A DNA stretch of 48,893 bases from the NCBI RefSeq assembly GCF_902859745.1, contig NZ_CADIJW010000045.1, positions 1 through 48,893 on the forward strand, written 5' to 3'. The DNA comes from Achromobacter dolens (lineage in GTDB: Bacteria; Pseudomonadota; Gammaproteobacteria; Burkholderiales; Burkholderiaceae_B). A program made the translations under genes and the position numbers. Below the pieces are notes generated by a model. That model saw only the letters and a list, made by a program, of their open reading frames with translations, did not search any database and was not told where the DNA came from. Shown here one piece after another: positions 1-48,893 of this stretch (position 1 is its first letter; each line of letters opens with the position of its first letter).

Positions 1-1005
1 CGCCGGGTGCTCACCCCGCGCACCCTGGCGCGCCGGCTCGACGCCCTGCCCGTGGCCCTGCTGCCCCAGGCCCGGCCGCGCCTGGACTGGCTCAACGACA
101 TCGGCTGCCACACCCTGGCCGACCTGCGCGCCCTGCCGCGCGCCGGCCTGCAACGGCGCAGCGCGCCCGACCTGCTGCAAGCGCTGGACGCGGCCTACGG
201 CCAGTCGCCCGAACTGCATCGCTGGATCGAGCCGCCGCCGCGCTTCGAGCGCCGCATCGAGCTGATGGAATACCTCGAACACACCGACGCGGTGCTGGCC
301 GTGGCGCGGCGCCTGGCCGAACAGTTGGGCGGCTGGCTGGCGGCGCGGCAACTGGCGGTGCGGCGCGTGCTGCTGCGCCTGGACCACGAGCGTGGCCGCC
401 ACGCGCGCCCGCCCACCGAGCTGGAACTGGCGCTGGCCCAGCCCGTCTGGCAGGCGCCGCAGATCCTCAACCTGCTGCGCGAAAAGCTCGGCCGCCTGAC
501 GCTCGAAGCGCCGGTGATCGCGGTGACGCTGCTGGCGCCCGACACCACCGAACAGCCCGCCGCCAGCACCACGCTGTTCCCCGAACCCGGCGGCACCGCC
601 GCCGACCACGCCCGCCTGCTGGACCTGCTGACCGCGCGGCTGGGCCGCGAGCAGGTGCGCCACGCCTGTCCCCTCCCCGACCACCGGCCCGAGGCCGCCA
701 ACGCCTGGGGCGACGCGCTGGAACCGCCGCAACGCCCCGAACCGCTGCCCGAGCCCCTGGACCGCCCCTTCTGGCTGCTCGATCCGCCGCTGCCGCTCAA
801 GCTTGCCGGCCACCGCCCGCAATACGCCGGCCAGGCGCTGCGGCTGATGCGCGGCCCCGAGCGCATCGAAAGCGGCTGGTGGGATCCGGTCCTGACCGTG
901 CGCGACTACTTCGTCGCCGAGGACGCCGCCAGCGCGCGCTACTGGATCTACCGCGAGCGCGACGACGCGCACGCGCGCTGGTACCTGCACGGGCTGTACG
1001 CCTGA
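1..1005 (+). CDS. imuB: ImuB, catalytically inactive Y-family polymerase-like protein (5' end outside window)
   Basis: The reading frame is open from the first base, so only the C-terminal 334 residues are seen. The segment RLDWLNDIGCHTLADLRALP resembles the helix-hairpin-helix part of Y-family polymerases, followed by a little-finger-like region. A short hydrophobic stretch STTLFPEPGG and the C-terminal YWIYRERD...WYLHGLYA block are typical of ImuB. ImuB is the non-catalytic adaptor that bridges the sliding clamp and DnaE2 in the LexA-controlled ImuA-ImuB-DnaE2 mutasome. The dnaE2 gene starts 7 bp after this stop, so the two are almost certainly cotranscribed; imuA and lexA would lie upstream, outside the window. 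The identification rests on recognised sequence character plus the neighbour. Confidence 0.88.
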   Translation, partial: RRVLTPRTLARRLDALPVALLPQARPRLDWLNDIGCHTLADLRALPRAGLQRRSAPDLLQALDAAYGQSPELHRWIEPPPRFERRIELMEYLEHTDAVLAVARRLAEQLGGWLAARQLAVRRVLLRLDHERGRHARPPTELELALAQPVWQAPQILNLLREKLGRLTLEAPVIAVTLLAPDTTEQPAASTTLFPEPGGTAADHARLLDLLTARLGREQVRHACPLPDHRPEAANAWGDALEPPQRPEPLPEPLDRPFWLLDPPLPLKLAGHRPQYAGQALRLMRGPERIESGWWDPVLTVRDYFVAEDAASARYWIYRERDDAHARWYLHGLYA

Positions 1006-1012
1006 CCCCGCC

Positions 1013-4000
1013 ATGCACGCGCCCGACGATCCCCATGACGACGCCCCCGGTCCGCCTGCCGGACTGCCCGGCTACGCCGAACTGCAATGCCAGTCGAACT
1101 TCTCGTTCCTGCAGGGCGCCTCGCACCCCGAGGAACTGACCGCCCGCGCCGCCGAACTGGGCTATGCCGCCCTGGCCATCACCGACGAATGCAGCCTGGC
1201 CGGCGTGGTGCGCGCCCACGTCGAGGCCAAGACCCAGAAGCTGCCGCTCATCATCGGCGCCACCTTCCGGCTGCGCGCCGGCCCCGAGGCCGCGCCGCTG
1301 GACCTGACCCTGCTGGCGCAGACCCGCGAGGGCTACGGCAACCTGTCCGAACTCATCACCCTGGCCCGCACCCGCGCCCCCAAGGGCGAATACCGGCTGG
1401 CGCCCGAGGACTTCACCGCTCCGCCGCCGGGCTACGAACACCTGCGCCACCTGCCCGAATGCCTGGCGATCCTGTCGCCGGTCTACGGCGACGACCCCGA
1501 CCGCATGGCGCAGCAGGCGCGCTGGCTGGCCGCCACCTTCCCGCGCCGCGCCTGGGTCGGCCTGACCCTGCTGTACCGCTCGCGCGACGACCTGCACCGC
1601 GCCGCCGTCGACCGCGCCGCGCGCGCCGCCGAACTGCCGGTGGTGGCGCTGGGCCAGGTGCAGATGCACGTGCGCTCGCGCAAGCCGCTGCACGACACCC
1701 TGACCGGCATCCGCACCCACCAGTGCGTGTCGCAATGCGGCTACGCGCTGGCGGGCAACGCCGAGCAGCACCTGCGCACCCGCATGCGGCTGGCCAACCT
1801 CTATCCGCCCGAGGCGCTGGCGCAGACGCTGGTGGTGGCGCGGCGCTGCGCCTTCTCGCTGGACGAACTGCGCTACGAATATCCCGACGAGATCATCCCG
1901 CGCGGCCACACCCCCGCCACCTACCTGCGCCAGGAAACCCTGGCCGGCGCCGCGCGGCGCTTTCCGGGCGGGACGCCGGACTACGTCAGCGAGCAGATCG
2001 AAAAGGAACTGGCGCTGATCGCCGACCTGCAATACGAGGCCTACTTCCTCACGGTCTACGACATCGTGCAGTACGCCCGCGACCACGGCATCCTGTGCCA
2101 GGGGCGCGGCTCGGCCGCCAACTCGGCGGTGTGCTACTGCCTGGGCATCACCGAGGTCGATCCGCGCCGCGGCAACAACCTGTTCGAGCGCTTCATCAGC
2201 AAGGAACGCAACGAGCCGCCCGACATCGACGTCGACTTCGAACACCAGCGGCGCGAGGAAGTGATCCAGTACATCTACCGCAAGTACGGCCGCCAGCGCG
2301 CCGCCCTGACCGCCGTGGTGATCTCGTACCGCCCGCGCAGCGTGCTGCGCGACACCGGCCGCGCGCTGGGCGTGGACCCGGGCGTGATCGACGCGGTGGC
2401 GCGCGCCCACCAGTGGTGGGACAGCAAGCAGGAAATGCTGCGCACGCTGGGCGCCTGCGGCCTGGACCCGGAATCGCAGGTGGCGCGGCAGTGGGCCGCG
2501 CTGGCCCAGACGCTGATGGGCTTTCCGCGCCACCTGTCGCAGCACCCCGGCGGCTTCGTCATCTCGCGCGGCAAGCTGTCGCGGCTGGTGCCGATCGAAA
2601 ACGCCGCCATGGCCGACCGCAGCGTGGTGCAGTGGGACAAGGACGACCTGGACGCGCTCAAGCTGCTCAAGGTCGACGTGCTGGCGCTGGGCATGCTGTC
2701 GGCGCTGCGCCGCACCCTGGAACTGGCCGGCCAGCGCCGCGGCCAGCCGCTGCGGTTGCAGGACATTCCCGAAGGCGACGCCCCCACCTACGACATGATC
2801 TGCGAGGCCGACACCATCGGCGTGTTCCAGATCGAATCGCGCGCCCAGATGACCATGCTGCCGCGCCTGCGGCCGCGCGAATACTACGACCTGGTGGTGC
2901 AGGTGGCGATCGTGCGGCCCGGCCCGATCCAGGGCGGCATGGTGCATCCGTACCTGCGCCGCCGCCAGGGCAAGGAGGACATCGACTATCCCAGCGACAA
3001 GGTGAAAGGCGTGCTCAGCCGCACCATGGGCGTGCCGATCTTCCAGGAACAGGTGATGCAGATCGCCGTGGTCGCGGCCGGCTTCTCGCCCGGCGATGCC
3101 GACCAGTTGCGGCGCTCCATGGCCGCCTGGCGGCGCAAGGGCGGCGTCGACAAATACCGCGTCAAGCTGGTGGGCGGCCTGCTGGCGCACGGCTACACGC
3201 TGGACTTCGCGCAGGCGCTATTCCGCCAGATCGAGGGCTTTGGCGAATACGGCTTTCCCGAAAGCCACGCCGCCAGCTTCGCGCTGCTGGCCTACGCCAG
3301 TTCCTGGCTCAAGCGCCACGAACCCGAGGCCTTTCTGGCCGCGCTGCTCAACTCCCAGCCCATGGGCTTTTACGCGCCGGCGCAACTGGTGCAGGACGCG
3401 CGCCGCCACGGCGTGCGGGTGCTGCCGGTGGACGTGACCGTCAGCGGCTGGGACGCGGCGCTGGAAACCGCGCCCGCCGACGCGCCGCCGCGCCGGCCGC
3501 ATCCTCACGCGCCCTCGCCGGACGAAATCCGCCCCGCCGTGCGCCTCGGCCTGAGCCTGATCCAGGGCCTGCACCAAGACAGCGCCCGCCGCATCGAGGC
3601 CGCCCGCGCCGAGGCCCCCTTCACCAGCACCGGCGACCTGGCCCGCCGCGCCGCCCTGACGCGCCACGACCTGAACGCCCTGGCCGCCAGCGACGCCCTG
3701 CGCACCCTGGCCGGCCACCGCCGCCAGGCCAGTTGGGAAGCCGCCGCCAGCGTCCACAGCCGCGACCTGCTGCGCGACGCCGCCATCCACGAAACCGAGA
3801 TGCCGCAACTGGCCGCGCCGACTGAAAACCAGACCGTGGCGGCCGACTATCGCAGCGTCGGCCTGACCCTGCGGCGCCACCCCGTCGAGCTGCTGCGGCC
3901 GCAACTGGCGGCGCGCAACTTCCAGCCGGCCAGCGTGCTCAACGGCTACCCCGACAAGCGCGTGGCCCGCGCCTGCGGCATCGTCACCGTGCGCCAGCGG

Positions 4001-4240
4001 CCGCAGACCTCCAAGGGCGTGATCTTCGTCACGCTGGAAGACGAAACCGGTCCGGTCAACGTGGTGGTGCGCCCCGAACTGATCGAACGCCAGCGCCGCG
4101 AGCTGCTCGGCGCCACCCTGCTGGGCGTGTATGGCTCGTGGCAGAGCGTGGACGGCGTGCGCCACCTGATCGCGCAGCGGCTGGTGGACCTGTCCGAGCT
4201 GCTGGGCGGCCTGAGCACGCCCAGCCGCAATTTCCACTGA
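1013..4240 (+). CDS. dnaE2: Error-prone DNA polymerase DnaE2
   Basis: This is a 1075-residue C-family polymerase. The N-terminal PHP domain begins near residue 23 (ELQCQSNFSFLQGASHPEEL). The palm carries the acidic DIDVDF motif near residue 406 and the nearby GRGSAANSAVCYCLGIT block. A helix-hairpin-helix region and a C-terminal OB fold (GIVTVRQRPQTSKGVIFVTL) follow. The length fits DnaE2 (about 1050-1090) and is shorter than replicative DnaE. Lesion bypass and damage-induced mutagenesis are the known roles, acting with ImuA and ImuB. The ATG at 1013 follows the imuB stop by 7 bp, so translational coupling is likely. Expression is probably under LexA through the upstream part of the operon, which is not in the window. 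Confidence 0.95.
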   Translation: MHAPDDPHDDAPGPPAGLPGYAELQCQSNFSFLQGASHPEELTARAAELGYAALAITDECSLAGVVRAHVEAKTQKLPLIIGATFRLRAGPEAAPLDLTLLAQTREGYGNLSELITLARTRAPKGEYRLAPEDFTAPPPGYEHLRHLPECLAILSPVYGDDPDRMAQQARWLAATFPRRAWVGLTLLYRSRDDLHRAAVDRAARAAELPVVALGQVQMHVRSRKPLHDTLTGIRTHQCVSQCGYALAGNAEQHLRTRMRLANLYPPEALAQTLVVARRCAFSLDELRYEYPDEIIPRGHTPATYLRQETLAGAARRFPGGTPDYVSEQIEKELALIADLQYEAYFLTVYDIVQYARDHGILCQGRGSAANSAVCYCLGITEVDPRRGNNLFERFISKERNEPPDIDVDFEHQRREEVIQYIYRKYGRQRAALTAVVISYRPRSVLRDTGRALGVDPGVIDAVARAHQWWDSKQEMLRTLGACGLDPESQVARQWAALAQTLMGFPRHLSQHPGGFVISRGKLSRLVPIENAAMADRSVVQWDKDDLDALKLLKVDVLALGMLSALRRTLELAGQRRGQPLRLQDIPEGDAPTYDMICEADTIGVFQIESRAQMTMLPRLRPREYYDLVVQVAIVRPGPIQGGMVHPYLRRRQGKEDIDYPSDKVKGVLSRTMGVPIFQEQVMQIAVVAAGFSPGDADQLRRSMAAWRRKGGVDKYRVKLVGGLLAHGYTLDFAQALFRQIEGFGEYGFPESHAASFALLAYASSWLKRHEPEAFLAALLNSQPMGFYAPAQLVQDARRHGVRVLPVDVTVSGWDAALETAPADAPPRRPHPHAPSPDEIRPAVRLGLSLIQGLHQDSARRIEAARAEAPFTSTGDLARRAALTRHDLNALAASDALRTLAGHRRQASWEAAASVHSRDLLRDAAIHETEMPQLAAPTENQTVAADYRSVGLTLRRHPVELLRPQLAARNFQPASVLNGYPDKRVARACGIVTVRQRPQTSKGVIFVTLEDETGPVNVVVRPELIERQRRELLGATLLGVYGSWQSVDGVRHLIAQRLVDLSELLGGLSTPSRNFH

Positions 4241-4393
4241 CGGCAGTGCGCGGCGGCCGGCGACGCTCCGGGAATCGACCGGACGCCACGGCCAAGCGCC
4301 GCGCGGGCGGCTGGTCTATGATGGATTTTCCGCGCCGCCCGCCGGCCCCGCGCTGGCCGCGCCGTGGAGACGTTTTCTATTTCAGGAGTGATC

Positions 4394-4774
4394 ATGATCC
4401 GCAAGCTGATTCCCGTTCTGCTGGTTGCCACGCTGAGCGCCTGCGCCAACACCGGAGCCCCGCGTTCCTCATCCTCATCCGCCGCCTCCAGTTCCGCCAG
4501 CTCGCCCGCCGCGTCCGACAGCTCCTCCGGCGCATCGTACGGATCACCCTCCGCCCAGGCCGGCGCCCGCAAGACCTGCGACGCCGCCGCGCTGCAATCG
4601 CAGATCGGCCAGAAAGCCACCCAGTCCGTCCTGGAAGACCTGCGCACCCGCAGCGGCGCCGCCACCGCCCGCATCCTGCGCCCGGGCCAATTGGTCACCA
4701 TGGAATACAACGACACCCGCCTGAACCTGATCGTCGACGACAAGGACGTGATGACGGCGATCCGCTGCGGCTGA
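4394..4774 (+). CDS. I78-family peptidase inhibitor-like lipoprotein
   Basis: This 126-residue exported protein starts at the ATG at 4394, ten codons inside the longest frame, because AGGAG lies 6 bases upstream and a proper lipoprotein signal peptide follows (basic start, hydrophobic core, lipobox LSAC). A Ser/Ala-rich linker leads to a C-terminal domain with CDAAALQSQIGQKA, ILRPGQLVTMEYNDTRLNLIVDD and a final CG. That pattern is the I78 inhibitor family (Pfam Inhibitor_I78), elastase/subtilisin-type inhibitors with a conserved terminal Cys pair. The likely location is the outer membrane or periplasm. Its physiological target is unknown. It appears monocistronic, between dnaE2 and a MerR regulator. 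Confidence 0.82.
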   Translation: MIRKLIPVLLVATLSACANTGAPRSSSSSAASSSASSPAASDSSSGASYGSPSAQAGARKTCDAAALQSQIGQKATQSVLEDLRTRSGAATARILRPGQLVTMEYNDTRLNLIVDDKDVMTAIRCG

Positions 4775-5021
4775 CGTCCCGGCATTCACGGCAAGACGGG
4801 CGCAGCGGGCACTCGCCCGGCGCTCGCTTCTTCCAGACGGCGCGGTTGCCCGGGTCGTCCATGGACATCTCCCCGGGGCCGCCCCGCCCGCGGACAACCA
4901 TCCCCAAGCGAATGACCGGCCAGCCCCACAGGCCGGGCCGGCGCGCCAGCAAGCTTGCCGGCGCGACCGCCCCCCTGCACGCCCGGCCCACGAATCGATC
5001 CACAAATCGATCCGCCAACGC
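4775..5021. other. Intergenic region without a supported gene
   Basis: Between the inhibitor stop and the MerR promoter no reading frame has a ribosome-binding site or protein-like composition. The only pattern seen is a short direct repeat AATCGATCC at about 4992-5013 (two copies, about 12 bp apart), just upstream of the putative MerR promoter. Confidence 0.5.
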
Positions 5022-5052
5022 TTGACCCTTACGTAACGTCATGCCCAAAAGT
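5022..5052 (+). promoter_or_regulatory. Candidate MerR-type promoter/operator of the TipAS regulator
   Basis: TTGACC at 5022-5027 can act as a -35 box. It is followed by the dyad-like stretch TTACGTAACGTCA. With the long (about 19 bp) spacer typical of MerR promoters, a weak -10 (AAAAGT) falls at 5047-5052. A TGAC...GTCA dyad overlapping the spacer is where MerR-family regulators bind, so autoregulation is likely. The -10 match is poor, so this remains a candidate. Confidence 0.4.
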
Positions 5053-5081
5053 TCGGCCTGCGCCATTCACGAAGGAACCCC

Positions 5082-6110
5082 ATGCGACTGAAAGTAGGAG
5101 AACTGGCCAAGCGCAGCGGACTGACCGTCCGCACGCTGCACCACTATCACGCGATCGGCCTGCTGACGCCTTCGGCGCGCGCCGACAACGGCTACCGGCT
5201 CTACGGCCGCGACGACATCGCCCGACTGCACCAGATCCAGGCATTGCGTCGCTTCGGATTGCCGCTGGCCGAGATCGGCGCCTACCTGGACCAGCCCGGC
5301 ACGCCGCTGGACGAGATCATCGCCAGACAGATCGCGATGCTCGACAGCCAGATCCAACACGCCACCCGGCTGCGCGAACGCCTCGCGCAGTTGCAAGGCC
5401 AGTTGGCGATGGGAGCGGAGCCGGAACTGGCCGATTGGCTGACCACTCTGGAACTGATGAACATGTACGACAAATATTTCTCCCAGGAAGAACTGGCGCG
5501 TCTGCCCATGTACCGCCGAGGCCCGAACGACGACGCCGGCTGGCTTGCGCTGATCGCCGACGTGCGCCGGCAGATGGACGACAGCGCCCCGCCCGAGGAC
5601 CCGCGTTCGCAGGCGCTGGCCCTGCGCTGGATGACGCTGCTGCTGCGCGACACCAACGGCGATGCGCGCCTGCTCGTGAAGCTCAACCAGATGCACGAAC
5701 GGGAACCGGCCATGCAGGAACACATCGGTATCTCGCCGGCCATGCGCGACTACGTGGTGCGCGCCTTCTCCGAAAGCAAGCTGCGGCTCTACGAAAAACA
5801 CCTGACGCCGGACGAGGCCCGGTTCATGCGGGCGCATTATCACGACCGCGCCGGCGAATGGCCGGCCCTGATGGCGCGGGTGCGCGACGCGATCGATGCC
5901 GGGCAGGCGCCCGACTCGGCCGCCGGCCGCGAACTCGCGCGGCAATGGCTGGAACTGTTTTGCAGCTACGCCGGCAACGATCCCGCGACCCACGCGAAAT
6001 TCCGCCACGCCCTGATGACCGAGCCCGAACTGACCGCCGGCACCTGGGCCGATGACGCCACGCTGGCTTTCATGCGCCAGGCCATGGGCGCATTGGCGGC
6101 GGCGCGCTAA
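5082..6110 (+). CDS. MerR-family transcriptional regulator with TipAS-like effector domain
   Basis: This 342-residue protein starts with a MerR winged helix-turn-helix (VGELAKRSGLTVRTLHHYHAIGLL, then NGYRLYGRDDIARLHQIQALR) and a coiled-coil dimerisation helix around residues 75-110. The large C-terminal region contains EKHLTPDEARFMRAHY and SYAGNDPATHAKFRHAL, resembling the TipAS antibiotic-binding domain. Family members sense small hydrophobic drugs and untwist a promoter with a long spacer. The start is the ATG at 5082, preceded by GAAGGAACCCC. No transporter is adjacent, so the regulated target may be the gene itself. The same frame stays open past the TAA into the simple-sequence tract that follows. 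Confidence 0.85.
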   Translation: MRLKVGELAKRSGLTVRTLHHYHAIGLLTPSARADNGYRLYGRDDIARLHQIQALRRFGLPLAEIGAYLDQPGTPLDEIIARQIAMLDSQIQHATRLRERLAQLQGQLAMGAEPELADWLTTLELMNMYDKYFSQEELARLPMYRRGPNDDAGWLALIADVRRQMDDSAPPEDPRSQALALRWMTLLLRDTNGDARLLVKLNQMHEREPAMQEHIGISPAMRDYVVRAFSESKLRLYEKHLTPDEARFMRAHYHDRAGEWPALMARVRDAIDAGQAPDSAAGRELARQWLELFCSYAGNDPATHAKFRHALMTEPELTAGTWADDATLAFMRQAMGALAAAR

Positions 6111-6246
6111 GCGGCGTCGGCGTCCGCGGACACGGACGCCGACGCGGTTACGGTCGAGGTCGTCGTCGCGGTCGAGGTCACGGTCGAGGTCGAGGTCTCG
6201 GTCGCCGTCGCGGTGACAGTCGCGACGACAGTCGCAGCCGCGACCG
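6111..6246. repeat. Period-6 simple-sequence tract
   Basis: About 135 bp between the MerR stop and the LysR stop is built from degenerate 6-base units of the form GTCGNG (for example GGTCGAGGTC repeated several times). In the frame of the MerR gene it would encode alternating V-x-V-x residues directly after the TAA; on the other strand it would encode Thr/Ala/Ser repeats. It separates two convergent genes. No terminator-like hairpin with a T-run was seen in it. Confidence 0.7.
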
Positions 6247-6248
6247 CG

Positions 6249-7148
6249 CTACCAGCGCGCCGCCTGGACGAAATCCACGAAGGCGCGCAACGGCGCCGGC
6301 AGATAGTGCCGGCCCGGAAAATACAGCAAGGGGCCGGTGAAGCTGGGCCACCAGTCCGCCAGCACCGGCTCCAGTTCGCCCCGATCCAGGTACGGCTGCA
6401 GCCAGTCCTCGAACAGATAGACCACTCCGGCGCCCGCCACCGCCGCATCGACCGCCAGGTCCACCGCCGCCCCCAGGCTGACGATCAGCGGACCATCCAC
6501 CTCCACCGTGACGGACTGGCCGTCGCGTTCAAACGCCCACGCCGGCATCGCGCCGCTGGTGAAACGGCCGCGCAGGCACAGGTGCTGGCGCAGGTCTTGC
6601 GGATGTTGCGGCCGTCCATGCCGGGCCAGATACCCCGGCGCGGCCGCCGCCGCCATCCGCTGGCGCCGCGGCCCGATCGGGATGGCCACCATGTCCTGGT
6701 CCATGCTTTCCTCGTAGCGGATGCCCGCGTCGCAGCCCGACTGCAGCAGCTCGACAAAACGATCGTCAACGATCACCTCCAGCCGGATCTCCGGATACTG
6801 CGCCAGAAACGGCGGCACGATGCGCGGCAGCACCAGCCGGGACGCCGCCAGCGGCACATTCAGCCGCAGCCGGCCCGCCGGCCGGTCACGGAAATTGTTG
6901 GCCACGTCCAGCGCCGACTCGACCGCGTCCAGCGCGGGCGCCAGTTGCTCCAGCAGGCGCTGCCCGGCCGCCGTGGTCGCCACGCTGCGCGTGGTGCGGT
7001 TCAGCAGCCGCAGGCCCAGCCGGGCTTCCAGCCGGCGCACCGCCTCGCTCAACTGCGACGCGCTGGTCCCCGTCTGGCGCGCCGCGCCACGAAAGCCCCC
7101 ATGCGTGGCCACCGCGACAAAGGCGCTGATGTCTTGAAGGTTGGACAC
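6249..7148 (-). CDS. LysR-family transcriptional regulator
   Basis: The protein has an N-terminal LysR winged helix (LQDISAFVAVATHGGFRGAARQTGTSASQLSEAVRRLEARLGLRLLNRTTRSV) and a periplasmic-binding-fold effector domain, about 300 residues in total. The GTG at 7148 is preferred as start because LysR proteins begin a few residues before this helix; the longest frame reaches 7208. It is divergently oriented from an aldo/keto reductase whose start is about 110 bp away, the usual arrangement for a LysR regulator and its target. The inducer is unknown. The C-terminus reads intact up to the tract that ends at 6246. Confidence 0.9.
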   Translation of the reverse strand: MSNLQDISAFVAVATHGGFRGAARQTGTSASQLSEAVRRLEARLGLRLLNRTTRSVATTAAGQRLLEQLAPALDAVESALDVANNFRDRPAGRLRLNVPLAASRLVLPRIVPPFLAQYPEIRLEVIVDDRFVELLQSGCDAGIRYEESMDQDMVAIPIGPRRQRMAAAAAPGYLARHGRPQHPQDLRQHLCLRGRFTSGAMPAWAFERDGQSVTVEVDGPLIVSLGAAVDLAVDAAVAGAGVVYLFEDWLQPYLDRGELEPVLADWWPSFTGPLLYFPGRHYLPAPLRAFVDFVQAARW

Positions 7149-7258
7149 GGCAAGCCCCAATTGTTCGCTATTCCGCACAAGCTGTGCGATTACCAGGGAT
7201 TGTCGCACGCCCTGCGCCGCCCTAGACTCGCTTCATTCCCCCTGCCTCGGAGCAAGTC

Positions 7259-8131
7259 ATGACCTCGATTCAACAAGCCGGCGCCTACCCGCTGGGCGAC
7301 CTGACCGTCAACCGCCTGGGCTACGGCGCCATGCAACTGGCCGGCCCGCACGTATTCGGCCCGCCCAAGGACAAGGCGCAAGCCCTGGCGGTGCTGCGCG
7401 AAGCGCTCGAACTCGGCATCAACCACATCGACACCAGCGACTTCTACGGCCCGCACATCACCAACCAACTGATCCGAGAAGCGCTGCACCCCTATCGCGA
7501 CGACCTGGTCATCGTCACCAAGGTCGGCGCGCGCCGGGGCGACGATGCCTCGTGGCTGCTGGCCAATTCCCCCGCCGAACTCGAATCGGCCGTGCACGAC
7601 AACCTGCGCAACCTGGGCCTGGACGTGCTGGACGTGGTCAACCTGCGTCTCATGTTCGACGTGGCCGGCCCCGCCGAAGGCGACATCGAACAGTCCTTCA
7701 CCACCCTGGCCGAATTGCAGCGCAAGGGCCTGATACGCCACCTGGGCCTGAGCAACGCCACCGCGCGCCAGGTGGCGCAGGCGCGCGGCATCGCCGACAT
7801 GGTCTGCGTGCAGAACCAGTACAACATCGCCCACCGCGCCGACGACGCGCTGATCGGGCAGCTTGCGCAAGATGGCATCGCCTACGTGCCGTTCTTCCCG
7901 CTGGGCGGCTTCTCGCCGCTGCAATCGGCCACGCTGGAGCGCGTGGCCGCGGAGTGCCAGGCCACGCCGATGCAGACCGCGCTGGCCTGGCTGCTGCAAC
8001 GCTCACCCAACATCCTGCTGATCCCGGGCACCTCGTCGATCGAGCACCTGCGGCAGAACGCCGCCGCGGCCAGCCTGGCGCTGCCGCCGCGGGCCGTGGC
8101 CGAACTGGACGGGATCGGCGCCGCGGGCTAG
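7259..8131 (+). CDS. Aldo/keto reductase
   Basis: This 290-residue TIM-barrel oxidoreductase should use NADPH. The visible family motifs are HIDTSDFYG (catalytic Asp and Tyr), VIVTKVG (catalytic Lys), HLGLSNATARQV, and QNQYNIAHR with IPGTSS for cofactor binding. The usual catalytic His in the strand after the Lys is not apparent; that segment reads VVNLRLM, as in the YdbC-like subfamily. Substrates are probably aldehydes or ketones and cannot be read from sequence. The ATG at 7259 has GGAGCAAGTC before it. It is divergent from the LysR gene and probably controlled by it. Confidence 0.9.
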   Translation: MTSIQQAGAYPLGDLTVNRLGYGAMQLAGPHVFGPPKDKAQALAVLREALELGINHIDTSDFYGPHITNQLIREALHPYRDDLVIVTKVGARRGDDASWLLANSPAELESAVHDNLRNLGLDVLDVVNLRLMFDVAGPAEGDIEQSFTTLAELQRKGLIRHLGLSNATARQVAQARGIADMVCVQNQYNIAHRADDALIGQLAQDGIAYVPFFPLGGFSPLQSATLERVAAECQATPMQTALAWLLQRSPNILLIPGTSSIEHLRQNAAAASLALPPRAVAELDGIGAAG

Positions 8132-8164
8132 TTCAATGGGCGCGGTTGACCAATCCGCCGCATA

Positions 8165-8854
8165 GTGGCACCTTACCCCGAAGTGCCACGCCCGGAACCC
8201 CACTTGGACCACCCACAGCCCCTCGTCACCGTCGACGCCGTCCTGCTCACCCTGCGCGAGACCGGCCTGGAAATCGCCCTGCACCCGCGCGACCGCGCGC
8301 CGTTCAAGGGCGCCATGGCCTTGCCCGGCGGCGTGGTGCACGTGGACGAAGACGCCAGCACCGAAGCCAGCATCCGCCGCGTGCTGCGCGAGAAGACCGG
8401 CTTCGAGGCGCGCTACCTGGAACAGTTGCAGGTGTTCTCCGGCCCCGACCGCGACCCGCGCAAGTGGTCGCTGTCGGTGTCCTACGTGGCGCTGGTGCCG
8501 GCCGCCGAACTGGAGGCCGCCCCGGCGGGCTTTCGCTTCGTCAGCGTGGACGCGCTGCCGCCGCTGGCCTTCGACCATGCCGACATCGTCGCCGCCGCCG
8601 TGGCCCGCCTGCGCGGCAAATCCAGCTACTCCACCCTGCCGTTCTTCCTGCTGCCCGAACGCTTCACCCTGACCGAGCTGCAGCGCACCTACGAAGCCAT
8701 CCTCCAGACCACCCTCGAGAAATCGAACTTCCGCCGCAAGATGGAAGCCTGGGATGTGCTCGAAGCCACCGACGACTACGCGCTCGGCGCGCAGCGTCCC
8801 GCCCGCCTGTACCGCCTGAAAGACTTCGCCCTGTTCGACCGCAGCGTCGGCTGA
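8165..8854 (+). CDS. nrtR: NrtR-type Nudix-related transcriptional regulator of NAD metabolism
   Basis: This 229-residue protein with a GTG start has an N-terminal Nudix fold (VTVDAVLLTL, then LPGGVVHVDEDASTEASIRRVLREKTGF at about residues 55-82) and a C-terminal winged-helix region (FTLTELQRTYEAIL, KSNFRRKMEAWDVLE, RPARLYRLKD). The Nudix box is degenerate: two residues longer than the canonical spacing, with Val and Lys where two of the catalytic acidic residues belong. That suits NrtR proteins, which bind ADP-ribose as a signal and repress NAD genes. It lies immediately upstream of prs and nadV, the classic NrtR regulon. An active ADP-ribose hydrolase is the less likely alternative. Confidence 0.88.
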   Translation: MAPYPEVPRPEPHLDHPQPLVTVDAVLLTLRETGLEIALHPRDRAPFKGAMALPGGVVHVDEDASTEASIRRVLREKTGFEARYLEQLQVFSGPDRDPRKWSLSVSYVALVPAAELEAAPAGFRFVSVDALPPLAFDHADIVAAAVARLRGKSSYSTLPFFLLPERFTLTELQRTYEAILQTTLEKSNFRRKMEAWDVLEATDDYALGAQRPARLYRLKDFALFDRSVG

Positions 8855-8870
8855 CCTCGCGCCGAACTCC

Positions 8871-8895
8871 ACTTAGTTGCAAACAAACAATAAGT
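8871..8895 (+). promoter_or_regulatory. Putative NrtR operator 1
   Basis: An imperfect inverted repeat, ACTTAGTT, 9 bases, CAATAAGT. It covers the likely -35 region of the prs-nadV promoter. The left arm is identical to that of operator 2, 42 bp downstream, and the arm spacing is the same. Assignment to NrtR is inferred from position; I could not compare it with a binding-site matrix. Confidence 0.55.
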
Positions 8896-8906
8896 AGGCT
8901 TATACT
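8877..8906 (+). promoter_or_regulatory. Putative sigma-70 promoter of prs-nadV
   Basis: TTGCAA (8877-8882) and TATACT (8901-8906) with an 18 bp spacer. This AT-rich segment stands out between GC-rich genes. The -35 lies inside operator 1, and the expected start point falls at operator 2, so a protein bound at either site should block transcription. Confidence 0.5.
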
Positions 8907-8912
8907 TGCCTC

Positions 8913-8937
8913 ACTTAGTTTTAATTTGCCACTAAGG
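8913..8937 (+). promoter_or_regulatory. Putative NrtR operator 2
   Basis: An inverted repeat, ACTTAGTT, 9 bases, CACTAAGG, with CTTAGT/ACTAAG as a perfect 6 bp core on each arm. It sits at the predicted transcription start and just before the prs ribosome-binding site. It is offset 42 bp, about four helical turns, from operator 1. Confidence 0.6.
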
Positions 8938-8944
8938 CCAAATC

Positions 8945-9895
8945 ATGTTCACCCTCACCGCGGTAGTAGCAGGACAACGCCACACCGATACGCCCAGCGC
9001 GTTCGTATTCCCCGGCGGCGAAAGCCAGGTCACCGTGCCCGCTGCCTTGCAGGCCCGCGCCGACGCGGCCAGCGAATTCCGCATCCACGCCCTGCTGAAG
9101 TCGGCCGACGACGTCATGCAGTTGCTGCTGCTGACCGACGCGCTGCGCCGCCTGAACCCGGCCGCGCCCGTGCACCTGGACCTGCCCTACGTGCCCTACG
9201 CCCGCCAGGACCGCGTCTGCAATCCGGGCGAGGCGCTCGGCGCGGCGGTGTTCTGCAAGCTGATCAACGACCAGCAATACGCCACCGTCACCGTGGTCGA
9301 ACCGCACAGCGACGTCACCCCCGCCCTGCTGCAACGCGTCCGCGTCATCGACGCCGCCGCCTTCATGAAGAACGCGCTGGCCAACCCCGCCTTTGCCAAC
9401 GGCGTCACCCTGATGGCGCCCGACGCCGGCGCCCGCAAGCGCGTGCAGGCCCTGGCCAAAAAGCTGGGCGTGGCCGACGTGCGCTACGCCGAAAAAGTCC
9501 GCGACCCGCAAACCGGCCGCATCACCGAAACCCGCGTGCCCGACGACATCCCCGCGCAACCGGTGCTGGTGGTCGACGACATCTGCGACGGCGGCCGCAC
9601 CTTCCTGGAACTGGCCGCCGCCCTGCGCGACAAGACCGACCAGCCGCTCTATCTGTACGTCACCCACGGCCTTTTCAGCAAAGGCTTCGTCGAACTGAAT
9701 GCCCGCTACGCCGGGATCTACACCGCCTATGACTGGACCGCCAGCGAAGGCGCCGGCGCGCCAGTCGTGGTCAACACGATCCAGGGCGCCGACGCCACCG
9801 CGCCGGTCAACACAATCTGCGCCGCCAGCGCCCCCGCCCCCACCAACACGATCAAAGCCGCCAGCGCCCCCGCGCTCGCCACCCCGGCCAACTGA
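8945..9895 (+). CDS. prs: Ribose-phosphate pyrophosphokinase (PRPP synthetase)
   Basis: Makes PRPP from ribose 5-phosphate and ATP. The visible family features are the N-terminal FPGGESQV segment, the flexible loop region LPYVPYARQDRVC, and the PRPP-binding loop VLVVDDICDGGRTF near residues 202-215. At 316 residues it is of normal length, but it looks like the divergent Prs type paired with NadV rather than housekeeping Prs. The last 40 or so residues form an unusual Ala/Pro-rich tail with three NTI-containing repeats. The next gene, nadV, starts 22 bp downstream and consumes PRPP, so this Prs probably feeds NAD salvage. Confidence 0.93.
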   Translation: MFTLTAVVAGQRHTDTPSAFVFPGGESQVTVPAALQARADAASEFRIHALLKSADDVMQLLLLTDALRRLNPAAPVHLDLPYVPYARQDRVCNPGEALGAAVFCKLINDQQYATVTVVEPHSDVTPALLQRVRVIDAAAFMKNALANPAFANGVTLMAPDAGARKRVQALAKKLGVADVRYAEKVRDPQTGRITETRVPDDIPAQPVLVVDDICDGGRTFLELAAALRDKTDQPLYLYVTHGLFSKGFVELNARYAGIYTAYDWTASEGAGAPVVVNTIQGADATAPVNTICAASAPAPTNTIKAASAPALATPAN

Positions 9896-9917
9896 ACCTC
9901 AAGCAGGAGTCCCCACC

Positions 9918-11606
9918 ATGAACGCCTCCATCCCTGCCAAGAACGGCATCAACCCCTTGCTGCAAGCCGACTTCTACAAGACCGGCCACCCCTTCCAGTA
10001 CCCCAGGGGCACCAACAAGATCCTGGCCAACTTCACCCCGCGCTCGGCCCGGCTGGCGCCGGTGCTGCCCGAACTGTTCGACAACAAGATCGTCTGGTTC
10101 GGCCTGCAAGGCTTCATCAAGGAAATCCTGATCGACCTGTTCAACCGCGAATTCTTCGGCAAGCCCGCCGGTGCCGCCGTGCGCCAGTACCAGCGCCGCG
10201 TCGACAACGCGCTGGGCAAGGGCGCGGTCACCGTCGATCACCTGCAGGCGCTGTACGAGCTGGGCTATCTGCCGCTGGAAATCCGTTCCCTGCCCGAAGG
10301 CGCCCGCGTCGACATCCGCGTGCCGCCCGTCACCTTCGTCAACACCAGGCCCGAATTCGCCTGGCTGGTCACCTACATCGAAACGCTGTTCAGTTGCGAA
10401 TCGTGGAAGCCGTCCACCGTGGCCACCATCGCCTTCGAATACCGCAAGCTCCTGACCTACTTCGCCCGCCTGACCGGCAGCCCGATGGACTTCGTCAACT
10501 GGCAGGGCCACGACTTCTCGATGCGCGGCATGTCCGGCCTGTACGACGCCCGCAAGAGCGGCGCCGGCCACCTGCTGTCGTTCACCGGCACCGACACCAT
10601 TCCCGCCATCGACTACCTGGAAGACCTGTACGGCGCCGATTCCGACCGCGAACTGGTCGGCGGCTCGGTGCCCGCGACCGAACACTCGGTCATGTGCCTG
10701 GGCAGCAAGGAAGGCGAAATCGAAACCATCCGCCGCCTGGTCACGCAGGTCTATCCGGCCGGCATCGTGTCGGTGGTGTCGGACACCTGGGACTTCTGGC
10801 AAGTGGTCACCGACTTCGCCGCCGCATTGAAGTCGGAAATCCTGGCGCGCCAGCCTGATCCCTTCGGCAACGCCAAGGTCGTGTTCCGCCCCGACTCCGG
10901 CGATCCCGTGAAGATCCTGACCGGCTACTTCTGCACCGACGTGCCCAGTGTGGAAGACGCCGCAGCCCTGGCCGCCGCCCGCCGCGACGGATTCGAAGCC
11001 GTGCGGGATATCGAGACCGGCCGCTACTGGCGCCTGGACGACGACGCCCGCGCCAGCCAGGCGCTGCGCGAGGCCGAAGTCAACGGCGCGGTGCAATGCC
11101 TGTGGAACATCTTCGGCGGCGTGGTGACCGAGCGCGGCTACAAGCTGCTGGACCCGCACGTCGGCCTGATCTACGGAGATTCGATCACCCTGGCGCGTGG
11201 CCGCGACATCCTGGTGCGGCTGGAGAAAAAGGGCTTCGCGTCGGGCAACGTGGTCCTGGGCATCGGCTCATACACCTATCAATACCTGACCCGCGACAGC
11301 TTCGGCTGGGCGCTGAAGGCGACGTATGCCGAGGTCGACGGCGAACCGCAGGAACTGGTGAAGGACCCGGTCACCGACTCCGGCGTGAAGCGGTCGGCCA
11401 AGGGCTTGTTGCGGGTCGATGAGACAGCGACGGGGTATGTGTTGCACGACCAGCAGACGCCGGAGCAGGCGGCCGGCGGCGCGCTGGTGCCGGTGTTCCG
11501 GGATGGGGTTCTGCTGGTGGAGCAGGATCTGGCGCAGATCCGGGAACGGTTGCAGGGGTCGTGGGTTTGTCCGGAGCCGGGGAGCATTGATTGGGGACGG
11601 CGTTGA
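9918..11606 (+). CDS. nadV: Nicotinamide phosphoribosyltransferase NadV
   Basis: This 562-residue enzyme converts nicotinamide plus PRPP to nicotinamide mononucleotide, one step in NAD salvage that bypasses deamidation. Family motifs are NPLLQADFYKTGHPFQYP at the start, SWKPSTVATIAFEYRK, NWQGHDFSMRGMSG, FRPDSGDP (phosphate/PRPP binding), LIYGDSIT and GIGSYTYQYLTRDSFGWALKA, all as in human NAMPT. It is longer than typical NAMPT (about 490). The ATG at 9918 has CAGGAGT eight bases upstream; the frame is open further upstream but overlaps prs. It is cotranscribed with prs and likely repressed by NrtR when NAD or ADP-ribose levels signal sufficiency. Confidence 0.95.
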   Translation: MNASIPAKNGINPLLQADFYKTGHPFQYPRGTNKILANFTPRSARLAPVLPELFDNKIVWFGLQGFIKEILIDLFNREFFGKPAGAAVRQYQRRVDNALGKGAVTVDHLQALYELGYLPLEIRSLPEGARVDIRVPPVTFVNTRPEFAWLVTYIETLFSCESWKPSTVATIAFEYRKLLTYFARLTGSPMDFVNWQGHDFSMRGMSGLYDARKSGAGHLLSFTGTDTIPAIDYLEDLYGADSDRELVGGSVPATEHSVMCLGSKEGEIETIRRLVTQVYPAGIVSVVSDTWDFWQVVTDFAAALKSEILARQPDPFGNAKVVFRPDSGDPVKILTGYFCTDVPSVEDAAALAAARRDGFEAVRDIETGRYWRLDDDARASQALREAEVNGAVQCLWNIFGGVVTERGYKLLDPHVGLIYGDSITLARGRDILVRLEKKGFASGNVVLGIGSYTYQYLTRDSFGWALKATYAEVDGEPQELVKDPVTDSGVKRSAKGLLRVDETATGYVLHDQQTPEQAAGGALVPVFRDGVLLVEQDLAQIRERLQGSWVCPEPGSIDWGRR

Positions 11607-12116
11607 TGAGGCATACGAAGCAGCTGGGATTTCGTCCTCCACCGCTCGATGAACCAGCGCGTTACGAGCCGTCGTCTCACCTGCAGGACTAGTTTCCAGT
11701 ACCGCCGCCCTGCTGGCGGCGGGCGCCCGTTCTATAGCGCACGGCCAGCGACGCGAGATACCTGTTGCCGGAGGTGCTGATCAATGCCTGCCGGTTCGGC
11801 CCCTCGATGGCGTCGCGCAAGGAAGATGGGACGCTGCCTTACGCTTGGCGCTATCTCGCCTGGGACTTCCCCAATGCATCCGTCTATCGACGGCATCAGC
11901 TGCAACTTGGGAACTCACGCCGCTCCCATATTCGGATTTAACCAATATGGTTACGTATGGCATTTATTTGCAGTGTATATTTACGCGTCATTCTCCATTC
12001 GGCCATTTGAGGTTTCACGTCAGACATCGTGACGATCTTAATCGGCGTTCCTTCCGGAATATCCGATTGGCCGATCGAGACCTGCATTTCACTATCACCT
12101 CACAATAAAACTGGAT
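11607..12116. other. Intergenic region with a probable minus-strand gene remnant
   Basis: GC content falls through this stretch. A minus-strand frame ending at 11689 reads SLRDAIEGPNRQALISTSGN and then RYLASLAVRYRTGA before a Gly-rich end. It looks like the C-terminus of a real protein but is cut by stop codons upstream at about 11840, so it is probably a remnant. A perfect hairpin CCGCCGCC/GGCGGCGG (11702-11722, 5-base loop) lies in it; it has no T-run, so a terminator for nadV is uncertain. Nothing else is supported. Confidence 0.4.
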
Positions 12117-12512
12117 ATGAAAAAGACGATAGCGCGCGCATGCATCTCCCTTATCACTCTTGCAACCCTTGGCACGACTTCCGCCTGGGCTCAAGAACTG
12201 ACTATTCCCCAAAAGAATGCCGTGCGCTCGGCCAAGCAATACCTCAGTTTTTCCGGATTCTCACGCAGTGGCTTGATTCAGCAGCTGTCGTCCGACGCGG
12301 GTGACGGATACAAGGTTGCGGATGCCACAATCGCGGTGGACAGCCTCAAGGTGGATTGGAACAAGCAGGCCGCCCGATCCGCACAAAATTATGTGGATAT
12401 GACGGGTTTTTCGTGCAAAGGCCTGATCCAGCAGTTGTCGTCGAGCGCAGGCGACCGGTACACCAAGAGCGAAGCGACCTACGGCGCCAAGGCCGTGGGC
12501 GTGTGCGAATAA
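12117..12512 (+). CDS. Ltp-like exported protein with two tandem repeats
   Basis: This 131-residue protein has a clear Sec signal peptide (MKKTIARACISLITL..., cleavage expected after AWA at residue 25). Two copies of a roughly 45-residue repeat follow, each with the pattern (N/K)xAxRSAxxYxxxxGFSxxGLIQQLSS(D/S)AGDxYxxxxATxAxxxx. This matches the Ltp (host cell surface-exposed lipoprotein) repeat, known from phage-encoded superinfection-exclusion lipoproteins of Gram-positive phages and found in many exported proteins of unknown role. No lipobox Cys is present, so it is probably periplasmic. GC is lower than its neighbours. The last residues include a lone Cys (GVCE). Confidence 0.75.
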   Translation: MKKTIARACISLITLATLGTTSAWAQELTIPQKNAVRSAKQYLSFSGFSRSGLIQQLSSDAGDGYKVADATIAVDSLKVDWNKQAARSAQNYVDMTGFSCKGLIQQLSSSAGDRYTKSEATYGAKAVGVCE

Positions 12513-12559
12513 ATAGCGGGCCCCCGGGAGGCTCATCACGATCCAGGCAGTGGTGCCAA

Positions 12560-12868
12560 CTATGGGTTGGTGAACAGCCTCCCCTGCAAGTTCTTCCACA
12601 GATGCGTGGCGATGCTTGCCCATATCAGCGCCAAAAATCCAATGCAAAAGAGCGCAGCGAAACAAGCAAGCGCCTTCCAGTAAAAAGGACCATAGCGATC
12701 AAATTCAGTGATGAAAATTTCACCGAACTCCATCGTCTTCTTGCTCCAGAACCAAGCCAGGGCAGCCGAACCCATCGTAGCGATCACTACCAACCAGCCG
12801 GGAAATTCTGCGAGGCTATAGCGCCGCCGATTCTTGAAGAACGCTTTCACAGTAGACATGCAGCCCAT
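12560..12868 (-). CDS. Small two-pass membrane protein of unknown function
   Basis: A 102-residue protein with two hydrophobic segments, about residues 23-41 (FPGWLVVIATMGSAALAWFW) and 63-88 (YWKALACFAALFCIGFLALIW). The N-terminus is basic (KAFFKNRRRY), which predicts a cytoplasmic N-terminus. The ATG at 12868 is chosen because AGGAGG lies six bases upstream; the longest frame starts 26 codons earlier without such a site. It converges with the Ltp-like gene. Lower GC than the flanks suggests the two arrived together. I do not recognise a family. Confidence 0.6.
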   Translation of the reverse strand: MGCMSTVKAFFKNRRRYSLAEFPGWLVVIATMGSAALAWFWSKKTMEFGEIFITEFDRYGPFYWKALACFAALFCIGFLALIWASIATHLWKNLQGRLFTNP

Positions 12869-13082
12869 AATTCCTCCTGAGCTCAGTAGATGAATAAAGC
12901 GGAGTGAAGCCCCAGTTTGTAGTCTAATCACCAGAGATATTGTCAAGCCCCGATCGCGCGCATGGCCAGCACTGTCTTAACGGTCAGAAGAAAATGCGTC
13001 TGCAACGTGACCGCAGGCGCCAGAAAAATTGCTTGTTCTTTTGGAATACACTGCGGTAGCCGTCCATGCCACCGATTGAAGT

Positions 13083-14043
13083 TCAAGCGGACCGCACCGC
13101 CGGCGGCACATGCGGCAGAAACGCCCCCGCCACCTCGAACGCGCATTCCTCCCGCGCAATATCGATCACCCGCGACACCACCGGATTGACGATGCTCTTC
13201 TTGTGCACCGCGTAGTAATTGATTGTCGGCAGATCCGGCTGGACATCCAGCTGGCACAGCGCCCCGCGCTCGACCAGCGGCGCGAAATACGCCCCGGGCA
13301 AGTAACTGATGCCCAGCCCCAACATCGTCAGCTGCGCCATCATGCCCAGGCTGTTTGCAGGTCAGCACCCGCTTGACCGACAGGCCCTGCTCGGCGAACC
13401 AGGCATCGTACAGATGCGACAGCGCCGAATTGGTCGGCTGTGAGATCACCGGGTACGGCGCCAGGTCCTGCGGCGCCAGCCTTGCCGAGAAATCGATGTC
13501 CAGCGACGGGCTGGCCATCCAGACGTTGGTCACCGCGCCCAGATGGACGCAGTCGTATTGATAGCTCCAGAACGGCCCCGGCATGATGGCCAGGTCCAAC
13601 TGGTCCTGCTCCAGCCGCTCATACAGCGTGATGCCGCCATCGATCTCGGGCATCAACTGCACCTTGGGATAGCGCAGGCTGATCTGGTTGACCAGCCGCG
13701 CCAGCCAGGTCATGCCGACCAGCTCGGTCACGCCCAGCCGCACCACGCCCTCGAAACTGGCCGGGTCGGCCATGTTCTGCACGATGCGGCTGTTCAGGTC
13801 CAGCATCTCGCGCGCCAGCTCGAACAGCTTGCGGCCCTGCGCCGTCAGCACCAGCTTCTTGGCGCGGCGCTCGAACAGCGGCGCGCCGGCGAAGGCTTCG
13901 AGTTCCCCTACCCGCTTGGCGACCGCCGACTGGGTGGTGTGCAGCTTGCGCGAGGACGCGCTGAAGCTGCCCAGTTCCGAGCTCCAGTAGAACGCCTCCA
14001 ACTGTTTGAGGGTGTACATCGCGGCGGTGGACGTGAAATGCAT
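13083..14043 (-). pseudogene. LysR-family regulator interrupted by a 1-bp frameshift
   Basis: Residues 1-230 form a normal LysR protein (YTLKQLEAFYWSSELGSFSASSRKLHTTQSAVAKRV), then the frame breaks. Reading one base out restores the expected continuation LGMMAQLTMLGLGISYLPGAYFAPLVERG to a stop at 13083. The break lies in an A-run (TTT on the plus strand, 13354-13356): ACCTGCAAACAG reads correctly if one A is removed, giving TCNSLGMM. Repaired, the protein is about 319 residues, the usual LysR length. It is downstream of, and on the same strand as, the amino-acid importer operon and may have regulated it. A sequencing error in the homopolymer is as likely as a real mutation. Confidence 0.85.
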
Positions 14044-14135
14044 GAAGAACCCTCACATTATCGTCGACAGGCGCGCGGCTGCGCGCCGTCCGGTCCACAA
14101 GGAACGCCGGGCGGACGGCAGGCTCCGCGCCCGCA

Positions 14136-14870
14136 CTACCCCCGCGGATGCAGGATATCCGCCAGAAACCGCTGCGCCCGCGGATGCCGCGGCGCGCTGA
14201 AGAAGCGTTCCGGCGTATCCATTTCCAGGATCTCGCCCGCATCCATGAACACCACCCGGTCGCACACGTCCCGCGCGAACCCCATCTCGTGCGTCACGCA
14301 GACCATGGTCATGCCGTCCTTGGCCAGGCCCTTCATCACCTGCAGCACCTCGCCCACCATCTCCGGGTCGAGCGCGCTGGTGGGCTCGTCGAACAGCATC
14401 ACCGGCGGTTGCAGCGCCAGCGCCCGGGCGATCGCCACGCGCTGCTGCTGGCCGCCCGACAGCGAACCGGGATAGGCGTCGATCTTGTGCTCCAGCCCCA
14501 CCCGCGCCAATAGCTGGCGCGCCAGCTCGGTGGCCTGCTTGCGCGGCTGCTTGCGGATGTTGACCGGCGCGAACACCACGTTGTCCAGCACGCTCATGTG
14601 CGGAAACAGGTTGAACTGCTGGAACACGAAACCGATCTTCTGGCGCAGCGCGTTCAGGTTGACGCCCTTGCCGTAGATGTCGGCGTCGTCGATCAGGATG
14701 CGGCCCTTCTCGATGGGTTCCAGCCGGTTGATGGTGCGGATCATGGTGGACTTGCCCGAGCCCGACGGCCCGCACACCACCAGCACCTCGCCGCGCGCGA
14801 CCGACAGGTCCACGTCCTTCAGGACGTGATGCACGCCGTACCATTTGTTGACTTTCTCAAGCTTGATCAT
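14136..14870 (-). CDS. Polar amino-acid ABC transporter, ATP-binding protein
   Basis: A 244-residue ATPase of the GlnQ/HisP type. Walker A is GPSGSGKST near residue 34, the Q-loop is [10 protein letters not shown], the signature is LSGGQQQR, Walker B is [12 protein letters not shown], and the switch is [10 protein letters not shown]. It powers the importer formed by the two permeases encoded just upstream in the operon. The ATG at 14870 follows GGAATTCATC. The gene starts 62 bp after the second permease and is the last transport gene before the broken LysR gene. Confidence 0.95.
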
Positions 14871-14932
14871 GATGAATTCCGATAAGCGCCGGCTCAGGGC
14901 CTGTTCACGCTAAAAGGGGCCTCGCACGGGCC

Positions 14933-15622
14933 CTAGGCCATGGCGCGCTGGCGGCGGATGCGCAGGTCCAGCCAGGACAGGCCGCGGCTCAGGCTGAAGC
15001 ACACCAGGAAATAGATGATGGCCAGGATGCCGAACACCTGCAGCGGCTTGGTCAGCACCAGGTTGTTGACCTGGTTGGCGGCAAACGTCAGTTCGTTCAC
15101 GCTGATCACATACCCCAGCGAGGTCTCCTTGATGGTCGAGACGAACTGGCTGGTCATGCTGGGCAGCACGTTGAACAGCGCCTGCGGCAGCACCACCCGG
15201 CGCATCGTCGTCCAGTAGCCCACGCCCAGCGAGCGCGACGCCTCGATCTGGCCGCGCGGCACCGCCTCGATGCCCGAGCGGATCACCTCCGACAGATAGG
15301 CGCTCTCGTACACCACCAGCGCCGCGATCAGCGTCCAGAAGCCGCTGATCACCTGCCCCGTCAGCTTCGGAATGACGAAGTACGCCCAGAAGATCAGCAT
15401 CAGCAGCGGCATGCCGCGCACCACGTTGACCAGCGTCTTGCTGGCCACGCGCAGCCAGCCAAACGGACTGACCCGCGCCAGCGCGATGGCCAGCGCCAGC
15501 GGCAGCGACAGCGCCAGGCCGCACAACGCCAGGATCAGCGTCAGCGCCAGGCCGCCGAGCGGCCCATTGGGGTATTGGCCGACCAGCAGCGTCGGCCAGT
15601 ATTGCGACAGGAGATCAAGCAC
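14933..15622 (-). CDS. Polar amino-acid ABC transporter permease (second)
   Basis: A 229-residue inner-membrane permease of the HisM/GltK type. Several hydrophobic segments are visible, along with the EAA-loop region (ESAYLSEVIRSGIEAVPRGQIEASRSLGVG) that docks the ATPase. Its start overlaps the end of the upstream permease by 8 bp, so the two are translationally coupled and should form the heterodimeric channel. The C-terminus reads SLSRGLSWLDLRIRRQ as in this family. Confidence 0.94.
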   Translation of the reverse strand: MLDLLSQYWPTLLVGQYPNGPLGGLALTLILALCGLALSLPLALAIALARVSPFGWLRVASKTLVNVVRGMPLLMLIFWAYFVIPKLTGQVISGFWTLIAALVVYESAYLSEVIRSGIEAVPRGQIEASRSLGVGYWTTMRRVVLPQALFNVLPSMTSQFVSTIKETSLGYVISVNELTFAANQVNNLVLTKPLQVFGILAIIYFLVCFSLSRGLSWLDLRIRRQRAMA

Positions 15623-16304
15623 CGTGGCCTCCCCGGTTCAGGCGGTAGCGCGCATAGATGCGCGAGCCGATCAGCATGATGAGGAAGGATCCCAACAGAT
15701 ACATGAGGGTCGCCGCGCCAAACGTGGCGAAGGTGCGGTAGGTCTCGTTCTCGATCTCGCGCGCCTGGTAGGTCAGCTCCATCACGCCGATGGCCATGGC
15801 CACGCTGGTGTTCTTGAACAGCAGCAAGGCGCGGCCCACCAGCGGCGGGATGGAAATCCGCACCGCCTGCGGCACGATCACGAAGCGCATGCATTGCAGA
15901 TAGCTGGCGCCCAGCGCCCGGGCCGCCTCGAACTGCGTGCCAGGAATGGCGCGCAGCCCGCTGCGGATATCCTCGGCGATATAGGCGGCCGACCCCAGCG
16001 CCAGCGCGATCGCCGCCAGCGACATCTCGGCGTTGTGCTGGTACAGCCACATCCGGAAACCCTCCGGCAGCAGCTCGGGCATGCCGAAGTACCAGAACAG
16101 CACCTGCACCAGCAGCGGCACGTTGCGGTGGTATTCCACATAGGCGTCGACCAGCCAGCGGCACGGCGCCAGGTTGGTGGCGCGCACCACGACCAACGTC
16201 ACCGCGATCGTGAACGCCATCACCCAGGACACCAGGAACAACTGCAGCGTCACCACCATGCCGCTGGCCAGCAACTGGTATTGCGAAGCGTCAAGTAGGC
16301 TCAT
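15615..16304 (-). CDS. Polar amino-acid ABC transporter permease (first)
   Basis: A 229-residue permease of the GltJ/HisQ type. The N-terminus (YQLLASGMVVTLQLFLVSW) contains the Thr-rich signature that opens these permeases, and the EAA loop reads AAYIAEDIRSGLRAIPGTQFEAARALGAS. The insert AEMSLAAIALALGSAAYIAEDIR is typical of the acidic/polar amino-acid subgroup. It lies 16 bp downstream of the binding-protein gene and overlaps the next permease. Confidence 0.94.
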   Translation of the reverse strand: MSLLDASQYQLLASGMVVTLQLFLVSWVMAFTIAVTLVVVRATNLAPCRWLVDAYVEYHRNVPLLVQVLFWYFGMPELLPEGFRMWLYQHNAEMSLAAIALALGSAAYIAEDIRSGLRAIPGTQFEAARALGASYLQCMRFVIVPQAVRISIPPLVGRALLLFKNTSVAMAIGVMELTYQAREIENETYRTFATFGAATLMYLLGSFLIMLIGSRIYARYRLNRGGHGA

Positions 16305-16320
16305 TGCGCGGTACCGGCGT

Positions 16321-17142
16321 TCAGCCCGCGATGGGGCCGATCTTGAAACCGCGTTCGAGCTTGTACGGCGTCTGCGCGCCGAACCACTTGTCGAACAGCT
16401 GCGCGGCCACGCCCGAGCTTTCCGCCTCGTCCAGCGCCTGGTTCACCACCGCCAGCATGCCCGGCTCCGACTTGCGCACGCCCAGGCCCCACGGCTCGTC
16501 GAACACCGACTTGGCGATCACGCTGACCGGCGCCGTCGGCGGGCTTTGCAGCACCAGGCGCACCAGCACCAGTTCCGACGCGAACTGCGCATCCACCTTC
16601 TTCTGCTGCAGGGCCAGATACGTGGCCGAGCTGTCGCCGTAGCCGATCACCTGCGACTTATCAAGAATGCGCTTGATCTCGCGCTCCGAACTGGAACCCT
16701 TGGTCGCGCCGATGCGGCGGCCGTTCAGCGACTCGATCGTGTCCAGTCCGGAATCCTTGCGCACCAGCAGCTTCTGCGGGCTGACGTAGTACGCGTGGCT
16801 GAAAGCGATCTGCTGGGCGCGGTCCGGCGAATAGCCCAGGTTCGCCGCCAGGATATCGACGCGGCCCTCGTTCAGCTCCGGCACGCGCGCCGCCACCGAC
16901 AGCAGCTTGTAGCTGATCTTCACGCCCAGCTTGTCGGCCACCAGCTTGCACACGTCCACGTCATAGCCCACCAGTTGGCGCGTCGTCGCGTCCTGGAAGC
17001 TGAACGGCTGCGACGTGCCCAGCGTGCCGCAGATCAATTCGCCCCGGGCCTTGATGTCCGCGACCTGGTCGGCGCGGGCGCCAGCGCCCAGCGACAACGC
17101 GGCCAGGCCCAGGCAGGCGGCGATAAGTGAATGGCGTTTCAT
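16321..17142 (-). CDS. Periplasmic amino-acid-binding protein of the ABC importer
   Basis: A 273-residue family-3 solute-binding protein. The ATG at 17142 is chosen because GGGGAATCACC precedes it and a signal peptide follows (KRHSLIAACLGLAALSLGAGARA, cleavage before DQ). The mature protein starts VADIKARGELICGTLGTSQPFSFQD, and contains GYDVDVCKLVADKLG and LGYSPDRAQQIAFSHAYY, the usual ligand-contact segments. Family relatives bind glutamate, aspartate or related polar amino acids. The upstream aminotransferase and RraA-like genes hint at an unusual substrate. The ligand itself cannot be read from sequence. Confidence 0.92.
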   Translation of the reverse strand: MKRHSLIAACLGLAALSLGAGARADQVADIKARGELICGTLGTSQPFSFQDATTRQLVGYDVDVCKLVADKLGVKISYKLLSVAARVPELNEGRVDILAANLGYSPDRAQQIAFSHAYYVSPQKLLVRKDSGLDTIESLNGRRIGATKGSSSEREIKRILDKSQVIGYGDSSATYLALQQKKVDAQFASELVLVRLVLQSPPTAPVSVIAKSVFDEPWGLGVRKSEPGMLAVVNQALDEAESSGVAAQLFDKWFGAQTPYKLERGFKIGPIAG

Positions 17143-17214
17143 GGTGATTCCCCTTGTGTTGTGGTTTGAACAGAAAAACGGAACCGGCCCGCTCGTTGGC
17201 GGGCCCGGGAACAA

Positions 17215-18486
17215 CTAGACGAGCTTGGCGCAGGCCTCGCGGATGCCCGCGCAGCCCTGCCGGATATCGTCCAGCGAAGCCGCGAACGACAGCCGAAACG
17301 TACCCGGCGCGCCATAGGCATGGCCGTCGATCACCGCCACGCCAGCCTCGCGCAGCAGGTAATGCGTCAGGTCGGTATCGGTGCGGATCTCGACGCCTGC
17401 CGGCGTGCGCTTGCCCAGCAGCCCCGAGCAATCCGGAAACACGTAGAACGCGCCCTGCGGCACCACGATCGCCAGCCCCGGCGTGCCGGACAGCTCCGCC
17501 ACCGCCAGATCGCGACGCTCGCGGAAAACGCGGGCGAACTCCGTCACGCAGTCCTGCGGCCCCGACAGCGCCTCCAGCGCCGCCGCCTGGCTCACCGACG
17601 ACGCGCCCGACGTGCTCTGCGACTGCAGAATCGCCATCGCCTTGATCAGCTCGTCCGGCCCGGCGCCGTAACCGATACGCCAGCCCGTCATCGCATAGGC
17701 CTTGGACACGCCATTGACCACCAGCGTGCGCGCCGCCAGCGCCGGCGCCAACTGCAACGGATGCACCGTCGGCGCGTCAGTGAAGTTCAGCCGCGCATAA
17801 ATATCGTCCGTCATCAGCCAGACATGCGGATGACGCGCGAGCACCGCGGTCAGCCCGCGCAGCTCGTCGGCAGTGTAGACCGAGCCCGTCGGATTGCTGG
17901 GCGCGTTCATCATCAGCCACTTGGTGCGCGGCGTGATGGCGCGCTCCAGCGCCTCGGGCGTCAGCTTGTAATCCGTGGCCGGCGTCGTCGGCACCGTCAC
18001 CGGCACCCCGCCGTTGACCAGCACCATGTCCGGATACGACACCCAGAACGGCGCCGGAATCAGCACCTCGTCGCCCTCGTTCAGCGTCGCCGCCAGCCCG
18101 TTGAAGATCACCTGCTTGGCGCCCGTGCTGACAATGATGCGCGCCGCCGGGTAATCGATGCCGGTCGCTTCCAGCAGATGCGTCCGCGCCGCCTTCCGCA
18201 ACGCCACCGTGCCCTGGGCCGGCGGATACTTGGTCTCACCCCGGTTCATCGCGGCCGTGGCCGCCTGGCGGATATGCTCCGGCGTCGAGAAATCCGGCTC
18301 GCCGATCGTCAGGTCGATAATGCGCCGGCCCTGCTCGCGCAGTTCGGCGATGATGGCGCGCGCCGCCACGCTGGGCGACAGCTTGATGCGCTTGATGCGG
18401 TCGGCGACGACGCTGGCGGCTTGCGGGGGTTGGGTTTGCGTCTGGGTCGGGGTTTGCGTCGGGGTTTGCGTCGGGGTTTGGTTCAC
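17215..18486 (-). CDS. Class I PLP-dependent aminotransferase
   Basis: A 423-residue fold-type I aminotransferase of the aspartate-aminotransferase-like group. Visible features are LTIGEPDFSTPEHI, YPPAQGTVALRKA, NAPSNPTGSVYT, the PLP lysine in GVSKAYAMTGWRIGYG, and the C-terminal arginine in GTFRLSFAAS that binds the substrate carboxylate. The first 20 residues are a repeated Thr-Pro-Thr-Gln tail with no counterpart in the family. Its start overlaps the RraA-like stop by 4 bp (ATGA), which supports translation of this tail. It probably converts the imported amino acid to a 2-oxo acid for the RraA-like enzyme. Confidence 0.92.
   Translation of the reverse strand: MNQTPTQTPTQTPTQTQTQPPQAASVVADRIKRIKLSPSVAARAIIAELREQGRRIIDLTIGEPDFSTPEHIRQAATAAMNRGETKYPPAQGTVALRKAARTHLLEATGIDYPAARIIVSTGAKQVIFNGLAATLNEGDEVLIPAPFWVSYPDMVLVNGGVPVTVPTTPATDYKLTPEALERAITPRTKWLMMNAPSNPTGSVYTADELRGLTAVLARHPHVWLMTDDIYARLNFTDAPTVHPLQLAPALAARTLVVNGVSKAYAMTGWRIGYGAGPDELIKAMAILQSQSTSGASSVSQAAALEALSGPQDCVTEFARVFRERRDLAVAELSGTPGLAIVVPQGAFYVFPDCSGLLGKRTPAGVEIRTDTDLTHYLLREAGVAVIDGHAYGAPGTFRLSFAASLDDIRQGCAGIREACAKLV
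18425..18484 (-). repeat. 12-bp tandem repeat at the aminotransferase 5' end
   Basis: About three to four copies of a 12-base unit (CAAACCCCGACG on the minus strand) with degenerate flanks, coding the Gln-Thr-Pro-Thr tail. The length is a multiple of 3, so copy-number change would keep the frame. Confidence 0.75.
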
Positions 18487-19163
18487 TTCGCGGCTCCCGT
18501 CTTCTCGGCCAGCGTCTTCTCCAGCCAGGGCTTGGTGTAGGTGCCGGCGCGCAGCTTCTCCTTGGCCACCGCCTCGTCGGCTTCCTTCTTGGTCGCCAGC
18601 GCCAGCACCGCCGCGGCATGCTCGGCGGGAATCACCACCACGCCGTCGGCATCGCCGACCACCACGTCACCCGGGTTGACCACCTGGCCGCCCACCGAGA
18701 CGGGCACATTGATCTCGCCCGGACCATCCTTGTACGGCCCCTTGTGCGACACCGCGCGCGCAAAGCAGCCGAACTGCCCCTGCGCGAACACGTCCAGGTC
18801 ACGCACCGCGCCGTCGATCACAAACCCGGCGATGCCGCGCCCCTGCGCGTCCATCATCATCAACTCGCCGACCAGCGCATTGCTGGTATCGCCAGCGCCA
18901 TCGACCACGATCACGTCACCCGCGCCACCCAGCGAAATCGCCTTGTGGATCATCAGGTTATCGCCCGGCCGCGTCTTCACGGTCAGCGCCAGGCCAACCG
19001 TGCGCTGGTTGCCGGCGTGCAGCGGCCGCAGCCCGCTGACGCCGTACAGGCGGTTCATGCAATCGCTGATCTGGGCCGAGCCAATGGCGGCAAAACCGGC
19101 CAGCACGTCAGCGGCGACGGCCGGCGCGGGCCGGGGAAGAATGCGGTATCCGATGGGATTCAT
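18483..19163 (-). CDS. RraA-like family protein (HMG/CHA aldolase or oxaloacetate decarboxylase type)
   Basis: A 226-residue protein of the RraA-like fold. The segment IAGFVIDGAVRD carries the Arg-Asp pair (about residues 121-122) used for substrate and divalent-metal binding in 4-hydroxy-4-methyl-2-oxoglutarate aldolases; GELMMMDAQGRG and VVGDADGVVVIPAEH are other family blocks. True RraA, the RNase E inhibitor, belongs to the same fold, but the metabolic neighbours favour an enzyme. The ATG at 19163 is chosen since the family starts here; the frame extends to 19238. It is the first gene of the operon and its stop overlaps the aminotransferase start. Confidence 0.85.
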   Translation of the reverse strand: MNPIGYRILPRPAPAVAADVLAGFAAIGSAQISDCMNRLYGVSGLRPLHAGNQRTVGLALTVKTRPGDNLMIHKAISLGGAGDVIVVDGAGDTSNALVGELMMMDAQGRGIAGFVIDGAVRDLDVFAQGQFGCFARAVSHKGPYKDGPGEINVPVSVGGQVVNPGDVVVGDADGVVVIPAEHAAAVLALATKKEADEAVAKEKLRAGTYTKPWLEKTLAEKTGAAK

Positions 19164-19247
19164 AGCGAGGAATTTTCTTGAAGGCGTGAACGGCAATAAG
19201 CGAACACGCATTACAAGGCCTCGCGGGGCGATCCTCAAAACGATATA

Positions 19248-19269
19248 AATTCCCGGTTATGTAGGAATT
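19248..19269 (-). promoter_or_regulatory. Palindrome upstream of the RraA-aminotransferase-ABC operon
   Basis: AATTCC, 10 bases, GGAATT, in an AT-rich stretch about 85 bp upstream of the first gene of the operon and next to a TATATCG sequence. This is a reasonable place for an operator, possibly for the LysR protein at the end of the operon. Assignment is positional only. Confidence 0.3.
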
Positions 19270-19281
19270 ATTTTCGTGGAT

Positions 19282-19611
19282 CTATTGGATCGAGGGGGGA
19301 GCGTCGTGGGTGGGGTTGGGGGCTTCCCTGTCGTCGTCGGATTGCAGGGCCTGGTCGAGCATGGCTTCGGTCAGGGTGCCGAGGTGCTCGCAGAGGCTTT
19401 CGACGCCGCCCATCAGGGCGGAGATTGCCCAGGGGTCCAGCGGTGGAGAGCCGGTGGCGTCGGGTTCGGACGCGCTGTTGCCGACCATGCGGGCGATGGT
19501 CTGGATGGCGTAGCGGGTGCGGTCCAGTTGGTGGAGGTGGGAAAGGGAGACGGGGCCGGATTCGCGGTCGGTGTCGATTTGCCAGGGGTTTTGGGTTAGG
19601 GGGTGCAGCAT
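19282..19611 (-). CDS. Small protein of unknown function behind a structured RNA leader
   Basis: A 109-residue acidic, soluble protein (LHPLTQNPWQIDTDRESGPV, then LDRTRYAIQTIARMVG, ending in a Ser/Asp/Pro-rich tail). The ATG at 19611 is preferred because CTATAGGAGGCAGCCC precedes it; the frame is open to 19770 but would run through structured leader RNA. The middle (RYAIQTIARMV, AISALMGGVESLCEHLGTLTEAM) should be helical. I do not recognise a family. The leader's C4-like antisense arrangement recalls phage immunity operons, where the first small ORF is the regulated step. Confidence 0.6.
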   Translation of the reverse strand: MLHPLTQNPWQIDTDRESGPVSLSHLHQLDRTRYAIQTIARMVGNSASEPDATGSPPLDPWAISALMGGVESLCEHLGTLTEAMLDQALQSDDDREAPNPTHDAPPSIQ

Positions 19612-19616
19612 GGGCT

Positions 19617-19849
19617 GCCTCCTATAGCGAGTGGAGAACCCGCCTCCCCGCTTCCAAACGGGGCGGGCGGGCACAAGACAGGGTTGGAAGACCGGAGCTA
19701 TAGGACCCGGCGTGCGCAAGCGCACCCCCGTCCAGGCCCGCCCATAGGGACGTGCGTAGACGCTGGACATGAAAATGCCGCCTGAGCGGCGGCTGTCCCG
19801 CCTATAGCTTACCCGGCTTCCATTCCGGGACTACCGTTGGTGCGGTAGT
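19617..19849 (-). ncRNA. C4-like antisense RNA locus / structured leader
   Basis: On the minus strand the RNA holds, in order: hairpin ACTACCG/CGGTAGT (19849-19830), hairpin CCCGG/CCGGG with UGGAAG in its loop (19829-19812), GCUAUAGG (19808-19801), a terminator hairpin, then CCUAUAGCU (19704-19696) and CUUCCA (19690-19685). A second hairpin follows with UUUGGAAG in its loop (19658-19651), then GCUAUAGG (19628-19621) running into the ribosome-binding site AGGAGG. The middle element is complementary to both parts of each flanking element (CCUAUAGC to GCUAUAGG, CUUCCA to UGGAAG). This two-part antisense design around a ribosome-binding site is that of phage P1/P7 C4 RNA. Exact RNA ends and processing are unknown. 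Confidence 0.6.
19771..19793 (-). terminator. Intrinsic terminator inside the C4-like leader
   Basis: A 6 bp perfect GC stem GCCGCC/GGCGGC with loop GCUCA, followed by AUUUUC on the minus strand. It would end a transcript begun near 19850 after about 80 nucleotides, giving a small RNA containing the first two hairpins and one GCUAUAGG element. Confidence 0.6.
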
Positions 19850-19855
19850 GGGGGG

Positions 19856-19861
19856 AGTATA
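19856..19861 (-). promoter_or_regulatory. Candidate -10 box of the C4-like RNA
   Basis: TATACT on the minus strand, seven bases before the first hairpin of the leader. No good -35 was seen at the expected distance, so support is weak. Confidence 0.35.
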
Positions 19862-20159
19862 CGGGAGGAAAGGATGCATCGTAGAAATGGGGAGGGACAA
19901 TTTGGCTACTTGTGTCGACACACGGCCGTGAGGCGTCACTGAAAGATACCGTCTAAGCGACCGCTATAGGCTGATCTGAGTCATTCACAGTTGAGTCGTT
20001 CACAGTTCTGGGCCTGAGCGAGGTTTCTCGCCAACACCGATCGCCTAATACCGCTGACTTGGCAGACAGGCGCCCGGCGGAAGTCCGGCGTTTACCGTCA
20101 TGCCGCCACTGCTGTTACGCTTGTTTAACAACGATATATTCGTGCAATAGGGGATAAAC
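19862..20159. other. Intergenic region upstream of the OLD-family gene
   Basis: Low-GC stretch between the divergent C4-like locus and the nuclease gene. It contains one more GCTATAGG (plus strand, 19962-19969) and a direct repeat GAGTCATTCACAGTT / GAGTCGTTCACAGTT at about 19978-20006. AT-rich sequence with TATATT (20135-20140) lies just upstream of the nuclease start and may be its promoter. No gene is supported. Confidence 0.45.
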
Positions 20160-22193
20160 ATGGCAGGAGCAAATCGATCCAGGCTTGTACGCATCACCGT
20201 GCGCAACATCGGATGCATCGGCGACGACGGCGTAGAGATCGAACTAGACAATGTTGTTTGCCTGGTCGGCAAGAACAACGCGGGCAAGTCCACCATCCTG
20301 CGCGCCTACGAACTGGCCAAAGGTTCAGTCCAGTTTGATGAGAACAAGGACCGCTGCCTGCATGCCCCGTCGGACAAGCCCTCCGAAGTGCTTCTGGAGG
20401 TTCACATCCCAGACGGCATTGGTAACGTCGACTCGCGGTGGAAGGAGGCGAAGGACGGATTGCTAATCGTCAAGAGCCGCTGGCAATGGGCACCCGGCAA
20501 GTATCAGAAGGTCCGCACAACGTGGGATCCGTCTGGAGGTGCCGACGAAAAGGGGGCGTGGGCTGAGGACGGCAAGGCCGGAGGCGCGGATCCAGTCTTC
20601 AATTCCAGGTTGCCCCGTCCGCTTCGCATCGGTTCGCTGGATGACGCAGCGAAGACCGAGGAGATGCTGCTCACCCTAGCGCTGGGTCCGCTGTTGGCCG
20701 GCCTCGAGAAGGAGCGGATCGATCCGGCGTCCGCGCTTTCCCTCGCTCTTGCAAGCGTCACGACGCGAGTCAAATCACTCAGCGGCATGCACGAGAAGCA
20801 CTTCAACGGCATATCAGGCCGAGTGGCACAAGGGTTCAAGCGGGTATTCCCGCGCCTGGACGTGAAGCTGAACATCGCGGCGAGTCCGATCGTGCCCAAG
20901 CTCGCCGACCTCCTCAAAACGGGCTCAAGTCTCATCGTCCAGGATGGAAAGACGCAGACGTCGCTCCACCAGCAGGGAACCGGCGCACGGCGCGCGCTAT
21001 TCTGGTCCATGCTCCAGGTCCACAACGAGTTGTCACGCGACAACGAGGTCCGGCAGGAGTACAGGAAGCGACTGGAGAAGGAGCTGGAAGCAGCCCGGGT
21101 GAAGCGCAAGAAAGAGGCGGACAAGGGACCGGGGAAAGCCAAGGAAGCTGATCTGCAGGCCTACGACAAGATCATCGCGGAATGTAACTCACGCCTGAAA
21201 GCTCACGACGAAGACGGCAACATTCCCGACAGCGAGGACGACCCGGCATTTCCGGGCTACTTACTGCTGATCGATGAGCCAGAGAACGCGTTGCACCCAA
21301 TGGCCGCACGGGCTGCGCAACGCCACCTGTACGAACTGGCGAAACATCCCGACTGGCAAGTCATCATGACCACCCATTCGCCCCACTTCGTCAACCCGTT
21401 CGAGGATCATACGACTATCGTTCGCCTCGAACGCGAGAGTGAAGATGACGACGCGCCTATGGCGCCTAAGACCTATCGTTCGGACGAGATTGAATTCGAG
21501 TTCCAAGACGACGACAAGCAGCGCCTGCAGGCCCTCCAGCACATCGACCCGAGCTTCTCCGAAGTGTTCTTCGGCTCCTACCCCGTGCTTGTCGAGGGTG
21601 ACACGGAGCATGCCGCCTTCATGTCGTCCATCATTGAGCGTGGACACGGACTCACGGACGAGGTGACAGTCATCCGCGCTAGGGGCAAAGCCATCCTGGT
21701 GCCGCTTATAAAGGTCATGACCCACTTCAAGATTGACTTCGGCATCGTGCACGATGTAGACCCGCCATACAAATCGAACGGGCACCGCAACGGCATGTGG
21801 ACCGAGAACGACAAAATCCGCGAGGCAGTGCTTAAGGCCAGAACGGCTGGCCTAGCCGCCCGGCACAGGATCAGCGTGCCCGACTTCGAGCGCTTCCTCG
21901 GCGGTGAGGAAGAGTCCAAGGACAAGCCACTGAATACCTACCTGATGGTGGCCAAGGACGATGCCATGGCGCTACGAGTCCAGACCCTAATGGCGGACTT
22001 GCTGGACTCAGACCAGCACGAGCCGTTCGCTGACGGCGCGCTGGGTACCAGCGACTACCTGACCTGGTTAGGCACCAAGATCAAGGACTGGGCCGAGGCG
22101 AACGGACAGGCAAACAATATCCGCTTCCAGGGACCTGCTGCTGCACCGGCAACAGGAGGTGCTTCGCCCTCAGCGCTACCGGAGGGAGGCTGA
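20160..22193 (+). CDS. OLD-family ATP-dependent nuclease (ABC ATPase plus Toprim)
   Basis: A 677-residue protein. The N-terminal ABC/AAA15-like ATPase has Walker A GKNNAGKST (residues 37-45), a signature-like HQQGTGARRALFW, Walker B LLLIDEPENALHP (Asp372, Glu373) and switch TTHSPHFV. A charged coiled-coil segment lies at about 305-340. The C-terminal Toprim domain has the conserved Glu in PVLVEGDTEHAAF (Glu479) and the Asp-x-Asp in VHDVDPP (532-534). OLD nucleases cut DNA and act in phage defence alone or with partners, as in GajA of Gabija. No UvrD-like GajB gene is adjacent; instead a HEPN-motif protein follows after 144 bp. The ATG is preceded by AGGGGATAAAC. Confidence 0.88.
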   Translation: MAGANRSRLVRITVRNIGCIGDDGVEIELDNVVCLVGKNNAGKSTILRAYELAKGSVQFDENKDRCLHAPSDKPSEVLLEVHIPDGIGNVDSRWKEAKDGLLIVKSRWQWAPGKYQKVRTTWDPSGGADEKGAWAEDGKAGGADPVFNSRLPRPLRIGSLDDAAKTEEMLLTLALGPLLAGLEKERIDPASALSLALASVTTRVKSLSGMHEKHFNGISGRVAQGFKRVFPRLDVKLNIAASPIVPKLADLLKTGSSLIVQDGKTQTSLHQQGTGARRALFWSMLQVHNELSRDNEVRQEYRKRLEKELEAARVKRKKEADKGPGKAKEADLQAYDKIIAECNSRLKAHDEDGNIPDSEDDPAFPGYLLLIDEPENALHPMAARAAQRHLYELAKHPDWQVIMTTHSPHFVNPFEDHTTIVRLERESEDDDAPMAPKTYRSDEIEFEFQDDDKQRLQALQHIDPSFSEVFFGSYPVLVEGDTEHAAFMSSIIERGHGLTDEVTVIRARGKAILVPLIKVMTHFKIDFGIVHDVDPPYKSNGHRNGMWTENDKIREAVLKARTAGLAARHRISVPDFERFLGGEEESKDKPLNTYLMVAKDDAMALRVQTLMADLLDSDQHEPFADGALGTSDYLTWLGTKIKDWAEANGQANNIRFQGPAAAPATGGASPSALPEGG

Positions 22194-22337
22194 TTGACCT
22201 TCGCGAGTCTCCGATACCCGGCATATCCGGTAGCCCTGCAGCGCGTGATCTCGCGGAACCTGCGCACGTTCTCGACACAGTCCCGCGACTTAGTAGACGC
22301 GCAGGTCTGAACCGTGGCTCAAGAATAGGGAATAGGC

Positions 22338-23561
22338 GTGAAAGCCAGAAAGTCGATCGCTGTACCGGACCTGCCTGCAAATATGAGAGACATGGTACAA
22401 GCGGCACTCCAAGAGCTGGAGCCCGCCGGGCCTCCGCGTTCGCCTGAGGAAAGACGCGGGCTAATGTTGTCGGCGCGAACAGAGGCCAGTCGGGGCCTTC
22501 CGTCCTACTACCTTGTCTATTTTCTTCTCGTTGATCTACTCGAGTTCCCGAGTCTTGGTAAATGGGAAAAGACCGCGTGGACGGTACCCGTCAGGTTTCG
22601 CAGTCGCCTGTACAGCATAGAGCATAGAAAGATGGGGCTCGGCGTCTTCGAACCCAATCTCGACCCCAACGCGAGAATGAGCGGTCGGCCAAGTCAGCAA
22701 GGCGAGAAGGACGCGACCGCTATCGTCGAAGCGATCAAGAAGGCCGTCTCAGTTGCGGCCCCATACTTCCAGTGGCGTGCACAGCAAGCAATTGCGACTT
22801 CTGATCTGAACGTCGTCAACAAAAACTCCGATCTGTTCGCACGCTACGAGTATTTTCGCGACCAGTTCAACGCAAAGGTCGGTGAAAGCAAGGAGCTGGA
22901 AAGTAAGGCGAAGGACAGAAAAAGCGAATCCCCTGGAACGTTCAACTTCGAGTTCATCTCATCATGGTTGTCGGTTAACAAGCAAGTGAACTGGTATGCG
23001 CTGGCTGCCATCGAAGCTTTCTTCAGTTGGACTGAGCATGCGTTCATCCATCTCGCGATACTTCAGGGAAAGCTGACCGTGGGTACGCAAGTTGCGGAGC
23101 TCGCCGAGGACAACTGGAATGCGAAATTCAAGGCCGCACTGGACATCTCGGATAAAGACACCAAAGTGCACTACGACAAGCTCTTGGATCTTCGTGCACA
23201 GGTAAGGAACTTCGTGGCTCACGGGGCGTTCGGCAAAGAGGGCCAAGCGTTTCGTTTCCATTCGGGTGCTGGCTCCGTCTCCGTTATGCTGTCCGACGAC
23301 CGAGACCATCAAGTTAGCTTCACAGGTCGCGTCGCTTTCGATGAGGCGTCGGCGATAACGGAGATCGGTTCGTTTCTTGAACACCTATGGGCGGGAGCAC
23401 TGGCACCCGCAAAGCACTATCTTTTCAGTGCCCTTCCTAGCATTCCGTCATACGCGACTGATGGTACCTACGCACGCGCTATGCAGTCCGAGGAGAATAT
23501 GCTCAGTTTCGTCGACGGCCTGACTCGTCGGTTCGAGCAGGCTGCAGACATGGCTTGGTAG
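22338..23561 (+). CDS. Uncharacterised protein with a HEPN-type RNase motif
   Basis: A 407-residue protein that I do not recognise as a named family. The key observation is LDLRAQVRNFVAHGAFG, in which Arg290-Asn-x-x-x-His295 fits the HEPN active-site motif R-x4-6-H with a polar residue after Arg; it sits in a predicted helical region after helical segments rich in aromatic residues. HEPN proteins are RNases or toxin components in many abortive-infection and toxin-antitoxin systems. The frame begins with GTG at 22338 after AGGGAATAGGC; an in-frame ATG at 22386 is an alternative. Same strand as the OLD nuclease and probably in one operon. The HEPN assignment rests on one motif. Confidence 0.6.
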   Translation: MKARKSIAVPDLPANMRDMVQAALQELEPAGPPRSPEERRGLMLSARTEASRGLPSYYLVYFLLVDLLEFPSLGKWEKTAWTVPVRFRSRLYSIEHRKMGLGVFEPNLDPNARMSGRPSQQGEKDATAIVEAIKKAVSVAAPYFQWRAQQAIATSDLNVVNKNSDLFARYEYFRDQFNAKVGESKELESKAKDRKSESPGTFNFEFISSWLSVNKQVNWYALAAIEAFFSWTEHAFIHLAILQGKLTVGTQVAELAEDNWNAKFKAALDISDKDTKVHYDKLLDLRAQVRNFVAHGAFGKEGQAFRFHSGAGSVSVMLSDDRDHQVSFTGRVAFDEASAITEIGSFLEHLWAGALAPAKHYLFSALPSIPSYATDGTYARAMQSEENMLSFVDGLTRRFEQAADMAW

Positions 23562-23884
23562 GCCTACGAAGCTGCAGAAACGGACGGTAGTACCGGCGCA
23601 AGATACCATCAAGATGCCTACGCCATAGGGCAGCTTGAGCATGTCGGTCCGTTGATTTCGCGAACAGAGCTATTTGCTTGACCTCGACGGCTGGCGTCCG
23701 CTTTGCGGCGTCATCCGCCGGTCGCCTGAACAACTGGAAGGCCAATCGCTGCACAGCAGACGTTGCCCGAGGGGCTCCGACTGACCGATTAGGGTCGAGA
23801 GCGGCCGGACACGAGTGGCGCCTTCCGACCCACTGCAGACATTCTAGTGCTTTCTGCGCAGCTTCGGTGGAATGAAAGTTAGCC
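23562..23884. other. Intergenic region, decayed repetitive sequence
   Basis: No credible gene. The stretch contains fragments such as GACGGCTGGCGTCCGCTTT and TTCCGACCCACTGCAGACATTC that resemble the degenerate intergenic sequence seen again at about 26220-26390 and 27040-27080. It separates the plus-strand nuclease/HEPN pair from minus-strand genes, so it may also contain terminators, but no clear hairpin with a T-run was seen. Confidence 0.4.
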
Positions 23885-24700
23885 TCAGGATTCAGATTCT
23901 TCATCTTCGGCAGCCATTGCATCAGCATGAGCATTCCATGTGTCAATCATCCACGGCGGTAATTGATCGTGCCGCTTTACGGAAACCCTAGAGTTCGCGT
24001 ATGGCATATGTGGATCTAGGACCGTGCGGACCAATAGCATGTCATTTGTGATTTGTATTGGCGCAACTAGGTCCGGTGCGTTGGTAATGTTCTCGCGATC
24101 TTTAAGGTAGAGAGGAACAAGATGGTTCATACTTCCGTAATACCAATAGGGAAGCTGTAATCCTCTGTTTAAAGACCATTGAATCGAGCCTGAAATCGCG
24201 CACATTTGTGCAACTGGTGGGACGTCTTTTAGAAAGCTAACCCGGTCTTCGTTGTCTTTCAGCATGTGGTCATGTTGCATGACAATTTCCACCCCTTTAG
24301 GTATTTCTGGGCCTTTAGGGATTTCTGGCGGTGCGGGCAATTCTGGTGCGTTGATTTGTGAACCAGCCTTGATCAGCTTCCATGGCGTCTTGCCCTCCTC
24401 AGTGCCTTTTATGAAAACCAAATATAAAGGGGTCCCATACCGAGTTTGCAAATTCCCTGCGGAAACATAAAACTGGTCTTCGGAGAAAGTGACCTTTCCT
24501 TGCTCAATGCTCCAAGCAATATGAACGGCAAGGTACTTTTCAAGAACATGTAGATCATTCCCCCATTTCTCGCTAAGCGCTTGGGTGGAAAGTTCTTGTA
24601 GAACTCTGGGGGGGATGTATGCGAATTTATGTAGCCGCTTAATTAATTTATTTGTATAGCTGGTCCCGATGTCTTTTTGCAACTGGTCTAGTGTAATCAC
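23885..24700 (-). CDS. DUF3825-like protein
   Basis: A 271-residue soluble protein with GTG start. The segments LHKFAYIPP, EKWGNDLHVLEKYLAVH, a middle Pro-rich linker (APPEIPKGPEIPKG), HDHMLKDNEDRVSF, SIQWSLNRGLQLPYWYYGSM and the C-terminal LDPHMPYANSRV match the order of conserved blocks I associate with DUF3825. The function of that domain is not established; it is often found in proteins linked to RNA-binding or stress modules. A Glu/Ser-rich tail (AAEDEESES) ends the protein. GC is well below the core genes. Nearest neighbour upstream is the GIY-YIG gene on the same strand, 295 bp away. Confidence 0.6.
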   Translation of the reverse strand: MITLDQLQKDIGTSYTNKLIKRLHKFAYIPPRVLQELSTQALSEKWGNDLHVLEKYLAVHIAWSIEQGKVTFSEDQFYVSAGNLQTRYGTPLYLVFIKGTEEGKTPWKLIKAGSQINAPELPAPPEIPKGPEIPKGVEIVMQHDHMLKDNEDRVSFLKDVPPVAQMCAISGSIQWSLNRGLQLPYWYYGSMNHLVPLYLKDRENITNAPDLVAPIQITNDMLLVRTVLDPHMPYANSRVSVKRHDQLPPWMIDTWNAHADAMAAEDEESES

Positions 24701-24995
24701 TTGATGTTCCGAAGATAGGAGAAGGCCAACTTGATCTAGCAGGCGTGTAGAAGACAGGTCTAGTTAGCTCGATAATGCCTGACATTGCAGCTTTAAAGGC
24801 AGGGTGGCTCGTGCAATGTCGCATGACTGTCTGAATAGACACCTGCTAAACATCAACATTGACGATCGAACGACTGCTTCTAGCCGGATACCGACCACCG
24901 CGAGAGGCGTTGAAGAAGGGCAAATGTCCAAATCTGCGGCCTGATCGCTGCGGCCTCTTCGTTGGTCAGGACGGTGATTGGAGGCTATCAGACGA

Positions 24996-25586
24996 TCAAC
25001 GTTCCGAGTCGATGTTGAACCAGGGGCGGAAATGCCCAACGAGCCTGTCCTCAGCAAAAAAGCGCTCAGCGACAGCATTTTCCGGGAACTCATCGCACCA
25101 GGAAAAGCCTACGCTATCGGCAATAAGCGCCAACGGATCAGATTCGGCTGGGAAGATATGTTCAATTCCGAAGCGCAATTGACAAGATGAAGTCCGGGGC
25201 TTTGTCTTGAGGTTCCCCGATAGTGCTCGATGTGCACGCCCTGCCGTACCGGGCAAAAGATGTTCGCGAAAGCGGCGCCTCAAATTGGTCGCTTTGCCGA
25301 CGTACAAACAGGGGAACGGGGCCTCCGCTGGCCACCAGTCGTGATAATGCACGTCCACACTCTTGCCTCCTGGCCCTTTCAGTACGATATGCCGATTGGC
25401 TTGAAGTAGCTGCTCCCTACTTCCGGTCCACCAGAAAGCGTAGACCCCTGCGCTCAATGGCACAGCGGGCGGAATTCGCGCGTCTCGTAGATCTTTCACC
25501 CGGCGAACCGAAGCCGCTGTAAGCATTGTGCCCGTCAACAATTGCCAAGCAACTTGCACTTCCCCGACTCTATCCCTGTTATTCAT
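24996..25586 (-). CDS. GIY-YIG nuclease family protein
   Basis: A 196-residue protein with the GIY-YIG core: GVYAFWW at 47-53 (GIY variant), CLYVGKATNLRRRFREHL from 93 (YIG variant with the conserved Arg and His), and a C-terminal Glu in AVAERFFAED (Glu174 or Glu179) followed by RPWFN. These residues form the single-metal nuclease site in the family, so the enzyme looks intact. No extra DNA-binding domain is evident; the insertion between the two halves (residues 54-90) is longer than usual. It could be a restriction-like, repair or mobile-element nuclease. It stands alone on its strand with 150-300 bp gaps on each side. Confidence 0.78.
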   Translation of the reverse strand: MNNRDRVGEVQVAWQLLTGTMLTAASVRRVKDLRDARIPPAVPLSAGVYAFWWTGSREQLLQANRHIVLKGPGGKSVDVHYHDWWPAEAPFPCLYVGKATNLRRRFREHLLPGTAGRAHRALSGNLKTKPRTSSCQLRFGIEHIFPAESDPLALIADSVGFSWCDEFPENAVAERFFAEDRLVGHFRPWFNIDSER

Positions 25587-25745
25587 GCGTTGTTCGTTCT
25601 GGTCAGATGCTGAGATATGAATGCTTCGGTCACGACGACTGCTGCGTCGGTTTTACTGGCTGGAAGCTGTTGGCGAGAGGCTTAGGACGGCCGCTAATGG
25701 CGAAGCTAATCTGCCAATAGAAGGCGGGTCAGCTTGAGTGCAATT

Positions 25746-26105
25746 TCAGTCGCGAGACAAAACCAGCTTTCCGCCGGCATTGGAAACAACTTTGTACCTG
25801 CGCAAGGAGTTGAGAGCGCCTACACCCCCAGCAGCGACTGCGATACTTACCGCCGACAAAGCGGCAGGAAGCCCAAGTACTGTGACGGCACCTACACCGA
25901 CGGCACCGCTGATTGGCGCACCAGCCCCGCCAGTACCCAAAGTGATAGCTACGGCAATGCCAATTGCACCGATGGCGATCACCCAGGCAACCGTGCCTGT
26001 TGCTTTAATTCTCAGAACCTTATTTTGCAGGTCACCTTCAATTTCAATGGTGTCTTGATCATTCTTCAGTGCCTTTCCAAGCTCTTCCTCAGTTCGAACT
26101 GCCAT
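25746..26105 (-). CDS. Small glycine-rich membrane protein
   Basis: A 119-residue protein. The cytoplasmic-looking N-terminus (AVRTEEELGKALKNDQDTIEIEGDL) leads to two long hydrophobic Gly/Ala-rich segments at about 39-57 and 65-96 with several GxxxG-like spacings, then a basic turn (NSLRRYKVV) and a short tail. The ATG at 26105 has GGAGGAATC directly before it; the longer frame begins six codons earlier. Similar small proteins with an N-terminal polar domain and a Gly-zipper membrane region are common in accessory regions, and their role is not settled. A pore-forming effector is possible but is only inference from composition. Confidence 0.7.
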   Translation of the reverse strand: MAVRTEEELGKALKNDQDTIEIEGDLQNKVLRIKATGTVAWVIAIGAIGIAVAITLGTGGAGAPISGAVGVGAVTVLGLPAALSAVSIAVAAGGVGALNSLRRYKVVSNAGGKLVLSRD

Positions 26106-26411
26106 GATTCCTCCGATTGCCAATACTTCGTTTTCGATGCCGAGCGTGAAATGTTGTTACACGGTTTAACATCATAAGTGTAAGCAGCCTCGGTCGCAAA
26201 TGTGCTGTCGCCGAGTCTGGGCAAGTCGGAAATTTTCAGGGCTCAGTCAGTGGCCAGCGAAAAAACCGATGGCCGAAAGGCCGTATCTGCCGCATTGTGC
26301 CGGGGGTGTGACCGGCCGGTTTTGGCCGCAAGCTGTCGCAGTCGAACGGCAGGTTCCGACCCAAAGCTGTCTCTCGTAAGAGTTCCAAGCTGGTCATAGC
26401 CAGTCTCCAAA
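26106..26411. other. Intergenic region with degenerate repetitive sequence
   Basis: No gene supported. The part at about 26270-26390 contains GACCGGCCGGTTTTGGCCGC, AACGGCAGG and TTCCGACCCAAAGCTG, which resemble pieces found at 23690-23860 and 27040-27080. The upstream 60 bp probably hold the promoter of the small membrane protein. Confidence 0.4.
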
Positions 26412-26975
26412 TCAGAATTTCCAGTGTTCCTCGACCTGATAAAGCGGCTTGCCAGCCATTAGTAACTTGATAGCATCTATGTGGGTCACGTAGTCAGCCT
26501 CAGAAAAATGCGTCCACCGCGGATTACTCTTTTGCGCGGCGAGAAATGCTGCACGTGCCTCAGACATAGACTTGCGGTTTTTCCACAGAAAGGTGCGTAG
26601 CCCTTTGAACAGTTCGTAGTCTAGCGGTGGATGGAGCAAGGCAACATTCGGATGATGATGGTGACCACCGCAGACTAATATCGCTTTTAAGTAGATGTTG
26701 ACCAGCTTTTGAGCGCGACCAAAGGAAAAATCGCCGATTCCCAGTCGCACAGCTTCCGAATCGATTTTCTTCATAAAGCTCATCTGCCATTCATCGACGT
26801 CCTGGCCAATGTCGTCTGGGCCGGCTACCTGACCTAGGCCACTTACCTCAATTAGTCTAAAAGCCAGAGAGTTACCACCGTCTGCTAGACCACGGCCATA
26901 CGCGGCAGCAGCGCACCACCTGGCATACATGTCTTTGTGTTTCTCGATGGAATACTGAGTTAACGGTATAGACAT
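26412..26975 (-). CDS. Protein of unknown function
   Basis: A 187-residue, probably helical soluble protein (KHKDMYARWCAAAAYGRGLA, DEWQMSFMKKIDSEAVRLG, FGRAQKLVNIYLKAIL). A run of four His in CGGHHHHPNVALLHPPLDYELF is notable and could bind metal. I recognise no family. No strong ribosome-binding site precedes the ATG at 26975, although the codon pattern and absence of stops support a real gene. It is an orphan in the island, on the same strand as its neighbours, with an AT-rich upstream region. Confidence 0.55.
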   Translation of the reverse strand: MSIPLTQYSIEKHKDMYARWCAAAAYGRGLADGGNSLAFRLIEVSGLGQVAGPDDIGQDVDEWQMSFMKKIDSEAVRLGIGDFSFGRAQKLVNIYLKAILVCGGHHHHPNVALLHPPLDYELFKGLRTFLWKNRKSMSEARAAFLAAQKSNPRWTHFSEADYVTHIDAIKLLMAGKPLYQVEEHWKF

Positions 26976-27204
26976 ACTGTTTTTTACTCACGAACAGTTG
27001 AGGTAAGCATTTTTTCGATAAGTCTCCATAGCTCATATGCCTTGAAATGTCGGCTTTTGGCCGAAAGCGGAGCCAGTTGCAGAGTACGCTCACTCAGGTT
27101 AAGCGAACCACTAGGGTTATTCTCAACATTTCCAAGTTCAATGAACCCAGATTTGGCGGATAGATGCCCGGGCAGCGGAGTTCAAACGCACTCCCCCGAT
27201 CGAA

Positions 27205-27777
27205 TCAGGAGTTTCCACCCATCGGAAGCGGCGTTCTGTCCACTTTGCATACCTCTGTCTTCTTTACGGCCACGGGCTTCGTGCGCACTACGCCATCCAC
27301 CACGACAAGCTCGCGCAAGACCGTATTAGGATGTTGATAGAGCGTCTCGTAGTCCTTCCCGGGTTCAAGCACTGCGGTAATCGACTGGCCAAATTCCGTG
27401 CTGTACATGGACATACCTATCGAATTTGGAGCACTCCACCCACCGCCCCGTGAATAAATGTTGATCGGAATCCCGGCCATGACGACGTACTCGGAATAGT
27501 ACTTTTCGTCGATATTGGGCATAGGCATGCCTATCACCGTATTGCTGATTCCGCGTACCAGGGGGTCGTTGGCTTCGAAGCTGTACGAGCGCGTGCTATC
27601 GAGGCAGGTATGGTTCAGGGTAATTCTGGTCGGGGGTCCAAAATAAACCCGCAACCGGGCGCTTGCTGTCGGATCATATGCTTTTGGAAGATATGGGCTA
27701 CTGGGCGCACACCCCGAGACTAGCGCAACCAAGGCAATTATCGCCGTCGTTTTCTTCATTCCCTGCATATTCTTCAT
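27205..27777 (-). CDS. Putative lipoprotein of unknown function
   Basis: A 190-residue protein with a lipoprotein signal (KKTTAIIALVALVSGC, lipobox LVSGC) and a mature part rich in beta-type sequence (ARLRVYFGPPTRITLNHTCLD, ending VCKVDRTPLPMGGNS). Two Cys in the mature part (CLD and VCK) could form a disulfide. The ATG at 27777 has GAAGG eight bases upstream; an ATG at 27759 is also possible, and the longest frame begins at 27810. Upstream lies an AT-rich stretch (27815-27855) that likely holds the promoter. The function is unknown; location is likely the outer membrane, facing the periplasm. Confidence 0.65.
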   Translation of the reverse strand: MKNMQGMKKTTAIIALVALVSGCAPSSPYLPKAYDPTASARLRVYFGPPTRITLNHTCLDSTRSYSFEANDPLVRGISNTVIGMPMPNIDEKYYSEYVVMAGIPINIYSRGGGWSAPNSIGMSMYSTEFGQSITAVLEPGKDYETLYQHPNTVLRELVVVDGVVRTKPVAVKKTEVCKVDRTPLPMGGNS

Positions 27778-28753
27778 CTGCGTGCCTTCAATACAATGCG
27801 CCATCAACATTAGATTTGTGTTTATATTTATCGAAATATAACATTTATAGTGAGATTCTGGCGCGTTGCTCGCACCCGATCGATTTCCGAAGGGAAGAGA
27901 AAGCCCGCCTTCGGTACGTTAGGTGCCTTATGTCGTTGCCTGATCTACGCAAAGAGTCGCCGCTCGGCTCGTACTCCAACTACCTTGAGTATCAGGTCGG
28001 GCGAACCCTCGTATGAGTGCTGTTTGGTGGCCCGGCACAACGAGTCATTGCCCTAGAGTCGGCCTGTCAGCAGTTTCCTTCGATCTAGGCTGCGATCCCC
28101 GCGGCTATCTCGGAGGCGGACCACGCCTCTCCCATCGAACCCGCCTGAGTTCTGGAAAGTGCCTAAAGCGGCGTTAACTTCAAGCAAAGTTCTTTCAGTG
28201 AGGGGCATTAGGATTGAGCAAGTCTCTGGGATCGCAACATACGAGGTCAGTACCAATCAAGACTTTGATCCACCTCAGCAAGTGGAGCTCTCCCCGTTTC
28301 CGGATGAGCGTTATGTCATGATAGAACGTAACAAGGAAGGTTTCATTAGTACCCAAGCAAGGTGAGGCTGTGCTCAGCAGGCACTGAACGCCTGCCACCA
28401 ATCGAACGAGCAACGGACTTTGCTTGCGCTGGCCGACGGTTATGCCAACCTTAGGCCTCATCATCCCGCAGCGTCCGAGAAATCTGTCGACCCACGTCCC
28501 TCTGGTTTGATCCCACTAAACCGCCGTCCGCAGCGAGGGCAGAAACGCCTAAACAGCCACTTGAGCCAACGCACGGCGGCAAGCTCCTGCTCGCGGCTTA
28601 GCGCCAGCATTAGCTGTATGCTTCTAACCGCGCATTGACGGCTCCTAGCCAATTGCAGACTTTTTTGATCGTCTATCTTGGCGCGCTTGATGAAGGAGCC
28701 CGTTGTCTAGTGAGCACAGAAAATCAAGCCTCTCATGCCCAAGGAGCGTGAAC
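27778..28753. other. Long intergenic region without a supported gene
   Basis: Almost 1 kb between the lipoprotein and the macrodomain gene. Frames here are short (under 120 codons), lack ribosome-binding sites and look like chance openings; one at 28159-28365 (plus) has somewhat protein-like sequence but no start signal. Base composition is mixed, with pieces resembling gene remnants. It may mark past insertions or deletions. Confidence 0.45.
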
Positions 28754-29272
28754 ATGCCCACCAACCTGCGAGCAATCCAATCGGATATTACGAAGCTTCA
28801 CGTGGACGCTATCGTCAATGCCGCGAATTCCTCATTGCTTGGCGGCGGCGGGGTCGATGGCGCCATACACCGCGCCGCCGGCCCGGACCTGGTGCATGAA
28901 TGCAGGCTGCTCGGCGGCTGCAAAACGGGCGATGCAAAAGCGACCAAAGCCTATCGTCTTTCCGCTCAATACATCATTCATACGGTAGGCCCGGTATGGC
29001 GGGGAGGCAACAATGGCGAACCGGCATTGCTGTCCAATTGCTATCGCCGGTGTATAGCGCTGGCGGAGGAAAGGGGTGCCGTCTCGATTGCGTTCCCAAG
29101 CATTAGCACCGGGATATACGGCTATCCCATCGAATTGGCGGCGCAGATGGCTGTCAAAACCGTTCGTGAAAGCTTGTCAAAGGACTCATCCATTCAAGAG
29201 GTCACCTTCTGCTGCTTTTCGCAGGAAGACCTTCTTCACTATGAGAACATATTGAACGGGCCGCAGGCATGA
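28754..29272 (+). CDS. Macrodomain protein (O-acetyl-ADP-ribose deacetylase, YmdB-like)
   Basis: A 172-residue stand-alone macrodomain. The ligand loops are clear: [30 protein letters not shown] near residues 17-46 (Asn and Asp of the NAAN...GGGVDGAIH loop) and [17 protein letters not shown] near 117-133. [10 protein letters not shown] is the usual central strand. The family hydrolyses O-acetyl-ADP-ribose or removes ADP-ribose from proteins or nucleic acids. The ATG at 28754 has AAGGAGC before it, so the 17 extra codons of the longer frame are dropped. It is the last gene of the island and alone on its strand. It could reverse a toxin's ADP-ribosylation, but no such toxin is visible here. Confidence 0.92.
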
Positions 29273-29316
29273 TGCGCCTGGACGACGCGGCGGCATGATT
29301 GGATGGCGGCAGCCCC

Positions 29317-29682
29317 CCGTCACTCATCCCCTCCCCCGCCGACGCATTCCGCGCCACAGCCAACGCCACCGTCAAATGCATCACCTTCTTCTTCAACTGA
29401 TCCCTTTCATCAGTCAACCGCGCCAGCAGCTCCCGTAACCGCGCCAACTCAGCCGGAAAATCCGCGATATTCTCGATCGGAATATCCGGCACCGCCTCTT
29501 TCGGCGGCGGCGCCTTGGCCTGGCGCACTTCGCGCGCCGCCTGCTGTAATTCCTTTCCTGCCCCCCGCTACCGCAGCCGCCTGCCGCTCCTGCGGCAAGG
29601 TCGCGACTGCCGCCGCGGCGTTGATGGAGACCGCCCCATCCTTCACGGCCCGCACCAGCTCCGGCGCGCCCGCTTTCTGAAA
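29317..29682 (-). pseudogene. Decayed partial copy of the 3' end of the ParB-like gene
   Basis: This stretch is close to 90% identical by eye to 35898-36262, the last third of the ParB-like gene. It codes in pieces VKDGAVSINAAAAVATLP, then, after a one-base insertion near 29560 (extra C in TTCCTTTCCTGCC), APPPKEAVPDIPIENIADF and LRELLARLTDERDQLKKKV. Similarity stops abruptly near 29682, so there is no N-terminal domain. It is in the same orientation as the intact copy. It may mark the right end of the accessory island or a duplication whose other product is the intact gene. Confidence 0.85.
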
Positions 29683-29750
29683 CCGCGGGACAGGGTTGAA
29701 TAGAACTTACCGGTACACCCGGGATCGCGCATGCCCCCGCCAGAAGAACC

Positions 29751-30302
29751 TCACCGCCGCCCCGGCAACATCCGCACCAACGTGTTATCCCGAAACACAT
29801 AGTGATGCAACAACGCCGCAGCAGCATGCAGCCCCACCAGGAAATACCCCACCGTAGCCAAGGTCTCATGCAGCTCCTTGACCTGATCCGCCAAGGCCTT
29901 ATCCGGCCCCACCAGCGCCGGAACCTCCAACCCAAACAACGGAATCACCTTCCCGCCCGCGCTGAGCGTCAGCCACCCCAAAATCGGCGTGACGATCATG
30001 AACGCATACAACGCGTAATGCATCACCCGTGAAAGCACATCCTGCCACCTCGGCATCGGCGGCCGCACGGCAGGCGCCGCACCCGAAGCCACACGGATAA
30101 CCACCCGCAAAACCACCAACCCGATCACACACAACCCCAGCGAGAAATGCAGGGCCTTGATGTTGTTGTACAGATCAGTGCCTTTGGTGGCCAGCCCGCG
30201 CAATTCCATACAGGCGTAGACCAATGCCAGGACCACGAGCATGAGCCAGTGCATGGTGATCACCAGGCCTGCGTACTGAGTATCGGAGTTCTTGATTTTC
30301 AT
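29751..30302 (-). CDS. Cytochrome b561
   Basis: A 183-residue inner-membrane diheme cytochrome b561 family protein. Four hydrophobic segments carry the expected His ligands: ITMHWLMLVV (first helix), IKALHFSLGLCVI (second), VMHYALYAFMIVTPILGW (third) and FLVGLHAAAALLHHYVF (fourth). These proteins move electrons from ubiquinol to acceptors such as superoxide. The ATG at 30302 starts a normal-length protein. The divergent or upstream partner genes give no clue to an operon; the CDF gene upstream is on the same strand and ends 26 bp away from its start. Confidence 0.92.
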   Translation of the reverse strand: MKIKNSDTQYAGLVITMHWLMLVVLALVYACMELRGLATKGTDLYNNIKALHFSLGLCVIGLVVLRVVIRVASGAAPAVRPPMPRWQDVLSRVMHYALYAFMIVTPILGWLTLSAGGKVIPLFGLEVPALVGPDKALADQVKELHETLATVGYFLVGLHAAAALLHHYVFRDNTLVRMLPGRR

Positions 30303-30327
30303 GTTTTTTCCTTGTCGTCAAAACGCG

Positions 30328-31305
30328 CTACGGACAGCCTGGTTCGATAATCGCCCTGCCCTCGGCGCCCTGCTTGGGCGCGTCGGGAGGTCTCCAGGGA
30401 TCAACATGGGTCATCACGTTCAATACACGATGCCGCTGCATGACGCGTTGGCGCGCTTGCACGGCGATCTTGTGGCCTTCGTCGACAGTCAGCCCGGCGT
30501 CGATTTCCAGGTGAGCGTCTACGACGATCATATCCCCCATTTTTCGGGTGCGTAGATCGTGCACGCCTTGAATTCCCGGGGTGTCCAGCAGGGTGCGCTG
30601 GATCGCGGCGGCTTCGCCTTCGTCGATGGCGCGGTCCAGCAGGTCGTGCAAGGCGTCCCAGCCGAAGCTCCAGCCCATTCGGGCCACCATGAAGCCCACG
30701 ATGGCCGCGGCGATGGGGTCCAGTATCGGGTAGCCCAGTAGGTTGCCGATGATGCCCAGGCCCACCACCAGCGACGACGCCGCGTCGGAGCGCGCATGCC
30801 AGGCGTTGGCCACCAGCATGCTGGACTTCACGCGCTTGGCCACCGCAAGCATGTAGCGGAACAGGGCCTCTTTGATGACCAGGGCGGCACAGGCCACCCA
30901 CAGCGCGACGAGGTGGACCTGCGGGATCGCGTCGGGCTGCTCCAGCTTGGTCACGGCGGACCACAGCATGCCGCCGCCGACCAGCAGCAGCAAGACGCCC
31001 AGCGCCAGGGACGCCGCGGTCTCGTAGCGATAATGGCCGTAGTGGTGGTCCGCGTCGGCTGCTTTCTGGCCATGGCGGTTGGCCAGCAGCACGATGAAGT
31101 CGGCGATCAGATCGGAAGAGGAATGAATACCGTCCGCGATCAGGCCTTGGGACTTCGAGAAAATGCCGATGACAATCTGCGCGGTGGCGAGCACCACGTT
31201 CACGCCCACGCTCACCCAGGTGCTGCGGGCGGCGGCGGCGGCGCGTTCGGCCGGGCTGTGTTCATCGTCCTCCGGGTCTTCCAGCGGAGGCGGAAAGGCG
31301 GTCAT
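30328..31305 (-). CDS. Cation diffusion facilitator (CDF) metal exporter
   Basis: A 325-residue proton-driven exporter of divalent metals. Six membrane segments are expected; the metal site motifs are ADGIHSSSDLIAD in helix 2 (His, Asp) and NAWHARSDAASS in helix 5 (His, Asp). The C-terminal cytoplasmic domain contains GIQGVHDLRTRKMGDMIVVDAHLEID, typical of CDF dimerisation domains. A His-rich segment ADADHHYGHYRYETAAS lies in the loop after helix 2. Substrate (Zn, Fe, Mn, Co) cannot be fixed from sequence. The gene ends 26 bp from the cytochrome b561 start and may be cotranscribed with it. Confidence 0.93.
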   Translation of the reverse strand: MTAFPPPLEDPEDDEHSPAERAAAAARSTWVSVGVNVVLATAQIVIGIFSKSQGLIADGIHSSSDLIADFIVLLANRHGQKAADADHHYGHYRYETAASLALGVLLLLVGGGMLWSAVTKLEQPDAIPQVHLVALWVACAALVIKEALFRYMLAVAKRVKSSMLVANAWHARSDAASSLVVGLGIIGNLLGYPILDPIAAAIVGFMVARMGWSFGWDALHDLLDRAIDEGEAAAIQRTLLDTPGIQGVHDLRTRKMGDMIVVDAHLEIDAGLTVDEGHKIAVQARQRVMQRHRVLNVMTHVDPWRPPDAPKQGAEGRAIIEPGCP

Positions 31306-31430
31306 GGTTCATGCTCCCGTTCTTGCAATCTAGCCTTGCGGCATGCGGGCTGGAGCATAAGCACCGAACCCTGAACGGATGATGAACGTGGAGAAACCGG
31401 GCGCCGCCCCCGGTCGCAACGAAGCCTGCC

Positions 31431-31583
31431 CTACGTTGCGCTCATCTCCTTCTCTTTCTCTTTCTTCATCTTTTCCTTGTCCTTTTTGGCGCCTTCGTGG
31501 TGCGACTTGATGGCGAGAAACATGCCCGTGCCCAACACGAGGATCTTGAACGTACCGAAGATTACAGGGACCCAAAAATTCAT
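31431..31583 (-). CDS. Small membrane protein with a Lys/Glu-rich tail
   Basis: A 50-residue protein with one membrane helix (NFWVPVIFGTFKILVLGTGMFLAI) followed by a short His-His segment and a strongly charged Lys/Glu tail (KKDKEKMKKEKEKE). Two adjacent ATGs exist (31586 and 31583); the second has the better spacing to GAGGAA. Longer starts at 31616 are possible. The composition is typical of single-pass membrane proteins that interact through the tail, but no function is known. It sits alone, upstream of the CDF gene on the same strand. Confidence 0.6.
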   Translation of the reverse strand: MNFWVPVIFGTFKILVLGTGMFLAIKSHHEGAKKDKEKMKKEKEKEMSAT

Positions 31584-31877
31584 CATTTCCTCAAAACGCT
31601 GCTGCGGCAGCTGCATTTACTGCGCGTGGGCCGGGCAAAGCCAAACGGGCGACGGACGCGAGAACCACGAAACGTATCAGCCCGATTCAGCGCGGTGAGC
31701 GCCCTGCTCCCTACAAGCGTCAAATTCTACCGCCGAATCCATACAAACTCTTGAATGATTCGCTATGTATGTTTTTTATGAGCCAAACATGGCTTAAAAA
31801 TCCATACATTTGGGCCGCGCGGCGAAAAGCGGCGACTCGAACCGGGCATGGCGCGCTGCCCAGAGCGGCAACTGCGT

Positions 31878-32447
31878 TCAGCGCAGAGCGCGTAACAGCG
31901 CATCCGCGGTGACGACGGTGCAGTACTCGCCGTCCAGGTTGGCGAGCGACATGGCGTGGACATCCTCGGCGCTTCGCGCCGCCCCATTCCAGTCGATCCG
32001 GGCGAAGGTGAAACAGCCGTCGGCCACGAGCCACGCCTGCAAGCCAAGGTTGCCAGCCATGCGCACCGTCGCCTCGACGGAATTGTTCGTGATGACGCCC
32101 GCCACGACCAACGTGTCGTGGCCATGGGCGCGCAGCCGCTTTTCCAGGTCGGTGCCGATAAACGCGCTGTTCGTCTGCTTGGGAATGATCGCTTCCCCCG
32201 CGATGGGCGCTGTTTCCGGCTTGAAGGCATGCCCTGGCTGGCCCGGCCGATAGTGAGACGCGGGATCCGTGGAGTCATGCCGGACGTGCCAGACCGGCCA
32301 CCCCTGGGCGCGCCAATGGGCGAGGAGCCGACCGACCTGGCGCTCGGCATCGGGATTGTTGCGCTCGCCCCAACTGGGATGGTCGATCGCGCACTGCAGA
32401 TCGATGAGCAGAAGGACGGCGCCGCGTGGGGCAAGTGGGGAGCGCAT
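31878..32447 (-). CDS. Isochorismatase-like hydrolase, serine at the catalytic cysteine position
   Basis: A 189-residue protein of the isochorismatase-like fold. The catalytic Asp16 in LLLIDLQ and Lys90 in IIPKQTNSAF are present. At the nucleophile position the usual Cys (TNxCVExT) is Ser123 in VITNNSVEATVRMAG. The rest of the sequence is intact (LADGCFTFARIDWNG, VHAMSLANLDGEYC), so this is not a simple pseudogene; a subgroup of the family carries this change. It may be an altered enzyme or a binding protein. The ATG at 32447 lacks a clear ribosome-binding site. No operon partner is evident. Confidence 0.88.
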   Translation of the reverse strand: MRSPLAPRGAVLLLIDLQCAIDHPSWGERNNPDAERQVGRLLAHWRAQGWPVWHVRHDSTDPASHYRPGQPGHAFKPETAPIAGEAIIPKQTNSAFIGTDLEKRLRAHGHDTLVVAGVITNNSVEATVRMAGNLGLQAWLVADGCFTFARIDWNGAARSAEDVHAMSLANLDGEYCTVVTADALLRALR

Positions 32448-32605
32448 GTGGACAGGCCGGGGATTTTCGAATCGCTTGGCGGGTCGAGACGGGGCCGAAA
32501 AGCCGAGCGACGCCGACTATACCGCAGGCCAACCACGGTCGCCGTGCGGCCCTTCGGACGCGCCCAACGGCTTTGGGCGCGAAGTCCAGGGCCTTCGTCG
32601 GGCGA

Positions 32606-34228
32606 TCAGGTCAACATCAGCGCGCCGCGCTCGCGCGGCCGGGCGCCGATGTCCTCGCGCCGCGCGGCATCCTCGCGCAAGCGGAACACGCCGACCGCCC
32701 CCACCAATGCATGCGCCTGGTCCTGCATCGAGCCCGCCGCGGCCGCGGCTTCTTCGACCAGCGCGGCGTTCTGCTGGGTCACTTCGTCCATCTGCGACAC
32801 CGCGCGGTTGACCTGCTCGATGCCGGTGGCCTGTTCCTGCGATGCCGCGGCGATCTCGCCCATGATGTCCGTCACGCGCTTGACCGAGGCAACCACCTCC
32901 TGCATCGTGGTGCCTGCGTTTTCCGCGTGGCCCGCGCCCTCGGCTACCTTGCTGACGGACGCTTCGATCAGCGTCTTGACCTCGCGCGCGGCCTGCGCGC
33001 TGCGTTGCGCCAACGACCGCACCTCGCCCGCGACCACCGCGAAGCCCTTGCCCTGCTCGCCCGCCCGGGCCGCTTCAACGGCGGCGTTCAGCGCCAGGAT
33101 GTTGGTCTGGAATGCGATCCCGTCGATGACCGAGACAATCTCGGAAATCTTGCGCGAGCTGGCGGAAATATCGCCCATCGTGCTGACCACCGCCGACACG
33201 ACGGCGCCGCCGCGCTGGGCGACTTCGGAGGCGCTTGCCGCCAGTTGATTGGCCTGGCGCGCGTTGTCGGCGTTCTGCTTGACGGTCGACGCGAGTTCTT
33301 CCATCGATGCGGCGGTTTCTTCCAGCGACGCGGCCTGTTCTTCGGTCCGGCTGGACAGGTCCGCGTTGCCGGCCGCGATCTGCCTCGCGGCGCTGGAGAT
33401 GGTTTCGGACCCGGCGCGAATGGTGCGAACGGCGCCGGCCAGCTTGTCCTGCATATCGTGCAGCGCGCGCAGCAGTCGGCCGGTTTCATCGCGGGTGACG
33501 GCGTGGATGGGTTGCCCCAGGTCGCCACGCGCCACGGTCTCCGCCACCGACACGGCCTGGGCAAGCGGCGCCGTGATTGACTTGGACACCCGCCACGCGA
33601 ACAGGCCGCCCAGCACGACGGCCAGGCCCGACAGGATCAGGTTCAACATGCCCGCGTTGTCGATGACCTCCCGGCTGTCGGCGCTGGCGTCCGCCATCTC
33701 GGCCGCTTGAATCCGCGAAATCTCGATGATGTGGTCTTGCAGGCTGTCCAGAAGCGGAAGGGTCTCTTCCAGCAAGCGCTGGCGGGCGGCGTCGCGCTCG
33801 CCACGCTTGAGGAGCGCGCCCACGCCCTGGAATGACTTCACGTAGCGGCCGCGCACGTCTTCCAATAGCCGCAGTCGCTGACGTTCGTCTTCGGTGCTGA
33901 ACAACGGCCGCAGGGTCTCCAGCGCCTGGTCGATCACCTTCCGATTGGTGTCGATGTAGGCAAACAGCGCTTCAGCGGCGCGGGGATCGGTATTGACGAT
34001 CAACTCGAGGTTCGCGCGCGCATTGGCGCGCGTCGTGACGTCAATCCTGTTGATGGCACTTGCCTCGGCCCAAGTCTGTTCTGTGATCGCCCGGTTGATG
34101 CCGCCGATGTGGGACAGCTCGTATTGCGACAGGCCAGTGAGCGCCAGTAGCAGGACAAGTACGGTGCCGAAGCCCAGCGTCAGCCGGGTGCCAATGGAGA
34201 GGTTGCCAAGAGTGAGACGCGAGCGCAT
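32606..34228 (-). CDS. Methyl-accepting chemotaxis protein
   Basis: A 540-residue chemoreceptor. N-terminal membrane segment (about residues 14-34), periplasmic four-helix bundle of about 150 residues, second membrane segment ([20 protein letters not shown], about 193-212), HAMP, then the cytoplasmic signalling domain with methylation helices ([20 protein letters not shown]) and the hairpin tip [45 protein letters not shown] in pieces. It lacks the terminal NWETF pentapeptide that binds CheR. Its ligand is unknown. No other chemotaxis genes are nearby, so it feeds a distant Che pathway. Confidence 0.95.
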
Positions 34229-34471
34229 GAATTTGTATTACGACAAAGGGAAAACCCCTAGTTTAGATTTCATGTCACATATAGCAATGGTTTTGTAATG
34301 GAAGTTTGCGATTTCGCATGGCGGGGCGGAATTTTTTGTGGCTGCCAGCCGCTTCGGTATTCGGGGCGGCCGCACGCCTTTTTGCTTTTTCCTACGCCCG
34401 TGCGGGCGGCAGAAGGCCCGCGGCCCTTCCCCGCTAAGTGTCGCCGGAAGGCGTATTCGCGGAAATGAACC

Positions 34472-34831
34472 CTACCGGCAAGCGAAAGACTGATGGAGCG
34501 CCTCGCTCACCAGCGGGCCGGCATTTTCCGCGAGACGGCTGGCCGGCAGCTTGGACAAGTAGCTGTACACCCTGTCTTTCAATTCGTGAGGAAGGACGCC
34601 GGTAGGGGCGCACCAGACCGTGCCTTGTGTCTGGTCCGCGATGCCGACGACGTAGGCCTGCGCATAGGAGGAAGCAAATTGGCGGCGAAGCGATGCATCG
34701 CGGAACTCCGAGGGCATCCGGCCTTCAAGGGCCGCGGCCAGCTCGGCGCCAGTAAAGTGCCAGGTCCTGGTTCCCTGCGCCTGGCAGACCGCGCAAGCGG
34801 ACAGCATGATAACCAGTGGTAGCAATCGCAT
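34472..34831 (-). CDS. Rap1a/Tai-like immunity protein
   Basis: A 119-residue exported protein. The signal peptide (RLLPLVIMLSACAVCQA, cleavage after QA near residue 18, or a lipobox-like LSAC) is followed by GAELAAALEG, a segment with SSYAQAYVVGIADQTQGTVWCAP, and a C-terminal Cys (QSFACR). The pattern of a central Y-x-x-G-x-x-D block and a Cys pair fits Rap1a/Tai-type T6SS immunity proteins, which act in the periplasm. The ATG at 34831 follows GAGGCAG. The upstream gene at 34909 is on the same strand, 77 bp away. No Tae effector or T6SS gene is visible in this window. Confidence 0.6.
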   Translation of the reverse strand: MRLLPLVIMLSACAVCQAQGTRTWHFTGAELAAALEGRMPSEFRDASLRRQFASSYAQAYVVGIADQTQGTVWCAPTGVLPHELKDRVYSYLSKLPASRLAENAGPLVSEALHQSFACR

Positions 34832-34908
34832 TGGAAATTCTGCCTCTTTGGCCCGCCTGGCGGCCCTGTCGTGTGTACGCGTTGTCCCTGCTGGACGCAG
34901 GTCCGGTC

Positions 34909-35538
34909 TCAGAGATGGTCGAGTTGATTGCGCGGGTGGAACTCCGGGTCCTCTTTGCCTTCCAGCATCGCGTCCACCATGGCCTCGAATGCGCCTGCGG
35001 CTTGGCCGAGTGCTTCGGACGCCAGGAATACGGAGCCGCCGTTTGCGGCGAGTTCCAGCGCCGCCACCGTTTTTCGTTCGTCTTCCTCGCCCCAGAGATA
35101 GTCGTGAACCACCGCAAGGCCACGGCCATCCGCCTCGAGAAAATCGGCCGCTCCGCGCGCTATCGAAAAAAAGACGATGAGGTCGTAGAGGTTTTCGGAA
35201 TAGGTCAGCGAGCCTGCAACGAAGCGCGTTCCTGTACGATCGTAGGCCGCCACTTTGATGTTCTCGGCCTCCGCGGATGCCAGGATGGCCCCCAGGGCCG
35301 CGCGGTTGTCCGGATGGCGAGCCAGCATAGCGTCGCATTCCGCAATGAGCCTGCCCAGATCCTGATTGCTGGAGGCAGCCAGATCCTTGCCTTCGGAGAG
35401 ATACCACTGGCCGCCGATGGCACGCCAGTCCGACCATCTTGATGCCGCCGGCGCCGGGGCCGCGAGCCATCTGGCAAGATTCTCGCGGGGCATCTGGAGG
35501 TTGAGAAAGGCGGAATAGGGTTCGGACATGGCAGCCAA
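34909..35538 (-). CDS. Protein of unknown function paired with the Rap1a-like gene
   Basis: A 209-residue soluble acidic protein. The C-terminal half is helical (LEADGRGLAVVHDYLWGEED, VAALELAANGGSVFLASEAL), and no motifs of a named enzyme were found. A TTG at 35538 has GAGGAATCG at good spacing, while the ATG at 35529 is further from it; either could be the start. Because it lies just upstream of the immunity-like gene it might be an effector-associated or second immunity protein, but the sequence gives no catalytic signature. The base composition is close to core genes. Confidence 0.6.
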   Translation of the reverse strand: MAAMSEPYSAFLNLQMPRENLARWLAAPAPAASRWSDWRAIGGQWYLSEGKDLAASSNQDLGRLIAECDAMLARHPDNRAALGAILASAEAENIKVAAYDRTGTRFVAGSLTYSENLYDLIVFFSIARGAADFLEADGRGLAVVHDYLWGEEDERKTVAALELAANGGSVFLASEALGQAAGAFEAMVDAMLEGKEDPEFHPRNQLDHL

Positions 35539-35615
35539 CGATTCCTCAGGTTCTGATCAACTTTGCTTTTACCAAATAAGGGCTGTCAGGCCAATTCTCG
35601 ACAAGATTGCAACCG

Positions 35616-35871
35616 ATGAGCGACTCCCCGATCTACATCGTCGATCTCGATGTCACTCTTGAAGACGCGCCCGCCTTCGCCGACAGCGGCATGCGTTGGA
35701 TGGCCTTTTCATCAGTCAGCCATGCGCCTGGCCCGGCGATTCTTGCCGCTCGCATGGGGGTTGGGAAACCTCGCGTTTGGGTTCGATGGTCCTGGCGTAG
35801 GGGACGCACTTGCCCTGGAACTGGGAAAAGTCCTGGGGCATAGGATGGTCGTCGTGTTTGATAAGTTCTAG
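35616..35871 (+). pseudogene. Possible broken small ORF
   Basis: Two overlapping frames each give plausible protein in part: SDSPIYIVDLDVTLEDAPAF from 35616, and LARRFLPLAWGLGNLAFGFD with VVVFDKF to a stop at 35871 in another frame. A single frameshift around 35700-35730 would join them into one product of about 85 residues. No family is recognised. It may be a remnant or chance frames. Confidence 0.3.
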
Positions 35872-35895
35872 CCGCGAATAATTAATATGCGCCCG

Positions 35896-36720
35896 TCAAT
35901 CGTCCCCTGCCCCCGCCGACGCATTCCTGGCCTCGGCCAGCGCCACCGTCAGATGCATCACCTTCTTCTTCAACTGATCCCGCTCGTCCGTCAGCCGCGC
36001 CAGCAACTCCCGTAACCGCGCCACCTCCGCCGGCAAATCCGCGATATTCTCGATCGGGATATCCGGCACCGCTTCTTTCGGCGGCGGCGCCTTGGCCTGG
36101 CGCACTTCGCGCGCCGCCTGCTGCAATTCCTTTCTGCCGCCCGCCACCGCCGCGGCCTGCCGCTCGGGCGGCAACGTCGCCACGGCCGCCGCGGCGTTGA
36201 TGGAAATCGCCCCATCCTTCACCGCCCGCACCAGTTCCGGCGCGGCGGCCTTCTGGATCTTCTCGATCTGCCCCAGCGTGTTGCTGCTGATGCGCGCCTC
36301 GCGCGCCAGCGCCTGACGGCTCAGCGCGGCGGCCGGCGGGATGGGCGGCGGTTCAGGCGGCGGCGTGCTGCCGTCGTCTTCCCACGGCGGCACGCTGCGG
36401 GATTGCAGGATCTCCTTCTTGCGCAGCGCCAGCACCCCGCGCTGGAAGTCCGACACGCTGCGCCGGCCCAGGTGGTTCTCGATCATCCACAGATGCACGT
36501 CGTCCATCGATTTGAACGAGGTGTTCTGGCGCGTTTCGAACGGAATGCCGTGCTTCATGCACAGCGCGTAGCGGTTGTGGCCGTCGATCAGCAGGTCGCC
36601 CCACAGCACCAATGCGTCGCGGCAGCCTTCGGCCAGCAGGCTGCGTTCGAGCGCCTCGCGCTCGTCGTCGGTCAAGGGGTCAATATAGGCGCGCAGGCCT
36701 TCGTCAATCCTGATATCCAT
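35896..36720 (-). CDS. ParB-like/plasmid-partition-related protein
   Basis: A 274-residue protein. The N-terminal ParB-like domain has LLIDGHNRYALCMKHGIPF near residues 43-61. A middle Pro-rich linker (TPPPEPPPIPPAA) follows, then helices with REARISSNTLGQIEKIQKAA (helix-turn-helix-like). The C-terminal part has VRAVKDGAISINAAAAVATLP, a basic stretch, and a coiled coil (LRELLARLTDERDQLKKKVM). Chromosomal ParB-like proteins of this type are often found away from parA. The ATG at 36720 is used; the longer frame begins with TTG. Its 3' third is duplicated as a decayed copy at 29.3-29.7 kb. Confidence 0.75.
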   Translation of the reverse strand: MDIRIDEGLRAYIDPLTDDEREALERSLLAEGCRDALVLWGDLLIDGHNRYALCMKHGIPFETRQNTSFKSMDDVHLWMIENHLGRRSVSDFQRGVLALRKKEILQSRSVPPWEDDGSTPPPEPPPIPPAAALSRQALAREARISSNTLGQIEKIQKAAAPELVRAVKDGAISINAAAAVATLPPERQAAAVAGGRKELQQAAREVRQAKAPPPKEAVPDIPIENIADLPAEVARLRELLARLTDERDQLKKKVMHLTVALAEARNASAGAGDD

Positions 36721-36757
36721 GGTGTCCAAAAAACATTCAAGCGCCGCCCGCCGCTGG

Positions 36758-37366
36758 CTAGGCCTGCGGCCCTTCCAGCGCGATGCGCACGGCCTCCAGG
36801 CGAACGCGGGGGTCCGTCAGCGCCAGCAGCCGGGTCTTGTCGACCGCCGGCAGCGGCAGCAGTTCGCACCAGCGGTCTGCCACCCAGGCGCATTCATCCA
36901 GCCGGTACGGCGGCGCCACCGGCATGCGGTCGGCGGGCACGCCTTCCTGCTGCCATTGGGCCACCAGCCTGCCCAGGGCGTCGGCGCAGGGTTGCAGCGG
37001 CGCCGGCACGGGCAGCGGCGGGTCGTCGGGGATGGGTTCGATTTCGCCCATCCAAAGACCGTATTTTGCCAGTTGGCTGGAGACCAGGCGGAAGCGGCTC
37101 GTCCCTACGCAGCGCAGTTGCAGCAAGGCGGGCATGGGCGCGTCCCAGGCGTCGACGCGGGCCAGGGTGCCGGTGTCGGCCAGGACCTCCTGGCCTTCGG
37201 GCGAGCGGACCTCGTTGCCGGACAGCAGCGCGACCACGCCGAACTCGGCGCCGTCGGCGATGCAGCGGCGGATCATGTCCAGGTAGCGCACTTCGAAGAT
37301 GCGCAGGTGCAGCACGCCGGCGGGGAACAGCGCGTTGGACAGCGGGAACAGCGGAATGGTCGCCAT
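36758..37366 (-). CDS. LON peptidase substrate-binding domain protein
   Basis: A 202-residue cytoplasmic protein equivalent to the N-terminal domain of Lon without ATPase or protease parts. It begins IPLFPLSNALFPAGVLHLRIFEVRYLDMI, the hallmark of this domain, and GTLARVDAWDAPMPALLQLRCVGTSRFRL follows. Stand-alone copies are common in beta-proteobacteria; their role is unknown. The gene lies between the AhpD-like gene and the ParB-like gene on the same strand with short gaps (9 and 37 bp), so the three may form one transcript. Confidence 0.92.
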   Translation of the reverse strand: MATIPLFPLSNALFPAGVLHLRIFEVRYLDMIRRCIADGAEFGVVALLSGNEVRSPEGQEVLADTGTLARVDAWDAPMPALLQLRCVGTSRFRLVSSQLAKYGLWMGEIEPIPDDPPLPVPAPLQPCADALGRLVAQWQQEGVPADRMPVAPPYRLDECAWVADRWCELLPLPAVDKTRLLALTDPRVRLEAVRIALEGPQA

Positions 37367-37375
37367 GGCGGCGCC

Positions 37376-37783
37376 CTACTTCACGGTGAAGGCGTCGTCG
37401 ACGGGCACCTGCATGGCGGTGACCAGCGCGTTGGTCTGGGCGGCCATGCCGATGACGGCGAGCAGTTCGGCGTGCTGGCCGTCGGTCATGCCCTTGGCGC
37501 GGGCGGCGGCGGTGTGGGAATGGATACAGTAGCTGCAGCCGTTGGCCGTCGATACCGCGATGTAGATCATCTCGCGCACCAGGGGCGGGATTTCCCCGTC
37601 GGCCATCATGACCTGCTTGAGCTGCTCCCAGACGCGCTTGAGTTGGGGCGGGTCGTTGGCCAGGGCGCGCCAGAAATTGTTGACGAAATCCGACTTGCGG
37701 GTGGCGCGGATGTCTTCGAACACCGCCCACGCCTCGGGGATCCTGCGCGCTTCTTCATCCGACAGCAGATGCACCGTAGCCAT
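37376..37783 (-). CDS. Carboxymuconolactone decarboxylase/AhpD-like peroxidase-family protein
   Basis: A 135-residue helical protein. The active-site motif STANGCSYCIHSH (Cys83, Cys86, His90) is the C-x-x-C...H pattern of AhpD-type alkylhydroperoxidases. The preceding segment VREMIYIAV is also typical. The ATG at 37783 is chosen because GGAG lies six bases before it; the longest frame begins with TTG at 37795. It probably works as a small thiol peroxidase or adaptor; partners are not visible here. It ends 9 bp from the LON-domain gene. Confidence 0.9.
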   Translation of the reverse strand: MATVHLLSDEEARRIPEAWAVFEDIRATRKSDFVNNFWRALANDPPQLKRVWEQLKQVMMADGEIPPLVREMIYIAVSTANGCSYCIHSHTAAARAKGMTDGQHAELLAVIGMAAQTNALVTAMQVPVDDAFTVK

Positions 37784-37893
37784 ATGCCACTCCAACGGGT
37801 AAGGGGCCGGGCGGCGGCGTGCCGCCCGCGCAATGTCCCATTGAACTGGAAAGCCCGGCGCGGTTCAAGGCGCGGGGCGACATCCGCCCCACC

Positions 37894-39387
37894 CTACGCC
37901 GACATCTGCGCCGGCTTGAACGGATCGAGCGGATAGCGCGGCCGGTTGCGCCGCTGGTACGGGAATAGCGAGAAGTCCGAGCTGGTGACGCCGGGGCTGT
38001 CGCATTCGATCAGCGCGCACGAGATGGGCACGAACACCGGGCGGCAGTACATGCGCGACTTGACCAGGATGAAGCGGGCGGCGCGCGGGTCGATGCCCAG
38101 GCTCTCGAAAACGCCCAGGTCCCAGGGTTCGTGGGTGCGTTCGGTGATGACCAGTTGCGCGGCGCCGATGTCCAGCACGGCGCTGCGGCCCATGCAGGCG
38201 GTCTGGCCGGTGTAGGTGGGGCCGGTGATGACGTAGCTGCCGTCGGTGATGGCGCGCACCACGCCGGTCAGCGTCACCGGCGCGGCGGGCCGGCCGATGG
38301 CGGGGATGGGCAGCTTGTTGCCGACCGGCAGTTCGACCCGGGCGCCCTGCCCGGCCGCGATCATGGCGGCGACCGCTTCGGGGTCGCAGTACAGGCCGGC
38401 GACGATGCCCGTCAGGCCGGCGTCGACGGCGGCGACCAGCACGTCCATCGTGTCGCAGGTGCCGCCGGACATGCAGTTGTCGCCGTGGTCCAGCAGCAGC
38501 ACGGGACGGTCGGCGCCGCGCGCCAGGGCGGCGGCGCGTTCGAGCGAGGCGGCCAGGGGTTCGGCTTCGTAGACGAAGCCGTCGCGGTCGTCCCAGATGG
38601 CGGCGGCCAGGCCCGCGGCGACGCGCTCGGCGGCCTCGGCGTCGCCGGCGGCGACCACCACCACGCTCAGGCACGGGTCGGGGATGTCGGCCAGGGCGAA
38701 GCCGGCCAGCACCGACACGGCCAGCATGCCGCCGGCCTCGGCGCCGCGCGCGGCCTGCACGGCGCGGCGCATGGCGCCTTCGGCGGTGTTGCTGCGCAGG
38801 GTGTGGCTCATGAGCGGCAGGCGGCGCCAGGCCAGGCGCGGGCGCGGACCGCCCGCGAGCCAGTCGAACAGGAGGCGGCCGGCGTGTTCGCCGGTTTCGT
38901 ACATGTCGACGTGCGGGTAGGTCTTGAAGCTGACGATGACGTCGGCGTTGTCGATCATCTTCTGGGTGACGTTGCCGTGCAGGTCCAGGGCGACGGCGAT
39001 CGGCACGCCGGGGGCTTGCTGGCGCAGGCGTTCGAGCAGGTCGCCTTCGCCGTCGTCGGTGGTTTCGACGGCCATGGCGCCGTGCAGGTCCAGCAGCAGC
39101 GCGTCGCAGCCGGCGGCGGCGGCGACGATGCGGTCGCACAATTCACGATAGGCCTGGCCGTCGACGCGGCCGCTGGGGTAGGCGGTGGCGGATACCGGCG
39201 TGACCAGCGTGGCGCCCCGCGCTTCGGCCAGGTGGATGAAGGCGGACATGGCGGTGCGCTTGCCGTGGTTCTCTTCGTAGGCGGCGCGGTCGTAGGTGGG
39301 GCCGTCGTTGCCGAAGGCGGACAGCGGCGTGGGCACCGGCGAAAAGGTGTTGGTCTCGTGGTTCATGCGGGCGATCATGACTTTCAT
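37894..39387 (-). CDS. M81-family metallopeptidase (MlrC-like)
   Basis: A 497-residue protein. The N-terminus KVMIARMNHETNTFSPVPTP, then LLLDLHGAMAVETTDDGEGDLL, AVALDLHGNVTQKM, VSFKTYPHVDMYETGE and LLDHGDNCMSGGTCDTMDVL match the MlrC/M81 family; the Asp/His-rich blocks are the probable zinc site. Known members cut linear microcystin, but most are of unknown substrate and occur in amide/amino-acid catabolic operons. The ATG at 39387 has GGAGGCAAGGC before it and overlaps the ANTAR stop by 4 bp (ATGA). It is the last gene of the amidase operon. Confidence 0.9.
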   Translation of the reverse strand: MKVMIARMNHETNTFSPVPTPLSAFGNDGPTYDRAAYEENHGKRTAMSAFIHLAEARGATLVTPVSATAYPSGRVDGQAYRELCDRIVAAAAGCDALLLDLHGAMAVETTDDGEGDLLERLRQQAPGVPIAVALDLHGNVTQKMIDNADVIVSFKTYPHVDMYETGEHAGRLLFDWLAGGPRPRLAWRRLPLMSHTLRSNTAEGAMRRAVQAARGAEAGGMLAVSVLAGFALADIPDPCLSVVVVAAGDAEAAERVAAGLAAAIWDDRDGFVYEAEPLAASLERAAALARGADRPVLLLDHGDNCMSGGTCDTMDVLVAAVDAGLTGIVAGLYCDPEAVAAMIAAGQGARVELPVGNKLPIPAIGRPAAPVTLTGVVRAITDGSYVITGPTYTGQTACMGRSAVLDIGAAQLVITERTHEPWDLGVFESLGIDPRAARFILVKSRMYCRPVFVPISCALIECDSPGVTSSDFSLFPYQRRNRPRYPLDPFKPAQMSA

Positions 39388-40037
39388 GCCTTGCCTCCGT
39401 TGTTGCTGTTGTTCTGCGGGTCGGGGCGCGCGCCGCCCAGGCCCAGTTTTTCCATGGCTTCGCTGGCCTCGACGATCATGGCGGCGACCTCGGCCACGCT
39501 GACCCGCAGGCCGGTGGCGCGGGTCCGCATGTGTTCGTAGGCGGCGCGCTCGTCCAGGCGCTGGTGGTCCATCAGCACGCGGATCGCCTTTTCGATCACG
39601 CGGCGCGCCTTGATGGTGCTTTCCAGCTTGTCGATCTTGTTCTGCTGGCGGTTCTGGAACTGCTTGGCCGAGCGCGCCAGCACCAGGGTGCTGAGGATGC
39701 CGGCCGAGCGGAACGGCCGCGTCAGCACGCCGTGGGCGTTGGTCTTGAGGAGTTGCTTCAAGGTGGTGGGGGTTTCGTATTCGGATAGCGCGATCAGGGT
39801 GGCGTCGACCTCGCTGGCGGACCAGGCGAACGAGTTCTGGCCGCATTGCGAGACCTGGAAGAACACCACGTCGGCGCCCGCCGGCGGTTTGTCGGGGAAC
39901 GGCCAGACCAGGTGGATGCGGCAGCCGATGCGCTTGAGCTGTTCGACCAGCAGGTCGCGGTCTTCGCCGGGCGGATAGGCCACGGCGACGGCCACGCTGC
40001 GCAGGTCTTCGTAAAGGCGGCGGAGGCTATGGTCCAT
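39384..40037 (-). CDS. amiR: ANTAR-domain antitermination regulator (AmiR-like)
   Basis: A 217-residue protein with an N-terminal pseudo-receiver domain lacking clear phosphorylation residues, a coiled coil (QFQNRQQNKIDKLESTIKAR) and a C-terminal ANTAR RNA-binding helix bundle (VIEKAIRVLMDHQRLDERAAYEHMRTRA, then VSVAEVAAMIVE). In Pseudomonas, AmiR binds leader RNA and prevents termination; it is held inactive by AmiC. Here the AmiC-like gene ends two bases before this start and the M81 gene overlaps its stop, so all three are coupled. The predicted target is the terminator ahead of the nitrilase gene. Confidence 0.9.
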   Translation of the reverse strand: MDHSLRRLYEDLRSVAVAVAYPPGEDRDLLVEQLKRIGCRIHLVWPFPDKPPAGADVVFFQVSQCGQNSFAWSASEVDATLIALSEYETPTTLKQLLKTNAHGVLTRPFRSAGILSTLVLARSAKQFQNRQQNKIDKLESTIKARRVIEKAIRVLMDHQRLDERAAYEHMRTRATGLRVSVAEVAAMIVEASEAMEKLGLGGARPDPQNNSNNGGKA

Positions 40038-40039
40038 GA

Positions 40040-41200
40040 TCACGCCAACCAGAACTCGTCCAGGCCGAAAGCCGTCAGGTAGGGGTCCGGCTTGACCGGT
40101 TCGCCGCTGGCCCAGACGATGTCGAAGCGGCCGTCGGCGCGGCAGACGCCGATGCGCGGGGTCAGCACGCTGTGGTTGTTCTCGGCCAGGATGGTCAGGC
40201 GGCCGCCGGGCGCGTCGAAACCCACCTGGTGCACCGCCTGCGCCAGCTTGCGCGTGTCCAGGCTGCCGGCGCGCTGCAGGGCGCGCGCGAACAGGTGCAT
40301 CTGGCTGTAGCAGGCCTCGGCGTAGACGCTGGCCGGGCGGTCGCCGAAGCGGGCGCGCCAGCGGTCCAGGAAATGGGCGTTGGCGGGCGAATCGACGGTA
40401 TTGAAGTAGGTGGCGGCGGTGATGTGGCCAGTGCACAGGGCCGGGCCGATCTCGGCCACCTCGGATTCCGCCATGGTGAGGCTGGCGATGGGGATGTGCG
40501 GCGCGCCCGGGTCGGCCTCGCAGGCGGCGTGGTAGCGGCGGTAGAAGCGCTGGGCGTCGTCGCCGATCAGGGTGGAGAACACCACATCCGGCCTGATTCG
40601 GCGGATGTCGCGCACCACGTCGATGATCTCGCCTTCGTCGCAGCCCAGCGGCAGGTAGGTTTCGTCGAGGATCTCGCCGCCATGCTCCTCGACGGTGTCG
40701 CGCATGATGCGGTTGGTTTCGCGCGGATAGATGTAGTCGGCGCCCACCAGGAAGATGCGCTTGCCGCAGTGCTGGATCAGGTAGGCGGCCAGTTGCATGC
40801 TGCCCTGGTTGGGCGCGGCGCCGGTGTAGATGATGTTGGGCGAATACTCGAAGCCTTCGTAGACCGAGGCATACCAGAGCAGCGCGTTGTTGCGCTCGAC
40901 CACCGGCAGCATGGCCTTGCGGCAGTGCGAAGTGCAGCCGCCGAAGATCACGTTGACCTCGTCGTCCAGCAGCAGCCGCGCGGCCAGGCGGCGGTATTCC
41001 TCGGCGTCGCTGCGCGGGTCGTAGACCACCGGTTCCAGCGGCCGGCCCAGCACGCCGCCGAGCGCGTTGATTTCCTCGACCGCCAGCACGGTGCCGAAGA
41101 AGTGCTGCGATTCGGTGGTGCCGGTCACGCCGCTGCGCGAATACAGCACGCCGATGCGCCATCCCGGCGTGGCGGCGTCCCTGTCAGTGCGGGAGGTCAT
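40040..41200 (-). CDS. amiC: AmiC-like cytoplasmic amide sensor
   Basis: A 386-residue periplasmic-binding-fold protein with no signal peptide (TSRTDRDAATPGWRIGVLYSRSG), the same as Pseudomonas AmiC (385 residues). Characteristic blocks are GVTGTTESQHFFGTVLAVEEIN, GCTSHCRKAMLPVVE, LWYASVYEGFEYSPNIIYTG and GADYIYPRETNRIMRD. AmiC binds small amides and controls AmiR by sequestration. The ATG at 41200 follows AAGGAAGCCCCT. The neighbour downstream is the ANTAR protein, upstream the ABC ATPase. The amide ligand is unknown and need not be acetamide. Confidence 0.92.
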   Translation of the reverse strand: MTSRTDRDAATPGWRIGVLYSRSGVTGTTESQHFFGTVLAVEEINALGGVLGRPLEPVVYDPRSDAEEYRRLAARLLLDDEVNVIFGGCTSHCRKAMLPVVERNNALLWYASVYEGFEYSPNIIYTGAAPNQGSMQLAAYLIQHCGKRIFLVGADYIYPRETNRIMRDTVEEHGGEILDETYLPLGCDEGEIIDVVRDIRRIRPDVVFSTLIGDDAQRFYRRYHAACEADPGAPHIPIASLTMAESEVAEIGPALCTGHITAATYFNTVDSPANAHFLDRWRARFGDRPASVYAEACYSQMHLFARALQRAGSLDTRKLAQAVHQVGFDAPGGRLTILAENNHSVLTPRIGVCRADGRFDIVWASGEPVKPDPYLTAFGLDEFWLA

Positions 41201-41253
41201 AGGGGCTTCCTTCTGCAAGATCGTGGCCGGCGCGCCGCGGGCGCCGGGACGGT

Positions 41254-41960
41254 TCATACCTTCAAGTGGTCCATGATATGGCCGGCGGCCCCGGGCGCGC
41301 CAGCCTCGCCCTGGTCGACGATGGCGCCCTGCTTGAGCACCAGGTAGCGGTCGGCCACGTCCAGCGCAAAGGCCACGTTCTGTTCGACGATGAACATGGA
41401 GGTGCCGCGCCGCTCGCGTTCCCAGTTGAGCGCCCGGCCGAGCCGCTCGATCACCGAAGGCTGCAGGCCTTCGGTGATCTCGTCCAGCAGCAACAGGGCC
41501 GGCCGCTGCATCAGGCCGCGCGCCACCAGCAGCATCTTCTGCTCGCCGCCCGACAGCGTGCCGGCATGCTGGCGCAGGCGGCTGGCGAAGACCGGGAACA
41601 AGTCGGCGATTTCGCCGAAGCGTTCGTCGAACAGGCGGTCGTTGGCCAGGCCCAGGCGCAGGTTGTCGCGGATGTTCAGGTCGGGGAACAACGGCTGGTC
41701 CTGGGCCGCGTAGGCGACGCCGCGGCGCGCGACTTCGTGCGGCCGCAGGCGGGTGGCGTCGACGCCGCCCAGGCTGACGGTGCCGCGCAGCTTGGGCAGG
41801 TAGCCCATGACCGTCTTGAGCAGCGTGCTCTTGCCCATGCCGTTTTTGCCCAGCAGCGCCACGCAGGCGCCGCCGGCCACCGACAGCGAGATGTCGTTCA
41901 GCACCACGGCGCCTTTGTAGCCGCTGGCGACGTTTTCCAGGCGCAAGGCCGGGGCGGCGT

Positions 41961-41964
<4 letters not shown>
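41254..41964 (-). CDS. ABC transporter ATP-binding protein (LivF/UrtE type)
   Basis: A 236-residue ATPase with Walker A LLGKNGMGKST, signature LSGGEQKM, Walker B LLLLDEITEGLQP and H-loop VEQNVAFAL. It resembles the second ATPase of branched-chain amino-acid/urea/amide importers. Its ATG overlaps the stop of the permease-ATPase fusion by 4 bp (ATGA), so expression is coupled. It pairs with the ATPase half of the fusion protein. Confidence 0.95.
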
Positions 41965-43854
<1,890 letters not shown>

Positions 43855-43862
<8 letters not shown>

Positions 43863-44688
43863 GGGCGAATCCTTTGGGACGCAGCCGCAGGGTCAGGGCC
43901 GCAAGCACCGCGATGGTGACGCCGCCCAGGATCGGGCTGATGAACACGCCCACCAGCACCTGGCAGGCGCCATAGACCAGGCAGGTCAGGAGCAGCGCGG
44001 TGATCGAGTTGCCCGACACCATCACCAGCATGAAGGCGCTGACCAGCCACGGCAGCCCCATGTTCGGATCGACGCTGGACAGCGGCGTGATGAGCGCGCC
44101 GGCCAGCGCCCCCAGCCCCGCGCCCAGCGCGAAGGTGGTGAAGCGGATGCGTTCGGCGTTGATGCCCAGGCCGCGTGCCAGGTCCTCGTTCATGATGACG
44201 GCGCGGGTCCGCACGCCAAAGCGCGTGCCGTTCAGCAGCAGCGTCAGCGCCACGTACAGCAGCAGCGCGCCCGGCACCAGGAACAGCCGATAGGCCGAGT
44301 ATTCGGTGCCCAGGAACGGCACCGCGCCCTGGATCGGCGCATCGGCGAACTGCACCTCGCGGCCGAAGGCCATGGTGATGAGTTGGCCGATCACGATGCC
44401 CAGGCCCCAGGTCGCCAGGATGGCGTCCAGCGGCCGCTTGTACAGCGGCTGCACGATCAGGCGCTCGACCAGCATGCCCACCAGCACGCCCGCCACCAGC
44501 GCGCACGGCAGCGCCAGCCACGGGTCCAGCCCCAGCCGCGTCACCACCAGGGCGGCGTAGCTGCCCAGCGTGATGATGGCGCCGTGGGCGAAATTGACGA
44601 TCTTCATCACGCCGAAAATGATCATCAGCCCGGCCGTCACGATGAACAGCATGGCGGCCGTGCTCAGGATGTCCAGCATCAAACCCAT
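43855..44688 (-). CDS. ABC permease (LivH type)
   Basis: A 277-residue inner-membrane permease. MIIFGVMKIVNFAHGAIITLGSYAAL near the start is the LivH/UrtB signature, and GGVTIAVLAALTLRLRPKGF ends it. Several further hydrophobic segments are present. The ATG at 44688 follows AGGAGAACACA. It forms the channel with the permease half of the next gene. Family relatives carry branched-chain amino acids, urea or short-chain amides. Confidence 0.95.
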
Positions 44689-44743
44689 TGTGTTCTCCTG
44701 CGCCGCCGGCGGACCGGCGGCGCGCAGGGTGTGGCTTACCGCG

Positions 44744-45910
44744 TTACTTCAGGTCGGGGCACTGCGCGCCCGGATCGACCTGGTCGAAGGTCTGCAGGAT
44801 CTTGATGGAGCCGTCCGGCTGCACCTGGCCCAGCCGCATGGTCAGCGCGGCGTGGCGCTGGCGGTCCATCTTGACCGGGCCGCGCGGGCCGTCGAACGAC
44901 ACTTCGCTCAGCGCCTGCACCACCTTCTGCGGATCGAGGCTGCCGGCCTTCTCGACCGCCGCCTTGTACAGGAAGAAGGCTTCGTACTGCGGGCCCGAGA
45001 ACTCGTTGGCGGTCTTGGCGTCGGCGCCGAACTTGGCCTTCAGGCCGTCGAGGAACTTGCGGTTCTGCGGCGTATCGATGCTGGTCAGGTACGAGGCCGA
45101 CAGGTACATGCCGATCGCCGTGTCGCCCATGGTCTTGGCGGTGGCTTCGTCGATCGCCAGGTTGCCGTAGGGCATGGTCAGGCCGGCCGCCTTGACCTGC
45201 TTGGCCAGGCTGACGTTGGGTCCGCCGCCGGCGGTGGAGCTGATCAGCGCGTCCGGGTTGGCCGAGCGGATCTTCGACACAACCGGGGTCCAGTCGGAGC
45301 CGTCGATGGGCAGGTATTCCTCGCCCACCACGCGCCCGCCCTGCTTCTCGATGTATTCGCGGGTGAACTTGAGCATGCCGCGGCCGAAGGCGTAGTCGCT
45401 GCCGACCAGGAAGAAGGTCTTGGCGCCGCGTTCCTTCATGAAGTGGTCCACTACCGGCGCCACCTGCTGCTCGGGCACCCAGCCGTTGACGTGCATCCAG
45501 CGGTTGCACGAGCGGCCTTCGTAGAACGAGGTGTAGATGTACGGCACCTTGCCGCGCGAGACGATGGGCAGCGCGGCGTTGCGCGCCGCGCTGGTTTCCA
45601 TGGCGATGATGGCGTCCACCTTCTTCTGGAACACCAGCGTGTCGTAGGCCTTCTGCGCGCCGACCGCGCCCGAGGCGTCGTCGGCGATCTCCAGCACCAC
45701 CTGGCGGCCGAGGATGCCGCCGGCGGCGTTGATTTCATCGGCGGCCAGTTGCGAGGCCTGCACCACGCCGGGCGCCACCACGCTGTTGGCGCCGGACAGG
45801 CCGACCGGCACGCCGATGCGCAAAGGGTCGGCCGCGTGCGCGCCCGCCGCGCCGGTCAGCGCGGCGATGAAGGAAAGTCGGATGAGGAAGCTGCAAGTGG
45901 GTTTTTTCAT
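44744..45910 (-). CDS. Periplasmic amide/branched-chain substrate-binding protein
   Basis: A 388-residue type-I periplasmic-binding protein with a signal peptide (KKPTCSFLIRLSFIAALTGAAGAHA, cleavage before ADPLR). The mature part begins LRIGVPVGLSGANSVVAPGV and contains LAADEINAAGGILGRQV and FFLVGSDYAFGRG, blocks of the branched-chain/amide-binding family. The ATG at 45910 follows AAGGAGAAATCCCC. It lies 39 bp downstream of the nitrilase-family gene. The substrate is probably what the nitrilase-family enzyme acts on and the AmiC-like sensor detects. Confidence 0.93.
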   Translation of the reverse strand: MKKPTCSFLIRLSFIAALTGAAGAHAADPLRIGVPVGLSGANSVVAPGVVQASQLAADEINAAGGILGRQVVLEIADDASGAVGAQKAYDTLVFQKKVDAIIAMETSAARNAALPIVSRGKVPYIYTSFYEGRSCNRWMHVNGWVPEQQVAPVVDHFMKERGAKTFFLVGSDYAFGRGMLKFTREYIEKQGGRVVGEEYLPIDGSDWTPVVSKIRSANPDALISSTAGGGPNVSLAKQVKAAGLTMPYGNLAIDEATAKTMGDTAIGMYLSASYLTSIDTPQNRKFLDGLKAKFGADAKTANEFSGPQYEAFFLYKAAVEKAGSLDPQKVVQALSEVSFDGPRGPVKMDRQRHAALTMRLGQVQPDGSIKILQTFDQVDPGAQCPDLK

Positions 45911-45949
45911 GGGGATTTCTCCTTGGGGGCCGGCTGTCCGCCGTTGTAG

Positions 45950-46840
45950 TCAACGCTGCCGCGGCGCCTCGGCGGCGCCCAGCAGTTCGTCGTAAAGGTC
46001 GCGGCGCCGATCGCGCAGCACGTGGTTGAAGTCGTTCAATTGCCGCGCGCGGCGCGAGGCGGCCAGGTCCACCGGCGCAACCAGCACCTCTTCGCGGTCG
46101 TGGCTGGCGGGGCCGGCCACGGTCCAGCCCTGCGAGCCGACGATCAGGCTGCGGCCGACGAAGGGCTGGCCGCGCTCGACGCCGACCCGGTCGGCGCACA
46201 CCAGCGTCAGGCCGTTGCTGTGGGCGCCGGCCGCCGCCAGCGCGTGCGCCATGGCCGGGCCGTCGGGCGTCTGCCCGGGCATCGGCACCCAGTTGGTCGG
46301 CACCGCGACGATGTCGGCGCCGCGCAGCGCCAGCAGGCGGTAGACCTCGGGGAACCAGCCGTCGTAGCAGATCGCCACGCCCAGCCGGCCGAATTCGGTG
46401 TCGAACAGCGGCAGGCCCAGGTCGCCCGGCTCGAAGAACAGGTTCTCGTCGCCCCACAGGTGCAGCTTGCGGTAGGTGCCCAGGTAGCCGTCGGGGCCGG
46501 CGATGATGGCGGCGTTGTACAGCCTGCCGCCGCTGCGCTCGGCGATGCCGGCCACCAGGTAGATGCCCAGGCGTTGCGCCAGCGCGATCCAGGCCCGCGA
46601 GCTGGGGCCCTCGGGCACGCTTTCGGCCAGGGCGTGGGCCTCCTGGCGGCTGGCGAACACGTAGCCGGTGTTGGCCAGCTCGGGCAGCACCACCAGCCGC
46701 GCGCCCTGCGCGGCGGCCTGCTCGACCAGTTCGATGGAACGGGCCACGTTGGCGGCGACCTCGCCCATGACGGGGGCCGTCTGCACACTGGCCACGTGGA
46801 TCGCGGACGCGGCGGCGTCCGGCGGCGGTGATACTTGCAT
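45950..46840 (-). CDS. Carbon-nitrogen hydrolase (nitrilase superfamily amidase)
   Basis: A 296-residue enzyme with the superfamily triad: Glu54 in VVLPELANTGY, Lys125 in YRKLHLWGDE and Cys158 in VAICYDGWFPE. It hydrolyses an amide, carbamoyl or nitrile C-N bond; the amide-sensor neighbours favour an amidase. The ATG at 46840 is used because GGGAGATCGC precedes it; the frame is open further upstream but runs into the leader terminator. First gene of the operon, controlled by the leader described below. The exact substrate cannot be read from sequence. Confidence 0.92.
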   Translation of the reverse strand: MQVSPPPDAAASAIHVASVQTAPVMGEVAANVARSIELVEQAAAQGARLVVLPELANTGYVFASRQEAHALAESVPEGPSSRAWIALAQRLGIYLVAGIAERSGGRLYNAAIIAGPDGYLGTYRKLHLWGDENLFFEPGDLGLPLFDTEFGRLGVAICYDGWFPEVYRLLALRGADIVAVPTNWVPMPGQTPDGPAMAHALAAAGAHSNGLTLVCADRVGVERGQPFVGRSLIVGSQGWTVAGPASHDREEVLVAPVDLAASRRARQLNDFNHVLRDRRRDLYDELLGAAEAPRQR

Positions 46841-46864
46841 GCGATCTCCCTGCAACGTTTCGGA

Positions 46865-46910
46865 AAACAAAAAAGCCCCCGACCACGCATCGCGTGTGAG
46901 TCGGGGGCTT
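46865..46910 (-). terminator. Intrinsic terminator in the leader of the amidase operon (likely attenuator)
   Basis: A strong hairpin on the minus strand: AAGCCCCCGAC paired with GTCGGGGGCTT, an inner stem CACGC/GCGTG, then TTTTGTTTT. It lies between the likely promoter and the nitrilase start, only 24 bp ahead of the ATG, so without antitermination the operon would be silent. This is where an ANTAR protein should act. Confidence 0.88.
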
Positions 46911-46932
46911 CTATAGCCAGACGAAGGTTCGG

Positions 46933-46949
46933 GCAGCAATCATTGCTGC
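46933..46949 (-). promoter_or_regulatory. Hairpin 2 in the amidase leader
   Basis: GCAGCAA/TTGCTGC, a 7 bp perfect stem upstream of the terminator. It could be part of the antiterminator or of the ANTAR target RNA. The loop is too short to match the hexaloop of known ANTAR sites unless the stem frays. Confidence 0.45.
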
Positions 46950-46984
46950 GGGGCACTGCCGCACCAAGCCATGCCGGTGCGTGC

Positions 46985-47000
46985 GGATCAGTCCTGATCC
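46985..47000 (-). promoter_or_regulatory. Hairpin 1 in the amidase leader
   Basis: GGATCA/TGATCC with loop GGAC, or GGATC/GATCC with the six-base loop AGGACT. It lies at the very 5' end of the predicted transcript. A hexaloop starting with A is one feature of ANTAR target hairpins, but position 4 is A rather than G, so the match is incomplete. Confidence 0.45.
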
Positions 47001-47008
47001 TGTGCCGA

Positions 47009-47038
47009 ATCATAGGGATGCGCGCGGACCGGCGGCAA
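47009..47038 (-). promoter_or_regulatory. Candidate promoter of the amidase operon
   Basis: On the minus strand TTGCCG (47038-47033), an 18 bp spacer, TATGAT (47014-47009). Transcription would begin near 47002 and give a leader of about 160 nucleotides containing the two hairpins and the terminator. Confidence 0.5.
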
Positions 47039-47104
47039 TAAGAGGTTTCCCGGACGGCGCCATGGGTGCGAGAATCAGGGTCGGCCATCAAGGAGGAACC
47101 CGCC

Positions 47105-47533
47105 ATGCCCCAACTTTCCGCCTACCTCAGTTTCGACGGCAACTGCGCCGAGGCCATGCGTTTCTACGAGCGCGTGCTGGGCGGCCGCGTCGAGGCCATG
47201 GTGCGCTACGCGGATGCGCCCGCCGATGCCGCCATGCCGGCGCTGTCGACCGAAGAATCCGAACGCATCATGTACGCCCGCCTGGCGCTGGACGAACAGG
47301 TGCTGATGGCCAGCGACGCCACCGCCGGCCATCCCTACCCCGGCAAGCAGGGCATGGCGCTGTCACTGGCCTACCCCACGGTCTCGGACGCGCAACGCGT
47401 GTTCGATCTGTTGGCAGAGGGCGGCAGCGTTACCATGCCGCTCCAGAAAACCTTCTGGGCCGACGCCTACGGCGCGCTGATTGATCGCTACGACACGCGG
47501 TGGATGGTCAGCGGCGGGCGGCTCAGCCACTGA
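47105..47533 (+). CDS. VOC-family (PhnB-like) protein
   Basis: A 142-residue glyoxalase/bleomycin-resistance fold protein of the PhnB type (PQLSAYLSFDGNCAEAMRFYERVLGG at the start; GMALSLAYPTVSDAQRVFDLLAEGG; FWADAYGALIDRYDTRWMV at the end). Family members bind metal or act as dioxygenase-like or isomerase-like enzymes; many are of unknown role. The ATG at 47105 has AAGGAGGAACC before it. It is divergent from the amidase operon and may be cotranscribed with the MFS gene 63 bp downstream. Confidence 0.92.
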   Translation: MPQLSAYLSFDGNCAEAMRFYERVLGGRVEAMVRYADAPADAAMPALSTEESERIMYARLALDEQVLMASDATAGHPYPGKQGMALSLAYPTVSDAQRVFDLLAEGGSVTMPLQKTFWADAYGALIDRYDTRWMVSGGRLSH

Positions 47534-47596
47534 CACCCCCAACTGACAACCCCACTGACAACCGCATCCGCCACCAGCGGATGGAGCGAGACATCC

Positions 47597-48893
47597 ATGA
47601 CGCATGGCATACAGGGCAGGCAACGTTGGTGGGCACTGATGGTGCTGTGCCTGGGCGTATTGATGATCGTGCTGGACACCACCATCGTCAACGTCGCCCT
47701 GCCCTCGATCCGCGAAGACCTGCATTTCACCGAGACCTCGCTGGTCTGGGTGGTGAACGCCTACATGCTGACCTTCGGCGGCTTCCTGCTGCTGGGCGGA
47801 CGGCTGGGCGACCTGCTCGGCCACCGGCGCATGTTCCTGGCGGGCCTGGTGCTGTTCACGGTGGCCTCGCTGGCCTGTGGGCTGGCGCGGGGCCAGGGGC
47901 TGCTGATCGCCGCGCGCGCGGCCCAGGGGCTGGGCGGCGCGGTGGTGTCGGCGGTGTCGCTGTCGCTCATCATGAACCTGTTCACCGAGGCCGGCGAACG
48001 CGCCCGCGCCATGGGCGTGTACGGCTTCGTCTGTGCGGGCGGCGGCAGCTTGGGCGTGCTGCTGGGCGGGCTGCTGACCAGCAAACTGTCGTGGCACTGG
48101 ATCTTCCTGGTCAACATTCCGATCGGCGTGGCCGTCTACGCGCTGTGCCTGCGGCTGTTGCCGGCGGCGCGCGGCGCGGCCGGCGGCGGCCGGCTCGACG
48201 TAGCCGGCGCGCTGACCGTCACCGCGTCGCTGATGCTGGCGGTGTATGCCGTGGTCAACGGCAACGAGGCCGGCTGGACCTCGGCGCAGTCGCTCGGCCT
48301 GCTGGGCGCGGCCGCGCTGCTGATGGCGCTGTTCCTGGCGATCGAGGCGCGCGTGGCCGAACCGCTGATGCCGCTGGCGCTGTTCCGCCTGCGCAACGTG
48401 GCCACCGCCAACGTGGTCGGGGTGCTGTGGGCCGCGGGCATGTTCGCCTGGTTCTTCGTCTCGGCCTTGTACATGCAGTTGGTGCTGGGCTACGACGCCA
48501 TGCAGGTGGGGCTGGCGTTCCTGCCGGCCAACCTGATCATGGCGGCGTTCTCGCTGGGGCTGTCGGCCAAGCTGGTGATGCGTTTTGGCATCCGCGGGCC
48601 GCTGGCCACCGGGCTGCTGTTGGCGGCGCTGGGGCTGGCGCTGTTCGCGCGCGCCCCGGTCGACGGCCACTTCGCGGCGGACGTGCTGCCCGGCATGCTG
48701 CTGCTGGGCCTGGGCGCGGGCATCGCCTTCAACCCGATGCTGCTGGCCGCCATGAGCGACGTCGAGCCGAGCCAGTCGGGCCTGGCGTCCGGCGTGGTCA
48801 ACACCGCCTTCATGATGGGCGGCGCGCTGGGGCTGGCGGTGCTGGCCAGCCTGGCCGCGGCGCGCACGGCCGCGCTGGCCGGCGCCGGCGCGG
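47597..48893 (+). CDS. DHA2-type MFS multidrug transporter (3' end outside window)
   Basis: 432 residues are seen without a stop. The protein starts with GIQGRQRWWALMVLCLGVLMIVLDTTIVNVALPSI in pieces, the signature of the 14-helix DHA2 (EmrB/QacA) family, and GGRLGDLLGHRRMFLAG is the MFS loop 2-3 motif. WHWIFLVNIPIGV is another DHA2 block. It should be a proton-driven drug exporter. The ATG at 47597 follows GGAGCGAGACATCC. The VOC-type neighbour is often paired with such exporters, but no regulator is seen here. Confidence 0.93.
   Translation, partial: MTHGIQGRQRWWALMVLCLGVLMIVLDTTIVNVALPSIREDLHFTETSLVWVVNAYMLTFGGFLLLGGRLGDLLGHRRMFLAGLVLFTVASLACGLARGQGLLIAARAAQGLGGAVVSAVSLSLIMNLFTEAGERARAMGVYGFVCAGGGSLGVLLGGLLTSKLSWHWIFLVNIPIGVAVYALCLRLLPAARGAAGGGRLDVAGALTVTASLMLAVYAVVNGNEAGWTSAQSLGLLGAAALLMALFLAIEARVAEPLMPLALFRLRNVATANVVGVLWAAGMFAWFFVSALYMQLVLGYDAMQVGLAFLPANLIMAAFSLGLSAKLVMRFGIRGPLATGLLLAALGLALFARAPVDGHFAADVLPGMLLLGLGAGIAFNPMLLAAMSDVEPSQSGLASGVVNTAFMMGGALGLAVLASLAAARTAALAGAGA

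Follow-up and report, generated by a model that had tools for sequence, protein, structure and literature searches.

A candidate stand-alone HEPN-motif defence family beside a class 1 OLD nuclease in an Achromobacter dolens accessory island

Class 1 OLD proteins, among them P2 Old and the OLD of T. scotoductus (PDB 6p74), combine an ABC ATPase with a Toprim nuclease and lack a helicase or reverse transcriptase partner; each is described as a single, isolated gene (PMC10568477). In Gabija, an OLD nuclease, GajA, is accompanied by the UvrD-like helicase GajB. RNases of the HEPN type recur in bacterial immunity as a killing domain, and are found both in CARF-HEPN proteins such as Csx1 and Csm6 and in single-protein defence genes. 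ApeA is a stand-alone gene with a C-terminal HEPN domain. It is counted among the HEPN defence proteins in PMC13405049. PMC3710099 describes helix 3 as ending in the HEPN motif Rx4-6H. HEPN proteins also have an upstream acidic residue, typically as Ex3[KR], near the motif in helix 2.

The window analysed here (the whole stretch of 48,893 nucleotides) contains an OLD gene followed on the same strand, after a gap of 144 bp, by a gene for a protein with a HEPN-type motif. Both reading frames are exactly those of the initial annotation, which had proposed that the two form a two-gene defence system; the simplest reading is instead that a class 1 OLD nuclease gene and the gene of a stand-alone HEPN-motif protein, two independent defence genes, have been brought together. 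The features are as follows.

19994..23757, plus strand: 3.76-kb unit made up of a leader, the OLD gene, the HEPN-motif gene and a tail of ~195 bp, common to a Variovorax megaplasmid of unrelated context
20160-22193, plus strand: OLD gene, 677 aa
22224..22337, plus strand: leader preceding the HEPN-motif gene, also retained by relatives without OLD (Comamonas, Xenophilus)
22338-23561, plus strand: HEPN-motif gene, 407 aa, GTG start
23205..23222, plus strand: codons of R290-N-F-V-A-H295, the putative RNase active site

The genes lie within ~19-30 kb of the window, where GC content is 0.51-0.61 as against 0.65-0.74 in most of the remainder (with a further dip, to 0.58-0.59, at 11-14 kb), in keeping with the low-GC accessory island noticed at the outset. 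Positions 19994-23757 correspond to positions 5650-9421 of the Variovorax megaplasmid locus (L007) at 94.8% identity, and a comparison of 18500-25800 with that locus gave no match at E 1e-3 beyond the ends of the unit; since the flanks are unrelated, the OLD and HEPN-motif genes have travelled as one unit. The HEPN-motif gene possibly carries a promoter of its own in the leader at 22224..22337; a simple promoter scan over 19900-24000 gave no sigma-70-like site.

Judged by its sequence, the OLD ATPase-Toprim nuclease encoded at 20160-22193 is intact and of the class 1 (single-gene) type. Its Walker A motif is GKNNAGKST, D372-E373 is present, and E479, D532 and D534 line up with the OLD of PDB 6p74, so that every residue on which the initial annotation had based its call of an intact nuclease is in place; the Pfam models AAA_15 and OLD-like_TOPRIM both match above cut-off. 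We assign it to class 1 because the PADLOC model for Old scores far above that for GajA (5.7e-65 vs 9.3e-23) and because 6p74 is its sole strong solved relative (1.7e-17, catalytic residues aligned). Neither a helicase nor a reverse transcriptase was found in the six adjacent open reading frames scanned (five to the right, one to the left) or in the HEPN-motif protein, and the reported absence of Gabija's UvrD-like helicase thus stands for these neighbours. The resemblance to Gabija lies in the presence of an OLD nuclease and in two HEPN-motif relatives elsewhere that adjoin Gabija loci, whereas the scanned neighbours in the window include no GajB and the OLD protein fits Old far better than GajA. 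It differs from described class 1 proteins in its length (677 aa vs 528 for 6p74) and in adjoining another candidate defence gene, a neighbour present in the window and in L007 and not found within the 1.5- or 4-kb flanks of nine other OLD homologues.

The 407-aa protein comprises an N-terminal alpha/beta portion of ~200 aa, of uncatalogued family, and a helical C-terminal portion that bears R290-N291-x3-H295. Searches with the window protein gave no match at E 1 in Pfam, PADLOC or NCBIfam and only chance-level matches in PHROGs (0.012) and in the PDB; as first suggested, it falls outside any catalogued family, having no confident match in Pfam, PADLOC, NCBIfam or PHROGs. The family thus looks new to these four libraries, while the kind of system is already known. 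A literature search on accession WP_032248694, HEPN defence, P2 hotspots and OLD, with supplementary tables outside its scope, found no description of the family.

The Arg-Asn-x-x-x-His pattern reported initially is present as R290-N-F-V-A-H295 and proves invariant across a divergent family. In one sequence such a motif is weak evidence, because shuffles of that sequence often contain it: R-x4-6-H occurs in 4121 of 5000 shuffles of the window protein, and R[NDH]x3-5H in 842 of 5000. Family-wide conservation turns it into strong evidence at the level of sequence. R290, N291 and H295 are unchanged in 10/10 rows of alignment A3, 13/13 of A4 and 15/15 of A6 (window included), with rows that reach down to ~19% identity; alignment A5 took in one N-terminal fragment that stops short of the motif. 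N291 supplies the polar residue (N, D or H) expected right after the Arg in all three alignments. Shuffling the alignment columns produced an invariant R, N/D/H and H at the right spacing 9 times in 10000 for A3 and 12 times in 10000 for A4; as the rows are related, these counts are not formal P-values. Upstream acidic residues are found in helix 203-242, as E or D at 226 and as E233 (K in one row), and are not of the Ex3[KR] form.

An AlphaFold model of the whole 407-aa protein (mean pLDDT 78.9, pTM 0.59) is helical over most of 203-296, with helices at 203-242, 249-257, 260-267 and 273-296, followed by a low-confidence stretch at 296-331 (loop pLDDT under 50) and a helix at 336-350. The C-terminal part modelled alone (pLDDT 74.1) has the same layout, with an added low-confidence strand pair after the motif. 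The modelled position of the motif, within the helical C-terminal half, fits the published HEPN description, because R290-H295 ends helix 273-296 after three helices and before helix 336-350; the motif thus closes the counterpart of helix 3 and is followed by a loop and the counterpart of helix 4, the numbering of helices being by analogy. Profile matches point the same way at low strength. Csx1_HEPN is the sole Pfam model matched by more than one member of the family, 4 of 16 members all falling below cut-off (best E 0.0031, 18.3 bits vs a cut-off of 23; the window protein gave none), and HEPN_RiboL-PSP and HEPN_Swt1 match one of these four over the same stretch. Three HEPN models coincide over one stretch across the motif in the most divergent row, where they stand among other matches of chance strength such as PLU-1 (0.02). 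Four of the six PADLOC models matched by members are Csx1/Csm6 or CARF-HEPN models, all weakly, and the best single match is to PDC-M03B (0.0014). Among the 50 matches listed for each structure search, with Foldseek on the full model and VIA-align on both models, none named a HEPN protein, an absence that excludes nothing, and hhalign against small HEPN_RiboL-PSP alignments was not significant, column shuffles reaching the observed score in 0, 6, 3, 25 and 1 of 60. Because no HEPN structure was named, hhalign was not significant and profile matches are weak, we call the protein HEPN-motif, probably HEPN; on the model, a HEPN fold of the C-terminal domain is probable, not proven. The HEPN call made initially therefore holds for the motif, which is invariant and ends a modelled helix, and lacks a counterpart in any above-cut-off profile match or in the structure matches listed.

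The conserved RNxxAHG might alternatively be structural, or belong to another active site within a new helical fold that is not HEPN. Such a fold would account for the want of a HEPN protein among the structure matches listed and of an above-cut-off match to a HEPN profile, and further conserved residues (H234, K263, F298, K300, H308) do surround the motif; we nevertheless regard it as rather unlikely, given that the motif, the Asn that follows, the helix position and the weak matches to several HEPN models all agree, and that structure and profile searches cannot exclude a family absent from their listings. Taking the domain as probably HEPN, its nearest HEPN RNases by these weak profile matches are Csx1 and Csm6, with which the family shares an Rx4H motif with Asn after the Arg, a length of ~400 aa, a putative N-terminal sensor joined to a helical C-terminal domain, and a motif that ends a helix. 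Unlike them, the HEPN-motif gene has no CRISPR neighbours that we noticed and no separate CARF model match, and the family has neither an above-cut-off match nor a HEPN protein among the structure matches listed. In its presumed manner of working it resembles ApeA and other single-protein HEPN defence genes, being a gene that stands alone in defence regions and has its HEPN motif in the C-terminal part, although no ApeA model is among its PADLOC matches and no HEPN_Apea among its Pfam matches.

Relatives of the HEPN-motif protein are rare. The close ones, at 72-91% identity, are in a same-genus genome (G022, L012), a Comamonas MAG (L003), Xenophilus (L004), Leptothrix (L005) and the Variovorax megaplasmid (L007). 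Those at 40-45% are in a Chlorobiaceae MAG (L006), an Erythrobacteraceae plasmid (L008), viral or prophage contigs (L028-L031, L036) and two same-phylum genomes (L024, L041), one of which holds two broken pieces as well (L026, L027). More remote are a broken copy at 23% identity in a third genome (L025) and copies at ~19% on two rhizobial plasmids (L010, L011); on a Mesorhizobium plasmid (L009) the gene is in separated pieces. Counting the window's own genome as one in each case, the family occurs in 2 of 300 relatives, 3 of 398 phylum genomes and 2 of 369 class genomes, and a search of that genome finds the window copy only. Viral-contig searches with family alignments gave four and five matches, and with the window protein alone or the divergent L025 piece none; a phage collection gave no match to the family. 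The gene is under purifying selection, with dN/dS of 0.09-0.38 among six close relatives, with or without OLD.

This distribution bears directly on whether the two genes form a pair. OLD adjoins the HEPN-motif family in two loci, the window and the Variovorax megaplasmid, and these represent the one common 3.76-kb unit. In Comamonas, both ends of the unit (19992-20153 at 82% and 22224-23757 at 94%) are joined directly, OLD is absent and the HEPN-motif gene is intact; the Xenophilus match starts at the same inner point, 22224, and the match in G022 extends only over 22292-23705. In a protein tree, the rows with OLD as neighbour are two of the four that make up one unresolved crown group. Two 300-genome searches found both genes together only in the window's own genome, with the HEPN-motif gene and no OLD in G022 and the other gene in G038, G216 and G278. 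Around nine other OLD homologues (L013-L018, L020-L022; 39-75% identity), BLAST gave no match to the 407-aa protein within flanks of 1.5 kb for three and 4 kb for six; 7 of the 14 plasmid records with OLD matches were examined, Variovorax included. Close to one of the nine, L018, a gene annotated as HEPN-domain lies ~3 kb upstream of the OLD homologue and has no BLAST match to the 407-aa protein.

The initial annotation had set conserved co-occurrence as its own test, and none was found. A true two-gene system, in which OLD would sense or cut the DNA of phages and license an RNase effector, the HEPN protein, is therefore rejected on the distribution of relatives, and we give it very little credence. 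In its favour are the shared strand and 144-bp spacing within one unit in two hosts, and the similar synonymous divergence of the genes between window and Variovorax (dS 0.107 for OLD and 0.120 for the HEPN-motif gene; dN/dS for OLD is 0.11), together with the OLD-family GajA near the HEPN-motif gene in L005 and L008 and the different HEPN-annotated gene at L018. Against these, Comamonas keeps the unit without OLD and its HEPN-motif gene remains under constraint, neighbours differ elsewhere, and no OLD match lies beside other relatives except for the remote similarity of GajA in L005 and L008, both of which carry GajB also, in L005 on the opposite strand. (Neighbours were checked by BLAST at the earlier loci and judged from annotation or open reading frames at the later ones; short or truncated flanks at L024-L027 and L041 limit the survey there.) A tight two-gene arrangement can thus be a recent composite, with relatives revealing the OLD and HEPN-motif genes as independent modules.

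We consider it somewhat better than an even bet (a probability of roughly 0.55) that the 407-aa protein belongs to a stand-alone, mobile HEPN-motif defence family that probably acts by RNA cleavage and abortive infection, with OLD separate. Its N-terminal half (~residues 1-200) would probably detect an infection cue, and its C-terminal helical half would probably dimerise and cut RNA through R290, N291 and H295; cutting would stop translation, and the infected cell would yield no phage. The OLD nuclease would be a separate single-gene defence element travelling with it in one recent unit. More tentatively, the family may be an uncatalogued one that combines an N-terminal sensor of its own with an RNxxxH RNase domain, the fold of which matches no solved structure found, and that serves as an interchangeable module on chromosomes, plasmids and P2-like prophages.

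Outside E. coli, neighbours vary. In L005, PADLOC identifies GajA and GajB, which lie on the opposite strand, and in L008, GajA and an annotated helicase lie downstream. The upstream neighbours are TIR and a deoxyribosyltransferase-like gene in L006, and in L036 an AriA/AbiLi-like ATPase together with a further RNxxxH protein; L012 has a 1590-aa protein with a weak AAA match. In L008, an Xre/MbcA/ParS-type antitoxin-like gene also lies upstream and overlaps the start of the HEPN-motif gene by 4 bp. This overlap, and the many HEPN proteins that are toxins (PMC3710099), would suit a toxin of a toxin-antitoxin pair, an idea compatible with stand-alone defence, so that their odds overlap; we hold it improbable, as no antitoxin-like gene was seen in the other loci and the gene that precedes the HEPN-motif gene in the window is OLD.

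The E. coli relatives place the uncatalogued family in a known prophage defence hotspot. Eleven of 5426 E. coli genomes carry the gene, and in ten it lies between replication gene A and portal gene Q of a P2-like prophage (from annotation in eight; inferred in EA7 and 45E, where the TIR gene lies at the same distance). This gpA-gpQ region is described as a defence hotspot (PMC9122126; PMC9519451), with tested systems (PMC9122126). Four kinds of module lie downstream in the ten prophages: TIR in three, a STAS-like trio in five, a 557-aa protein in one and a different trio in one; further neighbours, a 314-aa protein and a 416-aa P-loop protein (P-loop judged by eye), come from two viral contigs. 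With modules that vary in this way beside it, the gene behaves like an exchangeable module of one gene. TIR was rejected as a partner, occurring in nine E. coli genomes of which three have the HEPN-motif gene, as was the STAS-like trio (20 genomes, five in common). A 189-bp open reading frame just upstream in the P2 prophages was likewise rejected as an antitoxin: it is matched in 1088 of 5426 genomes, as against 11 with the HEPN-motif gene, and is therefore a general P2 gene, which also speaks against the toxin-antitoxin idea. Accessory cargo with a non-defence role, such as prophage or plasmid maintenance, would fit mobile settings that include prophages and plasmids, and the hotspot holds non-defence genes too, for example a putative partition system (PMC9122126); we think this decidedly improbable, because the gene is found near OLD, Gabija, TIR and AAA genes on chromosomes, plasmids and prophages alike. 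The eleventh E. coli copy (L033) is outside P2, with IS3 elements next to it and a type VI secretion cluster close by.

In the Comamonas metagenome-assembled genome (locus L003), the region upstream of OLD is fused directly to the leader of the HEPN-motif gene at 5886/5887, with an inner boundary, corresponding to window position 22224, that is identical to that in Xenophilus; this junction is the scar of a clean OLD absence. OLD has a different neighbour in a same-genus genome (locus L020): behind the homologue there (75% identity) lies a gene, at 3591-4706, that looks methyltransferase-like on inspection by eye.

The HEPN-motif gene is itself found in varied company. On viral contig L036 (1465-4180) it lies immediately downstream of an ATPase matching AriA/AbiLi/GajA models and a 305-aa protein with an RNxxxH motif of its own (RNLLVH). 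In the Chlorobiaceae metagenome-assembled genome (L006, 3626-5923), genes for a TIR protein and a nucleoside-deoxyribosyltransferase-like protein and the HEPN-motif gene are consecutive on a single strand. The Erythrobacteraceae plasmid (L008) carries at 3175-13116 a compact defence island, in which genes for a DNA methyltransferase and a DEAD/DEAH helicase, an antitoxin-like gene, the HEPN-motif gene, GajA and a helicase are consecutive. Within the P2 hotspot, four unnamed modules behind the HEPN-motif gene replace one another and are candidates for further defence genes:

L045 5991-7664, 557-aa protein
L034 6491-9334, trio of hypotheticals
L030 7613-8557, 314-aa protein
L031 7402-8652, P-loop protein

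The flank at window 19347-19866 is shared with a second species of the genus (L012 292-809, 83% identity), where it adjoins a different island. That island contains a separate HEPN-motif gene copy, a gene for a 1590-aa protein with a weak AAA match, and other large genes. The site bordered by this flank is a candidate chromosomal defence hotspot.

Further low-GC genes adjoin the OLD/HEPN-motif unit at window 23885-27810, all on the minus strand:

within 23885-27810, minus strand, DUF3825 protein (1.7e-10)
within 23885-27810, minus strand, GIY-YIG-like protein (match slightly under the cut-off)

Three other minus-strand ORFs there match no family above the cut-off, and one of the three has a weak lipoprotein signal.
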